Origin: Nesterenkonia xinjiangensis
Lineage (GTDB): Bacteria > Actinomycetota > Actinomycetes > Actinomycetales > Micrococcaceae
Length of the DNA: 64,000 bases
Reading direction: 5' to 3'
NCBI RefSeq assembly: GCF_013410745.1
Contig: NZ_JACCFY010000001.1
Coordinates: 1,984,001-2,048,000, forward strand
The notes under the pieces are model-generated. The model was not told the origin of the DNA. It saw nothing but the letters and a program-made list of their open reading frames with translations, and ran no database searches. Shown in pieces: positions 1-64,000 of the stretch (position 1 is the stretch's first letter; each line of letters starts with the position of its first letter). The position numbers and the translations under genes are program-made.

Positions 1-1
1 C

Positions 2-3000
2 CTGAGTGAGCTCCTCACCCAGGCGAGCGGCGGTGCTTCTGAGGGTCTGATCTCCGATCTGAGCCTTTCGGTCGGCGCACTGTCCTCCAGCATTGAGCAG
101 CTCGACGGCGGCGAGCCCACCACCGATTACCAGATCGCTGGCGCGACGCTGAACCTCGAGAGCCCCGCCATCGGCGAGATCTACGAGAACCTGCTGGGCA
201 CCGTGGACGGCCTGCAGGGCGGTCTTGACGGACTCTCCGGCTCGATCTCCAGCCTGCTGGACTCGCAGCTGAACCTCGGCATCCTGGACCTGAGCACGTC
301 GGTGGACTTCACTCCGCCGGACCTGTCGCTCCTGCTGCCGGATGACGTCGTCGGCGAGAGCAGCGGTGTGACCGTTGACCTCACCAACGGCGCGGTGACG
401 GTGGATCTGGAGACGCTGCTCGCGGCGAACCCGGAGCTGCCGAACCTCAACGACATGCCCCCGAACTCCGAGCTGCTCAGCGGCCCGGTCTTGGCGGCAA
501 TCGCTGACGGCATCACCCAGGCTGTGACCGACATCGTGACGGAGATCGTCACCAACATCGAGGACACCATCCGGGCGACCTCGCTCACGGTGACTGTGGG
601 CCTCAACATCATTCTCGCTGGCAGCGCTACCGTGACGCTGGACACCACGCTGGGTGAGCTGCTGGACGGTGAGGCTGAGGACAGCGTGACCGTTGAGTCC
701 ACCGGAATCATTGGTGCTCTGCTGGGCGCGCTCGGCCTCGACAGCGTCGGCGAGCTCGGCGACCTGGTGCTGAACCTGGTCGGCGGCCTTGTGGGCGACG
801 CCTTCGGCGAGCTTGCTGACCTGGAGACGCTGATCGACAGCATCACCGGACCGCTGGCGACTGAGGTCGTCGGCCCGCTGCTGGAGATCGTCACCCAGGT
901 GGCCTCCTTCACCGTGAACGCTCAGCCTGAGGTCGGCGACCTCGGCGAGGGCTCTTCCACGGTCCGCGCGTTGCAGGTCAGCCTGATTCCTGCGGCCGGT
1001 CCGCTGGCCCAGGTGAACCTTGCTTCTTCGACTGTGCGAGGCACTGCTGTTGAAGCCATCGATCCGGCTCTGTCGGTGAACCCGGACACTGTTGCTCCGG
1101 GTGAGTCCACGGACATCGAGGGTACGGGTTACACCCCGGACTCCACGGTGACTCTGGAGATCACTGACTCTGAGGGCAACGTCCTCGAGACCATCCCCGG
1201 TGTCGAGACCGACGGTGAGGGCAACTTCACCTACGAGTGGACTGTCCCTGAGGGCACCGAGGCTGGCGACCTGACGGTTGTCGGTACCGATGACACCACT
1301 GATGAGTCTGCTGAGGCGACTCTGACGGTGACCGATGACGAGGCGGACATCGATCCGGCTCTGTCGGTGAACCCGGACACTGTTGCTCCGGGTGAGTCCA
1401 CGGACATCGAGGGTACGGGTTACACCCCGGACTCCACGGTGACTCTGGAGATCACTGACTCTGAGGGCAACGTCCTCGAGACCATCCCCGGTGTCGAGAC
1501 CGACGGTGAGGGCAACTTCACCTACGAGTGGACTGTCCCTGAGGGCACCGAGGCTGGCGACCTGACGGTTGTCGGTACCGATGACACCACTGATGAGTCT
1601 GCTGAGGCGACTCTGACGGTGACCGAGGACGACAACGGCACTGAGGTCGACGGCACTGAGGTCGACGGCACTGAGGTCGACGGCACTGAGGTCGACGGCA
1701 CTGAGGTCGACGGCACTGAGGTCGACGGCACTGAGGTCGACGGCACTGAGGTCGACGGCACTGAGGTCGACGGCACTGAGGTCGACGGCACTGAGGTCGA
1801 CGGCACTGAGGTCGACGGCACTGAGGTCGACGGCACTGAGGTCGACGGCACTGAGGTCGACGGCACTGAGGTCGACGGCACTGAGGTCGACGGCACTGAG
1901 GTCGACGGCACTGAGGTCGACGGCACTGAGGTCGACGGCACTGAGGTCGACGGCACTGAGGTCGACGGCACTGAGGTCGACGGCACTGAGGTCGACGGCA
2001 CTGAGGTCGACGGCACTGAGGTCGACGGCACTGAGGTCGACGGCACTGAGGTCGACGGCACTGAGGTCGACGGCACTGAGGTCGACGGCACTGAGGTCGA
2101 CGGCACTGAGGTCGACGGCACTGAGGTCGACGGCACTGAGGTCGACGGCACTGAGGTCGACGGCACTGAGGTCGACGGCACTGAGGTCGACGGCACTGAG
2201 GTCGACGGCACTGAGGTCGACGGCACTGAGGTCGACGGCACTGAGGTCGACGGCACTGAGGTCGACGGCACTGAGGTCGACGGCACTGAAGACGGTGTCG
2301 AGGACGGCGTTGAAGACGGTGTCGAGGACGGCGTTGAAGACGGTGTCGAGGACGGCGTTGAAGACGGTGTCGAGGACGGCGTTGAAGACGGTGTCGAGGA
2401 CGGCGTTGAAGACGGTGTCGAGGACGGCGTTGAAGACGGTGTCGAGGACGGCGTTGAAGACGGTGTCGAGGACGGCGTTGAAGACGGTGTCGAGGACGGC
2501 GTTGAAGACGGTGTCGAGGACGGCACTGACGACGGCGTTGAGTACGACCCGTCGATCACTGTTCAGCCGGACACCGTGTTGCCTGGTGACGACATCACCG
2601 TTGAGGGTGAAGGCTTCGTGCCGGACTCCACGGTCACTGTGGTCATCACCGATGCCGATGGCGACGAGATCGGAACCATCGAAGGTGTCGAGGTCGATGG
2701 TGAGGGCAACTTCACCGTGGACTGGACCGTGCCTGAGGGCACCGAGCCTGGTGTGCTGACCGTCACCGCCACGGATGACGAGGACGAGAACATCTCGGCC
2801 TCTGACACCGTGACCGTGATCGAGGATGACAACGGCACTGAGGTCGACGGCGTTGAGGACGGTGTCGAGGACGGCGTTGAGGACGGTGTCGAGGACGGCG
2901 TTGAAGACGGTGTCGAGGACGGCACTGACGACGGCGTTGAGCAGGACCCGTCGATCACTGTCGAGCCGGACACCGTGTTGCCTGGCGACGACATCACCGT

Positions 3001-3433
3001 TGAGGGTGAAGGCTTCGTGCCGGACTCCACGGTCACTGTGGTCATCACCGACGCTGACGGCAACGTCATCGGCACCATCGAGGGTGTCGAGGTGGACTCT
3101 GACGGGAACTTCTCCGTGGACTGGACCGTGCCTGAGGGCACCCAGCCCGGCGTGCTGACCGTCACTGCCACGGATGACGAGGACGAGAACATCTCGGCCT
3201 CCGCCACCGTGACCGTCGCTGAGTCGGCAGCTGCCGGCGAGGACGGCGCTGGAACCACCGATCCGGGCACTGGTAAGCCCGGTGACGACGGCAAGCCCGG
3301 CGCTGGCAAGCCTGGCGACGGTCTGGCCTCCACCGGTGTTTCCGGTGCGGTCGGCCTGGCCCTGATGGCCCTGCTGCTGGTCGTTGTCGGTTCCGGTGTG
3401 GTCGCCTTCGCCAAGGTTCGCCGCACCAGCTGA
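2..3433 (+). CDS. Choice-of-anchor G family wall-anchored surface protein, 5' truncated by the window
   Basis: The reading frame is open from base 2, so the true N terminus lies upstream; about 1143 residues are visible. The first ~350 residues are hydrophobic and Leu/Val/Ser/Thr-rich and match my memory of choice-of-anchor G proteins ([20 protein letters not shown]). Two near-identical Ig-like domains of ~93 residues follow ([16 protein letters not shown]), then 43 TEVDG pentapeptides, a GVED tract, a third Ig-like domain ([16 protein letters not shown]), a second GVED tract and a fourth Ig-like domain. A Gly/Pro/Lys stretch leads to a LASTG sortase signal, a membrane helix and a KVRRTS tail. 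The acidic repeats probably act as an extended stalk carrying the N-terminal region beyond the wall. A role in adhesion or matrix is inference. A strong palindromic terminator follows the gene. Confidence 0.85.
1057..1626 (+). repeat. Two 279-bp identical direct repeats encoding Ig-like domains
   Basis: Bases 1057-1335 recur at 1348-1626 (period 291 bp) with no difference that I can see. Each copy encodes one Ig-like domain of the surface protein. Such identity implies a recent duplication or ongoing gene conversion. Confidence 0.9.
1637..2281 (+). repeat. 15-bp minisatellite, 43 tandem copies (TEVDG)
   Basis: The unit ggcactgaggtcgac repeats in frame 43 times without a visible mismatch; 645 bp divided by 15 is exactly 43. 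It encodes an acidic TEVDG stalk. Copy number should vary by slippage, and the count could also be an assembly collapse or expansion. Confidence 0.95.
2291..2520 (+). repeat. 24-bp tandem repeat (GVED stalk), nine full copies plus a partial
   Basis: The unit gacggtgtcgaggacggcgt plus tgaa (24 bp) occurs nine times from 2291 to 2506 with a partial tenth. It encodes alternating GVED tetrapeptides. The two 12-bp half-units differ only at synonymous positions, so the array grew by duplication of a dimer. Confidence 0.9.
2849..2920 (+). repeat. Second, shorter GVED repeat tract
   Basis: About six 12-bp GVED units separate the third and fourth Ig-like domains. The sequence is a variant of the 2291-2520 array, with gaggac replacing gaagac in most units. 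Confidence 0.85.
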
Positions 3434-3466
3434 GACGCCATGAGCTGAACGGCTGATCAATACGAC

Positions 3467-3506
3467 GCTGGCGGCGTCATCACCCATGGGTGATGACGCC
3501 GCCAGC
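3467..3506 (+). terminator. 40-bp perfect palindrome, terminator-like
   Basis: Two 20-bp arms (gctggcggcgtcatcaccca and its complement) meet with no spacer, 34 bp after the surface-protein stop codon. There is no clear T run. It could act as a terminator and insulate the downstream DUF5819 gene. Confidence 0.75.
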
Positions 3507-3550
3507 TCGTCTGTTCTCCGAGACCTCTTTCGTGGAGACGAGCACACGCC

Positions 3551-4378
3551 ATGAACACCCCCACGCCCCGCGCACAGGATGACGCCTGCGAAACCGCGCC
3601 GGGTGACGTCGCCACCAGCGGCGACGCGACACCACGTCCGCCGAAGATCGCCCGCGTCCTCGTCTGGCCTTTACTGGCGATCGTGCTGGTCCATACGCTG
3701 ATCATCGGCCTGTGGGTCGCCCCCTCAACAGCCTTCCGCGACGCAGTCGGCACTGACCGCGTCCGCGAATACATCTATCCCTGGTTCGAACAGAACTGGT
3801 CCCTCTTCGCCCCCACTCCCCGCCGCGGTGAAGTGATGTTCGAAGTCCGCGCCTCCGTGGTCGATGCCGACACCGGTGAGGAGGAAGAGACGGACTGGGT
3901 CATGCTCACGGACATCGAAGATGCCCTCGTGCGTGGGAATCTGACCCCGCCGAGGACCATGAAGCTCACACGGCGCACCGCCGACGATCTGCACACCGCA
4001 CGCCGAGACATGGACAGCGAGCAGCTGGAACTCCTGGAAGCCAACTTCATCGACACCCCCGTCGAAGAACTGCGAACGATGCTGCTCGAGGCAGATGAAG
4101 GAAACGTCGGCGCCGTGGACCGCTATATGCGGGCTGACGCCACGGCCACCTTCATCGCCAATGCCTACGCCCAGATCACCTGGGGCGACCAGGGAGATGT
4201 CACGCGGGTCCAGTACCGCACCAGCAGCCGGCGCGTGCCGGACTACGATCCCGACTCTGACCGCACGCTGGCGGACGTGGAGCCCGGCGTCCGAGACTAT
4301 GGCTGGCGTCCGAGCGTGGACATCGCCGAGGAAGAGCTCGATCTGTTCACCCTCTACGCCGAGACAGAGGTGGACTGA
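3551..4378 (+). CDS. DUF5819 family membrane protein, copy 1
   Basis: A 275-residue protein with a hydrophilic N terminus, one membrane helix at about residues 35-57 (VWPLLAIVLVHTLIIGLWV), then the DUF5819 hallmark YPWFEQNWSLFAPTPRR and an extracytoplasmic domain. The function of DUF5819 is unknown. The next gene, an HTTM protein, starts one base after this stop codon, and the same pair is repeated immediately downstream, so the two products probably work as a complex. The ATG follows a modest purine-rich stretch (ggagacgag). The long acidic tail ends DLFTLYAETEVD. Confidence 0.8.
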   Translation: MNTPTPRAQDDACETAPGDVATSGDATPRPPKIARVLVWPLLAIVLVHTLIIGLWVAPSTAFRDAVGTDRVREYIYPWFEQNWSLFAPTPRRGEVMFEVRASVVDADTGEEEETDWVMLTDIEDALVRGNLTPPRTMKLTRRTADDLHTARRDMDSEQLELLEANFIDTPVEELRTMLLEADEGNVGAVDRYMRADATATFIANAYAQITWGDQGDVTRVQYRTSSRRVPDYDPDSDRTLADVEPGVRDYGWRPSVDIAEEELDLFTLYAETEVD

Positions 4379-4379
4379 C

Positions 4380-5525
4380 ATGAGCCTCCTGACGCGTCAC
4401 CTCATCGATCCGATCGTCGTGGGGATCCGGGATCTCTACTCCTGGCTGCTCTCCGAGCGCCGTGCGCTGCGAGGACTCGCCGCCACCCGCATTCTTGTGG
4501 GCATCGCTGCGGTCGGGATTCTCCTGACGAACTTCACCTCGCGCCATGTGATCTGGGGGCCCGGTTCATCCTGGGCCGAACCGTACCGGGAGAACAGCGA
4601 GTTCGGGTCCCTGCTGGACCTCTACGCCGGTGACTCCAGCGCTGTGTTCACGCTGAAGTACCTCCTGCTGCTGACGGTGGCGATCGCCTTCCTCATCGGC
4701 TGGCGTGCCCGGCTGATGAACATCCTCCTGGTCATCGGTATGGCCGGGCTGGTGGAGCGAGCTGACATGCTGGGCAATCAGGGTGACAACATCCTGCGCA
4801 TCGGTCTGACCCTGCTGTTCTTCATGAGCACATCCGAACATTGGTCGCTGGACGCTCGGCGCCGGGCCAGGGCTCGTGCACGTGAGGCTGCCGGTGAGGA
4901 GTTCACCGTCGCCCAGCGGGGCTGGTACGGGCTGCCACTGCTGCCCGGGTGGTGGACGGCGCTGATCCACAACGTCGCGCTGATCGCACTCGCATGCCAA
5001 GTCTTCATCCTCTACACGGCGTCGGCGCTCTACAAGGTGCAGGGAGAGCTCTGGCAGAACGGCACCGCACTGCACTACCCGCTCAGCCTGGGCGAGTTCG
5101 GGGTCTTCCCAGAGATCAACGCGCTGCTCTCGGCCAACCCGATCCTGCTGACGATCATGACGTACTTCTCGGTCTTCGTGCAGCTGTTCTTCGCCGTCGG
5201 TCTGCTCCACCCGATCACTCGGCGTCTGTTCCTGCTCGGAGTCATCGGACTGCACGGCGGCATCGCCGTGCTGATGGGGATCCCATGGTTCTCCCTGGCC
5301 ATGCTCGCCTACGACGCGATCTTCGTCTCCGATCGGACTTATCGCCGAATCGAAGGGCTGGCTGCCAGAGCAGCCGCCGACTTCCGACGTCGTCTCGGCT
5401 TCAGCCCTGACTCGGACCCGCCGGAGGACGCCCCCAGACAGGCCGGCCGGTCCGACAAGTCCACCGATGAGCAGCACGCCGGCAAGACGATCGCAGAGCG
5501 GCGAGCGGTGACGACGAACCGCTGA
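4380..5525 (+). CDS. HTTM domain-containing membrane protein, copy 1
   Basis: 381 residues with several membrane helices. HTTM is the membrane domain shared with vitamin K-dependent gamma-carboxylase. The motif YKVQGELWQNGTAL around residues 218-231 keeps the lysine (K219) of the conserved K..G..W..G pattern of this fold. The lumenal carboxylase domain is absent and the C terminus is a short charged cytoplasmic tail, so a carboxylase activity cannot be assumed. The start is one base after the DUF5819 stop, which implies translational coupling. The downstream paralogue (6457-7689) shares long blocks, including the stretches around LGNQGDNI and FFAVGLLHP. The substrate is unknown. Confidence 0.8.
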   Translation: MSLLTRHLIDPIVVGIRDLYSWLLSERRALRGLAATRILVGIAAVGILLTNFTSRHVIWGPGSSWAEPYRENSEFGSLLDLYAGDSSAVFTLKYLLLLTVAIAFLIGWRARLMNILLVIGMAGLVERADMLGNQGDNILRIGLTLLFFMSTSEHWSLDARRRARARAREAAGEEFTVAQRGWYGLPLLPGWWTALIHNVALIALACQVFILYTASALYKVQGELWQNGTALHYPLSLGEFGVFPEINALLSANPILLTIMTYFSVFVQLFFAVGLLHPITRRLFLLGVIGLHGGIAVLMGIPWFSLAMLAYDAIFVSDRTYRRIEGLAARAAADFRRRLGFSPDSDPPEDAPRQAGRSDKSTDEQHAGKTIAERRAVTTNR

Positions 5526-5575
5526 CATGAGGTGATGCGCCGCCCCGGGTCGCAGACAGTCTGAGACGTCACCGC

Positions 5576-5605
5576 TTGACAAGCAGAGGCGTCGCCAGCT
5601 GATCT
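5576..5605 (+). promoter_or_regulatory. Possible sigma70-like promoter for the second DUF5819-HTTM pair
   Basis: TTGACA at 5576-5581 and TGATCT at 5600-5605 with an 18-bp spacer, 43 bp upstream of the GTG start. The -35 is consensus and the -10 is weak. Confidence 0.4.
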
Positions 5606-5647
5606 GTTTCCGAAACTTCTCCCATCGCACCAGAATGACGAGGCCCC

Positions 5648-6460
5648 GTGAGCAGACCCGACACCTCAGATCGGAGCGATCCGCAGTTGGAGCGGACTCG
5701 CCGTGACCTGAAGAGACTGCCGGAGGGCGCCCGGGCGCTCACCTGGCCCGTGGTGGCCATCGTGCTCATCCACACGCTCATGATCGGGCTGTGGGTGGCC
5801 CCCAACAACCCGGCCCGGGACAGTCTGGGCGCGGACCGCGTACGCGAGTACGTGCAGCCCTGGTTCAGCCAGAACTGGTCCATCTTCGCTCCCAACCCGC
5901 GCCGGGTCGCGGTGACCTTCGAGGTCCGCGCCACGGTCCGGGACCCCGAGACCGGAGATGAGCAGACTACCGACTGGGTGGATCTCATCGACAACGAGGA
6001 CGGCATCGTCGCTGGCAACCCGTTCCCCGCCCGCACCGCCAAGATCACCCGCCGTACCACCGACCGCCTGCACAGTGCCATCAGCGGCATGAGCACCGAA
6101 CAGCGGGAATGGCTCGAGGCTGACTACGTCGAAACCCCTGTGGATCAGCTCAGGGAGCGTCTGACCGAGGCCGACGGCGGCGCCGGAACCGCAGACATCA
6201 ACCGCTACATGACCGCCGATGCCGCAGCCACGGCCATCGCCACCGGCTTCGCGGAGAACGAATGGGGCGACGAGACGGAGATCCTCTACATCCAATACCG
6301 CACCAGCACCCGCCCCGCCCCCTCCTGGGACAGCGACAGCACCATCGACGACACCACCCGCACCGAACGCGACTACGGGTGGCGTTCCGCCGTCGAGCTC
6401 ACTGACCAGCAGATCGAGCACTTCGGCCCCTACCTCGAGCAGGGAGGCGACTGGCGATGA
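5648..6460 (+). CDS. DUF5819 family membrane protein, copy 2
   Basis: A 270-residue paralogue of the 3551-4378 product with the same layout: cytoplasmic N terminus, one membrane helix (VVAIVLIHTLMIGLWVAPN), the QNWSIFAPNPRR motif and an extracytoplasmic domain. It starts at GTG 5648; no better in-frame ATG lies nearby. The last codons overlap the next HTTM gene (ATGA), so the pair is translationally coupled. Divergence from copy 1 is moderate, so the duplication is not recent. The role is unknown, presumably together with its HTTM partner. Confidence 0.8.
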   Translation: MSRPDTSDRSDPQLERTRRDLKRLPEGARALTWPVVAIVLIHTLMIGLWVAPNNPARDSLGADRVREYVQPWFSQNWSIFAPNPRRVAVTFEVRATVRDPETGDEQTTDWVDLIDNEDGIVAGNPFPARTAKITRRTTDRLHSAISGMSTEQREWLEADYVETPVDQLRERLTEADGGAGTADINRYMTADAAATAIATGFAENEWGDETEILYIQYRTSTRPAPSWDSDSTIDDTTRTERDYGWRSAVELTDQQIEHFGPYLEQGGDWR

Positions 6461-7689
6461 CCATGATCCGCGACCAGCTCCTCCGGCCGATCCAGGAGGG
6501 CATCCTCCGAAGCCAGGGTTGGCTCCTGCTGCGCAAGAACGCTCTGTATGGACTCTCCGCCACTCGCATCCTCGTGGGCGTCGCCATGCTGGGAGTGCTG
6601 CTGACCAACTTCAGCTCCCGCCACGTGCTGTGGGGCGTCGGATCCTTCTGGGCCGAGCCGTACCGCGAGACCAACGCGTTCGGCGGACTGGTCGACCTCT
6701 TCGGCGTCGAATCCCCCGCGCTGTTCACCCTCATGTACCTGGCCCTGATCGGCGTCGCCGTGGCCGTGATCATCGGCTGGCGCACTCGGTTGACGACGCT
6801 GCTCCTCGCCCTGGGAATGGCAGCCCTGGTGGAGCGCGCCTCACCGATGGGCGACCAGGGCGACAACATCGCCCGCATCGGCCTGCTGCTCATGGTGCTG
6901 ATGAGCACCGCAGAGCACTGGTCCCTGGACGCCCGACGACGCCGTCTCGGCGAGCAGCGGGCCGCCCGGGGTGAACTCTCGGTAGGCATGCGGTTCTGGC
7001 ACTCCATGCCGGTGCTGCCCGCCTGGTGGACGAACCTCCTCCACAACGGCGCGCTCATCGCCCTCGCCTGCCAGATCTTCATCCTCTACACCGCCTCGGC
7101 GCTGTACAAGGTCCAGGGCTCCACCTGGCAGGCCGGCACCGCCCTCTACTATCCGCTCAGCCTCCACGAATACGGCGTCTTCCCGTGGCTGAACAGCCTG
7201 GTCACCGGCAACCCCGTGCTGCTGACCACGCTGACCTACTTCTCCGTGTACGTGCAGCTGTTCTTCGCCGTCGGGCTCCTGCACCCGGTCACCCGGCGGC
7301 TCGCCCTCATCGGAATCGTCCTCCTCCACGGAGGCATCGCCGTCATGATGGGTCTGCCCTGGTTCTCCCTGGCGATGCTCGCCTTCGACGCCATCTTCGT
7401 CTCAGACCGCACCTACCGGTTCCTGGAGCGCCTGGCAGCCGCCGCCGGGGCGCCGCTGCGTGCGCGCCTTCCCGGGCCCCTGAGACGGCTCCTCCCGCCG
7501 CCCCAGGGGCAGGGCGACCAGACGTCCCCAGGCTCCGAGGCCGCGGCACAGCAGGGAGAGTCGAAGAAGAGGGGGAAGGGCCACGAGCCGAAGGGCCAGG
7601 AGCTGAAGGACCGGCAGTCGAAGGATCAGAAATCGACGGGCAAAGCCTCGAAGGACGAGACCGTCGGCGCGGGATCCCGCCGCCGATGA
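6457..7689 (+). CDS. HTTM domain-containing membrane protein, copy 2
   Basis: 410 residues, multi-pass, and homologous along its length to the 4380-5525 product. It keeps the YKVQGSTWQAGTAL motif with the conserved lysine. It differs by a longer C-terminal tail of about 60 residues rich in Lys, Glu, Gln and Ser (KKRGKGHEPKGQELKDRQSK), probably cytoplasmic and disordered. It overlaps the upstream DUF5819 gene by 4 bp. A strong hairpin follows at 7718-7757. Possible roles include modification or transport of an envelope component; nothing in the sequence identifies a substrate. Confidence 0.8.
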   Translation: MTMIRDQLLRPIQEGILRSQGWLLLRKNALYGLSATRILVGVAMLGVLLTNFSSRHVLWGVGSFWAEPYRETNAFGGLVDLFGVESPALFTLMYLALIGVAVAVIIGWRTRLTTLLLALGMAALVERASPMGDQGDNIARIGLLLMVLMSTAEHWSLDARRRRLGEQRAARGELSVGMRFWHSMPVLPAWWTNLLHNGALIALACQIFILYTASALYKVQGSTWQAGTALYYPLSLHEYGVFPWLNSLVTGNPVLLTTLTYFSVYVQLFFAVGLLHPVTRRLALIGIVLLHGGIAVMMGLPWFSLAMLAFDAIFVSDRTYRFLERLAAAAGAPLRARLPGPLRRLLPPPQGQGDQTSPGSEAAAQQGESKKRGKGHEPKGQELKDRQSKDQKSTGKASKDETVGAGSRRR

Positions 7690-7717
7690 GTGCGGCTCGC
7701 CATGGCCCAGACACACC

Positions 7718-7757
7718 GCTGGCCCGGAACCCCAGGGGGAGCAGGTTCCGGGCCAGC
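7718..7757. terminator. Bidirectional hairpin terminator
   Basis: Perfect 14-bp arms (gctggcccggaacc / ggttccgggccagc) enclose a 12-nt loop, 28 bp after the HTTM stop. It also lies 25 bp beyond the small minus-strand ORF at 7783-7854, so it may terminate transcription from both sides. Confidence 0.8.
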
Positions 7758-7782
7758 GAGAGTTGTTCAGTCCGGCGGTGAC

Positions 7783-7854
7783 TCAGGGCCCCAGACGGTC
7801 ACGCAGTCTGAGGATCGTGTCGACCTGCCTGAGAACAAGGTCCAACGAATCCAT
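7783..7854 (-). CDS. Candidate 23-residue amphipathic peptide
   Basis: The minus strand encodes MDSLDLVLRQVDTILRLRDR followed by LGP, preceded by a strong Shine-Dalgarno-like run (AAAGGGGGG, about 10 nt before the ATG) and followed by the 7718-7757 hairpin. A helical plot by eye puts L, V and I on one face and D, R and Q on the other, resembling surface-active or phenol-soluble-modulin-like peptides. It lies 179 bp downstream of the SipW operon in the same orientation, so it could be the last cistron or a separate small transcript. I do not recognise a family. An out-of-frame ATG four bases upstream gives an 18-residue alternative without this character. Confidence 0.4.
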   Translation of the reverse strand: MDSLDLVLRQVDTILRLRDRLGP

Positions 7855-8033
7855 CCATAGACCACCCCCCTTTCGTCAAAGCCAGGGATTCCCCCTGCTC
7901 GATGAGTGATCATGCCCTCGTCTCCTGAGAGCACTGCCATCCTGACAAGTTTTCATTCGCCGAGGCAACAGTTCGCGCTCAGGTTTCTCAAGGAATTTCC
8001 CCAGACGTCATCTCGCCCGGCCGGTGCGGCACC

Positions 8034-8504
8034 TCAGGTGCGAGGCCCGGACTCGGGCGTGCAGTTCAGAGCGGTGGCCAGCTGGACCACGTGCATCGCC
8101 CATGGCGCTGAGACCCACTGCCCGGGGCCCATCGTGCGAACCTCCCACCGGGAGTCGCTCAGCAGGGCCAGATTGCTGTTCACGTACTGCGTGGCGTTCG
8201 GGCCCACGGTGAACGTATTCGTCGGAGTGGTCGACGACGAGGAGGCGAACCGCTGGATCTGGTAGCCCTGGCGGGGAATTGTGCCTGGGGCGTGGGTCCA
8301 GTTGATGGTCAGCCGCCCCAGGAGCAGAGAGCCCGTGCAGCTCAGACTCGCCACCGGCGGGACCGTCGCCGCAGAGAGCGTGGCCGAGCGGGCCGGCTGC
8401 TGATGGGTCCAGGAGGCCTCGGTCTGCTCCACCGGGGCTGCCGTCCCGGAGAGTCCCAGAGACAGCAGGCCCAGCACTGCCAGGCCGGCCAGGGTGCGTC
8501 TCAT
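8034..8504 (-). CDS. Small secreted protein of the SipW operon
   Basis: 156 residues with a Sec-type signal peptide (MRRTLAGLAVLGLLSLGLSG, cleavage near GTAAP). The mature region has two cysteines (SLSCTGSL and ALNCTPES) and a fibronectin type III-like spacing of Tyr/Trp residues (INWTHAPGTIPRQGYQIQR). Its ATG overlaps the stop of the SipW gene (ATGA) and is preceded by GAGGTGGG, so it is the fourth coupled cistron. No named family is recognised. By context it is probably an accessory component of the secreted fibre or matrix made from the two upstream SipW substrates. Confidence 0.65.
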   Translation of the reverse strand: MRRTLAGLAVLGLLSLGLSGTAAPVEQTEASWTHQQPARSATLSAATVPPVASLSCTGSLLLGRLTINWTHAPGTIPRQGYQIQRFASSSSTTPTNTFTVGPNATQYVNSNLALLSDSRWEVRTMGPGQWVSAPWAMHVVQLATALNCTPESGPRT

Positions 8505-9892
8505 GGGCCCACCTCTTGATCCATGCGGAGCTGCCGCCGGCGTTCACTATTCTTCCGAGCGCGCAGCAGCATCCTGCCCAACAGCATAGAGAGCAGCGCC
8601 GCCGCCAGCAGCACCAGCACCGAGATTCCCGTGCTGGCCAAGCCTTCATCCTGCTCGACCTCCGGTGCCGCCTCGGGGTCTGATCCTGCGTCAGAGTCGT
8701 CTGCAGGCGGCGTGGAGGGGTCAGGGGAGGGGCCGGGGGAGGGATCCGGCCCTGGCGGCGTCGTGGAGAGCTCCTCTCCTTCCGCCTCCGCATGCACCCG
8801 CAGGCTCGAGACCAGGCCCTGCATCCCCGGGCCGGCGCCTGGAGGCAGAGAGATGACCAGCCGCAGCCACCGGTCCTGCTCAGAGCTGTGCTCCATCATC
8901 CATTCCACGGAGTCATCGCGGCCCACTGCTCCACTGGACCGCAGCACCTGATGCCCGGACTCGCAGTGCGAGGTGTGGGCGTCGTCCGGGGCCTCAAGGC
9001 CCTCGGCGTCCTCCCACGGCTGGGCACAGGACTCCACTTGCACGTGCAGCGGGAACTCCCCGGAGCTGCTGATCCCGGTCCGCACCACCCCCGGATCAGG
9101 GGCCTCCACGGAGACGCCGACCTCCCACAGCGCTGAGGTGCCCGGCGCCAGATTCAAGGACGACTCCGGCCGGTAGGCCGAGGTCAGTCGCAGATGCTCG
9201 CCCTGGACGACTTCCACCACGGGCTGCTCTCGACTCGCCATGCCAGCCTGGGCAGGCGCCCCTGGGGACAGTCCGGCCATCCCGAGCCCCACCGTGGAGA
9301 CCAGGAGAGCGCTGGCGCCCATGCTGCCTGCGTGCCGGGGTCGATGCGGAGCATCGGGGGGATCGCCGCCGTCGGCGTCATCATCAGGCCCGTTCCGGGA
9401 GGAGGCTCCGCCCCGCGGCCAGAACGCCCACCCCACCAGCAGTGCCGCTGCCACGGTGATCGTGCCCATCATCCACGGATCCCCCATCCGGTGGATGGGC
9501 TGGGCCAGACCCGGCACCGACCACAGCACCTCGCGGACCTCCGTCACCGTGTAGGGGTGGGGGTCCTCGGAGTCGTTGGCATCGCCCTGCATGGTGATCA
9601 CACGTTCAGCGTCGGTCTCCCCTGGGATCACCGAGGTCACTCGGTGGGTCACCGGCATCGCCGCGGGCCGGTCCACCGTCACGACGTCGCCCACCGCGAT
9701 CTCCTCGGCTGGGATCTCCCGCACCACGGCCGCGGAGCCCTGCGGGATCGTGGGGTCCATGGAGCCGGTGCGGAACAGGATCAGCGAGATGCTGAAGAAA
9801 TGGGCGCAGATGACCAGCACGATCGCCGCCAGCCCCGCCACAGAGACGAGCCACAGCAGAGCCTCCACCAGCACATGACGCACTCTGGACAT
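8501..9892 (-). CDS. SipW-type signal peptidase I fused to a C-terminal LASTG-anchored domain
   Basis: 463 residues. The first ~150 form an S26B (ER/archaeal/SipW-like) signal peptidase: an N-terminal membrane helix, the nucleophile motif RTGSMDP (Ser44) and the His motif VTHRV (His83) in place of the Lys of classical LepB, then a GDAND box and a second membrane helix near residue 150. It should process the two SipW-dependent signal peptides encoded just upstream. Unusually, the chain continues with another hydrophobic segment (ASALLVSTVGLGMAGLSPGA), an exported-looking ~180-residue domain with two to three cysteines, a Pro-rich stretch and a LASTG motif with membrane helix and basic tail. 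I chose ATG 9892, 5 nt after the previous stop, over GTG 9931, which overlaps the upstream gene. Confidence 0.8.
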   Translation of the reverse strand: MSRVRHVLVEALLWLVSVAGLAAIVLVICAHFFSISLILFRTGSMDPTIPQGSAAVVREIPAEEIAVGDVVTVDRPAAMPVTHRVTSVIPGETDAERVITMQGDANDSEDPHPYTVTEVREVLWSVPGLAQPIHRMGDPWMMGTITVAAALLVGWAFWPRGGASSRNGPDDDADGGDPPDAPHRPRHAGSMGASALLVSTVGLGMAGLSPGAPAQAGMASREQPVVEVVQGEHLRLTSAYRPESSLNLAPGTSALWEVGVSVEAPDPGVVRTGISSSGEFPLHVQVESCAQPWEDAEGLEAPDDAHTSHCESGHQVLRSSGAVGRDDSVEWMMEHSSEQDRWLRLVISLPPGAGPGMQGLVSSLRVHAEAEGEELSTTPPGPDPSPGPSPDPSTPPADDSDAGSDPEAAPEVEQDEGLASTGISVLVLLAAALLSMLLGRMLLRARKNSERRRQLRMDQEVGP

Positions 9893-9897
9893 CGGAA

Positions 9898-10536
9898 TCA
9901 CTCGCTCGAGCTGGTGCCCACGGCGTGCCACAGCGGCGTGGCCGTGGCGCCCTGGACAGAGTTCGGAGCCTCGGACGACAGGGTCAGCTCCAGGCAGTAA
10001 TGGACCACCGCACCCTGGTTCCCTGCCACCGACTGGCTCGAACCGGCGTCACCGGTCAGTGACGTGCCGCGCGGGATCACCTGCGAGCCGCCCTCGAAGG
10101 TGGACGCGTTGCAGGTGGTGCCGGCCACAGTGCGCACTCCGTAGGTCATCGCAGAGGACAGTGTCCCGGTGTTGCCGTCGTCACCCTGCAGCTGCACGGT
10201 GCCGCCGACAGAGCCGGAGGCGGTGCGCACGCTGAACAGGGCATAGGTGCGTGCCCCCGGGGTGAGATTGCTGGTGGTCGAGAAACTCAGCTGGTGGGGG
10301 GCTTCAGCGGTCGTGGTCGAGTAGTTCGCGCCGTCGGGGGAGCCCTCCAGCGTGAAGTGACCCGCAGAGACGGTCCCGCCGGCGTATTCGGAGTCGTTCC
10401 ACGCCGCCAGGGTCACCGAGGCGCCGACGCCGAGGACGAGGCCGCTGGCCAGCAGCGCCCGGACCTGTCTCGACAGACGGCGCCGGCTCCGGCGACGACG
10501 GCGCTCCCTGCGAGTGGTGAGCGCCTGGTCTGTCAT
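9898..10536 (-). CDS. SipW-dependent-type signal peptide protein (TasA/camelysin-like), copy 2
   Basis: 212 residues. The N terminus has a very basic n-region (RRERRRRRSRRR), a hydrophobic core and the alternate signal motif TLAAWNDSEYAGG, which is the SipW-dependent type. The mature domain is Thr/Ser/Gly-rich and beta-type, starting near TVSAGHFTLEGSPDG. Related proteins form secreted fibres or matrix subunits. It overlaps the upstream paralogue (ATGA at 10533-10536), and the dedicated peptidase gene starts 5 nt after its stop. Its processing by that peptidase is inferred from signal type and gene order. The mature region has two cysteines (TTCNAST and VHYCLEL), possibly a disulfide. Confidence 0.8.
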   Translation of the reverse strand: MTDQALTTRRERRRRRSRRRLSRQVRALLASGLVLGVGASVTLAAWNDSEYAGGTVSAGHFTLEGSPDGANYSTTTAEAPHQLSFSTTSNLTPGARTYALFSVRTASGSVGGTVQLQGDDGNTGTLSSAMTYGVRTVAGTTCNASTFEGGSQVIPRGTSLTGDAGSSQSVAGNQGAVVHYCLELTLSSEAPNSVQGATATPLWHAVGTSSSE

Positions 10537-11165
10537 GGAGTGTCGACAGAGGTCGCGGTGACCTCCCAGATCACCTCGGTGGTGTCAGCCTGGACGAAGT
10601 CATCGTCGCTGGCCGAGACTTCGAAGCACAGCAGCACCGGGGTCCCGGCGGCTCCGTCACCGGCGGTGAGGTCGAAGGTGGTGGTGCTGCCGATTCCGGT
10701 GCTCAGGTCCGCACCTGAGGCCACCGAGGTGCCGGAGGAGGCGTCGGCGGCATTGCAGTTGTCAGGGTCCGCGTAGACCTCATAGGACATGTGGTCAGCA
10801 TTCTCACCGGAGGAGGAGACCACGCCGATGCCGTCAGAGGCCTCCACGGTGCCGTTGATCGTGGTGTCTGCGTCCAGCCGCACATAGAACGGGGCGTAGA
10901 CCGTCTGGCCCGGAGTCATGTTGTCCGCGGCGAAAGTCAGCTGAGCCGCCTCGGCGGCGGTGTCGTGCTCGTCATAGTCGCTGCCGTCGGTGGACCCCTC
11001 CAGGTTGAACGAGGCCGAGCCGAACAGCCCTTCGGCGAACTCGGAGTCGTTCCAGGCCGCCAGGGTGACAGCGGCGCCGACGCCGAGGACGAGGCCTCCG
11101 GCGAGCACGGCTTGGACCTTGCGGCGGCGGGTGGTCTTCTGCTCGGGCGTGCGGTTCTCGGTCAT
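10533..11165 (-). CDS. SipW-dependent-type signal peptide protein (TasA/camelysin-like), copy 1
   Basis: 210 residues from ATG 11165, chosen because GAGGGGA lies 6 nt upstream and the alternate signal peptide then begins at once (MTENRTPEQKTTRRRK, hydrophobic core, TLAAWNDSEFAEG). The mature region is acidic and beta-rich (ASFNLEGSTDGSDY) and parallels the next gene, so the two arose by tandem duplication; two cysteines (DNCNAA and VLLCFEV) are conserved in position. It is the first gene of the minus-strand operon running to 8034. A promoter-like sequence lies about 90 bp upstream. The likely role is a secreted structural or matrix protein. Confidence 0.8.
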   Translation of the reverse strand: MTENRTPEQKTTRRRKVQAVLAGGLVLGVGAAVTLAAWNDSEFAEGLFGSASFNLEGSTDGSDYDEHDTAAEAAQLTFAADNMTPGQTVYAPFYVRLDADTTINGTVEASDGIGVVSSSGENADHMSYEVYADPDNCNAADASSGTSVASGADLSTGIGSTTTFDLTAGDGAAGTPVLLCFEVSASDDDFVQADTTEVIWEVTATSVDTP

Positions 11166-11251
11166 GGGGTTCCCCTCATCGTGGTGAAGCTCCCCCACAT
11201 GCGTGCGTATGCGGCCCGGAAGCCCATGGCGCTCCGAGGAGAGTCTCCCTG

Positions 11252-11281
11252 AATGTAATGCGCGTAACCGAGTCCCGGCAA
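11252..11281 (-). promoter_or_regulatory. Possible promoter of the SipW operon with TACGCGC motif
   Basis: On the minus strand TTGCCG (11281-11276) and TACATT (11257-11252) are 18 bp apart. The sequence TTACGCGCATTA directly precedes the -10. A similar TACGCGCGTAA occurs upstream of the neighbouring HEPN gene (12754-12763), suggesting a shared regulator. Confidence 0.45.
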
Positions 11282-11299
11282 GGGGTCGTGACCGGTGGC

Positions 11300-12628
11300 T
11301 TAGTCCAGGGCGGGTGCGAGCCGCCGAAGCAGGGGGTTCCGTGCGAGGCCACGTGCCCACGCACTGGAGGGCACGCCCAGGTCACGCAGCAGGTTCAGCA
11401 CCACCACTGCGGCGGTGATGCCGACCAGTTCCTGCAGCTGGGCCGCTGAGTACCCGGAGGCCTCCCCGGTGTGGGTGAAGGAGTTCCTGACCCGCGCGGC
11501 CCGGTCCGCCCACTCTTGTGCCGGCAGGTTGACGGTGATCGTCTCGTCCAAGGAGACCCGCTCCGCCATGGCGGCGAGCTTGATCCGCAGTGTGGCGTCC
11601 TTGCGCTGGCGCTTGGAACGGCCGTCAGTGGTGGCGAACAGGGCCTCGGCCGAGGCGACGAGCACCAGGAGGTTCATCTCCGCGAAGCGGTGCGGTGAGC
11701 GCAGCGCGCCCATGAAGAGATCCACGGCGACCCGATGCTGGAGCCGGAGGGCATACCACCGGGGCAGCAGGGTCTCGAAGGGGGCGTCAGCAGAGGAGAA
11801 CACCAGGGTGCCGCCGCCGGCGGGCGGCCCGGCGTGGGCCAGGCCCTGCCGCCAGAACAGCGCGGCGTCAGGGGAATCCTGGTCTGTGCGGAGCTGCGCC
11901 CATAGGGGAGCGGGGGGCGCCAGGGTGGCCAAGGTGATCAGGTCCTGCACGGTGTGGAAGTGCTGGCGGACCTCGTCGACGGACAGGCCTGGGCCCTCAG
12001 CACTGAGCCGCATCGACAGCGGAGCCGGCCGGTCCTGCGCCTCCGGACCGAGCGGGCCCTGGCCGGGGCTTTCGGCTGCTGAAGGGCCTGCGGCGGCGCG
12101 CTCCACGGTGAAGTGCAGGGAGTGGGCATCGCGGGCGTGTGTGGTCAGGCAGGGCACAGCGATCCGCACGGGATCGATCGGCCCTGCGTCGAGGTCGTGC
12201 GTCGTCGCCGAGCCGGCGGGAGTCATCCATGAGGCGAGTTCCGGAATCTCGGCGACGGCCTCCTGGAAGCAGTGCTCGTCGGCCGAGTCCACTCGTGCGC
12301 CGCGCAGCACCACATCTGCCACCAGATCCTCTGCGGAGGCCTTGTTCTCGGGGTTCTCGGGGTCGGCGAACTCGAGTCCTGTGACGCCCAGCAGCGTGAT
12401 CGGTTCGCCCGGGATCTGCCCGGCGGATGAGCCCGTCTCCCCGTGGCAGACGGCGTCATCGGCGGTCGGAGCGCCGGAGGCTGCGAGCGCGCGTGTGGAG
12501 CTCGCCGACGGTTCCCCCAGTATGAGCCGGCCGCCGGTGGAGATGCTGAAGGTCAGAATGCCGCCGCGACGGTCAGTCGCGGCGGCCGCGGGCCACCAGG
12601 TGCCCGAGAGTCGATGGTGCAGGGTCAC
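11300..12628 (-). CDS. ApeA-like HEPN domain protein, copy 1
   Basis: 442 residues from GTG 12628 (GAGGAA Shine-Dalgarno 9 nt upstream; no nearby ATG fits). The N terminus (LSGTWWPAAA...GGILTFSISTGGRLIL) matches the ApeA N-terminal beta domain as I remember it. The C-terminal ~130 residues are a HEPN domain: SAEALFATTDG, a helical basic stretch (RSKRQRKDATLRIKLAAM), then RNSFTH at residues 381-386, a canonical Rx4H RNase motif, and a final helix ending LLRDLGVPSS. ApeA proteins are known anti-phage HEPN ribonucleases, activated by unknown means. A full-length paralogue (24203-25585) lies in the exopolysaccharide operon. The gene sits 134 bp upstream of the SipW/TasA-like operon on the same strand. 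Regulatory or defence use is inference. Confidence 0.7.
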   Translation of the reverse strand: MTLHHRLSGTWWPAAAATDRRGGILTFSISTGGRLILGEPSASSTRALAASGAPTADDAVCHGETGSSAGQIPGEPITLLGVTGLEFADPENPENKASAEDLVADVVLRGARVDSADEHCFQEAVAEIPELASWMTPAGSATTHDLDAGPIDPVRIAVPCLTTHARDAHSLHFTVERAAAGPSAAESPGQGPLGPEAQDRPAPLSMRLSAEGPGLSVDEVRQHFHTVQDLITLATLAPPAPLWAQLRTDQDSPDAALFWRQGLAHAGPPAGGGTLVFSSADAPFETLLPRWYALRLQHRVAVDLFMGALRSPHRFAEMNLLVLVASAEALFATTDGRSKRQRKDATLRIKLAAMAERVSLDETITVNLPAQEWADRAARVRNSFTHTGEASGYSAAQLQELVGITAAVVVLNLLRDLGVPSSAWARGLARNPLLRRLAPALD

Positions 12629-13189
12629 AGTAGGGATTCCTCAGAGCGGAAGGGTATGTCGCAGTCCCGCAGAGTGAACCTCGCAGGCGGGGTTGCGGGC
12701 AGGGTCGGGGGTGTCGCCCCAGCCTTGTCACGACTGCGTGCCAGACTTCAGCTTACGCGCGTAGCCGCACGACGGGGCGACCGTCATAATGCACTCATTG
12801 AAGCACCACTCGGCGGCCGGGGTCGAAACTCGTCAGTCACATTCTTCTGACCTGGGGCTCGGCCAAAGCGGGTGGGCACTCTGCCTGCCTGAGCAGATCA
12901 CTGCGGATGCCGGCTTGCGCCGATGTCCTCCGATCCAGGGGGCGGTCAGAGCGCTTGCACAGAGACAGGGGGAATTCCACAAACATTTTCTATTGGTTTA
13001 AATTTTGATGTAGTCTTGGCATAGTTCATGGTAATTCATTTCGTTTCGGGAACCAACTGTTGCGGTTAATCGAGTTGTCCTGCTCCTGACATGGGTGGCC
13101 TGTTCTTCGCGTTCCAGGCCGGGGCATCCGAACCAGAGCGGATGTCCTTCCGGCTGCAGCCGTAGCGGGGAACCAGCGATCAAGGACGA
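12629..13189. other. 560-bp divergent intergenic region with palindrome and AT-rich island
   Basis: This separates the minus-strand HEPN gene from the plus-strand LuxR pair. It contains the perfect palindrome TACGCGCGTA (12754-12763) and an unusually AT-rich stretch (about 12979-13061, including ttggtttaaattttgatg) in otherwise GC-rich DNA, which probably carries the LuxR-pair promoter. I see no convincing coding sequence, and could not pick one -35/-10 pair with confidence. Confidence 0.6.
12754..12763. promoter_or_regulatory. Palindromic operator-like site TACGCGCGTA
   Basis: A perfect 10-bp palindrome about 130 bp upstream of the HEPN gene start. On the minus strand its context (CGGCTACGCGCGTAA) resembles CGGTTACGCGCATTA near the SipW operon promoter. 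LuxR-type HTH proteins commonly bind such dyads, and two LuxR proteins are encoded just downstream. Confidence 0.35.
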
Positions 13190-15727
13190 ATGATGCTCGA
13201 GACTCACCCGTTCGGCCTCGAGAGGGCCCCTTGTCTCCCTCGAGGAGCGTCCTTCGCGCTCGCCCGCGCCGCTCTGAGTCGGCACATCGCCGACGCCGTG
13301 GCACCCGTGGTCCTGATCTCGGGACCATACGGCTCTGAACGAACTGGACTGATCCCTCACAGCGCGCCCCGGGGATGGGCCGCTGTGGAGCTCGTCCCCT
13401 CGCAGGAGATCCAGGGCGCCCCACTGACGCGTCGGCTCGAGGTGCTGGACAATTTCAGCGGACCTGCTCATGAGGCGGCCACGTCGCTGCTGTCGGACCC
13501 GGCGGCCGATCCCGACCTCGAGCGCATCTTCGTCTTCGCCCACGCGGACCTGCTCGACGACGAATCGCTGGCCGTCATCGACGAGCTGGTCCGCAGCCAG
13601 CGGATCGTCGTCCTGCTGTCCAGCATGGCATCGTCGCACCTCGCCCTGCGGTTCGCCAGGGTGCTGAACAGTCCGCGCGGCCTCCACCTGGAGTTGGCCC
13701 CGCTGAGCCTGGAAGAGACTCAAGACCGTCTGGCTCAGCAGCTCGAGGAGCCTCCGACGGCGGCTCTGACCCGGTATCTCCACACATGCTCTGACGGAGC
13801 CCCAGAGAGTCTCATGCGCCTGGCCCGCAGAGGACTCGCCGAAGGATGGATCGGCTCGGTGGACGCGCGCAGCGTGGTGCTGGGATCTCCGTCATGGATG
13901 GATCACCTGGAGGCTCAGGCCAGCCTCGATCGCCTGCGCACCAGAATCGGGGGTATCGCCCTCGATGCCCTGCGGGCCGTGGCCCTGCGCGGCGAGATGC
14001 CACTGGACGAGGCGATGTCGGTGTTCCAGCCGCATCGAACCCTCTTTTCGTTGGAAGAGTCCGGACTGCTCATGATCAGGCCGGAAGGGGTCTCGGTTCG
14101 CCGAGAGACTCACCGACAGGCACTCATCATGGCCCGCGAGCCGGTCTCTGACCCACCCTCGACCCCGGAGGGTGTTCTCCATACACGCTCCGTCGGTGCA
14201 GAGATCACCAGCGAGGCGGCACGCCGCACCGGCTGGGCGCTGCTCGAACGGGGCCTGCTGGCACAGGCGCGGTTCGTCGCGGAGGCCCTGCCGACCCAGG
14301 ACGCCTCACGGGGGACCCTCGAGGCCTGCTGTGACCTGGTGGCTGGCGCCCCTCGCCGGGCACTGCGTCAGCTCGTACCGATCGCAGCCGCCGGTGACCT
14401 GACCGCTGCCGCACTCATCGCCCTCATCCACGCCACTGTGCTCGAGGACACAAGAGCGGGGGCGCAGAGTCTCTCGAACCTCTCCGCCATGGCCGGCCAG
14501 GCGCCGGAGGTCCAGGACCTCATCGAGGCGCTCCGGCAGATCCACCTGTCACTCTGCGAGGACATGGGCAGCGAGGCTCCCGACGAGTCTGACCAGCTGC
14601 CTCCCAGCACTGAGGCCACCAGCCCCTGCCGGACACCCGCGACGTCAGCACTCGACCTGGCGGGCATGGGCCGCGTGCTCCTGCAAGTCCTGGAAGCTTT
14701 CTCTGAGGCCGCCGGGCAGTCGCCGTCCGCACCTGCGACAGTCGCGAAGATCTCGGAGATCTCCTTCCATGACGTCCCGATCGTCTGTGCCTCCTGGGCG
14801 GTCTCCTGTCTGGCAGCTGCCCGACTCCTGACTCTGCCGCAGGAGGACATCATTCCCGAGAGGTGGGTCCGGGGCGAGCCTCCGGGAAGATCGCTCCTGC
14901 GGGTCAACGCCACTGAGGCGCTCGAGATGCTGCACGCGATGATGTCCGGGGAGGGCACCGATGATCTGCGGCGCCGTATGGAGGACCTCTGGGCGCAGTA
15001 CGAGGGTGGACTGCCCCAGGGCTTCCTGCGGCGGCCCTTGCTGGAGGCCCTCGACTTCGCCGTCGAGGGTGGCCGGACGGAGGACCTTCTTGGCCCCACC
15101 GAGTACATTCCCCGACGGTCCGGCTCCATCACGGAAGCCTCCTGGGGCCACATGCTCACGGCGGTGGGCCGTGTGCTGGGTCTCGCCGCACGCGGTGACG
15201 TGAGCCAGGTCGACGTCGCACGGGAGCTTGCACCCGCATGCCTGGTGATGCGCAGACTGGTGATCCGGTGCGTAGTCCTGCGCGGAATTCACGAGCTTGA
15301 CGCCCCAACGCTGGCGGTGCTGGAGGCCCAAGCGCGCGCGTTGGACGTGGAGGACGAGATCCTCGACCTGTTGACGGCTCGGCTCACCGGAGACGCTCCG
15401 CGCTTCGCCATGGCTGCCGAACTGGTGGAGATCCACTGGCCTCGCAGCGGACTTGGCCGCAGCATCGGGGGGCGTCTCAGTGACCTGCGAAGAGCCGCGG
15501 AAGTTACCACGAAGACAGCAGGGCAGCGCGACCTCCTCTCGGCCCGGGAGCAGGAGGTCGCCGATCGTGTCTTTCAGGGCCTCTCGCTCGCCGAGATCGC
15601 AGACTCCCTGCGGATCTCCATCCGCACGGTGCAGAGCCACGTCCGCAACACCTATCGCAAGCTGGACATCAGGTCACGTACCGAACTGCGAGCCCGCCTG
15701 ACCGCCACGTCCCTGGACCGCCCATGA
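13190..15727 (+). CDS. Large LuxR/LAL-type transcriptional regulator, first of a coupled pair
   Basis: 845 residues, the size of LAL/MalT-like regulators. The C-terminal LuxR HTH spans about residues 783-835 (LSAREQEVADRVFQGLSLAEIAD, TVQSHVRNTYRKL). The N terminus has a STAND-like position VVLISGPYGSERTG where the Walker A Gly-Lys-Ser/Thr is degenerate (no Lys), and FVFAHADLLDDESL in a Walker B-like position, so ATP binding is doubtful. The middle is helical and repeat-like. It starts at ATG 13190, 5 nt after AAGGA. The next regulator overlaps it by 4 bp (ATGA). By position the pair probably controls the flanking matrix loci, directly upstream of the exopolysaccharide operon and divergent from the HEPN/SipW genes. 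Confidence 0.8.
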   Translation: MMLETHPFGLERAPCLPRGASFALARAALSRHIADAVAPVVLISGPYGSERTGLIPHSAPRGWAAVELVPSQEIQGAPLTRRLEVLDNFSGPAHEAATSLLSDPAADPDLERIFVFAHADLLDDESLAVIDELVRSQRIVVLLSSMASSHLALRFARVLNSPRGLHLELAPLSLEETQDRLAQQLEEPPTAALTRYLHTCSDGAPESLMRLARRGLAEGWIGSVDARSVVLGSPSWMDHLEAQASLDRLRTRIGGIALDALRAVALRGEMPLDEAMSVFQPHRTLFSLEESGLLMIRPEGVSVRRETHRQALIMAREPVSDPPSTPEGVLHTRSVGAEITSEAARRTGWALLERGLLAQARFVAEALPTQDASRGTLEACCDLVAGAPRRALRQLVPIAAAGDLTAAALIALIHATVLEDTRAGAQSLSNLSAMAGQAPEVQDLIEALRQIHLSLCEDMGSEAPDESDQLPPSTEATSPCRTPATSALDLAGMGRVLLQVLEAFSEAAGQSPSAPATVAKISEISFHDVPIVCASWAVSCLAAARLLTLPQEDIIPERWVRGEPPGRSLLRVNATEALEMLHAMMSGEGTDDLRRRMEDLWAQYEGGLPQGFLRRPLLEALDFAVEGGRTEDLLGPTEYIPRRSGSITEASWGHMLTAVGRVLGLAARGDVSQVDVARELAPACLVMRRLVIRCVVLRGIHELDAPTLAVLEAQARALDVEDEILDLLTARLTGDAPRFAMAAELVEIHWPRSGLGRSIGGRLSDLRRAAEVTTKTAGQRDLLSAREQEVADRVFQGLSLAEIADSLRISIRTVQSHVRNTYRKLDIRSRTELRARLTATSLDRP

Positions 15728-18240
15728 CTCAGCTGCCTCTCCACATCAAGCCCACGGGTCTGAGACTCCCTCCCGACATGTCTCGTTGGTTCCTCGAAGA
15801 CCCCTCGGGAGACTCCTGGATCCTCCACCTTCCTGGCTACTGGGGAGTGGACGGCATGCTCGAGGAGCTCCACCGTGCCGGGCCGGTGGCGGTGATCGAC
15901 GGCATCGGCGGCACCGTGCCCGCGCCGCCGGAGGTGGGCCCTTCCGGGCTCTCGGGTGAGGCGGCGAACGGCCTTGTCGTCCTGCTCTGGCCCGGGCTCC
16001 TCGCCGACGACGTGCTGGACGACGTACTGGCGCTGTTCCTGAAGGGCCGACGCCGCCTGCTGGTCATGGTCCGCTCCTCCCACGACCTCCCGGTGCGACT
16101 GGCCGACCTTGAGGCCGCCGGCCGGCTGCGCAGCGTCATCCCGGGCAGCCTCAGCGTCCGCGACCTGGGAGCGCAGGCGCGCCGGAGACTGGGCGGGCCG
16201 ATGTCCCTGATGGTGCTGCGCCGACTCCAGCGCCTCTCCGCCGGACGCCCGGTGCTGGCCGACAGGCTGCTGGAGCTGGCCCAGGATGTCGGCGTCATCC
16301 GGGAGTTCTCCGGGTACTGGGAGTGGGACGGGGACGAGGAGGCGCTGCACGGCGCGCTGGCCGAGGTGGCGGACGGCGTGCTGACGGGACTCGATCAGGA
16401 GGAGATGGAGCTCCTCACCCTGGTCGCCGTCACCGGCCGCTTGCCCGAACGCCACGCCGTGACCGCCTCGGGAGACCGGGCGTTCCGGAGCCTCATGGCA
16501 CAGGGAATCCTGGCTTACGAGGACCAAGCTGCCCGTGGCTTCGCCGACATCAGGATCAGTGCCGAAGCTGTGCGCTCCATGATCGTCACCAGAATGCGGT
16601 GGACCGACCACCTGCGCTGGTGGTACGAGCGGGGCCGCCACATCCCGGCGGACTCCGGGGGCATCGCCTCCTGGACTGCACTGACCTGGTGGCGGGTCCG
16701 GGCCACAGGCCCGATCGACGACGCCACCGCTGAGAAGCTGGCGCGCCAGAGCCTCGCCGGCTCCTGGTATCGGACGGTGCGAGAGCTCGTGGACCTGACC
16801 GAGGTCCCGTCCGCCACCCTGCTCGTACTGGCGGCTCGCGCCGACCACGCCCTCGGGGATGTCGACTCCGCCCTGCGTCGGCTCGCCAGGCTGCCCTCTG
16901 CGGCAGATTCCGCAGAGATCCGCCAGGCGATCCTGGTCGCCGAGCGGATCCGGATCTTCCACCCGGAGCGTGCTGGAGCCGTGGCGGCCGAGCTGCGCCG
17001 ACGTGCCGGCGACGAGTCTCCTACACCGGTCCTGGACAGGATCCGGGCCCTCGCCCACGACGCCGGCGCCACTGACGAGCTTCTCGGGGAGCTTCGCGAC
17101 CTGCGTGCTGTCGTGAACTGCGAGGAGTCCCTGGTCAGCCTGCTCTGGGCCGGTGTCCTGCTCGGCTTCAGACACCAGCCGGACATCGGCCGGGAGGTCC
17201 TCTCCACGCTGATCGACGCCTTGCGTCGCGAAGGAGGGTATCCGGACCTGGAGGAGTGCGCGGTGGCGGTGCTGCTGCTGATCTCCGCCACCTCCGGATG
17301 GCGGATCGACATGCTCCGGGTCGAGACGGATGTCTCGAACGAGCGGCGCCTGCGCAGCCCCGGGCTCGCCGGCGTGGCGGACCAGCTGGCCGCCGTCGCG
17401 GCTCTGCAAGATGACAGGCTGCACCTGGCGCATCGGCACGCGTCCTCAGCGGCTCGGATCCATGCGCGCGGAGACAGCTTCGGCCAGCACTGGTTCAGCC
17501 AGGCCCTGGCCGTGGGCGCGGCCGGGTGCATGCCGGGGCGCTCACCCGCCCGAGAGGAGAGCCCTGTGGGCGCGCTGGGACCCGCTGAGGGCTTCCCCTG
17601 GCTCCGGCTGGTCGGCGAAGGGCTGAGGGACCTGGCCGCAGGGCATTCCCCCGAAGAGCTGAGAACCCGTCTGGAAGGCCTCGCCGCAGAGGCCGAGGAG
17701 GCGGGGGAGACGGTCCAGGCGCAGGTGCTTCTGCTGCTGGCGCTGCTGCGCGGGTCCCCTGCCGCCGCCCAACGGGTGATGGCGTCCCCGTGGAAGGACG
17801 ATCCGGGCCGAGCCCGGCTGACCGCCCTGCTCGCCGAGGCCCAGAACACTGACGCTGTGGCACGGACGCTCGACGTCGCCGAACACCTCCTTGTGACACA
17901 CTCACGACTGTTCGGGCTCTCGGTGCTCGCGCGCCTGTGGGACCGCCGGGCGCAGCTGGAGCGTCCGCTGCGGATCCGGCTGATCAATCTGGTGCTGGAC
18001 ACCCAGCGCCGTGAGGGTGAGGATCCGAGCGTCCTCAGCAGGACCTTCGACCTCGAGCTCGACGCCCGAGAGCGGGCCGTCCTTGAAGGGCTGCGCGCTG
18101 GACACCCCATCTCCCGGATCGCCCGCGGGCTCAGCCTGTCGCCGCGCACTGTCGAAGCCGCGATCTCCGCGCTGCTGCACCGCTTCGGCTGCGACAATCG
18201 GATGGAGCTTCTCTCCCTCCGCCTCGGAGCCAAGGACTAG
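15724..18240 (+). CDS. Large LuxR-type transcriptional regulator, second of the pair
   Basis: 838 residues, with a C-terminal LuxR HTH at about residues 779-838 (ARERAVLEGLRAGHPISRIARG, SPRTVEAAISALLHRFG). There is no recognisable Walker A or B motif at all, so the N-terminal ~300 residues look like a STAND-derived domain that has lost nucleotide binding. Middle segments are helical (many Arg/Leu/Ala), as in LAL regulators. It is translationally coupled to the preceding gene, and the two proteins have equal length and layout though little obvious identity, suggesting an old duplication and possible heterodimer. A 307-bp gap separates it from the exopolysaccharide operon. Confidence 0.75.
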   Translation: MTQLPLHIKPTGLRLPPDMSRWFLEDPSGDSWILHLPGYWGVDGMLEELHRAGPVAVIDGIGGTVPAPPEVGPSGLSGEAANGLVVLLWPGLLADDVLDDVLALFLKGRRRLLVMVRSSHDLPVRLADLEAAGRLRSVIPGSLSVRDLGAQARRRLGGPMSLMVLRRLQRLSAGRPVLADRLLELAQDVGVIREFSGYWEWDGDEEALHGALAEVADGVLTGLDQEEMELLTLVAVTGRLPERHAVTASGDRAFRSLMAQGILAYEDQAARGFADIRISAEAVRSMIVTRMRWTDHLRWWYERGRHIPADSGGIASWTALTWWRVRATGPIDDATAEKLARQSLAGSWYRTVRELVDLTEVPSATLLVLAARADHALGDVDSALRRLARLPSAADSAEIRQAILVAERIRIFHPERAGAVAAELRRRAGDESPTPVLDRIRALAHDAGATDELLGELRDLRAVVNCEESLVSLLWAGVLLGFRHQPDIGREVLSTLIDALRREGGYPDLEECAVAVLLLISATSGWRIDMLRVETDVSNERRLRSPGLAGVADQLAAVAALQDDRLHLAHRHASSAARIHARGDSFGQHWFSQALAVGAAGCMPGRSPAREESPVGALGPAEGFPWLRLVGEGLRDLAAGHSPEELRTRLEGLAAEAEEAGETVQAQVLLLLALLRGSPAAAQRVMASPWKDDPGRARLTALLAEAQNTDAVARTLDVAEHLLVTHSRLFGLSVLARLWDRRAQLERPLRIRLINLVLDTQRREGEDPSVLSRTFDLELDARERAVLEGLRAGHPISRIARGLSLSPRTVEAAISALLHRFGCDNRMELLSLRLGAKD

Positions 18241-18547
18241 CCAGCTCGCTCCTCGGAGCCCCTCTCGGGCCGCCTCTGTGATGCCTCTGACCTTCCGGGG
18301 CATTGTGCTGACCTGCCGTGATGCGGAGAGTGCGCAGGGCAGTCTCCGCCCGCATGGTTCTCCTCGGGATCCTCTGCTGACCTGACCCTCGGGCAAGGCG
18401 CACACGGCGTCGACGACCCCGCGGGTCAAGACGCAGGGCCCGGCTACAGACCCTGGTGCAAGAGCGGATTCCGCCCTCTCCCGCCCGGCCCTAGGTTGAG
18501 AAGTGTCGCTTCGGTCGCCGATCGACGACGACCGAAGGGAAGATGAG
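18241..18547 (+). promoter_or_regulatory. Exopolysaccharide operon leader with hairpin at 18509-18537
   Basis: No gene is visible in this 307-bp stretch. A 9-bp perfect inverted repeat (cttcggtcg / cgaccgaag, 11-nt loop, 18509-18537) sits immediately before the Shine-Dalgarno (gggaag) of the WecB-like gene. A TAGGTT at 18492-18497 could be a -10 element. The hairpin may affect translation initiation or mRNA stability. Confidence 0.4.
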
Positions 18548-19339
18548 ATGGGTGGGAATCCCCCTGATCAGGCTCGTTCCGGAGCCTTCACGCAGAGCGC
18601 ACGTGTTCCGGTGCTGGATGTGAACGTCACTCCGTTGACTCGTGACCAGCTGCTGAGCAGCGTCGCCACGGCGATCGGCGGGGGCCGCCGGCTGACCATT
18701 GCAGGTCACAATCTGCATTCCGTCTACCTCACGCGAACCGACGCGCAGTTCCGCCGGTTCTACGAGGATGCCGAACTCAGGCTCATCGACGGCATGCCCC
18801 TGCTCTCCGCTCTTGACCTCACCGCCCTGTGCGGCGGGCGCCCCCGGTGGGGTTCGCGGCACCGCCTGGGATCCACCGATTGGATCCCCCAGGTGATGCA
18901 CCTGCCGAGCGTCCGTCGCATCGTGCTGTTCGGCGCCTCCGAGGCCTCCAACAGACAGGCGGTGCAGACGCTCGGAGAGAGGGCCGAGCAGACCGAGCTG
19001 CTCGGCATCCCCGCCGACCCCTGGAATCCTGAGGACCTCGACGCCGTCGCGGCGCAGATCCGGGCATTCGGCCCGCAGCTGCTGCTGATCGGCATGGGCA
19101 TGCCGCTGCAGGAGCGACTCGCCGCAGCACTGCGTGCCTGCACCAGCGTGGCAGTCATCGCCACAGTGGGCGGGGCGATCGACCAGCTCTCCGGCACACA
19201 GTCCCTGGCGCCCCGCTGGATCGGCAGAACCGGTCTGGAGTGGGCCTGGCGGCTGGCCTCCGACCCGCGACGATTCGCCGGTCGCTACCTGGTGGAGCCG
19301 TTCCAGCTGGCCAGGCTGATCCTGCGAGGTGCGGCATGA
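18548..19339 (+). CDS. WecB/TagA/CpsF family glycosyltransferase (GT26)
   Basis: 263 residues from ATG 18548, favoured over GTG 18503 because of the AAGGGAAG Shine-Dalgarno and because upstream codons encode a hairpin. Family marks are the conserved NLHSVYL stretch, LRLIDGMPLL, and GMGMPLQE near the end. Members transfer N-acetylmannosaminuronate or a related sugar from a UDP donor to a lipid-linked acceptor on the cytoplasmic face. It is the first gene of a tightly coupled operon running to 28283 and overlaps the next gene by 4 bp. The role is addition of an early or branch sugar to the exopolysaccharide repeat unit; the exact sugar is unknown. Confidence 0.8.
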   Translation: MGGNPPDQARSGAFTQSARVPVLDVNVTPLTRDQLLSSVATAIGGGRRLTIAGHNLHSVYLTRTDAQFRRFYEDAELRLIDGMPLLSALDLTALCGGRPRWGSRHRLGSTDWIPQVMHLPSVRRIVLFGASEASNRQAVQTLGERAEQTELLGIPADPWNPEDLDAVAAQIRAFGPQLLLIGMGMPLQERLAAALRACTSVAVIATVGGAIDQLSGTQSLAPRWIGRTGLEWAWRLASDPRRFAGRYLVEPFQLARLILRGAA

Positions 19340-20322
19340 GCGCCCCCAGCAACGGACACCCGCACACCACACCGCAGGTCACCGCCGTGATCCCCACCGT
19401 CGGCCGTCCGAGCTTGCGTGCCGCGGTCCGCTCGGCCCTGAACCAGACGATCCCGACCGAGCCGCTGGTCGTCGTCGATGATCCGGATGCGCTCTCCGCT
19501 GTCCAGACCCGGCTCCGCGGGCTCGACTATCGACTGGTCTCCACCGCGGGACGTCAAGGAGGCGGCGCCGCCCGCAACCTCGGCGTGCAGTTCGCCGAGA
19601 CCCCGTGGGTGGCGTTCCTGGATGATGATGACGACTGGGTCGCCGACAAGTCCGAACGTCAGATCGAGCACGCGCTGGGTCGCGCGCCCACGACGGCTCG
19701 CAGGTCCGAGAACGGCGCCCCGGGCACCGACTCGGTACCCGCTGACGTGGCCGTCTCCTGCCGGGCGCTCCTGGTGGGAGCCGGCACCCGGGCCGTGCCG
19801 GAGCGCCCCTATCGATCCGAGACGGACGAGCTCGGCGGTGTCGCGCCCGGAGTGGGCGCCTATGTGCTTGACCGCTCCACCGTGCGCCTGCGCCGGCACT
19901 TCCTGCAGACCTCGACCCTGCTCTGTGCGCGGGAGACCGCGCTGGACGTGCCGTGGCGCGAGGAGCTGACCCGCCACCAGGACTGGGACTGGCTGATCCG
20001 GCTCGAGAGCGCCGGAGTCCACATCGACACGGTCCCGGACATCCTGGTGCGTGTCCAGCAGGGCAGCCCGGGTTCCGTCTCGCGCAGTGCGAACTGGTTG
20101 GGGAGCCGGGACTGGCTGGAATCCCTGACTCCCGACGACGTTCCACCGGCCGCCCGCGCCGACTTCACCGCCTCCGTGGTGGCCCGCGGAGCGCTCGCCT
20201 CCGGCGACGTGAGCCGTGGTCTCGGCGAGCTCTTCAGCGGTCTGCGCGCAGGAGCCCACCCGGCAGCCTTGCTGGTGGGGCTCAGCGGACTGGCTGTCAC
20301 GAGGCGAGCGCGTCATGGCTGA
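19336..20322 (+). CDS. Family 2 glycosyltransferase
   Basis: 328 residues from ATG 19336 (ATGA overlap with the upstream gene). The GT-A fold shows VTAVIPTVGRPSLRAAV at the N terminus, the nucleotide-binding DD (VVVDDPDA) and a DDDDDW acidic cluster around residue 98 that would hold the metal and UDP-sugar. The DWDWLIRL segment around residue 220 fits the acceptor and catalytic region of GT2. There are no membrane helices, so it is cytoplasmic or peripheral. It overlaps the following flippase gene by 8 bp. It presumably extends the lipid-linked repeat unit started by the sugar transferase at 22524-24104. Confidence 0.8.
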   Translation: MSAPSNGHPHTTPQVTAVIPTVGRPSLRAAVRSALNQTIPTEPLVVVDDPDALSAVQTRLRGLDYRLVSTAGRQGGGAARNLGVQFAETPWVAFLDDDDDWVADKSERQIEHALGRAPTTARRSENGAPGTDSVPADVAVSCRALLVGAGTRAVPERPYRSETDELGGVAPGVGAYVLDRSTVRLRRHFLQTSTLLCARETALDVPWREELTRHQDWDWLIRLESAGVHIDTVPDILVRVQQGSPGSVSRSANWLGSRDWLESLTPDDVPPAARADFTASVVARGALASGDVSRGLGELFSGLRAGAHPAALLVGLSGLAVTRRARHG

Positions 20323-21673
20323 GCGCAGCTGGGCGAACGCCTTCCTCCGCACCGCCGGGCTGCGCGTCGCCGTGCTGCCGCTCTCGGCCGTGCTGACGCT
20401 GACCAGCGCCGGGCTCACCATGCACTTCGCCGGCGCGGCCGCCTTCGGGCTCATCACTTTGGTGGCCCAGCTGCGCATGGCGCTGCCCTTCGCGGACCTG
20501 GGGCTCGGCGCCGCCGTCTCCCGGGCAGTGGCCCAGGCCGACTCCTCGGTGGAGGCGGATCGAGCGGTGGCGGAGCTGATCCGCCGCACCAGCCGGCTGC
20601 TGGGCATCGTCGGTCTGATCGGGACCTTCGCCGCCGTCCTGGTGGGGTACGCCGGATTCTGGTCCTGGCTCTTCAGCGCCCCGGAGGCGCTGCACGGTCA
20701 GCTCGACGTCGCCATGACGATCTCGCTGGTGCTGTTCTTCCTCACCCTGCCGCTCGGACTGGCCGAACGGGTCCTCGTCGGTCAGGACCGGGCTGATCTC
20801 CTGGTCCTCCTGGGGCTCGTCCCCGGCGCGATCACCCTGGTCTATGTCTATGCCGCCGGCGTGGCGGGGGTGAGCCCCATGTGGCTGGCCCTCGGACTGC
20901 CATTGGGGATGGTCATCTTCCTGCTGCTCTGCCGCCGGGCGGCGGACTATCCCACGGCAGGCCGGACAGCCGGGGGCGGCCGCGCGACGGCGGGCCCCTC
21001 GATGACGCACATCCTGCGCGGTGGACTGCCGGTGCTGCTGGCCTCGGTGGGATTGGTCCTGCTGGAGCAGCACGGCCGCATCGTGCTGGCGGCCACCGCC
21101 ACCGCCGAGCAGCTCAGCGAGTACGCGCTGGCCCTGCAGCTGTACATGCCCATCTACTCGGTGATGCACATGGCCGCCATCGTGTTCTGGCCGCGATTCT
21201 CCGTCTCGCTGGACCGGAGCCTGTGGCTGCGCGCCAATGCTGCGCTGATCGGCCTGGGGAGCGCCGCCGCCGTCGGGTATCTGTGCCTGGCCCGCCCGGT
21301 CTCTCGACTGATCAGCGGCGGAGAGCTTCAGCCCTCCTGGTCCCTGACCATCGCGATGACGGTCCTGCTGGTGGCGCAGTCCGCGCACCTGACACAGGTC
21401 AACCTGCTCACCGACCGTCCCGGATACCGCCGCCAGGCCGCGATGTCCTGCTCGGCGCTGGTGTGCGTGGTGCCGCTGACCCTCCTGGGGGTCCAGCACG
21501 GGCTCGGTGCGACGGCGCCCGCGGTGGCGATGATCGCCGTGATCGTCGTGCTGCAGGTCATCCCCGGGATGCTGGTGGCCGCTCGACGGGTCAGCCCGTC
21601 CGCACCGAGAATCTCTGACCTTCCTGCTGACCACTCGACCGTTCAAGACCTGACGAGGAGCACCCCCCGATGA
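20315..21673 (+). CDS. Polysaccharide flippase (Wzx-like, MATE/MOP superfamily)
   Basis: 452 residues with about 12 hydrophobic segments. The N terminus (LRVAVLPLSAVLTLTSAGL) and the LPFADLGLGAAVSRAVAQ stretch are typical of oligosaccharide flippases. It should move the lipid-linked repeat unit across the membrane. ATG 20315 overlaps the end of the GT2 gene, and the next gene overlaps by 4 bp. The assignment rests on topology, motif and operon context, and no substrate can be read from the sequence. Confidence 0.75.
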   Translation: MAERSWANAFLRTAGLRVAVLPLSAVLTLTSAGLTMHFAGAAAFGLITLVAQLRMALPFADLGLGAAVSRAVAQADSSVEADRAVAELIRRTSRLLGIVGLIGTFAAVLVGYAGFWSWLFSAPEALHGQLDVAMTISLVLFFLTLPLGLAERVLVGQDRADLLVLLGLVPGAITLVYVYAAGVAGVSPMWLALGLPLGMVIFLLLCRRAADYPTAGRTAGGGRATAGPSMTHILRGGLPVLLASVGLVLLEQHGRIVLAATATAEQLSEYALALQLYMPIYSVMHMAAIVFWPRFSVSLDRSLWLRANAALIGLGSAAAVGYLCLARPVSRLISGGELQPSWSLTIAMTVLLVAQSAHLTQVNLLTDRPGYRRQAAMSCSALVCVVPLTLLGVQHGLGATAPAVAMIAVIVVLQVIPGMLVAARRVSPSAPRISDLPADHSTVQDLTRSTPR

Positions 21674-22527
21674 GGACCACTCTGCGACGTCTCCTGGAAC
21701 CCGTGCCTGATCCGCTCGTGCGGCACATGATGTATCGCCGCCGCTTCGGCCGCTGGGGAGACTTCCGTGACGCGCCCCGGTTCACCGAGCTCCTCACCCG
21801 GAGGATGCTGCAGGAACGGAGCCAGCAGATCGCCTGGACCTGTGACAAGGTCCGGATGAAGGCCCATGCCCTCCGGATCTGCCCGGACCTGCGCGTGCCC
21901 GAGACCCTCTGGCGCGGCTACGACCTCGCCGACCTCGACCTGGCCGGGCTGCCGGACCGCTGGGTGATCAAGCCGAACCATGCCAGCGGCATGGTCGCCT
22001 TCGGGGACCGGGAGACGACGCCGGCGCAGCTCCGGCGCCTCACCCGCGGGTGGCTGCGCACCTATGACCGGGCGGCACTGGGGGAGTGGGCCTATCGCTG
22101 GGCCGACCACTCCCTGCTCGTCGAGCCCGACATCAGCCAGGACCGGGGTAGGGATCTTGTGGACTACAAGTTCTACGTGTTCCACGGTGAGGTGAAGATG
22201 CTGCACCGCTCTTCGGGCCGGTTCACCGCCGGCCACCGGGAACGCTTCTACTCCCCGGACTGGCAGGTGCTGGACCTCTTCAACGGCGTCTCCCAGGAGC
22301 CGGAGTCCCCGGCACCGGCTTCTTTGGAGCGGATGGTGGAGCTCGCCGAGGCCCTGGCGCGCGGGTTCGAGTTCATGCGCGTGGACTTCTATGAGATCGA
22401 CGGCGTCCCCTGGTTCGGTGAACTCACCCCCTATCCCTCGGGCGGCATGGACCCCTTCGAACCGGAGCAGTTCGACCTCGAGATGGGTCGATGGTGGACG
22501 GGTCGGCAGGAGGCGGGGATCTCATGA
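21670..22527 (+). CDS. TupA-like ATP-grasp protein
   Basis: 285 residues. KVRMKAHALRICPDLRVPETL, WVIKPNHASG and FYEIDGVPWFGELTPYPSGG match the TupA-like ATP-grasp family, which in polysaccharide clusters is associated with attaching amino acids or related groups (named after teichuronopeptide synthesis). Lys and Asn in IKPNHASG would bind ATP, and Asp/Glu in RVDFYEIDG and FGELT would bind metal. It is coupled at both ends by 4-bp overlaps, so it belongs to the repeat-unit pathway. It suggests the exopolysaccharide may carry an amide-linked substituent; that is inference. Confidence 0.75.
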   Translation: MRTTLRRLLEPVPDPLVRHMMYRRRFGRWGDFRDAPRFTELLTRRMLQERSQQIAWTCDKVRMKAHALRICPDLRVPETLWRGYDLADLDLAGLPDRWVIKPNHASGMVAFGDRETTPAQLRRLTRGWLRTYDRAALGEWAYRWADHSLLVEPDISQDRGRDLVDYKFYVFHGEVKMLHRSSGRFTAGHRERFYSPDWQVLDLFNGVSQEPESPAPASLERMVELAEALARGFEFMRVDFYEIDGVPWFGELTPYPSGGMDPFEPEQFDLEMGRWWTGRQEAGIS

Positions 22528-24104
22528 GCCTCGAGATGCTGCCCACCTCCGAGCTCCGCAGCCTGAGCCACCCGGGCGTCGACCTCCGCCCGCCCTCCGC
22601 CTGGCGGGTGGTCCCGCCGCTGCAGGTCCAGGGTCTGCCCGCAGGCCTCGGGACGACGACGCCAGGCGGGACGAGCGAACTCCGGCGCTGGAGACGGGGT
22701 CTGGCCCGGCGCATCGCGGTCAGCGACGGCCTGATCATCCTCCTGGTCCTGGGAGGCCTGCACCTGGCCGGAGCCCTCACCTCCACCGCGCAGGGCCTGC
22801 TGGCCTCCGGCGGTGTGCTGGCCCTGTGGATGCTCCTGCTGGCCCTCTGCCGCACCCGGAACGCCCGGATCCTCGGATCCGGGGCCCAGGAGTTCCTCGG
22901 CCTCGCGGCGGTCTCGGCCACGGTGATGTGGATGACCGCCGTGGGCAGTCTGATCCTCGATGAGGCCTCGCTGCGGGCCGGGGCGCTGCTGGCCGTCCCA
23001 GCCGGAGCCCTCCTGCTGTTCGTCGGCAGGCTCGTCTGGCGCCATCGCCTGCGCCGCCACTGGGACACCGGTGTGGGGCTGCACCGCGCACTGGTCATCG
23101 GGGAGGACGGCAAAGCCCGGCACATCGCCGACCACCTGCGCCGCCTCGGACCGGTCAGCGGCTACCAGGTGGTGGAGCTGCTCGTCCGCGAGGCCGGGCA
23201 GCCCCTCTCTTCTCCCGGCCCGTCCACCCTGGCAGGACTCACGGAGACCGAGGCCGCGGATCCTGAGCAGATCATCCGGCACGCACGGGACGCGATCACC
23301 CGCGACGCCGTCGACACCGTGATCCTCACCAGCGCCGACCAGCTCACGCCCCGCGCGCTGCGCGAACTCGGATGGGCGCTGGCCGCGCTCGACGTCGACC
23401 TCGTCGTCGCACCCTCCCTGAGCGAGATCAGCCAGGGCAGGCTGCATACGCGCAGCGTGGACGGCATGCCGCTGATGCACGTGGACTCCCCGCGGCTCAG
23501 CGGCGGCGCCGCGGCGCTGAAGAGGGCCTTCGACATCGTCTTCGCCCTGACGGCCCTGCTGGCCATCGCTCCCGTGCTGGTGGCCGCGGCAGTGGCCGTC
23601 AGGCTCGACTCGCCGGGGCCGGTGTTCTTCTCCCAGACCCGCGTGGGCCTGCGTCACTCGTCGTTCCAGATGCTGAAGTTCCGGTCGATGGTGGTCGACG
23701 CGGAGGCGCGTCGTGAGGAGCTGCTGAGCACCTCCGAGGGCAACGCGGTGATGTTCAAGATGCGTCGCGATCCTCGGGTGACCCGGGTAGGGACAGTCAT
23801 CCGCAGATACAGCATCGACGAGCTGCCACAGTTCCTCAACGTGCTGCGCGGAGACATGTCCGTGGTCGGGCCGCGGCCGCCGCTGGTCAGCGAGGTCGAG
23901 GCCTATGACGAGAACTCCCAACGGCGCCTGCTGGTCAAACCCGGGATCACCGGGCTCTGGCAGGTCGGCGGCCGCTCGGACCTCAGCTGGGAGGATTCGG
24001 TCCGCCTGGACCTCTACTACGTGGAGAACTGGTCGCTGGCCGGGGACGTCGGCATCGTGCTGCGGACCCTCCGTGCGGTCCTGCGGGGGGCGGGTGCCTA
24101 CTGA
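22524..24104 (+). CDS. Exopolysaccharide polyprenyl glycosylphosphotransferase (initiating sugar transferase)
   Basis: 526 residues. About four N-terminal membrane helices (LIILLVLGGLHLAGAL onward) precede a cytoplasmic Rossmann-like domain and the C-terminal bacterial sugar transferase domain. The latter shows KRAFDIVFALTALLAIAP, SPGPVFFSQTRVG, MLKFRSM, RYSIDELPQFLNVLRGDMS, VGPRPPL and KPGITGLWQVGGRS, all hallmarks of the WbaP/WcaJ family. It transfers a sugar-1-phosphate to undecaprenyl phosphate and starts repeat-unit synthesis. The start at ATG 22524 overlaps the upstream stop. A 98-bp gap to the HEPN gene is the only sizeable gap inside the operon. Confidence 0.9.
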   Translation: MSLEMLPTSELRSLSHPGVDLRPPSAWRVVPPLQVQGLPAGLGTTTPGGTSELRRWRRGLARRIAVSDGLIILLVLGGLHLAGALTSTAQGLLASGGVLALWMLLLALCRTRNARILGSGAQEFLGLAAVSATVMWMTAVGSLILDEASLRAGALLAVPAGALLLFVGRLVWRHRLRRHWDTGVGLHRALVIGEDGKARHIADHLRRLGPVSGYQVVELLVREAGQPLSSPGPSTLAGLTETEAADPEQIIRHARDAITRDAVDTVILTSADQLTPRALRELGWALAALDVDLVVAPSLSEISQGRLHTRSVDGMPLMHVDSPRLSGGAAALKRAFDIVFALTALLAIAPVLVAAAVAVRLDSPGPVFFSQTRVGLRHSSFQMLKFRSMVVDAEARREELLSTSEGNAVMFKMRRDPRVTRVGTVIRRYSIDELPQFLNVLRGDMSVVGPRPPLVSEVEAYDENSQRRLLVKPGITGLWQVGGRSDLSWEDSVRLDLYYVENWSLAGDVGIVLRTLRAVLRGAGAY

Positions 24105-24202
24105 GCCTCGGCAGGGACCACAGGACCCGCGCCGGTGAACCGACGCTCAGAGTCGCCGACCGACAGGCCGGCCACCCACGTGACGACGATCAGGGGAACC
24201 CC

Positions 24203-25585
24203 ATGACACCACACTCATCCCGCGAGGCCGCCGGCTGCTGGTGGCCCGCAGGAGCACCAGGGTCGGCGTTGTCCGGCACGGTCACCGGTGCGCTGCTCGG
24301 TGAGGAAGCGCCCCCCGCGGCCCTTCGACTGACCCTGGAGGCGTCCGCACCGGAGAACGCGCAGGCGATGATCGCCGCCCTGCGCCGCCCGCCGGCGGTG
24401 CTCCACGGCCTCCTCGACGGCCGCGCCGCCACGGCCTGGACGCGTGAGGTCATGGCGGAGACCGGCACCCTGTACGTCGAGCTCGAGGTGCTCCTGATCG
24501 GGGCGCATCTCATGGGTTCCGAGGATCGCCGTCTGCAGGAGGCCGAGATGCGTCTCGACAGCCTCCAGGTGGGGCAGATCCTGGTGGGTGCCGGGCCCTG
24601 GACCGGCTCGCTCCCGCTGGGCGGGGACGCATCCGACTCCGCACCCCCGGCGGGCACCGGTCAAGCCTCGGACGCAGGACGCTCGCGGATCCTCGTGGAG
24701 CGAGTGGAGGAGTCCGAGACGGTGATGCGAGTGCATATCCTGCCGAGCCGAGCGGCCTCGGTGCCGGAGATCCTCGAGCAGCTGAGAACCGTCACTGATC
24801 TGCTGGCCTTCGCCTGGCTCGAGACGTCCCCCGCGCTCACCTTCGAGGCAAGGGTCCACGGCGACGACAGTCGCCTCCTCGACGACTACCGGGTGACCTG
24901 CTCCGCACCGGGGACGCATCTCGGTGCGGGAGAGCGGGCACGCCCGCGCGTCGGGGGACCGCTGTTCACCGGCGAGCAGCGGCCCTTCGCGAAGCTGCTG
25001 GAGGCCTGGCGCGTCCTGCGCACCCGACACCGCACCTCGTTGACGATGCTGGTGGCCGCCAGGGCGCTCCCCGAGGAGTTCCAGGAGGCTGCGCTGCTGG
25101 TCCTGCTCGGCTCTGCGGAGGCGCTCTACGCCACCTCCTCCGGCCTGCGGCGCCGGGAGATCAAGGACTCGACCCTGCGGCGGAAGCTGGAGCACCTTGC
25201 CGACCGTGTCAGCTTCCACGAGGTCATGCCGCACCAGGTGACCGCCGCCGCATGGGCGGAGCAGGCGGCCAGGCTGCGGAGCACCTTCACGCACAGCGGG
25301 CGGGTGGACTCCGGGTCCCAGGCCGAGCTGCGTCATATGGCGAAGCTGACCGCCGGCGTCGTGGTCCTGGCGCTGCTGCGCGAGCTGGGCATCCCTGCAG
25401 CGGAGGGCCGGCAGCGACTGCCCGGCCACCTGGCGCTGCGTGACGACATGCCTACACCTCGTGGCACGCCTGAGCGACGCCGGGGCGACCCCGCTCAGGG
25501 ACCGCCACCAGCACGCGGGGGGAAGACCCCGACCCCTCGTGACGTCGGAACCCGGCCCCAGAGGCCAGCGAGGAGATCATCATGA
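24203..25585 (+). CDS. ApeA-like HEPN domain protein, copy 2, within the exopolysaccharide operon
   Basis: 460 residues, with AGGGGA before ATG 24203. It is a paralogue of the 11300-12628 product. The N terminus has the same Gly-x-Trp-Trp start (GCWWPAGAPGSALSGTVTG); a beta-rich middle follows; the HEPN region has SAEALYATSSGLRRREIKDS, LRRKLEHLADRVSFHE and RSTFTH (residues 359-364, Rx4H). The usual polar residue after Arg is Ser rather than Asn. A Pro/Arg-rich tail of ~60 residues, absent from copy 1, ends the protein. Its stop overlaps the Wzz-like gene (ATGA), so the two are translationally coupled. Known ApeA proteins act in phage defence. A HEPN protein inside a capsule-type operon is unexpected; control of matrix mRNA or protection of matrix-producing cells are both possible. 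Confidence 0.7.
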   Translation: MTPHSSREAAGCWWPAGAPGSALSGTVTGALLGEEAPPAALRLTLEASAPENAQAMIAALRRPPAVLHGLLDGRAATAWTREVMAETGTLYVELEVLLIGAHLMGSEDRRLQEAEMRLDSLQVGQILVGAGPWTGSLPLGGDASDSAPPAGTGQASDAGRSRILVERVEESETVMRVHILPSRAASVPEILEQLRTVTDLLAFAWLETSPALTFEARVHGDDSRLLDDYRVTCSAPGTHLGAGERARPRVGGPLFTGEQRPFAKLLEAWRVLRTRHRTSLTMLVAARALPEEFQEAALLVLLGSAEALYATSSGLRRREIKDSTLRRKLEHLADRVSFHEVMPHQVTAAAWAEQAARLRSTFTHSGRVDSGSQAELRHMAKLTAGVVVLALLRELGIPAAEGRQRLPGHLALRDDMPTPRGTPERRRGDPAQGPPPARGGKTPTPRDVGTRPQRPARRSS

Positions 25586-27063
25586 GCATCGCGAGCACAT
25601 CCCCGGCATATGCGGATCCGCACCATGGCTCCAGAGACGAGATCTTCGCACTCGGCGGCCGTCATGCCCCTGGGACCGGCGAATCCCCAGACCCGACGAT
25701 CCGGCACGCCCGGCAGGAGGAATCGCAGATGACGGTGTGGGACATGCTGCGCGTGGTGCGCCGATACTGGAGATCCGCCTGCGCGCTCTTCATCCTGGGG
25801 CTGCTGGTCGGCGTCACGTTCTTCGTCCTGGCACCGCGTGAGTACACCTCCACGGCCCGGATCTACGTGACCACCGCCACCGGAGACGACCTCTCACAGC
25901 TGCAGCTGGGACGCTCGGTCTCCGAGCAGATCGTGGCCAGCTACGCGGATCTGGTGGGCACCGCCGTCGTCCTGGAGCCGGTCATGCAGCAGGTGGGAGC
26001 CGAGGAGCCCCTGGCTGACTTCGCGGACTCCGTCGACGCCTCCGTGGTCGAGGGGACCACTCTGTTGGAGGTCTCGGTGCGGGCCTCCACACCGGAGGTC
26101 TCGGCCGCGCGGACCGAGGCCCTGACGGACAGCCTCGTGGAGTTCATCGGCGATCTCGAGGAGATGCAGGGTGCACCCCAGGACCTGATCTCGGTCAGCA
26201 TCATGCAGCCGGCCGTGATCCCGGAGGTCCCCACCTCACCGCAACCGCTGATGGTGTTCGGGGGAGCGCTGGGAGGCGGGGCCGCGTTGGGGCTCGGTGT
26301 CGCCGCCCTGCGGGAGAGTCTCAATCGACGAGTGCGGGACCGCCACGACGTGCAGGTCGCCTCGTCGCTTCCGGTGCTCGAGATGGACCTGGGGGCCGAC
26401 GACGGCGACACCTTGACGCCCGCCGTCAGGCGGATCCTCGCCCCGATGCAGGCGCTGCGTGCCCGGTCCGGAGGCAGAGGCGCCGACGGGCCCGCGCCGG
26501 TGACGTTGGTGGCCTCGGTGGATCCGGAGGTGCTCTCGGCCGAGGTGGCGGAGCGGCTGGCTCGCTCGGCGGCCGAAGACGGCTTCCGCGTCCTGCTGAT
26601 CGAGGCCTCCGGGGGCAACGCCTGGGCAGGGTCCGGCTTCTCGCGGGCCGCTGAGGTCGCGGTGAACGGCCGGGCGCCGATGTCGCAGGGACGGCGGCGG
26701 AACGCCGCAGCCGGGATCGACGTGATGAGCCTGGACCATCCGATCGGGACGCTGGAGGACGACCTCCTGCACACCCGGGAGACGCTGGACCGCGCCCGCG
26801 CCGCCTGCGACCTGGTGATCCTGAGTGCGGCACCGGTGACCGCCGACGCCCGAGGGCTCGGGCTGGCCGGCGACGCCGACGCCACCTGGCTCGTGGTCCG
26901 CGCCGGGCACACACTGATGGACGACCTGTCCGGCGCCCTGGACCTGCTCGAGGGGCTGACCCGCTCCCTCGCCGGGACCATCGTGGTGGGATCCCGTCCG
27001 CCGTCCAGCCGGGCCGCGAGGCGGCTCGGCCGGAGGGCCCGGTCGCGCCGGCGGCGCACATGA
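25582..27063 (+). CDS. Wzz/YveK-like chain-length protein with a degenerate kinase-like domain
   Basis: 493 residues. After a ~50-residue cytoplasmic leader (TVWDMLRVVRRYWRSA) come a first membrane helix (ALFILGLLVGVTFFVLAP), an extracytoplasmic segment with the Wzz pattern (YTSTARIYVTT, SYADLVGTAVVLEPV) and a second helix after a Pro-rich stretch (IPEVPTSPQPLMVFGGALG). The C-terminal ~220 residues align in position with BY-type tyrosine kinases, but the Walker A site is lost (LVASVDPEVLSAEV) and there is no tyrosine cluster, so it is probably a pseudokinase. It should control polymer length or export. It overlaps the HEPN gene upstream and the polymerase gene downstream by 4 bp. Confidence 0.8.
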   Translation: MSIASTSPAYADPHHGSRDEIFALGGRHAPGTGESPDPTIRHARQEESQMTVWDMLRVVRRYWRSACALFILGLLVGVTFFVLAPREYTSTARIYVTTATGDDLSQLQLGRSVSEQIVASYADLVGTAVVLEPVMQQVGAEEPLADFADSVDASVVEGTTLLEVSVRASTPEVSAARTEALTDSLVEFIGDLEEMQGAPQDLISVSIMQPAVIPEVPTSPQPLMVFGGALGGGAALGLGVAALRESLNRRVRDRHDVQVASSLPVLEMDLGADDGDTLTPAVRRILAPMQALRARSGGRGADGPAPVTLVASVDPEVLSAEVAERLARSAAEDGFRVLLIEASGGNAWAGSGFSRAAEVAVNGRAPMSQGRRRNAAAGIDVMSLDHPIGTLEDDLLHTRETLDRARAACDLVILSAAPVTADARGLGLAGDADATWLVVRAGHTLMDDLSGALDLLEGLTRSLAGTIVVGSRPPSSRAARRLGRRARSRRRRT

Positions 27064-28283
27064 CGATCCGGCGGGAGGGTGCCCTGCCGGCGGGTTTGCA
27101 GCGGTCCCTGCACTGGGGGCTGATCCTCTGCGCGGCCGTCAGCGTCCTCTTCGTGGGGGAGTTCTCCCCGCTTCCGATGACGATGCTCCTGGACCTGTGG
27201 ATCATCGTCTTCATCGTCGCCGTGGTCCGGCGCGGCCGTCTCGCCACGCTGCTGCCGCTCAGCATCCTGGCGATCTACACGTACACACGGATCATGGGGG
27301 TCTGGGCCACCGGCGCCGCCTGGGAGGACTTCTTCCAGGCCTACCGCTGGCTGCTGTATCTGGTGGCCCTGGCCGTCGCGGTCGGGCAGAGGTGGACACG
27401 TCCCGGCGGACTGACGACGCTGACCTGGTGGCTCATCTCCCTGGCGACGGCGAAGGCGGCCGTGACGTGGGTGATGTACGGCTCGGGCGAGCGTCCCGGC
27501 CTCTTCCTGGAGAACAACTTCGAGCTGGCCCTCTTCAGCGGGCTGACCGCCGTCGTCCACCGCGGATCACCCCGCTCGCGCCTGTGGCTGCTCCTGCTGC
27601 TGGGGGCGCTCACGGTGCTCTCCGGATCGCGCAGTGGGGCGGTGGCCTACGTGCTGTGCGTGCTGTACGCGATGCTGAGCACCGAGACCAGGGACGTCTT
27701 CCTGCGCCTGGCGTCCGTGGCCGTGCCTGCGGTGGTCGCGGTGATCCCGCTGGTGATCTTCCAGGAGCGCGCCGACGAGTCCGAGGTGATCGACAGAGTC
27801 CGGTTCCTCGACTTCTTCCTCCGGGAGACGCAGCACTGGGGGCCGCTGAACTGGCTGGTGGGGACGCCTCCGCTCACTCCGCTCAACCCGGCGACCTGTG
27901 AGGAGCTGGCGTACTACGACGTGCTGTTCTCGGCCCAGGGGGACGGCACGTGCTACTCCGTGATCCTGCATGCCTTCGTCCTGCGGCTGATGTTCGACGC
28001 AGGGATCCTCGGAGCCGTCCTGGTCCTGGTCCTGCCCTGGATCTTCCTGCGCCGCGCCGGCGTCTCAGCCCTGCTCACGCTCACCCTGATGGCGATCGCC
28101 CTCACCAACAGCCTCTCGGTCAGCGGCTTCAACAATCCCTACGTCGCGCTGCCGTTCCTCCTGGCGATCCTCACGGCGACGAGACCCGCAGACACGACGA
28201 CGGCGGGGACCCGTTCCCGGCTCCCGGGCGCGCGGATCCGCGTCTCCGGTGCTGAGGCGGGCCCCCGCCGTCGGCTGTTCTGA
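27060..28283 (+). CDS. O-antigen polymerase/ligase-like membrane protein (Wzy-like)
   Basis: 407 residues with about 10 membrane helices and an extended hydrophilic loop near residues 230-310 (DESEVIDRVRFLDFFLRETQH, TPLNPATCEELAYYD), the usual topology of Wzy and O-antigen ligase proteins. The GSRSGAVAYVLC stretch resembles the conserved helix before the long loop. It would polymerise repeat units at the outer face of the membrane. It is the last gene of the operon, with a convergent gene 20 bp beyond its stop. Family-level sequence conservation in Wzy proteins is poor, so the call relies on topology and context. Confidence 0.7.
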   Translation: MTIRREGALPAGLQRSLHWGLILCAAVSVLFVGEFSPLPMTMLLDLWIIVFIVAVVRRGRLATLLPLSILAIYTYTRIMGVWATGAAWEDFFQAYRWLLYLVALAVAVGQRWTRPGGLTTLTWWLISLATAKAAVTWVMYGSGERPGLFLENNFELALFSGLTAVVHRGSPRSRLWLLLLLGALTVLSGSRSGAVAYVLCVLYAMLSTETRDVFLRLASVAVPAVVAVIPLVIFQERADESEVIDRVRFLDFFLRETQHWGPLNWLVGTPPLTPLNPATCEELAYYDVLFSAQGDGTCYSVILHAFVLRLMFDAGILGAVLVLVLPWIFLRRAGVSALLTLTLMAIALTNSLSVSGFNNPYVALPFLLAILTATRPADTTTAGTRSRLPGARIRVSGAEAGPRRRLF

Positions 28284-28302
28284 GCGTGTGGCGTCTCGGT
28301 GC

Positions 28303-28848
28303 TCAGCCGTCCAACTGCTGACGCTTGGCGCTGATCACTCCGGTGTCGAAGCCGCCCAGGTGCAGGTTGCCGTGGAAGCGGCCATGCTCGATCTTGATGC
28401 ACCGGTCCTGCACGGCGTTGATCCCCAGGTCCGTGGCGCGCTGCATGGCCTCCGCGGAGTGGATGCCCAGCTGCACCCACAGCGTCTGGGCGCCCACGGC
28501 GGCGGCCTCCTCGGCCAGGGTGGGCAGGTCCGCCGGCTTGCGGAAGGCTACCACGATGTCCGGAGCCTCCGGCAGATCCTGCAGCGAGGCGTAGCCGGGC
28601 TCACCCAGCACCTCGGTGATCCGGGGGTTCACGTAGTACAGCTGGTAGGACGAGTCCGAGGTCAGGTAGGTGGCCACGAAGTAGCTGGCCCGGGCGGGCT
28701 TGTCGCTCATGCCCACGATCGCCACGGACTTCGCAGCGCGCAGCAGCTGCAGGCGCCGTGCCGCGCCCGGCTCCTCCCACAGCCCGTGCGGGTGCTCCTC
28801 ACCGGCGGTGGTCGCCGTGTTCGTGCGTGTCTCAGGGGTGGTGGTCAT
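28303..28848 (-). CDS. CoA-binding domain protein (YccU-like)
   Basis: 181 residues. A Rossmann-type CoA-binding fold is evident from SVAIVGMSDKPARASYFVATYL, YYVNPRITEVLGEPGY, DIVVAFRKPADLPTLAEEA and LWVQLGIHSAEAM. The end, VQDRCIKIEHGRFHGNLHLGGFDTGVISAKR, is typical of the stand-alone family. The biochemical role is not established. Its start overlaps the metY stop by one base (TGATG), so it is co-translated with metY and is the last gene of the riboswitch-headed operon. It may bind CoA or acyl-CoA related to the neighbouring Acs, which is inference. Confidence 0.85.
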   Translation of the reverse strand: MTTTPETRTNTATTAGEEHPHGLWEEPGAARRLQLLRAAKSVAIVGMSDKPARASYFVATYLTSDSSYQLYYVNPRITEVLGEPGYASLQDLPEAPDIVVAFRKPADLPTLAEEAAAVGAQTLWVQLGIHSAEAMQRATDLGINAVQDRCIKIEHGRFHGNLHLGGFDTGVISAKRQQLDG

Positions 28849-30221
28849 CAGGCCTCGCCTCCGTCGTGTGCCGCACCGCCGGCACCGGCTCCCGCGCTGA
28901 CGGGGGCCGGGGTCTCCTGCTCGGTGTCCTGCTGGGCGGCCAGGGCACGGTCCAGCGCCTGGTCCAGATCCCAGATGATGTCCTCCACGTCCTCCAGGCC
29001 CACCGAGATCCGGATCAGGTCCTGCGGGATCCCGGCGGCGGTCAGCTGAGCCTCGGTGAGCTGCTGGTGCGTGGTGGAGGCCGGGTGCAGCACCAACGTG
29101 CGGGCGTCACCCACATTGGCCAGGTGGCTGGCCAGCTGCAGCTCCTCGATGAACCGGGCGCCGGCCTCGCGGCCGCCCTTCACCCCGAAGCTGAACACCG
29201 AGGCGGTGCCCAGCGGCAGCAGGTCCTTGGCCCGCTCGTGGTGCGGGTGGGACACCAGCCCGGAGTAGTTGACGTACTCCACGCGCTCATCGGCCTCGAG
29301 CCACTCGGCGACCTTCTGCGCGTTGGCGGTGTGCTCCTCCATGCGCTGCGGAAGGGTCTCCACACCCTGGATCAGCTGGAACGCCGCCTGCGGGGTCAGG
29401 GAGGGCCCGAAGTCCCGCAGCTGCTCGGCGCGGAGCTTGGTGAGGAAGCCGTACTCGGCGAAGTTTCCCCACCAGGACAGCCCGCCGTAGGACTCCACGG
29501 GCTCGGTCATCTGCGGGAACTTCCCGTTGTTCCAGGGGAAGGTGCCCGACTCCACGACGACCCCGCCCAGGGTGGTGCCGTGTCCGCCGAGGAACTTCGT
29601 CACCGAGTGCGTGACGATGTCCGCACCGTGCTCGATCGGGCGCAGCAGGTAGGGGGTGGTCAGCGTGGAGTCCACCACCAGCGGGACCCCGTGCTCGTGA
29701 GCCACCCCGGCCAGGCCGGGCAGGTCGACGACGTCGCTGCTGGGGTTGGCCACGACCTCGGTGAAGATCAGCTTGGTGTTGTCCTGCAGAGCGGCCTTGA
29801 AGTCCTCCGCCTCGTCCGAGTCCACGAAGGTCGTCTCGATGCCGAAGCGGCGCAGCGAGACGTCCAGCTGGGTGACCGTGCCGCCGTAGAGCTTCGAGGA
29901 GGCCACGATGTGGTCGCCCTGGCCGCACAGCGCCGCGAAGACCAGAAACTCCGCACTCATCCCCGAGGCGGTCGCCACCGCCCCGATGCCGCCCTCCAAG
30001 GAGGCCAGGCGCTCCTCCAGGGCGGCCACCGTGGGGTTGCCGATGCGGGAGTAGATGTTGCCGAACTTCTGCAGCGCGAAGAGGTTGGCTGCGTCGTCGG
30101 TGTCCTTGAAGACGAAGGAGGTGGACTGGTGGATCGGCACCGCCCGGCTGCCGTAGACGGCATCCGGCACGGCCCCGGCATGCAGGGCCCGGGTGCGGAA
30201 CCCGAACTGTCGATCGCTCAT
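28848..30221 (-). CDS. metY: O-acetylhomoserine aminocarboxypropyltransferase (sulfhydrylase)
   Basis: 457 residues, a cystathionine gamma-synthase family PLP enzyme. The PLP lysine is K209 in [11 protein letters not shown]. The start [12 protein letters not shown], the [10 protein letters not shown] stretch and [21 protein letters not shown] fit MetY. It makes homocysteine from O-acetylhomoserine and sulfide, using the sulfite/sulfide released from sulfonates by the neighbouring systems. An AGGAG precedes the ATG. It overlaps the acs stop by 4 bp and the next gene by 1 base. The usual partner metX is not in this window. The last 30 residues are a Gly/Ala-rich extension. Confidence 0.9.
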
Positions 30222-32416
30222 GGAAGCTCCTGGGTCGAGGGGTGGGTTGATGGATGGTTCAGGGGAGCCGCGGTCTCGCGGTCCCGGCAGATCTGCGCGA
30301 TCTGCGGCACACAGTGTTCGTTCTGCAGGCTGGTGGTGTCGCCGAGGGCATCGCCCTCATGCAGCTGGGTCAGCAGCCGGCGCATGATCTTCCCGGAGCG
30401 GGTCTTCGGCACCTCCGGCACCGGGATCACCGCGCGCGGTTTCGCCACAGGGCCGATCACCTCTCCCACGTGGGAGCGCAGCGCGGTCAGGAGCGCGCGT
30501 TCAGCCGCAGCGTCCACCACGCCGTCCTCCCCGGTGAGCCGCGCACGGGCGGGGCCGGTGAGCACCGTGAACGCGACGGCGGCGTGCCCGGTGGTCGCGT
30601 CGGGCACGGGGCACACTCCCGCCTCCACCACCTCCGGGTGGGCCACCAGGGCGGACTCGATCTCGATGGTGGAGAGCCGGTGTCCGGAGATGTTGATGAC
30701 GTCATCGATGCGGCCCAGGATCCAGATGTCGCCGTCGGCGTCACGCTTGGCGCCGTCGCCGGCGAGGAACCAGCCTCGAGCGGCGTGCTTCTCCCAGTAG
30801 GAGGTGTAGTACCGCTCCGGATCGCCCCATACGGTGCGTGCCATGGAAGGGCCCGTGCTGGTCAGCACGATCTCACCCTGGACGTCCTGCGCGACGGGAC
30901 GGCCCCCGGAGTCGACGACTTCCACCGACACTCCCGGCATCGCCCGGGTCGCGCAGCCCGGTTTGAGCCCGCTGTCCTCCGGGCGGGGGCTGAGCACCGT
31001 GGAGCCGGACTCCGACTGCCACCAGGTGTCCACCATGGGGACGGCCGGGGCGCCGTCGTCGTCGAGGGTGTCGCGGCCGAGCTGGGTGCGCAGCCAGGTC
31101 CAGGCCTCCGGATTCACGGCCTCGCCCACGGTGCCCAGCAGGCGCAGCGAGGAGAGGTCGTACTCCTCCGGCACGCCCTCGGGGAACCAGCCCATCAGGG
31201 AGCGCACCAGGGTGGGCGCGGTGTAGTAGGTGGTGACCCGGTGACGCTGGATGATCTCGAAGTGCCGGCCCGGATGCGGGGTGTTCGGAGTGCCCTCGAA
31301 GATCACCTGGGTGGCGCCGGCGGCCAGCGGCCCATAGATCTCATAGGTGTGCGCGGTGACCCAGGCCAGGTCGGCGGTGCACCAGTGGACGTCCTGCGCC
31401 CGGCGGGCCGGATCAGGGTGGGCGAAGAGCCGCAGGTAAGTGAACAGCGCCCCGGTGAGGTACCCGCCGGTGGTGTGCACCAGGCCCTTGGGCTTCCCCG
31501 TGGTGCCGGAGGTGTACATGATGAACAGGTCCTGCTCGGCCTCGAAGAACTCGGGGGTGTGCGCGGTGGAGGCCGTCTCGACGACCTCGTGCCACCACAC
31601 GTCCCGGCCGATCCCGTCACCGGCGAGGTCCTCGTCCGTCCAGGTGATCTCCGAGCCGGTGCGGCGGATCACCAGCACATGGGCGAGGCTGCCGCCCTCT
31701 GCCGCAGACAGTCCGGACACGGCCGCATCGGCCTGCTGCTTCACCGGAACGGCCTTCCCCCGGCGGAACTGGCCATCGGTGGTGACCAGCAGCTTGGCCC
31801 CGGTGTCCTCCACCCGGAAGCGCAGCGCCTCGGCGGAGAACCCGCCGAAGACCAGTGAGTGGACGGCCCCGATGCGGGCACAGGCCAGGGTGATGACCAC
31901 GGTCTCCACCAGCACCGGAAGGTAGATCACCACTCGGTCCCCGCGGCCTACCCCGAGGGTGGTCAGCGCGTTCGCCGCCTGGTTCACTTTCTGCTGGAGC
32001 TGGGCGTAGGTGACGTCTTCCCGGTCCCCCGGCTCGCCCTCGAAATGGAGGGCGACGACATCTCCGCGCTTGGCGTCGACGTGTCGGTCCACACAGTTCA
32101 CGGCGGCGTTGAGCGTGCCGCCGTCGAACCAGCGGATGTCCGGGCCGCGGCGGGTGACCGGGTCCGGATCCGTCCAGGAATGCGTGGTGTGCCAGGGAGT
32201 CTCCCAGTCCAGCAGGGAGGCGGCCCGGGACCAGAAGCTCAGCCGTTCGGCCTCTGTGGCGGGGTCGGTCCAGCTGTGCACATCCGCACCGATGGGCCCG
32301 GTGGCCAGCGGCCCCTCCTGCATCGAGTGGTCGATTCGACGGGATTTCGGGCCATCCGTGGGGGCAGAATCCCGTCGAATCGACCGATCGATGTGCGAGG
32401 TCGGTGTCACGCCCAT
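30218..32416 (-). CDS. acs: Acetyl-CoA synthetase (AMP-forming acetate-CoA ligase)
   Basis: 732 residues from ATG 32416, or 701 from ATG 32323. ANL-superfamily motifs: TSGTTGKPKGLVHTTGGYL (P-loop), WWQSESGS (acyl pocket Trp), YYTSYWEKH, RIDDVINISGHRLSTIE (hinge and CoA site) and PKTRSGKIMRR with the acetylatable Lys. WFDGGTLNAAVNCVDRH fits Acs rather than medium-chain ligases. It converts acetate, ATP and CoA to acetyl-CoA. The longer start overlaps the ssuC stop by 10 bp, but its first 31 codons contain an 18-bp perfect inverted repeat, so the shorter start may be the real one. Acs inside an ssu-metY operon is unusual; it could supply acetyl-CoA for O-acetylhomoserine or recycle the acetate released by MetY. 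Confidence 0.85.
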   Translation of the reverse strand: MGVTPTSHIDRSIRRDSAPTDGPKSRRIDHSMQEGPLATGPIGADVHSWTDPATEAERLSFWSRAASLLDWETPWHTTHSWTDPDPVTRRGPDIRWFDGGTLNAAVNCVDRHVDAKRGDVVALHFEGEPGDREDVTYAQLQQKVNQAANALTTLGVGRGDRVVIYLPVLVETVVITLACARIGAVHSLVFGGFSAEALRFRVEDTGAKLLVTTDGQFRRGKAVPVKQQADAAVSGLSAAEGGSLAHVLVIRRTGSEITWTDEDLAGDGIGRDVWWHEVVETASTAHTPEFFEAEQDLFIMYTSGTTGKPKGLVHTTGGYLTGALFTYLRLFAHPDPARRAQDVHWCTADLAWVTAHTYEIYGPLAAGATQVIFEGTPNTPHPGRHFEIIQRHRVTTYYTAPTLVRSLMGWFPEGVPEEYDLSSLRLLGTVGEAVNPEAWTWLRTQLGRDTLDDDGAPAVPMVDTWWQSESGSTVLSPRPEDSGLKPGCATRAMPGVSVEVVDSGGRPVAQDVQGEIVLTSTGPSMARTVWGDPERYYTSYWEKHAARGWFLAGDGAKRDADGDIWILGRIDDVINISGHRLSTIEIESALVAHPEVVEAGVCPVPDATTGHAAVAFTVLTGPARARLTGEDGVVDAAAERALLTALRSHVGEVIGPVAKPRAVIPVPEVPKTRSGKIMRRLLTQLHEGDALGDTTSLQNEHCVPQIAQICRDRETAAPLNHPSTHPSTQELP
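32329..32385. repeat. 18-bp perfect inverted repeat at the 5' end of acs
   Basis: ggtcgattcgacgggatt (32329-32346) is exactly complementary to 32368-32385 across a 21-nt loop. It lies between the ssuC stop and the ATG 32323 alternative start of acs. It would form a very stable hairpin in the mRNA and could be a processing, attenuation or intercistronic stability element. Confidence 0.85.
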
Positions 32417-33321
32417 GTCTTCAGCGCCTTCCTCTCCACCACGCCCAGCAGGGCGTCGGTGAGCTTGCCCAGCACCGCCAGGAGGATGATCGCCAGCAGG
32501 AGCCGGTCCGTGCGTCCGTTGTTCTGCGAATCGGTCAGCAGGAAGCCCAGCCCCATGGAGGAGGCGATGAGCTCGGCGGCCACCAGGAACAGCCAGGCCT
32601 GCGCCAGCGCGAGGCGGAGCCCGGAGAACACGCTGGGCACCACCGCAGGCAGCTGGACGGTGACTAGCAGCCGCAGCCCGTGGTAGCCGAACGCGCGGCC
32701 GGCTTCCACCAGGTGCGGGTCCACATGGCGCAGCGCGGAATGCACGGCGGTGAAGACCGGGAAGAAGGCGCCGATCGCGATCAGCGTGACCTTCGAGTCC
32801 TCGTAGATGCCCATCCACAGGATCAGCAGCGGCACCCACGCCAGCGAGGGCACGGCGCGGAACGCCCCGATGGTGGGGTGCAGCAGGGTGTCGGCGACCT
32901 TGGAGAGCCCCAGCACCGAGCCGAGCGCCAGGCCCAGGCCGGCGCCGATGCCGAAGCCGATCAGCACACGCTGCACGGAGATCGCGATGTGCTGGTAGAG
33001 CTCGCCGCGCTCGAAGAGCTCCGCCCCGGCGCTGAGCACCGTCTGCGGGGCCGGCAGCTGCACGGCGGAGAACACCCCGGCCGCGGCGACGCCGTACCAG
33101 AGACCCAGCAGAGCGATCGGCACCAGCGCGCCCAGCAGGAACCGGCCGCCCGGGATCCGGCGCACGCGAGCCGGGACCCCGGCACGGGGGCTCACCGGGC
33201 CGGTGACCGGACGGGGCGCCGAGGAGCCGCGCTCACCGACGACCTGGGCCGGCGCCTCCTCCTGGAAACGGCCCGCCTCGGTCCGAGTCCGGGCATCATC
33301 GGGCAGGGTCTGGCTCATCAC
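32407..33321 (-). CDS. ssuC: Sulfonate/taurine-type ABC transporter permease
   Basis: 304 residues with a ~55-residue hydrophilic N terminus followed by about six membrane helices. The cytoplasmic EAA loop reads VEAGRAFGYHGLRLLVTVQLPA (Glu and Gly conserved), as in the SsuC/TauC/NrtB family. It forms the membrane channel with SsuB and takes substrate from SsuA. Its ATG overlaps the ssuA stop (ATGA), and its end overlaps the longer acs start by 10 bp. The substrate class is inferred from family and from the SAM riboswitch at the head of the set. Confidence 0.85.
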   Translation of the reverse strand: MMSQTLPDDARTRTEAGRFQEEAPAQVVGERGSSAPRPVTGPVSPRAGVPARVRRIPGGRFLLGALVPIALLGLWYGVAAAGVFSAVQLPAPQTVLSAGAELFERGELYQHIAISVQRVLIGFGIGAGLGLALGSVLGLSKVADTLLHPTIGAFRAVPSLAWVPLLILWMGIYEDSKVTLIAIGAFFPVFTAVHSALRHVDPHLVEAGRAFGYHGLRLLVTVQLPAVVPSVFSGLRLALAQAWLFLVAAELIASSMGLGFLLTDSQNNGRTDRLLLAIILLAVLGKLTDALLGVVERKALKTWA

Positions 33322-34409
33322 TCATCATCCTCGATGATGGTCGCCTCGCCTTCGGCGCCCTCTGCCTCGGTGGCGTCACGATTCTCTGCGAACTCCGGGT
33401 GGAACAGGGTCTCCAGCGCCTCGTCGATGCTCTCCTGGGTGGAGACGTCCCCGGTGTCCAGGAAGATGGGGCCGACCTCTTCCAGCACGTCGTGCTGGGC
33501 CTGGCCGGGGACGGGGTCGACGTCGAAGCTGGAGCGCTCCTGGATGACCGTCTCGGCCACCTCCTGATCGATGTTGCCGTACTCGGCGAGGATCTCCGCG
33601 GTCTCCTCGGGGTTCTCCAGCGCCCACTGCCGAGCCTGCTCGTAGACATCCACGACGGTCTGGGCGACCTCAGGGTGATCCTCGATGAAGGGCTCGGTGG
33701 CGTTGATGACGCTGTAGGTGTTGAAGTCCACGTTCCGGTAGAAGAGCTCCTCGCCGTCGGCCTCTGCGCCGGCCATGATCGGGTCCAGACCGGCCCAGGC
33801 GTCGACGTCCCCGTTGCCCAGGGCGGACCGTCCGTCGGCGTGCTGGAGGTTCTGGACGTCGACGTCGCTGATCTCCAGGCCGGCCTCCTTCAGGGACTGG
33901 ACGAGGAAGAAGTAGGGGTCGGTGCCCAGCGTCGCGGCCACGGAGGCGCCGTCCAGATCCTCGACCGAGGAGATCCCGGAGTCCGGCGAGGTGACCAGCG
34001 CGGCCCACTCGGGCTGGTTCTCGACGAGGATCGTGTGGATCTCGGTGCCGTTGGCCCGGGCCAGCAGCGCCGCAGAGCCGGCGGTGGATCCGATGTCGAT
34101 GGCCTGGGCGCGCAGCTTCTCGTTGGCGTCGTTGGAGCCGTGGGACTGGATCCACTCGACCTCGGTGCCGGCATCGGCCAGCTCTTCCTCGAGCCAGCCG
34201 TGCTCCATCATCACCAGGCTGAGCGGGTTGTAGGTGGCGAAGTCGATGCTGAGGGTCGCCAGTTCGCCGTCAGCGGCGTCGCCGGAGCCCTCGCCCTCCA
34301 CGCAGCCGGCCGCCATCAGGGTGACGGCGAGGCCGGCGACCGCAGCGCGGGAGGTGCGGCCGATGGTGGCGCGGGCAGGGCTGGGGGAGGTGCTGGTCAG
34401 ACTGGGCAT
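33318..34409 (-). CDS. ssuA: Sulfonate/taurine-type ABC transporter substrate-binding lipoprotein
   Basis: 363 residues from ATG 34409. A lipoprotein signal (AAVAGLAVTLMAAGC) gives a lipobox Cys. The mature part follows the SsuA/TauA/NrtT fold: LSIDFATYNPLSLVMMEHGWLEEEL, SNDANEKLRAQAIDIGSTAGSAALLA, SVAATLGTDPYFFLVQSLKEAGLEI and DVDAWAGLDPIMAGAE. It binds an aliphatic sulfonate or similar ligand outside the membrane. It is separated from ssuB by 146 bp without an obvious promoter. The acidic C-terminal tail (EAEGAEGEATIIEDDE) is an extension beyond the fold. Confidence 0.85.
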   Translation of the reverse strand: MPSLTSTSPSPARATIGRTSRAAVAGLAVTLMAAGCVEGEGSGDAADGELATLSIDFATYNPLSLVMMEHGWLEEELADAGTEVEWIQSHGSNDANEKLRAQAIDIGSTAGSAALLARANGTEIHTILVENQPEWAALVTSPDSGISSVEDLDGASVAATLGTDPYFFLVQSLKEAGLEISDVDVQNLQHADGRSALGNGDVDAWAGLDPIMAGAEADGEELFYRNVDFNTYSVINATEPFIEDHPEVAQTVVDVYEQARQWALENPEETAEILAEYGNIDQEVAETVIQERSSFDVDPVPGQAQHDVLEEVGPIFLDTGDVSTQESIDEALETLFHPEFAENRDATEAEGAEGEATIIEDDE

Positions 34410-34555
34410 GTGATGAAGCGGCCTTTCGTGCGGTGTCGGGTGCCGCTCCGTCCGCATCCCGGCTGGCAGACCCGGCAGGGTCCACCCGGCTGGGGCCGGA
34501 CTGGTGCGGCCGAGCGTGGGTCATCTCCGGAGGCTCCCGGAGCTCGGGGCAGAGG

Positions 34556-35428
34556 TCAGTGGGCGTGGGCGTCGACGCCGAGGCCGGTGAGCAGCTCGCC
34601 GCGCAGGGCGGCCAGCTCGGCGGAGGCGCGATCTCGCGGGCGGCTGCCCGGAACGGTGAGCAGCCGCGAGACGGTGGCCCCCTCGCGGGCGGCGTCGGAG
34701 GGGTCCGGGCCCAGCAGCAGGATGCGGTCGGCGAGCTGCAGAGCCTCGTCGACGTCGTGGGTCACCAGCAGCACCGTGGTGCCGGTCTGGGCGTGGACGT
34801 CGAGCAGCAGGTCCTGCATCTTCAGGCGCGTCAGCGCGTCCAGGGCGCCGAAGGGCTCGTCCAGCAGCAGCACTCCGGGGCGGCGGGCCAGCGCCCGGGC
34901 CAACGAGGCGCGCTGGGCCATCCCTCCGGAGATCTCCCGGGGGCGCAGCTGGGCACGGTCGGCCAGGCCGACGAGCTCGAGCAGCTCGTCCACCCGGGCC
35001 CGGCCCTCCGCCTTGGACACCGTGCGGGGCAGACCCAGTGAGACGTTGCGATGCACCGAGCGCCACGGCAGCAGGCGCGGCTCCTGGAAGCCGACGGCGG
35101 TCCGCTCGTCATAGGTGTGCACCCCGGCGCCGTCGATGACGACCTCGCCGGAGAAGCCGGCGTCGAGACCGCCCACGGCGCGCAGCAGGGTGGACTTCCC
35201 GCAGCCGGAGGCGCCCAGGATGGCGACCACCTCACCGGGGGAGATGTGCAGGTCGACGTCGCGCAGCACGGTGCGGCCGTCGAAGCTGCGTCCCACTCCA
35301 CGCAGCTGCACGTCCAGCGAGTGGGTGGGCGCGGCGGCGGGGCGGTCCAGCACGGCGGTGCCGCCGGAGTGTGCCGAGGTGTGCAGGTCAGACTCGCGTG
35401 CTGCGAGTGTGGGTGCAGAGGAACCCAT
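34556..35428 (-). CDS. ssuB: Sulfonate/taurine-type ABC transporter ATP-binding protein
   Basis: 290 residues from ATG 35428, which has a GGGAGAG Shine-Dalgarno immediately after the SAM riboswitch. It has Walker A GASGCGKST, Q-loop FQEPRLLPW, signature ISGGMAQRASLARAL, Walker B VLLLDEPFGALD and switch His in VTHDVDEA. The LLPWR motif is typical of the SsuB/TauB/NrtD family. It energises uptake through SsuC. It is the first gene of the riboswitch-headed set ssuB-ssuA-ssuC-acs-metY-CoA-binding protein. Expression should rise when SAM is low. Confidence 0.9.
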   Translation of the reverse strand: MGSSAPTLAARESDLHTSAHSGGTAVLDRPAAAPTHSLDVQLRGVGRSFDGRTVLRDVDLHISPGEVVAILGASGCGKSTLLRAVGGLDAGFSGEVVIDGAGVHTYDERTAVGFQEPRLLPWRSVHRNVSLGLPRTVSKAEGRARVDELLELVGLADRAQLRPREISGGMAQRASLARALARRPGVLLLDEPFGALDALTRLKMQDLLLDVHAQTGTTVLLVTHDVDEALQLADRILLLGPDPSDAAREGATVSRLLTVPGSRPRDRASAELAALRGELLTGLGVDAHAH

Positions 35429-35441
35429 AGGAATATCTCTC

Positions 35442-35555
35442 CCATCGATCCTGGCGGTAGCACCTTTTCTGATGCGCCGGGCACAAACGGCCGATCGGCA
35501 CATCCGAAGGTTGCTGCGGCGTCGTCGAGCCAGATCTCTCAGCCGCTCGGGATGG
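35442..35555 (-). ncRNA. SAM riboswitch (S-box, SAM-I) upstream of ssuB
   Basis: On the minus strand: P1 CCATC...GATGG, the core GAGCGGCTGAGAGATCTGGC, GCAGCAACC, and AAGGTGCTA...CCAGGA, all in S-box order. P1 ends directly before the ssuB Shine-Dalgarno (GGGAGAG) and no poly-U terminator is seen, so control is probably translational, closing when SAM is bound. Confidence 0.9.
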
Positions 35556-35566
35556 TGGCAGTTTCA

Positions 35567-35596
35567 ACCCTACGCACAACCGCGCCGCCTGGGCAA
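35567..35596 (-). promoter_or_regulatory. Promoter-like sequence before the ssuB riboswitch
   Basis: Minus strand TTGCCC (35596-35591) and TAGGGT (35572-35567), 18-bp spacer, about 12 bp before the aptamer. An imperfect dyad gatgtcacagtatgagacat (35601-35620, plus c) lies just upstream and may be an activator site. Confidence 0.5.
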
Positions 35597-35669
35597 CGGC
35601 GATGTCACAGTATGAGACATCACTGAGACGTCGCCGGAGGAGGGGAGCCGCAGAGGCGCGGCCCGCGGT

Positions 35670-36275
35670 TCAGGCGTCGGCGTCGAGCGGACCGAGGGCC
35701 TTGAACTCGCTCTGATGGAACACCAGTGCCTGCGACTGGTCCTCTACGGCGAGGTCCAGCAGCTCGAGCACGATGATGTCGTGATCACCCGCGCGGACCT
35801 GATCGTGGATGCGGGTGGTGAAGGTGACCGGGGCGCCGTCGAGGGTGACCGCACCGCCCTCGCCGGTGGTCACGCGGAGGCCGGCGAAGCGGTTCTCCCG
35901 GTCCTTGGAGGCGATCTTCCGACACAGGGCGGACTGCCCGTGGCCGACGAGGGAGATCCCCAGCTCGGCGCCGGCACCGGCCAGCTTCGGCCAGGTGGTC
36001 GAGCTGTGCTGCACCGCCACGGTCACCAGCGGCGGCTCCAAGGACACCCCGACGGTGAACGTGGAGGCGACGAGGCCCTCAGGGCGTCCGTCCACCTCGG
36101 CGGCCACCACGACCACCCCCTGGGGGAAATGGCCGAAGGCCTCACGAAGCTCCAGCGGATCGATGCCGACCAGGCTGGTGGGCACGCGGCGGGCTACGGC
36201 GTCGGCGGTGGTGTGGTGCACGGCGGCCTCCACGGGGATCGGGCGGCTCTCGTCGGTGGCCAGTGCTGTGCTCAT
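35670..36275 (-). CDS. Flavin reductase family protein
   Basis: 201 residues of the flavin reductase-like (HpaC/SsuE-functional) fold. FGHFPQGVVVVAAEVDGRPEGLVASTFTVGVSLEPPLV is the conserved FMN-binding half, and HDQVRAGDHDIIVLELLDLA ends the barrel. It supplies reduced FMN to two-component monooxygenases; three candidate partners lie at 41165-42430, 42427-43821 and 47068-48498. It has its own SAM riboswitch, so it is co-regulated with them although transcribed apart. ATG 36275 follows GGGAG. The first ~40 residues are a charged extension. Confidence 0.85.
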   Translation of the reverse strand: MSTALATDESRPIPVEAAVHHTTADAVARRVPTSLVGIDPLELREAFGHFPQGVVVVAAEVDGRPEGLVASTFTVGVSLEPPLVTVAVQHSSTTWPKLAGAGAELGISLVGHGQSALCRKIASKDRENRFAGLRVTTGEGGAVTLDGAPVTFTTRIHDQVRAGDHDIIVLELLDLAVEDQSQALVFHQSEFKALGPLDADA

Positions 36276-36288
36276 GGCTGATCAACTC

Positions 36289-36399
36289 CCATCGGCCCTG
36301 GCGGTAGCACCTTTTCTGAGGCGTCCGCCGAGAGAGGCGGAGCACGTCCGAAGGTTGCTGCGGCGTCGTCGAGCCAGATCTCTCGGCCGCTCGGGATGG
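36289..36399 (-). ncRNA. SAM riboswitch (S-box, SAM-I) upstream of the flavin reductase
   Basis: Same architecture as the ssuB element: P1 CCATC/GATGG, GAGCGGCCGAGAGATCTGGC, GCAGCAACC and AAGGTGCTA. It ends 13 nt before ATG 36275 with the Shine-Dalgarno GGGAG adjoining P1, again suggesting translational control. Confidence 0.9.
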
Positions 36400-36411
36400 T
36401 TTCGTCGCTCC

Positions 36412-36440
36412 AGGGTACGCGCGCAGCGCAGCACGATCAA
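36412..36440 (-). promoter_or_regulatory. Promoter for the flavin reductase riboswitch transcript
   Basis: Minus strand TTGATC (36440-36435) and TACCCT (36417-36412), 17-bp spacer, 13 bp before the aptamer. Upstream, gagacatca (36467-36475 region) matches the dyad half seen before the ssuB promoter. Confidence 0.5.
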
Positions 36441-36552
36441 AGGGATGTTCGGGGAGTGACACATGGAGACATCAGGCCTGGTGACCGTGCTGTCGCCCAT
36501 CCGGCGACCTCGCAGATGTCCGTACATTCTTACGCCTCGTGACATGAACTTA

Positions 36553-36593
36553 TCGATGAGATTTGACGAGTGTTCATCGACAGCGCGTAGTCT
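36553..36593 (+). promoter_or_regulatory. Promoter with overlapping operator for the metN riboswitch transcript
   Basis: TTGACG (36563-36568) and TAGTCT (36588-36593) with a 19-bp spacer, 14 bp before the aptamer. A perfect 7-bp inverted repeat (TCGATGA 36553-36559 / TCATCGA 36574-36580) brackets the -35, a repressor-like arrangement. Confidence 0.45.
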
Positions 36594-36606
36594 GGTGCTC
36601 GCCACA

Positions 36607-36715
36607 CCATCCAGAGCGACTGAGAGATCTGGCTCGACGACGTCGCAGCAACCTCCCGAGCAGCCACGCCATCACGGCGCGGACCGGGGAACGGTGCTAA
36701 CGCCAGAGACGATGG
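36607..36715 (+). ncRNA. SAM riboswitch (S-box, SAM-I) upstream of metN
   Basis: P1 CCATC/GATGG, core AGAGCGACTGAGAGATCTGG, GCAGCAACC, and ACGGTGCTAACGCCAGAG. The Shine-Dalgarno GGAGA overlaps the 3' end of P1, 10 nt before ATG 36726, suggesting translational control. Confidence 0.9.
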
Positions 36716-36725
36716 AGAATGCCCG

Positions 36726-37670
36726 ATGATCTCACTGCGCCATGTGTCCACGACCTTCCCCGCCGCACGGGGCAAGGACCCCATCCATGCCGTCGACGAC
36801 GTCAGCCTGGAGATCCCCCGCGGAAGCATCCAGGGCATCATCGGATTCTCCGGGGCCGGCAAGTCCACCCTGCTGCGCAACATCAACCTGCTCGAGCGCC
36901 CCACCTCCGGGGAGGTGCGCGTGGGCGGCACGGAGCTCACCGGGCTCGGAGGCGAGGCGCTGCGCCGCGCTCGCCACCAGATCGGCATGATCTTCCAGGG
37001 CTTCAACCTCGTGAACAACCTGACCGTTGCGCAGAACGTGGAGCTCTCCCTGAAGTTCGCGGGGGAGAGGGACCGCAGGGTGCGTCGTGAGCGCGCCGCG
37101 GAGGCGCTGGAGATCGTCGACATCACCGAGAAGGCGAAGGTCTACCCCGCACAGCTCTCCGGCGGGCAGAAGCAGCGCGTGGCCATCGCCCGCGCGCTGG
37201 CCACCCGCCCGGAGGTGCTGCTCTGCGACGAGCCCACCTCGGCCCTGGACCCCTTCACCACGGCCACCGTGCTGCAGTACCTCGCCGATGTGAACCGCGA
37301 GCTGGGCATCACCGTGGTCATCGTGACCCATGAGATGGAGGTCATCAAGGCCCTGGCCGACCACGTCGCCGTCATGGAGTCCGGCCGAGTGGTCGAGCAG
37401 TTCCACGCCGCCGAGCTGCGGCGTGAGGGCTTCGCCCCGCGGACCTCCATCGGTCGCTACCTGGTCAGCGACGGCATCTCCGTGGACCGTCGGGGCGGCG
37501 GCGTGCGCGCCGGCTCCGAGCCGTCTGCCGCTGACCAGGGCGCTGACCCGGGCGCCGATCAAGGCGCCGACCAGGGACCTGGCGCTGATCCGCCGGCGTC
37601 CGGGCGGGAACCCAGGACCGCCTCCGGGCTGGTCGCCGCGACAGCCTCGTCCGAAGGGGGTCCCCGCTGA
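36726..37670 (+). CDS. metN: Methionine-type ABC transporter ATP-binding protein
   Basis: 314 residues. The N-terminal 240 residues are a full ABC domain: Walker A GFSGAGKST, Q-loop FQGFNLVNN, signature LSGGQKQRVAIARAL, Walker B VLLCDEPTSALD, H-loop VTHEMEVI. The sequence is MetN-like (LLERPTSGEV). The C-terminal NIL/ACT-like domain that gives methionine trans-inhibition in classical MetN is missing; instead there is a low-complexity tail with ADQGADPGADQGADQGPGAD. The transporter may therefore escape methionine feedback, with SAM control moved to the riboswitch. It is coupled to metI by TGATG. Confidence 0.9.
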   Translation: MISLRHVSTTFPAARGKDPIHAVDDVSLEIPRGSIQGIIGFSGAGKSTLLRNINLLERPTSGEVRVGGTELTGLGGEALRRARHQIGMIFQGFNLVNNLTVAQNVELSLKFAGERDRRVRRERAAEALEIVDITEKAKVYPAQLSGGQKQRVAIARALATRPEVLLCDEPTSALDPFTTATVLQYLADVNRELGITVVIVTHEMEVIKALADHVAVMESGRVVEQFHAAELRREGFAPRTSIGRYLVSDGISVDRRGGGVRAGSEPSAADQGADPGADQGADQGPGADPPASGREPRTASGLVAATASSEGGPR

Positions 37671-38332
37671 TGGAACGCCTCATCGAGCTCCAGCCCGAGC
37701 TGGTCCAGGCCATGCTCGAGACCTTCGTCATGATCGGCGTGGCCATCCCGCTGGCGGTGCTCTTCGGCACCCCGCTGGGGATCTGGCTCTTTCTCCACGC
37801 CCCCGGCGGCATCGCCCCGACGCCGCGCACCCACGCAGTGGTCAGCGGAATCGTCAACATGGTCCGGTCCTTCCCGTTCCTGATCCTGCTGATCGCGATC
37901 ATCCCCTTCACGCGGCTGATCGTGGGCACCACCGTGGGCACCGCGGCGGCGATCGTCCCGCTGACCATCAACGCCATCCCGTACTTCGCCCGGCTGGTGG
38001 AGCAGAACATCACTCAGCTCGGCTCCGGGGCCGTGGAGGCCTCCCGTGCCATGGGAGCCACGCGCGGCCAGATCATCCGCAACGTGCTGCTGGTCGACGC
38101 CAAGCCGGCGATCATCGGCTCGATCACCATCACCACCGTCAGCTTCATCTCCTACTCGGCCATGGTCGGGCTGGTCGGCGGCGGAGGCATCGGCGACTTC
38201 GCCATCCGCTACGGCTACTACCGCTACGAGACCGCCGTGATGATGGTCGCCATCGTGCTGATGATCGCCCTGGTCACCTTCGTCCAGTTCAGCGGCACCC
38301 GCGTCGCGCGGCTGACCGACAAGCGCGCCTGA
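37670..38332 (+). CDS. metI: Methionine-type ABC transporter permease
   Basis: 220 residues with about five membrane helices, the usual size for MetI. The cytoplasmic EAA loop reads EASRAMGATRGQIIRNVLLVDAKPAI, and the SYSAMVGLVGGGGIGDFAIRYGYYRYE stretch is highly conserved in MetI. It forms the channel for MetN and the three MetQ lipoproteins. Its start shares a base with the metN stop. The 45-bp gap to metQ1 has no terminator. Confidence 0.9.
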   Translation: MERLIELQPELVQAMLETFVMIGVAIPLAVLFGTPLGIWLFLHAPGGIAPTPRTHAVVSGIVNMVRSFPFLILLIAIIPFTRLIVGTTVGTAAAIVPLTINAIPYFARLVEQNITQLGSGAVEASRAMGATRGQIIRNVLLVDAKPAIIGSITITTVSFISYSAMVGLVGGGGIGDFAIRYGYYRYETAVMMVAIVLMIALVTFVQFSGTRVARLTDKRA

Positions 38333-38377
38333 CGGCGCCCCCACCCCATTCCTCCGCAGAACACCTGCACCTCTGAG

Positions 38378-39349
38378 ATGAAAGACTCCACGATGCCCAG
38401 CACACTGACGACCTTCGGATCTCCCGGAGTGTCCGGATCGATCACCAGCTCCGGCTCCCTGGCCTCCTCCGGCCTCGCCCGCCGCAGCCTGCTGCTCAGC
38501 GGCCTCGCCGCCGTCGGGACCTTCGCCCTGACCTCCTGCGGACTCGCCGAGGCCGTCGGAGAGGATGACCGGACGATCAGCATGATCGTCACCGAGTCGG
38601 CACCCTTCCAGGACCCCACCGAGATCGTGAAGGACATCCTCGCCGAGGACGGCTGGACCCTGGAGACCACCTACGTCACCGACATCATCCAGCCCAACCA
38701 GGTCGTGGCCCAGGGTGAGTTCGACGCCAACTTCTTCCAGCACCTGGCCTATCTGCGCCAGTTCAACGAGGACAACGGCACCGACGTCGAGCCGGCCTTC
38801 TCCGTCTACTACGCGCCCAGCGGCATCTTCTCGCTGCAGCATGACAGCATCGAGGATCTGCCCGAGGGCGCCCAGGTCGCGCTGGCTGTGGACACCGCCA
38901 ACAACGGCCGCGGGATCAAGCTGCTCGCCGACGCCGGCGCCATCGAGATCGACGAGTCCAAGGACGTCACCGAACTCTCCCAGCGGGACATCACGGCCAA
39001 CCCGAAGGACTTCGAGTTCATCGAGGTGGACCAGCAGTCCACCTCCCAGACCCTGCCCGACGTCGACGCCGGCTTCGCCTTCGCCCGGCTGGTGGCCGAG
39101 GCTGGTCACGACGTCGACGAGACCGCGCTGATCCTGGAGCAGGACGAGGACGTCCGCATCCCCTTCACCTGTGTGGTCGCCGGGGCGCCCGGCTTCCAGG
39201 ACACGGAGAAGGCCGCCGCCCTGCAGGAGGCCTTCCAGTCCGCGGAGGTCCAGCAGTGGTTCGACGAGTACCTCGAGGGCTCCCTGGACTTCACCGATGA
39301 CTTCACCGTCGACTCCGTCGACGCCGTCTGGGAGGACTTCGCCGCATGA
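38378..39349 (+). CDS. metQ: MetQ/NlpA family substrate-binding lipoprotein, copy 1
   Basis: 323 residues. A twin-Arg-like signal (LARRSLLLSGLAAVGTF) leads to the lipobox ALTSC. The mature NlpA domain has IVTESAPFQDPTEIVKDIL, TYVTDIIQPNQVVAQGEFDANFFQHLAYL, ALAVDTANNGRGIKLL and FIEVDQQSTSQTLPDVDAGFAF. It is the longest of three tandem paralogues, with a ~25-residue N-terminal extension; a shorter start at ATG 38393 is possible. The typical MetQ start of the domain is well conserved, but the ligand could be a methionine derivative or sulfone substrate rather than methionine itself. Confidence 0.85.
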   Translation: MKDSTMPSTLTTFGSPGVSGSITSSGSLASSGLARRSLLLSGLAAVGTFALTSCGLAEAVGEDDRTISMIVTESAPFQDPTEIVKDILAEDGWTLETTYVTDIIQPNQVVAQGEFDANFFQHLAYLRQFNEDNGTDVEPAFSVYYAPSGIFSLQHDSIEDLPEGAQVALAVDTANNGRGIKLLADAGAIEIDESKDVTELSQRDITANPKDFEFIEVDQQSTSQTLPDVDAGFAFARLVAEAGHDVDETALILEQDEDVRIPFTCVVAGAPGFQDTEKAAALQEAFQSAEVQQWFDEYLEGSLDFTDDFTVDSVDAVWEDFAA

Positions 39350-40245
39350 GCCACGACCCGACCTCCCGGACCCCCGCTCCCTCCCGACGGCGGGCCCGGT
39401 ACGGTGCACTGGGCATCGCCGTGCTGGCCGCCGTCGGGAGCCTCACCTCCTGCGGACTGGCCGACGGCGGCGAGGAGGACCGGACCATCAGCATCATCGT
39501 CACCGAGTCGGCGCCCTTCCAGGAGCCCACCGAGATCGCCAAGGAGCTGCTGGCCGAGGACGGCTGGGAGCTGGAGACCACCTACGTCACCGACATCATT
39601 CAGCCCAACCAGGTGGTGGCCCAGGGGGAGTACGACGCCAACTTCTTCCAGAACTTCGCCTACCTGAACCAGTTCAACGCCGACCACGGACTGGACATCG
39701 AGCCGGTCTTCGCCGTCTACGAGGCCCCCGGCGGGCTGTTCTCCACCCAGCACGAGGAGCTGACCGACCTGCCGGATGGGGCCCAGATCGCCCTGCCGGT
39801 GGACACGGCCAACAACGGGCGCGGACTGAAGCTCCTCGCGGATGCGGGTCTGCTGGAGATCGACGAGTCGGTCGCCGTCACCGAACTCTCCCAGCGGGAC
39901 ATCCAGGACAACCCGCACGACTTCGAGTTCGTGGAGGTCGACCAGCAGTCCGTGGCGCAGAGCATCGAGGACGTCGACGCCGCCTTCGCCTTCCTGCGGC
40001 TGGCCTCCGAGATCGGCCTCGGGCCCGAGGACACCCTCGCGCTGGAAGACGAGGACGTGGCGCTGCCCTTCACCTGTGTGGTCGCCGCCGCCCCGGACTT
40101 CGCCGGCACGGAGGCCGCCGAGGCGCTCGAACGGGCCTACCAGTCCGAGGAGGTCCGCGACTGGTTCGCCGACTACCTCGACGGCGTGCTCGACCCCGCC
40201 TTCGACGTCGATGTCGATGAGGCCTGGGCGGAGCTGGCCGGATGA
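39346..40245 (+). CDS. metQ: MetQ/NlpA family substrate-binding lipoprotein, copy 2
   Basis: 299 residues, lipobox SLTSC. Close paralogue of copy 1 (IIVTESAPFQEPTEIAKELL, DIIQPNQVVAQGEYDANFFQNFAYL). The start overlaps the copy 1 stop (ATGA), and copy 3 overlaps its own stop, so all three are translated in one coupled chain. Differences concentrate in the second half (residues 190-250), which would shape the ligand pocket. The signal region has RRRAR rather than a twin-Arg motif followed by Leu. Confidence 0.85.
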   Translation: MSHDPTSRTPAPSRRRARYGALGIAVLAAVGSLTSCGLADGGEEDRTISIIVTESAPFQEPTEIAKELLAEDGWELETTYVTDIIQPNQVVAQGEYDANFFQNFAYLNQFNADHGLDIEPVFAVYEAPGGLFSTQHEELTDLPDGAQIALPVDTANNGRGLKLLADAGLLEIDESVAVTELSQRDIQDNPHDFEFVEVDQQSVAQSIEDVDAAFAFLRLASEIGLGPEDTLALEDEDVALPFTCVVAAAPDFAGTEAAEALERAYQSEEVRDWFADYLDGVLDPAFDVDVDEAWAELAG

Positions 40246-41168
40246 GTGACCGCCCCACCCGGACCCCCACGGGGGACGGGGACACCAGACTCTCCCGGCG
40301 CCGGCTGCTGAGCGGTTCACTGGGCATGGCCGCCCTGGCCGGCGTCGGGAGTCTCACCTCCGGCTGCGGGATCGCCGGCGCACTCGGGAACGACCGCACG
40401 CTGCGGCTGATCGTCACCGAGTCCGCGCCGTTCCAGGAGCCGACGAAGCTCGCCGAACAGATCCTGGAGCAGGACGGCTGGGACGTCTCGGTCACCTACG
40501 TCACCGACATCATCCAGCCCAACCATGCGGTGAGCAACGGCGAGTACGACGTCAACTTCTTCCAGAACATCAGCTACCTGCGGCAGTTCAACGAGGACAA
40601 CGACCTCGACATCCAGCCGCTGTTCTTCATGTTCGAACAGCCCTCCGGGATCTACTCGGCCTTCCACGACACCCTCGAGGACATCCCTGCCGGAGCGCGC
40701 ATCGCGCTGCCGGTGGACACCGCGACGAACGGCCGGGGCATCCGGCTGCTGGCCCGCGGGGGACTCATCGAGATCGACGAGTCCACACACGTCGCCGCCC
40801 TCTCGGTGCATGACATCACCGCCAACCCGCTGGACCTGGAGTTCGTGGAGGTGGACCAGCAGTCGGTCGGGCAGATCTACCCGGACGTGGACGCCGTCTT
40901 CGGCTTCGCCCGGCTGCTCGCCGAGGTGGACGTCATGCCCGAGGAGGTCCTCATCATGGAGTCCTCCGAGGAGGCGCTGCCCTTCGCCCTGGCGGTCTGC
41001 GCCCGCCCCGGCTTCGCCGAGGAGGAGCCTGAGAAGCACGAGGCGCTGACCAGCGCCTTCCACGACGAGGAGATCGCCGCCTGGTACGGCGACTACCTGG
41101 ACGGGATCCTCACCCCCGCCTTCGACCGCGACATCCACTCCGCCTGGGAGGACGTGAACAGCCGATGA
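40242..41168 (+). CDS. metQ: MetQ/NlpA family substrate-binding lipoprotein, copy 3
   Basis: 308 residues, twin-Arg-like SRRRLLSGSLGMAALAGVG and lipobox LTSGC. It is the most diverged of the three: the stretch corresponding to DIIQPNQVVAQGEYDANFF reads DIIQPNHAVSNGEYDVNFF, and VCARPGFAEEEPEKHEALTS is unlike the others. One transporter with three binding proteins suggests several related ligands. It overlaps the downstream monooxygenase gene (ATGA), tying uptake to oxidation. A degenerate copy of its signal region lies at 43836-43920. Confidence 0.85.
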   Translation: MSDRPTRTPTGDGDTRLSRRRLLSGSLGMAALAGVGSLTSGCGIAGALGNDRTLRLIVTESAPFQEPTKLAEQILEQDGWDVSVTYVTDIIQPNHAVSNGEYDVNFFQNISYLRQFNEDNDLDIQPLFFMFEQPSGIYSAFHDTLEDIPAGARIALPVDTATNGRGIRLLARGGLIEIDESTHVAALSVHDITANPLDLEFVEVDQQSVGQIYPDVDAVFGFARLLAEVDVMPEEVLIMESSEEALPFALAVCARPGFAEEEPEKHEALTSAFHDEEIAAWYGDYLDGILTPAFDRDIHSAWEDVNSR

Positions 41169-42430
41169 GCACCACCACCGACACCATCACCCACACCGGA
41201 CCCGCGGCCCGTGAGGCCGCGCTGCCCGATCAGCTGCTGCAGACCATCGCCGCCGGCACGGTCCACCGCGAGCTGGAGCGCGAGCTGCCCTTCGAGCCCG
41301 TCCGACAGCTCGATGAGGCCCGCTTCGGGGCGCTGCGGGTCCCGCGAGAGTTCGGCGGGCCCGGTGGCACCGTGGAGGACCTGGTCCGGCAGGTGATCCG
41401 CCTGGCCGCGGCGGACTCCAACGTGGCACACCTCTACCGCGGACACTTCGGCTTCGTGGACTCTCTGCGCTTCCAGCCCGCCGAGATCCAGCAGGCCTGG
41501 TATCCACGCGTCCTGGCCGGCGGCACGGTGGGCAACGCCTCCACCGAGAAGGGCGGCAACGCCCTGGGGACGCTGAACACGGTGCTCACCCAGGACGACG
41601 ACGGCCGCTGGCGCCTCGACGGGGAGAAGTTCTACTCCACCGGCACCATCTTCTCCGACTACACGCGGGTCTCCGCCTCCCGAGCCGGTCAGGAGGGCCG
41701 CCGGTTCGCCGTCGTCGCGACCGACGCGGAGGGTGTGGAGATCATCGATGACTGGGACGGCTTCGGGCAGAAGCTCACCGGCACCGGCACCACCCGGTTC
41801 CACGGGACCCCGGTCGAGGACGTCGCGGTGCTGGACCGGGTGCCCGGCTCCCACGAAGCGATCCATGAGGCCGCCTTCTTCCAGCTGTACCTGCTCGCCG
41901 TGCAGGTCGGCATCGCCCGTGCCGCCGTCGCCGACGCCGTCGCGCTGGTGGCCAAGCGGACCCGGACCTTCAACACTTCCGGTTCCGGGCAGCTGTTCCG
42001 CGAGGACCCGCTGATCCAGCAGATCATCGGCACGATGTCCGCCAAGGCCTTCGCCGCGGAGGCCACCGTGCTGGAGGTCGCCCGGATCCATGACCGCTCC
42101 CTGGAGGCGGGCTTCGCCGTGGGCACCCACGAGACAGGCTTCGAGGGCGAGCTGCCGCAGGCCGTCTACGCGGCCGAGATCGCCGTCGAGCAGGCCCAGG
42201 TCACCGTCCCGGAGATCGTCATCGGGGTGACCCAGGAGCTGTTCCAGACCGTCGGCGCTTCGGCCACCCTGCGCACCAAGGCGTTGGACCGGCACTGGCG
42301 CAACGCCCAGACCATCGCCACCCACAACCCCATCGTCTTCCGTGCCCGGTCCATCGGGGACTGGGAGATCAACGGGACCCTGCCCGAAGGGCTCAACGCG
42401 ATCGGCGAGGCCACGGGGGCGCGACGATGA
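41165..42430 (+). CDS. Acyl-CoA dehydrogenase-fold flavin monooxygenase (SfnB/DszC-like)
   Basis: 421 residues with the acyl-CoA dehydrogenase fold: an N-terminal helical domain (FGALRVPREFGGPGG), a central beta domain (GNASTEKGGNALGTLNTVL, WRLDGEKFYSTGTIFSDY) and a C-terminal helical domain. The sequence resembles SfnB and DszC, which use reduced FMN to oxidise sulfur compounds (sulfones, thioethers), rather than true dehydrogenases, and the usual catalytic Glu context is not evident. Reduced FMN would come from the riboswitch-controlled reductase at 35670-36275. It overlaps both neighbours by 4 bp. The substrate is unknown. Confidence 0.8.
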   Translation: MSTTTDTITHTGPAAREAALPDQLLQTIAAGTVHRELERELPFEPVRQLDEARFGALRVPREFGGPGGTVEDLVRQVIRLAAADSNVAHLYRGHFGFVDSLRFQPAEIQQAWYPRVLAGGTVGNASTEKGGNALGTLNTVLTQDDDGRWRLDGEKFYSTGTIFSDYTRVSASRAGQEGRRFAVVATDAEGVEIIDDWDGFGQKLTGTGTTRFHGTPVEDVAVLDRVPGSHEAIHEAAFFQLYLLAVQVGIARAAVADAVALVAKRTRTFNTSGSGQLFREDPLIQQIIGTMSAKAFAAEATVLEVARIHDRSLEAGFAVGTHETGFEGELPQAVYAAEIAVEQAQVTVPEIVIGVTQELFQTVGASATLRTKALDRHWRNAQTIATHNPIVFRARSIGDWEINGTLPEGLNAIGEATGARR

Positions 42431-43821
42431 ACACCATGATCTTCAACGCCTTCGACATGCTCGTCCCTGTCCACCAATCGCCGGGGCTGTGGCGCCACCC
42501 GGACTCGCGCATCACCGAGTTCGACACCCTGGAGTACTGGACCGAGCTCTCCCGCACGGTGGAGGACGCCGGCTTCTCCTGCCTGTTCCTGGCCGACGTG
42601 CCCGGGATCTATGACGTCTACGGCGACAGCGCCGAGGCCGCCGCCCGCGGGGGAGTGCAGTACCCGCTGCTGGACCCGCAGGTGATCGTCCCCGCACTCG
42701 CAGCGGCCACCACCCACCTGGGCTTCGGGGTCACAGCCTCGGTGACCTACGAGGCGCCGTACCTGCTGGCCCGGCGCTTCGCCACCCTCGATCACCTCAC
42801 CGGCGGACGGATCGCCTGGAACATCGTCACCAGCTACCAGGACTCCGCGGCCCGGAACCTCGGGATGCAGGGGCAGATCCCGCATGACGAGCGCTACGAC
42901 CGCGCCGACGAGTACATGGAGGTCATGTACAGGCTCTTCGAGCACTCGGTGGAGGACGACGCCGTCGTCGCCGACGCCGAGCGGGGAGTGTTCGTGGACC
43001 CGGAGAAGGTGCACCCGGTGGCGCACGAGGGCCGCTGGTTCTCGGTGCCCGGGGAGATGCTCACCCACCCGGGGCCGCAGCGCACCCCGCTGCTGTTCCA
43101 GGCCGGCTCCTCGTCCCGCGGCCAGCAGTTCGCGGTGGACCACGCCGAGGCGATCTTCGTCATCAGCTCCCGTCCGGAGAAGCTGGCCCAGCAGGTCACC
43201 GCCACGCGTGAGGCCCTCGCGGCGGCCGGTCGAGCCCCGGAGTCCGTGCAGTTCTTCGCCATGGTGACCATCGTGGTCGCCGAGACCGAGGACCAGGCCC
43301 AGGACCGGCTCCAGGAGTACCGCGAACACGTGGACACCGAGGCCGCGCTCACCCTCTTCGGCGGCTGGACCGGCGTCGACCTCTCCGGGCTTCAGGAGGA
43401 CGACGTCATCGCCGACGTGCAGACCGAGGCCAACCAGTCCGCGCTGGCCATGTTCACCAAGGACCCCACCCAGCGGTGGACCGTCCGGGACGCCGCGGAG
43501 TTCATCTCCATCGGTGGCCGCGGGCCGCTGATCGTCGGGAATCCGACCCAGGTGGTCGACGAGCTCGAACGCTGGCAGCAGATCACCGGAGTGGACGGGT
43601 TCAACGTCTCCGCCGCAGTGCGACCGGCCGACTTCGAACGCTTCCGGGATCTGGTCACCCCTGAGCTGCACCGTCGCGGGCTGCTGGCCGAACGGCCGCA
43701 CGAGCCGGTGACGCTGCGCGAGCAGCTCGGCGGGGCCGGGCCTCACCTGGCCGAGGACCACCCGGCGCGCCGGGCTGAGATCCCGGCTGCGACCCCGGCC
43801 GGAGAGGCGCTCGCCCGCTGA
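42427..43821 (+). CDS. NtaA/SnaA/DszA family FMN-dependent monooxygenase
   Basis: 464 residues, luciferase-like TIM barrel of the NtaA/SnaA/SoxA(DszA) group. Marks are MIFNAFDMLVPVHQSPGLWRH, GFSCLFLADVPGIYDVYG, FATLDHLTGGRIAWNIVTSY, YDRADEYMEVMYRLFEHS and LLFQAGSSSRGQQFAVDHAEAIFV. DszA cleaves C-S bonds in sulfones, so this enzyme probably acts after the preceding SfnB/DszC-like product. It is the last gene of the metN operon and has a Pro/Ala-rich C-terminal end. A second family member lies at 47068-48498. Confidence 0.85.
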   Translation: MNTMIFNAFDMLVPVHQSPGLWRHPDSRITEFDTLEYWTELSRTVEDAGFSCLFLADVPGIYDVYGDSAEAAARGGVQYPLLDPQVIVPALAAATTHLGFGVTASVTYEAPYLLARRFATLDHLTGGRIAWNIVTSYQDSAARNLGMQGQIPHDERYDRADEYMEVMYRLFEHSVEDDAVVADAERGVFVDPEKVHPVAHEGRWFSVPGEMLTHPGPQRTPLLFQAGSSSRGQQFAVDHAEAIFVISSRPEKLAQQVTATREALAAAGRAPESVQFFAMVTIVVAETEDQAQDRLQEYREHVDTEAALTLFGGWTGVDLSGLQEDDVIADVQTEANQSALAMFTKDPTQRWTVRDAAEFISIGGRGPLIVGNPTQVVDELERWQQITGVDGFNVSAAVRPADFERFRDLVTPELHRRGLLAERPHEPVTLREQLGGAGPHLAEDHPARRAEIPAATPAGEALAR

Positions 43822-43835
43822 GCCGAGCACCACAG

Positions 43836-43920
43836 AGACTCTCCCGACGTCGGCCCCGTGGTTTCACTGGGCATGGCCGCGTGGCCGGCGTCGGGAGCCT
43901 TCACCACGGCTGGATGCGGG
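43836..43920 (+). pseudogene. Degenerate relic of a metQ signal-peptide region
   Basis: This stretch aligns with bases 40287-40370 of metQ copy 3: agactctcccg at the start, a 17-bp identity tcactgggcatggccgc, and ggccggcgtcgggag later. Small indels break the frame, and nothing of the mature domain remains. It sits 15 bp after the last gene of the metN operon. It is probably what is left of a fourth metQ-like copy or a recombination scar. Confidence 0.6.
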
Positions 43921-43928
43921 CCGAGCGC

Positions 43929-44408
43929 TCAGAGCTCCTGCCAGATCAACAGGGCCAGATCGCCGGTGTCCGGGTCGATCTCCTGGAATCCGTGCCGGCG
44001 GTAGAAGCGGCGGGCGTCCACATCAGGCGCGTCCACCGGAACCTCCACCAGGTCGGCTCCACCGGCCCGGGCGTCGTCCAGGACCGCCTGGATCAGCAGG
44101 CTTCCGAGCCCTGAGGAACGATGCGCGGGGGCCACATAGAGCTCATCGAGCAGATCCACCGGGCCGTCGCACCATACGTTCGGACGCCGAGTGACCAGTG
44201 CGAGGCCCGCCTGGCGTCCGGAGGCCTGCTCCGCCACCAGCCAGGCGCGGGTCTGCTCCGTGGCGAGCAGCCGCCGCAGCCGGTGGGCCAGCACCGCCGG
44301 CCCGGGAGTGGGGGAGCCGAACTCGGTGTTGAAGTCGTCGAGCAGACGGGCGAGGACGTCGGCGTCCTCCGGTCCTGCCCGCCGCACCTGGGCGCCGTCG
44401 TCGTTCAT
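43929..44408 (-). CDS. GNAT family N-acetyltransferase
   Basis: 159 residues of the GNAT fold: VRRAGPEDADVLARLL start, LYVAPAHRSSGLGSLLIQAVLDDARAGGADLVEVPVD (acetyl-CoA pyrophosphate loop RSSGLGS) and ARRFYRRHGFQEID end. It acetylates an amine with acetyl-CoA; the substrate is unknown. It lies 22 bp downstream of two ATP-grasp genes on the same strand and so may acetylate their product. GNAT and ATP-grasp domains are fused in N-acetylglutaminylglutamine synthetase, which makes this pairing suggestive. Confidence 0.8.
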   Translation of the reverse strand: MNDDGAQVRRAGPEDADVLARLLDDFNTEFGSPTPGPAVLAHRLRRLLATEQTRAWLVAEQASGRQAGLALVTRRPNVWCDGPVDLLDELYVAPAHRSSGLGSLLIQAVLDDARAGGADLVEVPVDAPDVDARRFYRRHGFQEIDPDTGDLALLIWQEL

Positions 44409-44430
44409 CCCCGGACCTCCCCTCAGCGCC

Positions 44431-45582
44431 TCACTTCGAGGCGCGGTGCAGGATCTGCTCGATGATGGCGTCGTGGACCATGCGCGGCTGTCCGTAGGCA
44501 GGGTAGCGGAACTGCATGAGGTTCGCGTACGGGTTGACGTCCAGGACCACCGCGCCCTCGCCCGACTCCAGGTCAGGGACCAGGAGGTCGACGGCGGCGG
44601 CGCTCAGCCCGGGGATTGACCAGAGCCCGTCCACGGCGAGCTCGCGCAGCGTCTCGGGCAGCTCATCAGTCACGTCCACTGCCAGGCCGCCTCCACGAGA
44701 GGTGTCGGCGATCTCGGTGAGCCGCTGGATTCGCCCGGACTCCAGCACGGCGTCCCTGGTCAGGCCCATCGGTTCGAGGAACTCGTCGGTGACCTTCGGC
44801 TGCCGGGGGCGCAGGTAGGCGTTGTCCCCGCGTCGGCTGATCTCCGCCTCTGCCAGCTCGCCCACCGTGGAGACGCCGTCGCCGACCACATGGAACGGCA
44901 CCCGTACGATCGCTCCGGCCACCTTCTCTCCCACCACGTAGACACGGACGTCCAGTCCCGGGTGGTGCTCCTCGACGATCATCTGATACTTCGAGTCCGC
45001 GGTGGCCGAGCGTGAGGCCATCGCCCGCTGCCAAGCCTGGCGCAGCTCCGGCTCGGTGCGCACGGCGGTGCTGATGCCCTTGCCGGCACGCCCGGCGGAG
45101 GGCTTCACCGCCACCGGGCCGCCCAGGGCCTTCATGTACTTCACCGCGCGGGAGAACTCGGTCGGGCTGATCGCCCGACCCTGCGGTGTGGGCACCTCCG
45201 AGGCCATCAGGTACTTCTTGGTCATCTGCTTCGACCGGGAGACGCGCCGCGCCTGGTGGCTGACCAGGGAAGTGATGATGGAGTCCATCCCACCGATGAC
45301 CACGCCGGAGAGGAACAGCAGGCGGTTCGAGTCGCTGATCGTCTTGACGGTGATCTTCCTGCGCTTGGCGGCCGCGGCCAGCAGCTGGTCATGCTGGGAG
45401 GTGCTGCTCCAGGTGCGCAGCTGATCCGCTCGGGGCTCCACCTGCTCGGCGATGAAGCGTTCGACGACGTCGGCGGAGCCGGAGAGCACTGGTGCGGGCC
45501 GCTCCGGGCGGCGTGCGGCGGCCTCGGGCACCGCGTGCTCGGAGGCAGCGCTGACCGCAGGGGAGGAGGAGTCAGAGGACAT
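44431..45582 (-). CDS. ATP-grasp ligase, cyanophycin/glutathione synthetase-like, copy 2
   Basis: 383 residues. The ATP-grasp core begins near SRSKQMTKKYLMASEVPTPQ, the pattern of cyanophycin synthetase and related amide ligases. The ATP loop is VAVKPSAGRAGKGIST, and the metal site is VVLDVNPYANL (Asp and Asn present). The N-terminal ~110 residues include FIAEQVEPRADQLR. It is 16 bp downstream of a paralogue with which it shares long blocks (DELPETLRELAVDGLWSIPG versus DQLSEEIADLAVDALWSIPG). It should form an amide or peptide bond with ATP; the substrates are unknown. This copy looks catalytically intact. Confidence 0.7.
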   Translation of the reverse strand: MSSDSSSPAVSAASEHAVPEAAARRPERPAPVLSGSADVVERFIAEQVEPRADQLRTWSSTSQHDQLLAAAAKRRKITVKTISDSNRLLFLSGVVIGGMDSIITSLVSHQARRVSRSKQMTKKYLMASEVPTPQGRAISPTEFSRAVKYMKALGGPVAVKPSAGRAGKGISTAVRTEPELRQAWQRAMASRSATADSKYQMIVEEHHPGLDVRVYVVGEKVAGAIVRVPFHVVGDGVSTVGELAEAEISRRGDNAYLRPRQPKVTDEFLEPMGLTRDAVLESGRIQRLTEIADTSRGGGLAVDVTDELPETLRELAVDGLWSIPGLSAAAVDLLVPDLESGEGAVVLDVNPYANLMQFRYPAYGQPRMVHDAIIEQILHRASK

Positions 45583-45598
45583 GGCTCTCAGGATATCC

Positions 45599-46735
45599 TC
45601 ACCGCGAGGCGGTCAGCAGGATCTGCTCAGCGATCGCCCCGGCCACGTTCCGGGGGCGTCCGTAGGCGGGGAAATGATGCGGGGTGAGGCTCGCGCCGAC
45701 GGTGGCCTCCAGCACCACGGCGCCCTCGGCGGTACCCAGGTCCGGCACCAGCAGGTCGATGCCCGCCGCGTGCAGCCCCGGGATCGACCACAGGGCGTCG
45801 ACGGCGAGGTCGGCGATCTCCTCGCTGAGCTGATCGGTGACATCCACCGGGATCCCCCCGGCGCGGAGGTTCGCCGCCTGGTTCAGGATCACCAGCTGGC
45901 CCTCCTCCAGGATGGTGGAGAGCGAGAGGCCCATCGGGTGCAGGTCCTCCTCCCGGACTTCCGGGATGTTCTCGGCCAGGCTGCGGTGGCGCTGGCGTCG
46001 GGAGAAGGTGCGTTCCAGCAGGGTGCGCAGCTCGGAGGACCCGTCGCCGACCACGTGCAGTGGGACCCGCACGATCGCGGAGACCAGCGTGTTCCCGACG
46101 ACGAACGCCCGCAGGTCCAGGCCGTCGTGGAACTGTTCCACGAGCAGCTTCCTGCTGGGCGCATCCTGGGTCAGCCGGGCCTCCAGGGCCAGCGGCCAGG
46201 CGCGCTGCAGATCCTCGGCATTGCTCAGGTGCGTGCTGATCCCGTGCCCGGATCGTCCGGTCACCGGCTTGAGCACCCCCAGCCCGGGCAGCGATCCCAG
46301 GTACTTGGCGGCCTCGGTGATCTCGTCCTCCCTGAACGTGCGCCCGGAAGGCACAGGAAGTTCCTGGAGCTCGAGGTGGCGTCGGGTCAGCGCCTTGCTG
46401 CGGGAGATCCGCCGCGCGTTCGCGCTGACCAGCGTGGTCATCGTGTGGTCCATGCCTCCCACGACGACTCCTCCGAAGAGGAGCACCGAGTTCTTCGCGC
46501 CGACCTCGCGGATGCTGATGCTGCGCCGCGTCAGCTCATGCCGCAGCAGCGCCAGATGCCCGGGGACCTGGGAGACCTCGCGCAGCTCCTCGGCGCGCGG
46601 CTCCACCTGGTGGGCGATGAACCGCTCCAGAGCGGTGGGGTCCTCACCGAGCACGACGCCGGCCGGCCCGGCATCGGCGTCGGAGGTGACGTCGGAGGTC
46701 GACTGCGAGGCGTTCCCGTGGCTGGCCATGCGCAC
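45599..46735 (-). CDS. ATP-grasp ligase-like protein, copy 1, with altered metal site
   Basis: 378 residues, paralogous to the following gene: SRSKALTRRHLELQELPVPS, VLKPVTGRSGHGIST and FPAYGRPRNVAGAIAEQIL correspond to matching segments there. The metal-binding segment VVLDVNPYANL of copy 2 reads VVLEATVGASL here, so the conserved Asn is a Thr. That may mean a changed activity or a partner role in a heterodimer. It starts at ATG 46735, 91 bp from the divergent S-box riboswitch at 46827, and heads the set of two ATP-grasp genes plus a GNAT. No promoter could be placed with confidence. Confidence 0.65.
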   Translation of the reverse strand: MRMASHGNASQSTSDVTSDADAGPAGVVLGEDPTALERFIAHQVEPRAEELREVSQVPGHLALLRHELTRRSISIREVGAKNSVLLFGGVVVGGMDHTMTTLVSANARRISRSKALTRRHLELQELPVPSGRTFREDEITEAAKYLGSLPGLGVLKPVTGRSGHGISTHLSNAEDLQRAWPLALEARLTQDAPSRKLLVEQFHDGLDLRAFVVGNTLVSAIVRVPLHVVGDGSSELRTLLERTFSRRQRHRSLAENIPEVREEDLHPMGLSLSTILEEGQLVILNQAANLRAGGIPVDVTDQLSEEIADLAVDALWSIPGLHAAGIDLLVPDLGTAEGAVVLEATVGASLTPHHFPAYGRPRNVAGAIAEQILLTASR

Positions 46736-46810
46736 CAGGATATCCCCCGGCCGGGCCCATGCATGGCGTCGGAATGTGAAGCGTCCTCCCCGCGCTCCCG
46801 GCCTGGACGG

Positions 46811-46816
46811 TAGAGT
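46811..46816 (+). promoter_or_regulatory. Possible -10 element of the fourth riboswitch transcript
   Basis: TAGAGT lies 11 bp before the aptamer, the same spacing as the TAGTCT before the metN riboswitch. No good -35 is seen. Confidence 0.3.
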
Positions 46817-46826
46817 GCGAGCCGTA

Positions 46827-46987
46827 CCATCCAGAGCGGCTGAGAGACCTGGCTCTACGACGCCGCAGCAACCCGACCGTCACGGTGACACAGGCGGTCC
46901 GGGCCCGGCCCCAGCTCGCGGCATCGCCGTCGGGCGTCCCACGGGGCGGGCTCCGGAGCGCCGGGGTGCTCATGCCAGGACCGATGG
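46827..46987 (+). ncRNA. SAM riboswitch (S-box, SAM-I) with enlarged internal arm
   Basis: Core elements are P1 CCATC/GATGG, AGAGCGGCTGAGAGACCTGG, GCAGCAACC, and GGGGTGCTCATGCCAGGA. The arm between GCAGCAACC and GGTGCT is about 95 nt here against roughly 45-50 nt in the other three copies. The platform to ATG 47068 is 80 nt long and holds CTCCTC (46992-46997), complementary to the GAGGAG Shine-Dalgarno at 47056-47061, suggesting translational sequestration. Confidence 0.85.
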
Positions 46988-47067
46988 AGGACTCCTCTCC
47001 TGCGCGCATCCGACGTGCAGGGTGCACTGTCTCGAGTGCTGCATCGGCGAGCCACGAGGAGGAACGC

Positions 47068-48498
47068 ATGACCGACCACCACATCCAGCCGCCGACGACG
47101 CCCGCCGGGCGACGCGAGATCCTGTTCAACGCCTTCGACATGAACTGCGTGGTGCACCAGTCTCCCGGGCTGTGGCGCCACCCGGAGGACCGCGCTCGGG
47201 AGTACAACACGCTCAGGTATTGGACCGACGTCGCCCAGATCCTCGAGAAGGGCCTCTTCGACGGCCTGTTCATCGCTGACGTGCTGGGCCCGTATGACGT
47301 CTTCGCCGCAGACCCCGACGCCGCCCTCCATTCCGGGGCCCAGGTTCCGGTGAACGACCCGTTCCTGCTGGTCTCCGCGATGGCCGCCGTCACCGAGAAC
47401 CTCGGCTTCGGGCTCACCGCCGGCACCGCCTACGAGCACCCGTACCCGTTCGCCCGCCGACTGGGCACCTTGGACCACCTCACCGGGGGCCGTGTCGGGT
47501 GGAACGTGGTCACCGGTTACCTGCCCTCGGCGGCGCAGAACATGGGCCAGGACGATCAGCTGGAGCACGACGCCCGCTACGACCACGCCGACGAGTACAT
47601 GGACGTGGTCTACAAGCTGCTGGAGGGCTCCTGGGAGGACGACGCCGTCGTCGCGGACAAGTCCACCGGCGTGTTCACCGATGCCTCCAAAGTGCATCGG
47701 ATCGAGCATGAGGGCCAGCATTTCAAGACTCCGGGCATCTCCGTGGTGGAGCCTTCTCCTCAGCGGATGCCGGTGGTCTACCAGGCTGGGGCCTCCACCC
47801 GTGGACGCGCCTTCGCCGGCAAGCACGCTGAGGCCGTGTTCATCAATTCGCCGACCAAGGAGCTGACCCGCCAGTCGGTGCAGCGGATCCGGCAGAGCGT
47901 GGTCGACGCCGGCCGGGACCCCTACAGCGTGCGCATCTTCGCCATGCAGACAGTGGTCACCGGAGCCGACGACGCCGCTGCGCAGGCCAAGTATGAGGAG
48001 CTCACCCGGTACATCGATCCGATCGGCGGCCTGGTGCTGATGTCGGGGTGGATGGGTCTGGACCTGAGCCGGTTCGACCTCGACCAGCCGATCGGGGATG
48101 TGGAGTCCAATGCGATCCAGTCCACGGTGGAGACCTTCCAGAAGGCCTCCGGTCGGGAGGGCGAGCCGTGGACCGTGCGGCAGCTGGCCGAGTGGGTCGG
48201 CGTCGGAGGGTTCGGCCCGGTGATCGTCGGCGGTGGCGAGTCTGCGGCCCGGCAGCTGGCCGAGTGGCAGGACGAGACCGACATCGACGGGTTCAACCTG
48301 GCGTACCACATCACCCCGGGGACCTTCGAGGACATCGTGGAGTTCGTGGTCCCGGAGCTGCAGAAGCTGGGTCGGTACAAGACCGAGTACGCCCCGGGAA
48401 CCCTGCGGAACAAGCTCTTCGGCGCTGGGGATCACCTGCCGGAGCGCCACCACGGCGCACAGTTCCAGTTGCGCCGTCGCCACACCGCGCAGGTCTGA
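47068..48498 (+). CDS. NtaA/DmoA/DszA family FMN-dependent monooxygenase
   Basis: 476 residues from ATG 47068 (GAGGAGG Shine-Dalgarno). It is a luciferase-like barrel: ILFNAFDMNCVVHQSPGLWRH, GLFDGLFIADVLGPYDVF, LGTLDHLTGGRVGWNVVTGY, YDHADEYMDVVYKLLEGSWED and PVVYQAGASTRGRAFAGKHAEAVF. It is about the same length as, and clearly related to, the 42427-43821 product, but is alone under its own SAM riboswitch. Dimethylsulfide, sulfone or aminopolycarboxylate oxidation are family options; the riboswitch argues for a sulfur substrate. A GC-rich hairpin follows directly. Confidence 0.85.
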   Translation: MTDHHIQPPTTPAGRREILFNAFDMNCVVHQSPGLWRHPEDRAREYNTLRYWTDVAQILEKGLFDGLFIADVLGPYDVFAADPDAALHSGAQVPVNDPFLLVSAMAAVTENLGFGLTAGTAYEHPYPFARRLGTLDHLTGGRVGWNVVTGYLPSAAQNMGQDDQLEHDARYDHADEYMDVVYKLLEGSWEDDAVVADKSTGVFTDASKVHRIEHEGQHFKTPGISVVEPSPQRMPVVYQAGASTRGRAFAGKHAEAVFINSPTKELTRQSVQRIRQSVVDAGRDPYSVRIFAMQTVVTGADDAAAQAKYEELTRYIDPIGGLVLMSGWMGLDLSRFDLDQPIGDVESNAIQSTVETFQKASGREGEPWTVRQLAEWVGVGGFGPVIVGGGESAARQLAEWQDETDIDGFNLAYHITPGTFEDIVEFVVPELQKLGRYKTEYAPGTLRNKLFGAGDHLPERHHGAQFQLRRRHTAQV

Positions 48499-48502
48499 GG
48501 CT

Positions 48503-48546
48503 CCGCCTCCCCACGCCGGAGTCAACGCGTCGGGCGGGGGAGGCGG
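48503..48546. terminator. Hairpin between convergent genes
   Basis: ccgcctcccc (48503-48512) pairs with ggggaggcgg (48537-48546) across a 24-nt loop, 5 bp after the monooxygenase stop and 22 bp from the convergent YtxH gene stop. Confidence 0.6.
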
Positions 48547-48567
48547 GTCGGAGAGGCCCGGCCTCGG

Positions 48568-48972
48568 TCAGCCGCCCTCGCGGGTGCCGGGGCTGCCACC
48601 CTCCTGCGCCCAGTCGCTGCCGTCCTTCTCGGTGCTCAGCCCGGGGTCGCTGTCGACGTCGCCATGGCTGGTGGGGACGGTCTCCGGGGCGTGGAACTCC
48701 TCGTCGAAGATCTCCGTCGCCTCGGCGGTGCCCTGTTTGACGGCCTCGGCGGCCGCGGTGGCGGCGCGCTTGGCCGTCTCGGCGACATCCTGGGCCACCT
48801 TGCTGGCAGTGTCCGTCGCCGAGGCGACGCTGTCCTGGATCTTCTCCTGCAGGTCGGGGTCGTTCCAGGCCTCCGAGGCGGACCTGCGCGCCTTCTCGAA
48901 GCCTTCCCTGCCGGTCTTCGTGCCGATCACATAGCCCACGGCCATGCCGACACCCAGTGAGAGCAGTCCCAT
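48568..48972 (-). CDS. YtxH domain-containing protein
   Basis: 134 residues from ATG 48972 (AGGAG at 6 nt); TTG 48978 would add two residues. An N-terminal hydrophobic helix (LLSLGVGMAVGYVIGTKTGREGFEKA) is typical of YtxH. It is followed by an Ala/Lys/Glu-rich amphipathic coiled-coil region (DSVASATDTASKVAQDVAET) and an acidic Pro/Gly-rich tail. Such proteins are general stress-associated membrane proteins of unknown activity. It has no evident operon partners. Confidence 0.8.
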   Translation of the reverse strand: MGLLSLGVGMAVGYVIGTKTGREGFEKARRSASEAWNDPDLQEKIQDSVASATDTASKVAQDVAETAKRAATAAAEAVKQGTAEATEIFDEEFHAPETVPTSHGDVDSDPGLSTEKDGSDWAQEGGSPGTREGG

Positions 48973-49256
48973 CGTCAACTCCTTCGCTCCGTCATGACCT
49001 TGGTCGGTGCGGGGAGGAGATGCCGGTCTCGGCGTCGTGCGTGTCGTGCGTGCCGATCCGGCGGCCCTCCGGCCCCGCCGGTCCTTCGAAACTACTGGCG
49101 AGGGCGGGGTCGTGTCACCAGGTCACGACCCGGATCCGACCCGGATTCGACCCTGACACCACCCTGATCAGCCTGCGCCTAACGCTCCGCGATCCCCGGT
49201 GCGATCCCCGGTGCGATCCACGGTGGGGTCCACGGTGCCGTTCGGGCCCGTGCGCC
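48973..49256. other. Intergenic region with 12-bp tandem repeats
   Basis: No gene is seen. At 49189-49236 there are four 12-bp units (gcgatccccggt twice, gcgatccacggt, ggggtccacggt), just past the stop of the GntP-family gene. acccggatccg and acccggattcg repeat at about 49127-49150. Confidence 0.5.
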
Positions 49257-50798
49257 TCAGAAGCTGCCGACGGCGAGCACCACCGGGATGAGTGCGGCGG
49301 TCACCAGCACGGGGATCACCAGGGAGACCACCCCGACGTCCTTATAGGACTCTCGGTGGGTCATCCCGCAGACGATGATCAGCGTGATCACCGCGCCGTT
49401 GTGCGGCATCGAGTCCAGCCCGCCGGAGGCCATGGCGGTGATCCGGTGCATAGCCTCCAGGCTGATCCCCTGGTCCACCGCGAGGTCGCGCAGCTCCTCA
49501 CCCAGCGCGTTGAGCGCGATCGTCATCCCGCCGGAGGCCGAGCCGGTCACCCCGGAGATGGTTGAGGTCGACAGCGCCGAGGCCACCAGGGCATTCTCGC
49601 TGACGCCGAAGATGCCGTCGCGGATCACCATGAAGGCTGCCAGGGAGGCGACGACGGCGCCGTACCCGACCTCGGAGGCGGTGTTGAAGATCGGCAGCAG
49701 TGCGTTGCGCGCCCCGTCGGTGATCCCACGTAGGATCCAGCGCAGATGACGGACGTTCATCAGCAGGATCACCACGATCGCACCGGCCAGCGCACACAGC
49801 ACCGCCCAGGCCCCGGTCCGGTCATCCAGCCCGATCCCTCCGTACTTGTCCTCCTGCAGGTGCCCCCAGTCCATCGCAGGGAACAGCAGCATCGTGCAGC
49901 CGAAGTTGAGGGCGAAGACCAGCAGCACCGGGATGAAGGGGAAGACATGGTTCGGCGGGGTGAGCATGCCGGGCGTGCCCGTCGGGGCCGGAGAGGTGCT
50001 GTCGGTCGTGTGGGCAACCGCGGCACCCGGCCCGTGCGAAGTCCTCGTCTGCCCGGCGGAGGAGCCCGGGGACGATCCATCACCCACCGACATCTCCGCG
50101 GCGCCCGCACCCATGTCCGCACCTGCGCCGTTGCGCAGCTCCAGGGCGGTGGGATCGGTGAAGTGCTCGCCGCGTGCCGCGAGCTGCCGTTTCCGATGCT
50201 CCAGCCATAGCATGCCCAGGATGAAGATGACCGTCCCTCCCAGAATGCCCACCCCCGGCGCGGCGAAGGTGTTCGTCTGGAACGCCTGCCCGGGGATGAT
50301 GTTCTGCACCTGCGGAGAACCCGGCAGCGCCGTCATGGTGAAGGTGAGCATGCCATGGGCGATGGCGCCGGGGATCAGCCGCCGCGGAATGTCCGCGGCG
50401 CGGAACAGCTCCCTGGCCAGCGGGAACATCACGAAGACCACCACGAAGACGCTGATTCCGCCGTAGGTCAGCAGGGCGGTGGTCAGCACGGTGGCCAGCA
50501 GCGCCCGGTTCGGGCCCAGCCATCGGGTGACGACCCGAGCGATGTCGGTGGCATATCCCGCCATCGTCATGAGCTTCCCGAAGATCGCTCCGGTGAGGAA
50601 CATCGGGAAGTACTGACCGATGAAGTTCGCCAGCGCCGGCATGAAGATCTCGGTGTAGTTGGCCAGGATCGGCGCACCGGAGAACACCATCGCCACCAGT
50701 GCGGAGATCGGGGCAGCCACCACGATCGTCACTCCGCGATAGGCCAGGGTGATCAGCAGCACCAGCGAGACGAGGATGCCGACGAGTCCGAGGGTCAC
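49257..50798 (-). CDS. GntP family permease
   Basis: 513 residues with about 12-14 membrane helices: LVSLVLLITLAYRGVTIVVAAP, FMPALANFIGQYFPMFLTGAIFGKLM, ALLTYGGISVFVVVFVMFPLA, MTALPGSPQVQNIIPG and a late GMTIALNALGEELRD. These are GntP/gluconate-H+ symporter family features. A long hydrophilic loop (residues ~210-275, rich in Gly, Ser, Pro and Thr) is inserted in the middle. It starts at GTG 50798 with GGGAGAA before it. Downstream of mmsB-mmsA on the same strand, it may import 3-hydroxyisobutyrate or a related hydroxy acid rather than gluconate. Confidence 0.8.
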   Translation of the reverse strand: MTLGLVGILVSLVLLITLAYRGVTIVVAAPISALVAMVFSGAPILANYTEIFMPALANFIGQYFPMFLTGAIFGKLMTMAGYATDIARVVTRWLGPNRALLATVLTTALLTYGGISVFVVVFVMFPLARELFRAADIPRRLIPGAIAHGMLTFTMTALPGSPQVQNIIPGQAFQTNTFAAPGVGILGGTVIFILGMLWLEHRKRQLAARGEHFTDPTALELRNGAGADMGAGAAEMSVGDGSSPGSSAGQTRTSHGPGAAVAHTTDSTSPAPTGTPGMLTPPNHVFPFIPVLLVFALNFGCTMLLFPAMDWGHLQEDKYGGIGLDDRTGAWAVLCALAGAIVVILLMNVRHLRWILRGITDGARNALLPIFNTASEVGYGAVVASLAAFMVIRDGIFGVSENALVASALSTSTISGVTGSASGGMTIALNALGEELRDLAVDQGISLEAMHRITAMASGGLDSMPHNGAVITLIIVCGMTHRESYKDVGVVSLVIPVLVTAALIPVVLAVGSF

Positions 50799-50872
50799 AG
50801 GTTCTCCCGAGGGTCAGGGTCCGGGCACGTTCTCGCCCCGCCAGGCAGGGTCGGGAACGCGCGCCGGACGGG

Positions 50873-52414
50873 TCAATGGGTGGGGAAGCCCAGGCTGATC
50901 TGCGACTCGCTGGGCTCGGGCCAGCGGCTGCTGACCACCTTGCGGCGGGTGTAGAAGTTGAACGCCTCCGGGCCGTACATGTGGGTGTCGCCGAACAGCG
51001 AGTCCTTCCAGCCGCCGAAGCTGAAGGCGCCCACCGGCACCGGGATCGGCACATTGACCCCGACCATGCCGACCTCGATGTCGAACTCGAACTCACGGGC
51101 GGTCTTGCCGTCGCGGGTGAACACCGCAGTGCCGTTGGCGTATCGGCTGGCGTTGATCAGGTCGACGGCGGCGTCGTAGCTGTCCACGCGCACCACGGAG
51201 AGCACCGGGCCGAAGATCTCGTCGTCGTAGACCTTCATGCCGGGAGTGACGTGGTCGATCAGCGAGGCGCCGATGAAGTACCCCTCGCCGTCGAACGTCT
51301 GCTCCCGGCCGTCGAGCACCACGGTGGCGCCCTCTGCGGCGGCGCCGGCCACATAGCCGGTGACCCGTTCCAGGGCTTCAGGCGTGATCAGCGGGCCCAT
51401 CTCGGAGGCCGGGTCGGCCCCGTCGCCGATGCTCAGCCTCTGGGCCCGGGAGCGGATGCGTTCGACCAGGCCGTCGGCGACGTCCCCGACGGCGACCACC
51501 ACCGAGATCGCCATGCAGCGTTCCCCGGCGGAGCCGTAAGCCGCAGAGACCGCGGCGTCGGCGGCGGAGTCCAGGTCGGCGTCGGGCATGACCACCATGT
51601 GGTTCTTCGCTCCGCCGAGCGCCTGGACCCGTTTCCCATGGGCCGCACTGGTGGCGTAGATGTGCTTGGCGATCGGCGTGGAGCCCACGAAGGACACCGC
51701 CGAGACCTCCGGGTGGACCAAGAGCTCGTCCACGGCCTCCTTATCCCCGTGGACCACGTTGAGGATGCCGTCGGGCAGCCCGGCGTCGCGGAAGGCCTGC
51801 GCGATCAGCAGCGAGGCCGAGGGGTCGCGCTCGGAGGGCTTGAGGATCACCGCGTTGCCGGCGGCGATGGCGGTGGTGACCATCCAGAGCGGGACCATCA
51901 CCGGGAAGTTGAAGGGAGTGATGCAGGCGACGACCCCCAGCGGCTGGCGCACCTGGTGGACGTCCACGCCGGTGGAGACCTGCTCCGCGTACTCGCCCTT
52001 GAGGTGATGCATCAGCCCGGTGCAGAAGTCCACGTTCTCGAGTCCGCGGGTGATCTCGCCGTCGGCGTCGGAGAGCACCTTGCCGTGCTCGGCGGTGATC
52101 GTGGCCGCCAGCTCGGCGCGCCGCTCGTCGAGGATCTGCCGGGCGCGGAACATGATCTGGGTCCGTCGGGCCAGACCGGTCCGCCGCCAGGCCTTCTGCG
52201 CCTCGGTGGCGACGACGACGGCGGCGCGGACCTGCTCGGCGTCGGCCAGTGCGAGGCGCCCCGTCTCCCGCCCGGTGGCCGGGTTGCGGACCGGGGAGTG
52301 ACGCTCGGCTGCGGTGATGATCTCGCCGCCGATGTGATGCCCGATGACGGGCAGCTCGTCGTCGACGCCGCGGGCGGCTCCGGTGGGGGAGCCTGCGGGG
52401 GTGGAAGATGTCAT
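50873..52414 (-). CDS. mmsA: CoA-acylating methylmalonate-semialdehyde dehydrogenase
   Basis: 513 residues of the aldehyde dehydrogenase family. The catalytic Cys300 is in GSAGERCMAIS, and the NAD site TPFNFPVMVPLWM and FVGSTPIAKHIY are typical MmsA sequences. The common catalytic Glu of hydrolytic ALDHs is replaced by Asn in ALGGAKNHMVV, as expected for CoA-dependent members. It converts methylmalonate semialdehyde (from valine) or malonate semialdehyde to propionyl-CoA or acetyl-CoA. It lies 5 bp downstream of mmsB, so the two are co-transcribed. Confidence 0.92.
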   Translation of the reverse strand: MTSSTPAGSPTGAARGVDDELPVIGHHIGGEIITAAERHSPVRNPATGRETGRLALADAEQVRAAVVVATEAQKAWRRTGLARRTQIMFRARQILDERRAELAATITAEHGKVLSDADGEITRGLENVDFCTGLMHHLKGEYAEQVSTGVDVHQVRQPLGVVACITPFNFPVMVPLWMVTTAIAAGNAVILKPSERDPSASLLIAQAFRDAGLPDGILNVVHGDKEAVDELLVHPEVSAVSFVGSTPIAKHIYATSAAHGKRVQALGGAKNHMVVMPDADLDSAADAAVSAAYGSAGERCMAISVVVAVGDVADGLVERIRSRAQRLSIGDGADPASEMGPLITPEALERVTGYVAGAAAEGATVVLDGREQTFDGEGYFIGASLIDHVTPGMKVYDDEIFGPVLSVVRVDSYDAAVDLINASRYANGTAVFTRDGKTAREFEFDIEVGMVGVNVPIPVPVGAFSFGGWKDSLFGDTHMYGPEAFNFYTRRKVVSSRWPEPSESQISLGFPTH

Positions 52415-52419
52415 GGCGA

Positions 52420-53433
52420 TCAGACCTTTCCGGTCTTGGCCGTGGGTGCGGCCTGGGCTGTGCGGGGTGATGTGCGGGATCGTGCGCTGGGTGATGTGCT
52501 GGACGGCGTCGCGGAGGTGCCGGTGCCGTCCCAGCCGGGGGCGCCGCCGTCGGGGGAGGAGTACTTCACGATCAGCGAGCAGTCCTTGTCCGCGAAGCCT
52601 TCGTCGATGAGTTGCTCGAACCTCTGCCGGGCCAGCTGGGCGGCCTGCAGCTTCACTCCGGTCCTCTCCCCGGCGTCGAGGGCCAGGCTGACGTCCTTGA
52701 GCGCCAGATCGGCGCGGAAGGTGGCGTCATAGTTCCGGTTGGCGGCCGAGGACTCCACGATCCCGGGCATCGGGTACCAGGTCTGCTGCGCCCAGGAGCG
52801 CCCGGAGGAGACCGAGGCGATCTCCCAGAAGACCTTCGGGTCCAGGCCGAGCTGCTCGGCCAGCTGGGACCCTTCCGAGGCGGCCATCAGATCGATGAAC
52901 AGCATCATGTTGTTGCAGATCTTCGCGGCGATGCCGGCGGTGGCCGCCCCGGCGGCGATGATCGTGCCGGCCATCGGCTGGATGCGGCCGGTGGCCTCCC
53001 GCACGGCCTCGTCCTCGCCGCCGACCATGAAGGCCAGGGTCGCGGCGGTCGCTCCGGAGATGCCGCCGGAGACCGGGGCGTCCACGAAGCGGAATCCGTG
53101 CTGCGCGGAGAGGTCATGGCAGTGCTGGGAGGTCTCGACGTCCACGGTGGAGGAGTCCACCAGCAGCGTGCGGGTCTCAGCAGTGGCCCAGATGCCGTCC
53201 TCCGCGCCGAAGACCGCGCGGACGTGCTCGCCGCGGGGGAGCATGGTGAACACGACGTCGGCGCCGGCGACGACCTCGGCGATGCTGCCCACGGTCTCCA
53301 CGCCGTGCGCGGCGGCCTCGGAGACCGCCTCGGGGTCCAGGTCGAAGCCCCGGACCGTGTGGCCGGCGGCCACCAGGTTCGTCGTCATCGGCCCGCCCAT
53401 GTTTCCCAGTCCGATCCATCCGTATACGGCCAT
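52420..53433 (-). CDS. mmsB: 3-Hydroxyisobutyrate dehydrogenase
   Basis: 337 residues. The NAD site GWIGLGNMGGPMTTNL, DAPVSGGISGATAATLAFMVGG and the catalytic-lysine region AAKICNNMMLFIDLMAASE fit beta-hydroxyacid dehydrogenases. The usual length is about 295; here a ~43-residue Ser/Thr/Pro/Ala-rich C-terminal tail (after GGAPGWDG) is added. It oxidises 3-hydroxyisobutyrate to methylmalonate semialdehyde, the substrate of mmsA. GAGGAGG precedes the ATG. It is divergent from a LysR gene across an operator-like region, so it is probably its target. Confidence 0.88.
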   Translation of the reverse strand: MAVYGWIGLGNMGGPMTTNLVAAGHTVRGFDLDPEAVSEAAAHGVETVGSIAEVVAGADVVFTMLPRGEHVRAVFGAEDGIWATAETRTLLVDSSTVDVETSQHCHDLSAQHGFRFVDAPVSGGISGATAATLAFMVGGEDEAVREATGRIQPMAGTIIAAGAATAGIAAKICNNMMLFIDLMAASEGSQLAEQLGLDPKVFWEIASVSSGRSWAQQTWYPMPGIVESSAANRNYDATFRADLALKDVSLALDAGERTGVKLQAAQLARQRFEQLIDEGFADKDCSLIVKYSSPDGGAPGWDGTGTSATPSSTSPSARSRTSPRTAQAAPTAKTGKV

Positions 53434-53512
53434 GTGTTCCTCCTCGAGTGGCGGGCACCCCGCAGGGTGGGCATGTGTCGTGGATCACACTAAGAGCGTG
53501 GAGTCTCGACTA

Positions 53513-53565
53513 CAATGCACGAGGGGGCGGCAAGATTGCACGACCGATGTGCGTTGGTGCACACT
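53513..53565. promoter_or_regulatory. mmsB/LysR intergenic operator candidates
   Basis: AATGCAC (53514-53520), ATTGCAC (53534-53540) and GTGCGTTGGTGCAC (53549-53562) repeat the TGCAC half-site three or more times within 50 bp. Such spacing suits a LysR-type regulator between divergent genes. Confidence 0.4.
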
Positions 53566-53571
53566 CGGGCC

Positions 53572-54489
53572 ATGCGTGACCAGCAGGCCGCGGAGCCGCC
53601 GCACCAGCACCTCGAGCCCCTGATGACCTTCCTGCATGTGGCCCGGCTGGGCCGCTACACCGCCGCCGCCGACGTGCTGCGGGTCAACCACTCCACGGTC
53701 TCCCGGCGCATCGCCGCGCTGGAGCGCTCGCTGGGCGGCCGTGTGCTGGCGCGCACCCCCTCCGGCTGGGAGGTCACTGCCCTGGGGCAGCGGGTCCTGG
53801 CCGCGGCTGAGCGGGTGGAGGACGCCCTGGCCTCGCTGTCCGGCGACGGGGAGCAGGCCGGTCGGATCTCCGGAGTGGTCCGCCTCGGCTCCCCGGATGC
53901 CTTCGCCGTCCACGTGGCGACCCCGGCGCTGGCGGCGCTGCAGCGGGCCAGCCCGAACCTCGCCGTCGAGCTCATCAGCGCCACCCAACGGGCCCGGCAG
54001 ACCCGCTCGGGACTGGACCTGGAGATCGTGGTCGGTCGGCCGCAGGTCCACCGGGCCCAGGCGGAGCTGGTGATGGACTACGCCCTGGGGCTCTATGCCA
54101 CCGAGGACTACCTGCAGCGGCACGGCCGGCCGCGCAGCATCGCGGAGCTGGCCGGACATCGGCTCAACTACTATGTCGAGGCCGTGCTGACCATCGACGA
54201 CCTCGACCGGGCCACCGAGGCGCTGCCGGCCATGCGCCGAGGCATCGCCTCCACCAATGTGCTCTCCCACGTCACCGCCACCACTGCGGGGGCCGGCGTC
54301 GGGCTGCTGCCGAACTATGTGGCCGACCATGAGCCTCGGCTGCGCAGGCTGCTCGCTGAGGAGTACGCCCACGACCTGTCGTACTGGGCGGTCGGTCGCC
54401 AGGAGGCGCTGCGCAACCCTGCGGTGCAGGCCGTCTATGCCGCGCTGCGCCAACGCGGTCAGCGCATGGAGGACGAGCTGAGCCGCTGA
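53572..54489 (+). CDS. LysR family transcriptional regulator
   Basis: 305 residues from ATG 53572, preferred to ATG 53515, whose extension would run through the TGCAC operator repeats. The N-terminal winged HTH is clear (FLHVARLGRYTAAADVLRVNHSTVSRRIAALERSLGG), and the C-terminal periplasmic-binding-like domain begins near GVVRLGSPDAFAVHVATPALAALQ. It is probably an activator or repressor of mmsB-mmsA-gntP, from which it is divergently transcribed, responding to a valine-pathway acid. No terminator is obvious in the 253 bp before the DUF3311 gene. Confidence 0.85.
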   Translation: MRDQQAAEPPHQHLEPLMTFLHVARLGRYTAAADVLRVNHSTVSRRIAALERSLGGRVLARTPSGWEVTALGQRVLAAAERVEDALASLSGDGEQAGRISGVVRLGSPDAFAVHVATPALAALQRASPNLAVELISATQRARQTRSGLDLEIVVGRPQVHRAQAELVMDYALGLYATEDYLQRHGRPRSIAELAGHRLNYYVEAVLTIDDLDRATEALPAMRRGIASTNVLSHVTATTAGAGVGLLPNYVADHEPRLRRLLAEEYAHDLSYWAVGRQEALRNPAVQAVYAALRQRGQRMEDELSR

Positions 54490-54742
54490 CCCCGCCGAAT
54501 GACAACGTGTAAGGCGCAGGGGTGGTTCACCTGACAGTCTGCTCCCCCTCGGTTCCGGCCGGGCGGGGGGAGCATGGTGGCACGGCTCTCAGAGCTGCTC
54601 CCGGTGCGCCGTCGGCACCGCTCGCGCTCGGGCGCCGTCCGGGGAAACCCTCACGTCATGAGTCCTCAACAAGGAGGTCATGGGCATCGCGTAGACCTGA
54701 AGCGGTGATGACCGTCAGACCTATCGAAGGAGGCCCGAGCAG

Positions 54743-55024
54743 ATGATCAAGAAGCCCACTCGGCTGGCTGTGGTCCTGTGGACCTGCATCCTGGCCGGTT
54801 TCGCCCTCATGGAGTTCCCGGGGGTGCTCTTCTTCCATGACATGGTGGAGCCCCGCATCCTCGGCATGCCTTTCATCTATGGCTTCAACGTCGTCATCTG
54901 GGCGTTCATGTGTGTGGTCCTGTTCATCGGGTACCGAACCCACTGGGGTCGTCGTGCCGCGTCGGAGGGCGATGAATCGGATGCCCCGGACCCCGCTCCT
55001 GAGCCGACCGGAGGTGCACACTGA
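54743..55024 (+). CDS. DUF3311 family small membrane protein
   Basis: 93 residues with two membrane helices (LAVVLWTCILAGFALMEFPGV and PFIYGFNVVIWAFMCVVLFIGYRT) and an acidic Pro-rich cytoplasmic tail. This is the small partner usually found directly before SSS-family symporters; the stop and the symporter start share a base (TGATG). It probably assists or stabilises the transporter. GGAGG lies 10 nt before the ATG. Confidence 0.8.
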   Translation: MIKKPTRLAVVLWTCILAGFALMEFPGVLFFHDMVEPRILGMPFIYGFNVVIWAFMCVVLFIGYRTHWGRRAASEGDESDAPDPAPEPTGGAH

Positions 55025-56538
55025 TGTCCGCCACTGAGATCGCCGGACTGATCGTCATCGCCGCCTTCCTCCTCGTCCCCCTGGCCATGGGCGCCTTCGC
55101 CTCACGGAAGTCGACGGCCACTGCCGAGGACTTCTTCCTCCAGGGGCGGGCCATGGGATCCGTGGCGGTGTTCTTCACCGTGGCCGCCACATGGTGGAGC
55201 GCCTTCGCGTTCCTCGGGTCGAACGCCAGCTTCTATCTGGACGGGCCGCTGTACTGGACCGCCATCGCCTGGAACATCTTCTTCGGGGTCATGTACTACG
55301 TCGTGGGCAAGAGGATCTGGTTCCACGGCAAGCGCGGAGGTTACGTCACTCCGCGGGACTTCTTCGTCGACCTCTACGGCTCACGCAGGCTGGGCACCTT
55401 CATCGCCGTCATCCTGCTGGTGTTCACGCTTCCGCATCTGCAGATCCAGCTGACCGGCGGCGCGTACCTGATGGAGGTGGCCTCCGACGGGGCGCTTCCG
55501 TTCTGGCTCGCCGGCCTCCTCTTCTACCTGGTCATCATCATCTACGTCTGGTCCGGCGGGCTCCGCGCAGTGGCCTGGACCGACGTGTTCTACGGGGTGC
55601 TCCTGTTCCTCGGGATGATCACCGCCGGCATCTTCCTGGTCGGCGAGGTCGGCGGTATGGGGACCATGTTCGATGAGATCGAGCAGATCCAGCCGGAGAA
55701 TCTCATCCTCGCCGACGGAGCCTGGATGGCCTGGATCGCCATGTTCGTGGTGACACCGCTGGGTGCATTCATGGGCCCCCAGATGTGGACCCGCATGTAC
55801 GCCACCCGGTCACCACGGTTGTTCGACCTGATGCCCTTCCTTCTGGCGGTGGCGGCCATCAGCTATGTCGGCTCCATGCTCATCGGCAACTCCGCCGTGG
55901 TCCTCGATCCCGACGTCGAGCAGGCGGATCAGGTGCTGCCCGTCATGCTTCTCGAGTACGCTCCGGTGGTCCTCGCCCTGGTGCTGATCGCCTGTGGTGC
56001 GGCGGCGGCGATGTCCACCGCCAACTCCCAGGTCCATGCCATGGCGGCGAGCTACACGATCGACTTCCACGAGAGGTACGTGCAGAAGGACCTCCCCGAG
56101 AACAAACGGGTCTGGGTGGGGCGCTGGGCCATCCTGGTCTTCTCCGCGATCGCCTACGTGATGACCCTCTACGTGCCAGGGCTGTTGGTCACCATCGGGC
56201 TGGTCGCCTTCGCCGGTCTGGCGCAGGTCATCATTCCCACCCTGGGTGCGCTGTTCTGGAAGCGGGCCAGCGTCACCGGCGCCTCCGTGGGGCTCGTCGT
56301 CGGCGTCGGCAGCCTGGTGCTGTTCACCGCGCTGCCGGCCACGGTCCCGGGCCCCTTCGCCAACGGAGGTGGGGGCCTGCTCTCCCTGCTGCTGAACCTC
56401 GTGGTCTTCATCGGAGTCAGCCTCGTGACCCGACCCCGCGAGACCGGCATCCTGGCGAGGCTCGCGGCGCGCACCCGCGACTTCGATCGAGGACGCTGGG
56501 ACTCCGGCTCACCGCAGGAGGAGCTCGTGCGCCGCTGA
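55024..56538 (+). CDS. Sodium:solute symporter (SSS family)
   Basis: 504 residues with about 13 membrane helices. SSS features are MGAFASRKSTATAEDFFLQGRAMGSVAVFFTVAATWWSAFAFLG at the N terminus (Na+ site region), MWTRMYATRSPRLFDLMPFLL, and GAAAAMSTANSQVHAMAASYTIDFHERYV. It uses a sodium gradient to import an organic solute. The downstream M20 amidohydrolase and amidase, in the same orientation, suggest an amide, carbamoyl-amino acid or related nitrogen compound. There is no direct substrate evidence. Confidence 0.85.
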   Translation: MSATEIAGLIVIAAFLLVPLAMGAFASRKSTATAEDFFLQGRAMGSVAVFFTVAATWWSAFAFLGSNASFYLDGPLYWTAIAWNIFFGVMYYVVGKRIWFHGKRGGYVTPRDFFVDLYGSRRLGTFIAVILLVFTLPHLQIQLTGGAYLMEVASDGALPFWLAGLLFYLVIIIYVWSGGLRAVAWTDVFYGVLLFLGMITAGIFLVGEVGGMGTMFDEIEQIQPENLILADGAWMAWIAMFVVTPLGAFMGPQMWTRMYATRSPRLFDLMPFLLAVAAISYVGSMLIGNSAVVLDPDVEQADQVLPVMLLEYAPVVLALVLIACGAAAAMSTANSQVHAMAASYTIDFHERYVQKDLPENKRVWVGRWAILVFSAIAYVMTLYVPGLLVTIGLVAFAGLAQVIIPTLGALFWKRASVTGASVGLVVGVGSLVLFTALPATVPGPFANGGGGLLSLLLNLVVFIGVSLVTRPRETGILARLAARTRDFDRGRWDSGSPQEELVRR

Positions 56539-56625
56539 CCGCCGGGAGGCGCGGGCCGCGCACCGGCCGCAGGACGAGAACTGCTCGCAACCACCGCATG
56601 CACCGCGCATGCACGGGAAAGGACG

Positions 56626-57984
56626 ATGAGACCCATGGCGCACCAGGCGGCAGCGGGAGCCGATTCCGGCGACCCCACTGTGAGACCACAGGATCGAGAG
56701 TTCCTGAGGGACTTCCACCACACGTCCCGCTATGGCGCGACGCCGGCCGGTGGGATCGACCGCCAGGCGGGCACCGCAGAGCACGGCCAGGTGCGTCGCT
56801 GGTTCGAGGAGCGCGCCGGCCAGCTGGGGCTCAGCGTGGTCACCGACGCGATCGGCACCATCTATGCACTCCGTGAGTGGGTGCCCGGCGCTCCGTTCGT
56901 CCTCGTGGGGTCCCATCTGGACAGTCAGCCTCGTGGCGGGCGCTTCGACGGGACCTACGGCGTCGTCGCGGCCCTGCATGCGGTGGCCGCAGCTGATGCC
57001 GCAGTCTCCGCAGGACTTCTGGATCCGCGGTACAACGTGGCCGCAGTGGACTGGTTCAACGAGGAGGGTGCCCGATTCGCCCCGTCCATCATGGGGAGCT
57101 CGGTCCACGCGGGGATCCTGGACCTTGAGGTCGCCCTGCAGACCACGGATCCTCAGGGGGTCACCGTCGCCCAGGCCCTGGAATCCACCGGCCGCCGGGG
57201 GGTCGACCCCGCCCCGAAGGCCGCCGCCTATGCGGAGATCCACATCGAGCAGGGGCGACGCCTCGAGCGTTCGGGCGTGCCGATCGGGATCGTCGACCGG
57301 AGCTGGCACACCCAGAAGCTGCTGGTCAGCGTCATCGGAGAGCAGTCACACACCGGCGCGACGCTGATGGCTGATCGCCGCGATGCCCTGATCGCCGCCT
57401 CGCACGTCGTGGTGGCCGTGGAGGAGGTGGTCGAGGAGTTCGAGCCGGAGACCATCGTGACTTCGGTGGGGAAGTTCGACGTCCAGCCCAACTCTCCGAT
57501 CGTCGTGCCGCGTCAGGTCGACCTCGTCGTCGATCTGCGGGCGGACCGGGCGAGCGACGTCGATCAAGCACGCGGTCTGCTCCTGGAGCGCCTCCAGGGG
57601 ATCGCTCGCCGCCGGGACGTCGAGATCGAGGCCCAGGACTTCGACGTCCGCCCAGTGCAGCGGTTCCCCGCCGACGGCGTGGAGCTGGCCGAGAAGGCCA
57701 GCCGCGACCAAGGCGTCGACTCCACCGTGCTGGCGACCTTGGCCGGTCACGACTCCGTCCCGATGAACCGCATCGTGCCCTCGGTGATGCTCTTCGTCCC
57801 CTCAGCCGATGGGGTCTCCCACTGCGAGCGGGAGTTCACCTCCGACGAAGACATGGTGACCGGCCTGCGGGTGCTGACCGGTGTCGTGACACGCCTCGTG
57901 GCCGGAGAGCTGGCCGATACGGCGTCCGGCGGATCCGATGAGAGCGGCGGCGCGGCGGATGACCGGGAGGACGGACGAGGATGA
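56626..57984 (+). CDS. M20-family Zn-dependent amidohydrolase (hydantoinase/carbamoylase type)
   Basis: 452 residues. Metal ligands are in GSHLDSQPRGGRFDG (His97, Asp108 region), WFNEEGARF (Glu pair) and AYAEIHIEQG (His); the dimerisation-domain motif SHTGATLM and the C-terminal GHDSVPMNRIVPSVMLFVPSADGVSHCEREFT follow. These fit N-carbamoyl-L-amino acid hydrolase, beta-ureidopropionase and allantoate amidohydrolase. It would release ammonia and CO2 from a carbamoyl group. The start could be 56626 or 56635. Its stop overlaps the amidase start (ATGA), so the two act in one pathway. Confidence 0.85.
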   Translation: MRPMAHQAAAGADSGDPTVRPQDREFLRDFHHTSRYGATPAGGIDRQAGTAEHGQVRRWFEERAGQLGLSVVTDAIGTIYALREWVPGAPFVLVGSHLDSQPRGGRFDGTYGVVAALHAVAAADAAVSAGLLDPRYNVAAVDWFNEEGARFAPSIMGSSVHAGILDLEVALQTTDPQGVTVAQALESTGRRGVDPAPKAAAYAEIHIEQGRRLERSGVPIGIVDRSWHTQKLLVSVIGEQSHTGATLMADRRDALIAASHVVVAVEEVVEEFEPETIVTSVGKFDVQPNSPIVVPRQVDLVVDLRADRASDVDQARGLLLERLQGIARRRDVEIEAQDFDVRPVQRFPADGVELAEKASRDQGVDSTVLATLAGHDSVPMNRIVPSVMLFVPSADGVSHCEREFTSDEDMVTGLRVLTGVVTRLVAGELADTASGGSDESGGAADDREDGRG

Positions 57985-59507
57985 CGGCAGAGAGTCCCAG
58001 CCCGACGACGGTGGACGACTCCGAAGAGCTGGGCCTCGTCTCCGCCGTCGAGGTGCTGCGACGCTTCGCCCGTCGAGAGCTGGCGCCGAGCGAGTACCTG
58101 GAGCACCTGCTCCGGCGGATCCAGGACGACGAGGCCGAGCCCCGGCCCGTGAACGCCTTCACCGAGGTGCTCCACGAGGAGGCGCGCCGGCTGGCGCAGG
58201 AAGCCGACCGCCAATACCTGCGCACCCCGTCGGAGCAGAGCCCCGGCGGCCCATCAGGCGACCGCCGTCTCCTCGGACTCCCCGTGGCCACCAAGGAGAA
58301 GCATGCTCTGGCGGGCAGGTCCCACAGCCAGGGCATGCGAGCCTACGCCGACGTCATCGCCGACTCGGACCATCCTGTGGTGCAACGGATCCGCCGCCAT
58401 GGTGGCATCGTCCACGGCCGGACGGCCTCGCCGGAGTTCTCCTGCGCGACCTTCACCCACACTCGCCTCTGGGGCGTGACACGGAACCCCTGGGACCGTG
58501 AGCTGAGCCCGGGAGGCTCCTCAGGCGGCGCCTCCGCGGCGCTCGCCGCGGGGATGGCTCCGCTGGCGACTGCCTCCGACATCGCCGGTTCCACCCGTCT
58601 CCCGGCGGCCTTCACCGGCGTGGTCGGCTACAAGCCGCCGTACGGAGCCGTGCCGGGGGCGGGTCCCTTCGCCGCAGACTGGTACCGCGGGGACGGTCCG
58701 ATGGCCCGGACGGTCAGCGACGTCGCGCTTCTCACCGAGGTGATGCGCGGGCCGCATCCTGGCGATCATGTGACGGTGCCCACCCGGGAGGTCCCCACCA
58801 TGGCGCTCGAGCAGGCCCCGGAGGATCTGCGCGGGCGGAGGATCGTCTACTCGCCTTCGCTGGGCGACTATCCGGTCCAGCGCGGTGTGCGGCTGCAGGT
58901 CGATGAGGCCGTGGCCGCCATGGAATCGGCAGGGGCGGAGATCGTCGAGGTCGAGCTGCCGTGGACGACGGCGGAGATCCGTGAGGTGACGATGGCGCAT
59001 TTCGGGCATCTCCTCGCCGACGGCATGGGGCAGCTGCTCCGGGGCCGGGAGGACACCGCAGAGGACTACACCCTGCGGTTCATGGAGGACGCGCGTCGGC
59101 AGGCGCGTCGGATCTCCCTGTTCGAGTCTGTGGACCGGGAGCGCCTCATGCAGGAGCAGCTGCACTCCGCCATGGCCGGGGCGGACGCCCTGGTCGCCCC
59201 GGTCTCGGCGATCGCGTCCCTCCCCGCGACAGCCACGTGCCTGGACGGACTCACCGTGGACGACGTCTTCGAGGGCGGGGAACGGCACCTGGAGCACTAC
59301 TGGGAGGCGCATATGACCGTCCCCTTCAACGTGGCGAACAGGTGCCCGGTGATGTCGGTGCCGGCCGGGATCCACCAGGGCAGGCCGGTGGGGCTGCAGA
59401 TCGTGGGGCACCCCTACGACGAGGCCGCGGTCTTCGACATCGCCGCACGCTTCGAAAAGATCCGTCCCTGGGCGCACCGCCGCCCCGGGCGGACTTCTGG
59501 CGGATGA
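57981..59507 (+). CDS. Amidase signature family enzyme
   Basis: 508 residues. The catalytic triad of amidase signature enzymes is visible: Lys105 in PVATKEKHAL, cis-Ser180/181 in GGSSGGASAAL, and nucleophile Ser204 in SDIAGSTRLPAAFTG. The C-terminal NRCPVMSVPAGIHQGRPVGLQIVG is typical. It hydrolyses a carboxamide to acid plus ammonia. An extended N terminus with ELAPSEYLEHLLRRI is the usual helical region. It is coupled to the M20 gene and convergent with the aminotransferase gene 27 bp beyond its stop. GatA is unlikely because gatB and gatC are absent here. Confidence 0.88.
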   Translation: MTAESPSPTTVDDSEELGLVSAVEVLRRFARRELAPSEYLEHLLRRIQDDEAEPRPVNAFTEVLHEEARRLAQEADRQYLRTPSEQSPGGPSGDRRLLGLPVATKEKHALAGRSHSQGMRAYADVIADSDHPVVQRIRRHGGIVHGRTASPEFSCATFTHTRLWGVTRNPWDRELSPGGSSGGASAALAAGMAPLATASDIAGSTRLPAAFTGVVGYKPPYGAVPGAGPFAADWYRGDGPMARTVSDVALLTEVMRGPHPGDHVTVPTREVPTMALEQAPEDLRGRRIVYSPSLGDYPVQRGVRLQVDEAVAAMESAGAEIVEVELPWTTAEIREVTMAHFGHLLADGMGQLLRGREDTAEDYTLRFMEDARRQARRISLFESVDRERLMQEQLHSAMAGADALVAPVSAIASLPATATCLDGLTVDDVFEGGERHLEHYWEAHMTVPFNVANRCPVMSVPAGIHQGRPVGLQIVGHPYDEAAVFDIAARFEKIRPWAHRRPGRTSGG

Positions 59508-59534
59508 TCCTTCCCCGGCCAGCAGGTCCACGGA

Positions 59535-60950
59535 TCAGATCAGGCTCCACGCCTCGCTGAGGACGCTGCGCAGGATCTGCTCGATCTCCTCGAGGTCCTC
59601 GGTGGTGGCGATCAGCGGAGGGCTGAGCTGGATGACGGGGTCGCCACGGTCGTCGGCCCGGCAGTAGAGGCCCTCGGCGAAGAGCTTCTTGGAGATGAAT
59701 CCGTAGAGGATCCGCTCGCACTCCTCGGCGCTGAAGCTGGCCCGCGTGCTCTTGTCCTTGACCAGCTCGATCCCGTAGAAGAACCCCTCCCCGCGGACGT
59801 CTCCGACGATCGGCAGGTCGAGCAGCTTCTCCAGGGTGCTGCGGAAGGCTCCGGCGTTCTGCTGCACGTGCTCGAGGACCTTCTCCTCCTCGAAGATCTC
59901 CAGGTTCTTGAGGCCGACGGCGGTGGAGACCGGGTGCCCGCCGAAGGTGTAGCCGTGGCCGAACATCGCGCCGGGCTCCAGGAACGGCTCCATCAGCCGG
60001 TCTGAGGCGAGGACCGCGCCCAGGGGCGCATAACCGGAGGTGATGCCCTTGGCGGTGGTGATCATGTCCGGCTGGTAGCCGAAGTGCTCGGCGCCGAACA
60101 TGTGCCCCAGCCGTCCGAAGGCGCAGATGACCTCGTCGGAGACGAGCAGCACGTCGTGCTCGTCGCAGATCTCGCGGACGCGCTGGAAGTAGCCGGGCGG
60201 GGGAGGGAAGCAGCCGCCGGCGTTCTGGACAGGCTCCAGGAAGACCGCGGCCACGGTGTCCGGCCCCTGCGCCTCGATCGCCAGGGCGATCTGGTCCGCC
60301 GCCCAGATGCCGAACCGCTCGAGGCTCTGCTGGTCCTGGACCTCCAGGGCTCCCGCGGTGAGCTCGGCGGCGCGGTAGGCGTTGGTGTTGCTGACGTGCA
60401 CTGTGCTGGGGACCAGGGGCTCGAAGTCTTGCTTGAGTCCGGCGATGCCGGTGATGGACAGCGCGCCATGGGTGGTGCCGTGATAGGCCGTCGCACGGCT
60501 GATCACCTTGTGCTTGGTCGGCCTGCCGGTGAGGCGGAAGTAGTTCTTGGCCAGCTTCCAGGCCGTCTCCACCGCTTCGCTGCCGCTGTTGGTGAAGAAC
60601 ACGCGGTTCAGGTCGCCGGGGGTGAGCTGGGCCAGGCGCTCGGCGAGCTCGATGGCCGGCGGGTGGGCGTAGGACCACAGCGGCATGAACTCCAGCTCGG
60701 TGGTCTGCGCCGCCGCCGCCTCGGCGAGATCCCGGCGTCCGTGTCCCAGCTGAGAGGTGAACAGGCCGGCCAGTCCGTCGATGTACCGCCTGCCCTGGGT
60801 GTCCCAGAGGTGGACCCCTTCGCCACGCACCATGATCGGCACGTGGTCCTCGGGTGAGGATCCGTGCCGGGTGAAGTGCATCCAGAGATGCCGTGTCGCC
60901 GCGGTCTGGAGGCGAGTCGTCTCATCCTGAGGCAGAGGGGGTCGAGTCAT
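59535..60950 (-). CDS. Class-III omega-aminotransferase
   Basis: 471 residues from ATG 60950 (GTG 60965 would add five). PLP Lys301 is in TTAKGITSGYAPLGA. FTNSGSEAVETAWKLAKNYF, AYHGTTHGALS and LVSDEVICAFGRLGHMFGAEHFG are the class-III marks. The sequence resembles putrescine/beta-alanine:pyruvate aminotransferases. The divergent aldehyde dehydrogenase and the PuuB-like oxidase support a role in amine breakdown: it would convert a diamine or omega-amino acid to the aldehyde. It faces the amidase gene tail to tail. Confidence 0.85.
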   Translation of the reverse strand: MTRPPLPQDETTRLQTAATRHLWMHFTRHGSSPEDHVPIMVRGEGVHLWDTQGRRYIDGLAGLFTSQLGHGRRDLAEAAAAQTTELEFMPLWSYAHPPAIELAERLAQLTPGDLNRVFFTNSGSEAVETAWKLAKNYFRLTGRPTKHKVISRATAYHGTTHGALSITGIAGLKQDFEPLVPSTVHVSNTNAYRAAELTAGALEVQDQQSLERFGIWAADQIALAIEAQGPDTVAAVFLEPVQNAGGCFPPPPGYFQRVREICDEHDVLLVSDEVICAFGRLGHMFGAEHFGYQPDMITTAKGITSGYAPLGAVLASDRLMEPFLEPGAMFGHGYTFGGHPVSTAVGLKNLEIFEEEKVLEHVQQNAGAFRSTLEKLLDLPIVGDVRGEGFFYGIELVKDKSTRASFSAEECERILYGFISKKLFAEGLYCRADDRGDPVIQLSPPLIATTEDLEEIEQILRSVLSEAWSLI

Positions 60951-61011
60951 CTCACCATGGTGCACCGGCCACGCCCCTCATTCAAGAGAATCAGCGAAAA
61001 AGATCTGTTTC

Positions 61012-61073
61012 AACAACGAAATCAGTTGTTCACAGACTGATGCTTGGCTTGATCCGTACATCCCATGTATCGT
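61012..61073. promoter_or_regulatory. Operator and promoter between aminotransferase and aldehyde dehydrogenase
   Basis: AACAAC (61012-61017) and GTTGTT (61025-61030) form an inverted repeat in an AT-rich stretch. TTGGCT (61044-61049) and TATCGT (61068-61073), 18 bp apart, could be the plus-strand promoter. CCCATGTATCGTGGG (61062-61076) is a second dyad over the -10. Confidence 0.4.
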
Positions 61074-61143
61074 GGGTGCCAGTGATCGACATCACATCGG
61101 ATGCCCGGGAGTCACGAAGCTGGGCAGGAGGAGGAGACCAGGG

Positions 61144-62583
61144 ATGGCACTGACGGAGTTCTTCAACGTGGTCGACGGCGAGAAGGTCCCCGCCGCGTCG
61201 GGGGCGACCTACGACGTCGTCGCCCCGCACCTGGGGGAGGTCTACGCCCGGGCGCCGCTCTCCGGCGCCGAGGACGTCGACCGCGCCTACTCCGCAGCGG
61301 CTCGCGCCTTCGAGACCTGGAAGCGGGTGACACCCAGGGAGCGCGGTGAGGCCCTGCTGAGGATCGCCGACGCCCTGCAGGCGCGCTTCGACGAGTTCGT
61401 CGACGCCGAGTGCCAGGACACGGGGAAGCCGAAGCATCTGACGGCCGCCGAAGAGATGCCGATGAACATCGACCACTTCCGGTTCTTCGCCGGTGCCGGG
61501 CGCCTCTTGGAGGGGAAGGCCGCCGCAGAGTACATGGAGGACCACACCTCCTTCGTGCGTCGGGAGCCGGTCGGCGTCGTCGGGCAGGTGACCCCGTGGA
61601 ACTATCCGCTGCCGATGCTCATCTGGAAGGTCGCGCCGGCGCTGGCTGCAGGCAACACCATCGTGCTCAAGCCCAGTGACACCACCCCGGCGACCTCCAC
61701 CCTGTTTGCCGAGCTCTGCGCCGAGATCCTCCCGCCGGGCGTCTTCAACGTGATCTGCGGCGACCGGGACACTGGCCGGGCGCTGGTCGCCCACGACACC
61801 CCCGCGATGGTCGCCATCACCGGCTCTGTCCGCGCCGGGATGCAGGTAGCCCAGGCCGCCGCCCAGGACCTCAAGAAGGTCCACCTGGAACTCGGCGGCA
61901 AGGCGCCGGTCATCGTCCACGACGATGCCGACGTCGCCTCCGCGGCCGAGGGGATCGCCGCCGCCGGCTACTTCAACGCCGGGCAGGACTGCACCGCCGC
62001 CACCCGGGTGCTGGTCCACGAGTCCATCCATGACGAGTTCCTCGCCGCGCTGAAGCAGCAGGCCGAGAGCACCACCGTCGGCGGCCCCGATGACGAGAGC
62101 GCCGACGTCTGCCCGCTGAACAACGCGGACCAGCTGGCCAAGGTCACCGAGAAGGTCGCCTCCCTCCCGGAGCACGTGCAGCTGGTCACCGGCGGACACC
62201 GGGTGGGGGAGGTCGGCTACTTCTACGCCCCCACCGTCCTGGCCGGGCTCGCGCAGGACGACGAGCTCATCCAGGAGGAGGTCTTCGGGCCGGTGATCAC
62301 CGTCCAGAGCTTCTCGACGGAGAAGGAGGCGCTGGCCATGGCCAACGACGTCAAGTACGGCCTCGCCTCCAGCGTGTGGACCAGCGACCACGGCCGCGCC
62401 ATGCGCGCCTCCCGGGAGCTGGACTTCGGCTGCGTGTGGATCAACACCCACATCCCCTACCTCTCCGAGATGCCCCACGGCGGCTTCAAACACTCGGGCT
62501 ACGGCAAGGACCTCTCGATGTACGGCCTGGAGGACTACACGCGGATCAAACACGTCATGAGCTTCATCGGAGACGGTGAGTAG
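61144..62583 (+). CDS. Gamma-aminobutyraldehyde-type dehydrogenase
   Basis: 479 residues from ATG 61144 (GGAGGAGGAG precedes it; an in-frame GTG-type extension upstream covers the promoter). Catalytic Cys283 is in NAGQDCTAATR, general base Glu249 in HLELGGKAPVIV, and the NAD site is PWNYPLPMLIWK. MPHGGFKHSGYGKDLSMYGLEDYTRIKHVM is the characteristic end of the aminobutyraldehyde/betaine aldehyde subgroup (PatD-like). It would oxidise 4-aminobutanal from putrescine to GABA. It forms an operon with the FAD oxidoreductase 13 bp downstream. Confidence 0.88.
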   Translation: MALTEFFNVVDGEKVPAASGATYDVVAPHLGEVYARAPLSGAEDVDRAYSAAARAFETWKRVTPRERGEALLRIADALQARFDEFVDAECQDTGKPKHLTAAEEMPMNIDHFRFFAGAGRLLEGKAAAEYMEDHTSFVRREPVGVVGQVTPWNYPLPMLIWKVAPALAAGNTIVLKPSDTTPATSTLFAELCAEILPPGVFNVICGDRDTGRALVAHDTPAMVAITGSVRAGMQVAQAAAQDLKKVHLELGGKAPVIVHDDADVASAAEGIAAAGYFNAGQDCTAATRVLVHESIHDEFLAALKQQAESTTVGGPDDESADVCPLNNADQLAKVTEKVASLPEHVQLVTGGHRVGEVGYFYAPTVLAGLAQDDELIQEEVFGPVITVQSFSTEKEALAMANDVKYGLASSVWTSDHGRAMRASRELDFGCVWINTHIPYLSEMPHGGFKHSGYGKDLSMYGLEDYTRIKHVMSFIGDGE

Positions 62584-62596
62584 GACGGGGAACGCC

Positions 62597-64000
62597 GTGG
62601 AGACCACGACGACCGGATGGGGACGTCAGGCGCTGGAGGGCGCGAAGCTGGCCCCGCTCTGGCTGGACACCGAGCGGCGCCCGGCGCCCCGCCCTGCTGC
62701 CCAGGACGGCGCGCAGGTCGACCTGCTCGTCGTCGGTGGGGGCTTCACCGGGCTGTGGACCGCACTCCGGGCGGTGGAGCGTTCGCCGGGCACTCGAGTT
62801 CTGCTGGTCGAGGCGGATCGCCTCGCCGAGCACGCCACCGGCCGCAACGGCGGGTTCTGCGAGGCGAGCCTGACCCACGGCGAGGAGAACGGGCGCAGCC
62901 GCTGGCCCCAGGAGTACGAGACCCTGGAGCGGCTGGGCCTCGAGAACCTCGACGAGATCCAGGAGACGGTCGAGCGCTACGGGATCGACTGCGGCTTCCT
63001 CCGTGGAGGAGCGCTCAGCGTGGCCACCCGCCCCCATGAGGTCGAGGCCTTCGAACCCGGCACACCGGGATTCCTCGACGCCGACGCCGTCCGTCAGCAC
63101 GTGGACTCTCCCACCTATCTGGCCGGCCGCCTCGATCCCGACGCCTGTGCGGTCGTGGACCCCGCCCGGCTGGCCTGGGGACTGGCCGAGGCGGCGGAGT
63201 CGCACGGCGTGACGATCAGTGAGCACAGCCGTCTGGAGTCGATCCGCCGCTCCTCGGCCGCGACTCGGGGCGGGGTCGCGGTGCGCCTGAGCACGCCGCA
63301 GGGGGAGGCCACGGTCACCGCGGGACGCGTGGTGCTGGCGACCAACGCCTTCCCGAATCCCCTGGGCCGTTCGTGGAGACATCTGCGGACCCGGTGGGAG
63401 ACGGTGCCCGTCTATGACTATGTGCTGGCCACGGAGCCGCTCACCGATGAGCAGCTGGCCGCGATCCGCTGGGATCCTGCGGTCGGTGTGGCCGATGCGG
63501 GCAACCAGTTCCACTACTACCGCATCACGCCGGACCGCAGGATCCTCTGGGGCGGCTATGACGTGATCTATCACTTCGGGCGCTCGATCCAGCAGGAGCA
63601 CCTCGACAGGCCCAGGACCTACCAGAAGCTCGCCGACCACTTCGCCCAGACGTTCCCGCAGCTCGAGGGGATCCGCTTCACCCACCGGTGGGCCGGGGTG
63701 ATCGACACCTCCACTCAGTTCTGTGCGCTGTTCGGGCGTGCGCACGGGGGTCGGACCGTCTACGCCACCGGGTTCACCGGTCTCGGCGTCGGCGCCTCTC
63801 GATTCGCTGCAGAGGTGATGCTGGACCTCCTGGAGAGGCGTCGGACGGAGCGCACCCAGCTGGAGATGGTCCGGAGGCGGCCGCTCCCGTTCCCGCCGGA
63901 GCCGCTGGCCTGGATCGGCATCAGGATCACCACCTGGGCCCGGGTCCGCGAGGACCGGACAGGTCGGAAGAATCTCTGGCTCCGGGCCCTGGACCGCCTG
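62597..64000 (+). CDS. FAD-dependent oxidoreductase (DAO/PuuB-like), 3' truncated by the window
   Basis: 468 codons are open to the last base, starting at GTG 62597 (GGACGGGG before it); there is no stop within the window. The dinucleotide-binding motif is VDLLVVGGGFTGLWTAL, and HATGRNGGFCEASLTHG is typical of the gamma-glutamylputrescine oxidase-like DAO family. Further motifs are VVLATNAFPN, ILWGGYDVIYHFG and YATGFTGLGVGASRF. It would oxidise an amine to an aldehyde with H2O2 release. With the aldehyde dehydrogenase 13 bp upstream and the class-III aminotransferase divergent, it fits polyamine or amine catabolism. The end of the protein is not visible. Confidence 0.85.
   Translation, partial: METTTTGWGRQALEGAKLAPLWLDTERRPAPRPAAQDGAQVDLLVVGGGFTGLWTALRAVERSPGTRVLLVEADRLAEHATGRNGGFCEASLTHGEENGRSRWPQEYETLERLGLENLDEIQETVERYGIDCGFLRGGALSVATRPHEVEAFEPGTPGFLDADAVRQHVDSPTYLAGRLDPDACAVVDPARLAWGLAEAAESHGVTISEHSRLESIRRSSAATRGGVAVRLSTPQGEATVTAGRVVLATNAFPNPLGRSWRHLRTRWETVPVYDYVLATEPLTDEQLAAIRWDPAVGVADAGNQFHYYRITPDRRILWGGYDVIYHFGRSIQQEHLDRPRTYQKLADHFAQTFPQLEGIRFTHRWAGVIDTSTQFCALFGRAHGGRTVYATGFTGLGVGASRFAAEVMLDLLERRRTERTQLEMVRRRPLPFPPEPLAWIGIRITTWARVREDRTGRKNLWLRALDRL

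Follow-up and report, generated by a model that had tools for sequence, protein, structure and literature searches.

In Bacillus, SipW-TasA is a matrix operon. Among HEPN proteins, the HEPN toxins of MNT-HEPN pairs (PDB 7ae2 and 7ae8) are the closest solved folds to the two proteins described here. The published context of ApeA is defence in both PMC3710099, on the ApeA/BMEI1217 family, and PMC10952713, and its activation by deoxydinucleotides is named in a title cited within PMC13405049.

The stretch of Nesterenkonia xinjiangensis DNA analysed here (64,000 bp, the window) encodes two HEPN proteins. The first-pass annotation had placed a SipW-type operon beside one of them, an exopolysaccharide (EPS) operon around the other and two LuxR genes in between, and this arrangement is borne out by the gene map:

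8034–8504, minus strand: small protein of no known family (no Pfam match; PF2B19 conservation 78%)
8501–9874, minus strand: SipW-type signal peptidase I with a C-terminal extension (TIGR02228 52.6, cut-off 51.85; Peptidase_S26 26.4, cut-off 22.9)
9898–10536, minus strand: tasA2, SipW-dependent-type secreted protein, 212 aa (TIGR04088 28.9 bits, cut-off 19)
10533–11165, minus strand: tasA1, SipW-dependent-type secreted protein, 210 aa (TIGR04088 28.4 bits, cut-off 19)
11252–11281, minus strand: promoter-like TTGCCG-N18-TACATT, upstream of tasA1 and downstream of HEPN1
11300–12628, minus strand: HEPN1, ApeA_NTD1 plus HEPN_Apea protein, 442 aa, R381-NSFT-H386
13106–13132, minus strand: 27-bp element TTCGGATGCCCC-N5-GGAACGCGAA, upstream of HEPN1
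13190–15727, plus strand: LuxR1, large GerE/LuxR-family regulator (GerE 54.5 bits)
15724–18240, plus strand: LuxR2, large GerE/LuxR-family regulator (GerE 34.2 bits)
18503–19339, plus strand: WecG/TagA/CpsF glycosyltransferase (PF03808 125.4 bits)
19336–20322, plus strand: family 2 glycosyltransferase (PF00535 52.4 bits)
20315–21673, plus strand: Wzx-like flippase (PF01943 28.9 bits, cut-off 28.2)
21670–22527, plus strand: TupA-like ATP-grasp protein (PF14305 101.2 bits)
22524–24104, plus strand: EPS polyprenyl glycosylphosphotransferase (TIGR03025 400.8 bits, cut-off 295.55)
24203–25585, plus strand: HEPN2, HEPN paralogue within the EPS operon, 460 aa, R359-STFT-H364, N-terminal domain diverged
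25729–27063, plus strand: Wzz-like chain-length protein (PF02706 29.1 bits, cut-off 25.5, on the longer frame from 25582)
27060–28283, plus strand: Wzy/O-antigen-ligase-like membrane protein (PF04932 23.3 bits, below the cut-off of 31.7)

Both the PF2B19 gene and the coding score point to 25729 as the Wzz start, so that 25582, which would overlap the HEPN2 stop, was set aside. The export operon resembles SipW-TasA of Bacillus in pairing a SipW-type peptidase with two proteins that have SipW-cognate signal peptides (TIGR02228 and TIGR04088 above cut-off), but differs in having no TasA/camelysin Pfam match, and a fibre role for its products is putative. Pfam gives no match on tasA1 and one unrelated match, below cut-off, on tasA2, and the Bacillus SipW model NF046067 scores the window peptidase at 34.2, far below its cut-off of 190.

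HEPN1 and HEPN2 are true paralogues with 31% identity. The earlier suggestion of paired, full-length ApeA-like HEPN proteins stands as regards this paralogy, the HEPN folds, the R-x4-H motifs and the Pfam assignment of HEPN1, but HEPN2 misses both Pfam cut-offs; the N-terminal domain of HEPN2 has diverged, and the HEPN2 orthologue of Nesterenkonia sp. PF2B19 is without ~90 N-terminal residues. ApeA_NTD1 (Pfam cut-off 25.5 bits) scores 40.0 bits in HEPN1 of the window, 40.2 in that of Nesterenkonia sp. F and 33.2 in that of PF2B19, the best stretch being the first ~115–120 of 271 profile positions; it scores 13.9 bits, below cut-off, in the window HEPN2 and gives no Pfam match in the PF2B19 orthologue. 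HEPN_Apea (cut-off 24.4) is above threshold in HEPN1 of the window (26.0 bits) and sp. F (31.8), and below it in PF2B19 HEPN1 (23.5), window HEPN2 (20.8) and PF2B19 HEPN2 (19.4). The R-x4-H motif is intact in all five HEPN1/HEPN2 proteins and present in a third paralogue, HEPN3. The G006 and G009 relatives have only RILDLH near the corresponding place.

As the first-pass annotation anticipated, profile searches place HEPN1 above the ApeA_NTD1 and HEPN_Apea cut-offs, and the structural matches are headed by HEPN chains: the HEPN1 model (pTM 0.72; HEPN domain mostly at pLDDT ~90, N terminus low) and that of HEPN2 have the HEPN helical fold, with HEPN toxin chains best in both structural lists. 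Foldseek alone gives HEPN1 no match at E 0.001, the best HEPN entry being at rank 48, and a sequence search of solved structures returns nothing for HEPN1 and, for HEPN2, a single weak match to a dsRNA-binding protein (E 0.24). Unlike the MNT-HEPN toxins, HEPN1 and HEPN2 carry an extra N-terminal domain and have no nucleotidyltransferase antitoxin among their labelled window neighbours. With ApeA, as presented in PMC3710099, they share the domain order, the Gly-x-Trp-Trp N terminus and the R-x4-H motif, and HEPN1 in addition has R-N within the motif and passes both Pfam cut-offs. They are however shorter, at 442 and 460 aa; in 14 ApeA proteins the longest frame spans ~478–533 aa. RNase activity, dimerisation, a trigger, growth arrest and a benefit to matrix producers are all predicted features of the pair.

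HEPN1-type genes occur in three of 30 Nesterenkonia genomes, and each time HEPN1 immediately precedes the SipW-type operon, next to tasA1, an adjacency that persists although HEPN1 identity falls to 51% and 36%. In the two genomes where HEPN2 was detected, it sits within the EPS operon, flanked by the phosphotransferase and Wzz genes. A scan of genome contigs yielded three loci, all of them in PF2B19 or sp. F. Because the HEPN1 and HEPN2 adjacencies recur (3/3 and 2/2), the association with the export and polysaccharide genes has been passed on by descent and is not an accident of one genome. The proposed HEPN–matrix association holds in this lineage but does not extend to the homologues examined outside the genus, an outcome that the first-pass annotation had itself named as counting against it. 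A search with the HEPN1/HEPN2 alignment gave hits in 21 of 395 family genomes and 5 of 394 class genomes, sampled evenly from larger groups with four first-look candidates scored per genome; those examined outside Nesterenkonia (15 family, 3 class) are ApeA-like, one being a 157-residue frame, and whereas HEPN1 and HEPN2 sit with export and EPS genes, none of these 18 loci (0/15 and 0/3) has a BLAST match to the window SipW, tasA-like or EPS proteins. Conversely, no HEPN-like frame was found at 51 other tasA-like loci (three HMMs, E 0.1), some of which end at contig ends and five of which (L055, L060, L110, L126 and L147) are shorter than 9 kb; 40 loci came from the 39 of 58 tasA-positive family genomes outside the genus that were examined, and each HMM recovered the HEPNs of five control stretches. 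Eighteen further genus genomes with Wzz relatives (E 1e-15) have no HEPN2-type gene. HEPN1 has no tblastn match in plasmids or phages, and an ApeA-dominated alignment including HEPN1 gave no confirmed relative among viral contigs. Seen in so few relatives, the HEPN placement may be a lineage-specific link or may reflect passenger genes at a variable site.

In the tree, HEPN1, HEPN2 and HEPN3 fall outside a set of 16 strong-ApeA rows (support 100/99), two of which are long branches. HEPN1 and HEPN2 are set apart, but a joint clade is not rejected (p-AU 0.142). HEPN3 is encoded in the same genome, where 40 bp separate it from a downstream vWA/DUF7507 protein gene; all three paralogues lie just upstream of, or among, envelope-type genes. 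The vWA relative in G002 is without HEPN3. Among the literature matches listed, none by title pairs HEPN with TasA or with EPS or biofilm matrix, the EPS match being an archaeal solvent-stress study, and the locus is not reported in those on SipW/TasA in Actinobacteria or Nesterenkonia biofilm genomes, nor in the passages of PMC8875376 that were examined. HEPN3 beside the vWA/DUF7507 gene, the HEPN1-linked upstream element and the promoter-like site between HEPN1 and tasA1 are new here.

The 27-bp element lies ~480–490 bp upstream of HEPN1, with ~0.5 kb of sequence without a recognised gene between them, and is kept while most intergenic sequence around it is not. Its 25-bp form occurs in three of 30 Nesterenkonia genomes, precisely the three with HEPN1 and always upstream of it, and it has a single site in its own genome with up to three mismatches allowed; the reversed pattern gave one match among the 30, in G008. 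In two genomes it lies in a divergent upstream region common to HEPN1 and LuxR1. Judging by its sequence, tasA1 keeps a putative promoter of its own, with similar promoter-like sites in G008, G024 and, without HEPN1, G023. The loose pattern arises in 0.7–2% of shuffles of the four regions, and a strict sigma-70 scan lists no promoter at 11252–11281.

Compared with PF2B19, HEPN1 (dN/dS 0.42) and HEPN2 (0.59, the highest) rank with the fastest-diverging of the 20 genes examined; against sp. F, the HEPN1 value rises to 0.63. The PF2B19 values indicate constraint, and dN/dS stays below 1 in each of the 23 comparisons. A high rate is by itself no mark of defence, since LuxR1 and SipW change at about the pace of HEPN1. 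Third-position GC of the HEPN genes resembles that of their neighbours and thus gives no sign of recent transfer.

The site upstream of tasA1 is variable. CopG-Fic/Doc genes adjoin the CoA-binding-protein gene in two related genomes; in G023 the pair is directly upstream of tasA1, while in G013 further genes separate it from a partial tasA1 match. This toxin-antitoxin-like pair thus occupies in G023 the same site as HEPN1, but its protein families are unrelated. Of the two roles first proposed, that of a defence-type gene housed among matrix genes agrees somewhat better with the data than control of matrix mRNA does, because related species carry CopG-Fic/Doc at the tasA1 site. We tentatively favour, at a little under an even chance, the reading that these are ApeA-derived conditional RNases, which one small Nesterenkonia lineage has retained as accessory genes in a variable island for surface polymers. 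The N-terminal sensor-type domain would sense a trigger, upon which a HEPN dimer would cut cellular RNA at its R-x4-H site and halt growth, as an abortive or dormancy effector; HEPN1 would border the sipW-tasA-like operon on its upstream side, a place that CopG-Fic/Doc can take instead, and HEPN2 would stand inside the EPS operon with its sensor domain probably decaying. This draws on the observed paralogy, HEPN fold, intact R-x4-H, inherited position, variable site content, fast divergence with dN/dS below 1 and HEPN1-linked element. The HEPN toxin chains heading both structural lists, the neighbour-like third-position GC, the promoter-like site of tasA1 and the defence context of ApeA in print also favour it. 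Against it, PADLOC picked out no further defence gene, either in HEPN3 or in 19 additional proteins of the window (2 to 32323), and the constant HEPN1–tasA1 adjacency, with three paralogues by envelope-type genes, is unlike random defence cargo.

The same points favour dedicated post-transcriptional matrix control, possible though unproven, in which sipW-tasA-like transcripts would be trimmed by HEPN1 and those of the EPS operon by HEPN2, the two perhaps forming a heterodimer governed by both LuxR regulators: the HEPN1 and HEPN2 positions are constant, HEPN3 directly precedes the vWA/DUF7507 gene, HEPN1 shares its divergent, element-bearing region with LuxR1 in two genomes, and other defence genes go unrecognised nearby. 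The HEPN-free tasA-like loci, the 18 Wzz genomes without HEPN2, the promoter-like site of tasA1 itself and the G002 vWA relative all speak against such control, which we consider unlikely if credible. Neutral hitch-hiking, with a single entry into a variable region, retention by descent and a functionally meaningless adjacency, would suit the single gain that may have occurred in the HEPN1 genomes, the truncated PF2B19 HEPN2 and the high dN/dS of HEPN2 and of HEPN1 against sp. F; it too appears unlikely given the retained R-x4-H (5/5), dN/dS below 1 throughout, adjacency surviving at 51% and 36% identity, and an upstream element outlasting its surroundings. That HEPN1 is the toxin of a toxin-antitoxin pair, with a protein or RNA antitoxin encoded upstream, would agree with its closest solved folds and the gene-free ~0.5 kb, but is highly improbable: six-frame translations of three genomes reveal no conserved small frame by eye, Rfam offers nothing better than E 0.23 (13.9 bits against 100), and none of the sequence is unusually stable as RNA in all three. 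Rather doubtful, finally, is co-option of a small ApeA-derived HEPN family for matrix biology, in which the two proteins, perhaps joined in a mixed dimer, would adjust how much matrix is made or eliminate infected producers of it by cutting their RNA, with expression tied to LuxR through the HEPN1-specific element.

Should the link prove functional, an RNase family known from phage defence would have been taken into service to control or guard the production of extracellular polymers, which would connect the study of defence with that of biofilms in a bacterium that is tractable. Should it not, the locus would still show instructively how toxin-like genes, whether HEPN or Fic/Doc, can appear at a single variable position ahead of a sipW-type operon. 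At E 0.01, PADLOC gave four matches in three proteins: two to CARF, both at the HTH end of LuxR1, and one each to SAVED_TM and SspA. These look like shared HTH or chance segments, and none is taken as real.

The two ApeA-like HEPN genes of Nesterenkonia xinjiangensis (G000, genome size 3.57 Mb; window G000:C1:1984001-2048000) are paralogous, as the first-pass annotation had claimed, with 31% identity between their products (E 3e-38), and the genome encodes a third paralogue:

Window 11300-12628, minus strand: HEPN1, upstream of and codirectional with tasA1, tasA2, sipW and a small protein gene (gene calls)
Window 24203-25585, plus strand: HEPN2, between the EPS glycosylphosphotransferase and Wzz genes (gene calls)
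G000:C1 485686-486606 (L004:8687-9607): HEPN3, 306 aa with motif RNQLAH, third HEPN paralogue of the window genome

The gaps are 134 bp (HEPN1-tasA1), 98 bp (phosphotransferase-HEPN2) and 143 bp (HEPN2-Wzz), and the operons are predictions from strand and gap lengths. Within the SipW-type operon proposed earlier, NCBIfam models confirm the peptidase as SipW-type and the signal peptides as SipW-cognate; the proposed Wzx/Wzy EPS operon holds in part, with WecG, GT2, Wzx, TupA, EPS sugar transferase and Wzz recognised but Wzy_C below cut-off (Pfam and NCBIfam). GerE is the C-terminal domain of both large regulators, LuxR1 and LuxR2. PADLOC reveals no convincing defence gene among 19 further window proteins. 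The protein encoded at window 2-3433 is large and of secreted type and carries choice-of-anchor G and MG2 domains; its relatives adjoin the sipW operon in G008 (Nesterenkonia sp. PF2B19), G024 (Nesterenkonia sp. F), G023 and G015. Window 3551-7689 holds two tandem gene pairs convergent with the sipW operon, the second being DUF5819 and HTTM (Pfam) and the first its relative (BLAST); one such pair is seen in each of G008, G024 and G023.

The siting of these ApeA-derived HEPN genes alongside export and EPS genes is real, inherited and lineage-specific. G008 repeats the full arrangement (MG2 protein, sipW-tasA, HEPN1, two LuxR genes, EPS with HEPN2, sulfhydrylase block), its HEPN2 starting ~90 residues later than that of the window. 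In the draft genome G024, where no Wzz relative is found at E 1e-15, HEPN1 likewise lies immediately before tasA1, and its contig stops ~1.1 kb further on. HEPN1 is 51% and 36% identical to its G008 and G024 counterparts, compared with 84% and 70% for tasA1, and the HEPN1-tasA1 adjacency has thus persisted through strong sequence change. A single gain of HEPN1 may account for all three genomes and is compatible with the tasA1 tree, in which the HEPN1 rows were counted against two CopG-Doc rows only and the placement of G024 is unsettled; as perhaps one event, the three are not independent witnesses.

A general HEPN-matrix system is unsupported beyond these three genomes. A genus search with HEPN1 matches 6 of 30 genomes (HEPN1 type in three, ApeA above both Pfam cut-offs in G018, a short HEPN3-like protein in two); the family and class searches match 21 of 395 and 5 of 394. 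The neighbourhood survey of homologues speaks against such a general association: at the 15 family and 3 class ApeA loci read, BLAST (E 1e-6) gives no match to the window's SipW, tasA-like or EPS proteins, nor do gene calls show such genes beside ApeA in G018 or G049. Conversely, tasA1-like proteins occur in 14/30 genus genomes (E 1e-3) and 72/395 family genomes (E 1e-5), and none of 51 such loci scanned, the three HEPN1 loci excluded, has a HEPN-like frame. Strong ApeA proteins form a separate 16-row set (support 100/99) on a tree that left out a 157-residue frame. Two ApeA genes (L018:8954-10468 and L017:9162-10646, two genomes) both lie near a putative ychF-like GTPase gene, perhaps a common insertion site. 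L061 (G003) has 14 tasA1-like matches, many clustered, with more than one SipW-like gene.

Upstream of HEPN1, each of the three genomes carries one copy of a 25-bp pattern, TCGGATGCCCC-N5-GGA-N2-GCGA, and the other 27 of the genus have none at <=1 mismatch; a reversed-pattern control gives one match, in G008, and a fuller form is unique in G000 at <=3 mismatches. Its 11-bp core lies 492 (G000), 480 (G008, HEPN1 start shifted one codon) and 486 bp (G024) upstream of HEPN1; a second count with slightly shifted end points gives 477, 483 and 486 bp. The remaining upstream region has only short blocks in common. The element may be a regulator site; LuxR1 is its divergent neighbour in two genomes (G000 and G008), and a different gene takes that place in G024. 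The HEPN1-tasA1 interval contains a promoter-like TTGCCG-N18-TACATT, corresponding to TTGCTC-N17-TACATT in G008 and TTGCCG-N17-TAGATT in G024; G023, which is without HEPN1, has TTGCAG-N18-TATTCT upstream of tasA1. When the four regions are shuffled, the loose pattern used to find these sites still arises in 0.7-2% of cases, and a strict consensus scan finds no promoter in the HEPN1-tasA1 interval.

The interval between the CoA-binding-protein gene and tasA1 is variable. In other Nesterenkonia it holds a CopG-Fic/Doc pair in G023 and likewise in G013, there followed by further genes before the tasA1 match (residues 1-172) at a locus with no SipW match; large LuxR-type genes in G022, fragmented in G015; and a Wzz-like gene in G018. 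In these two CopG-Fic/Doc genomes, both relatives, the CopG-type and Fic/Doc genes (L051:6489-7054 and L052:2356-2921) adjoin the CoA-binding-protein gene, and those of L051 lie immediately before tasA1. ApeA is counted among HEPN phage-defence proteins in passages of PMC10952713 and PMC7699616, and part of PMC3710099 describes its N-terminal domain as beta-rich. By extension from ApeA, the N-terminal domain of HEPN1 would sense a signal and lead to RNA cutting, and HEPN2, its sensor apparently being lost, may rely on a partner. We rate highest the reading that the HEPN genes are defence-like cargo lodged in a variable island of surface-polymer genes. Matrix control by the HEPN genes, one of the two readings first proposed, and neutral hitch-hiking rank below this and about equal to each other. 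GC3 is 0.85 for HEPN1 and 0.84 for HEPN2, with neighbours similar. Against G008, dN/dS is 0.42 for HEPN1, 0.59 for HEPN2 (the maximum among 20 genes compared), 0.44 for SipW, 0.43 for LuxR1, 0.19 for tasA1 and 0.07 for the sulfhydrylase, and against G024 it is 0.63 for HEPN1, 0.48 for tasA1 and 0.29 for tasA2, figures that are rough since dS reaches 1.1.

HEPN3, which has no Pfam match, lies 40 bp upstream of a gene for a DUF7507 protein in which vWA is below cut-off. The HEPN3-like proteins of G006 and G009 (L019:3237-4181 and L020:9645-10598) lack the Rx4H motif where it usually lies and are possibly inactive relatives; their genes adjoin a putative ligD-like gene, not matrix genes. The G002 relative of the vWA/DUF7507 protein (85% over residues 2-563) is without HEPN3 at its locus and is surrounded by putative transposase-like frames.
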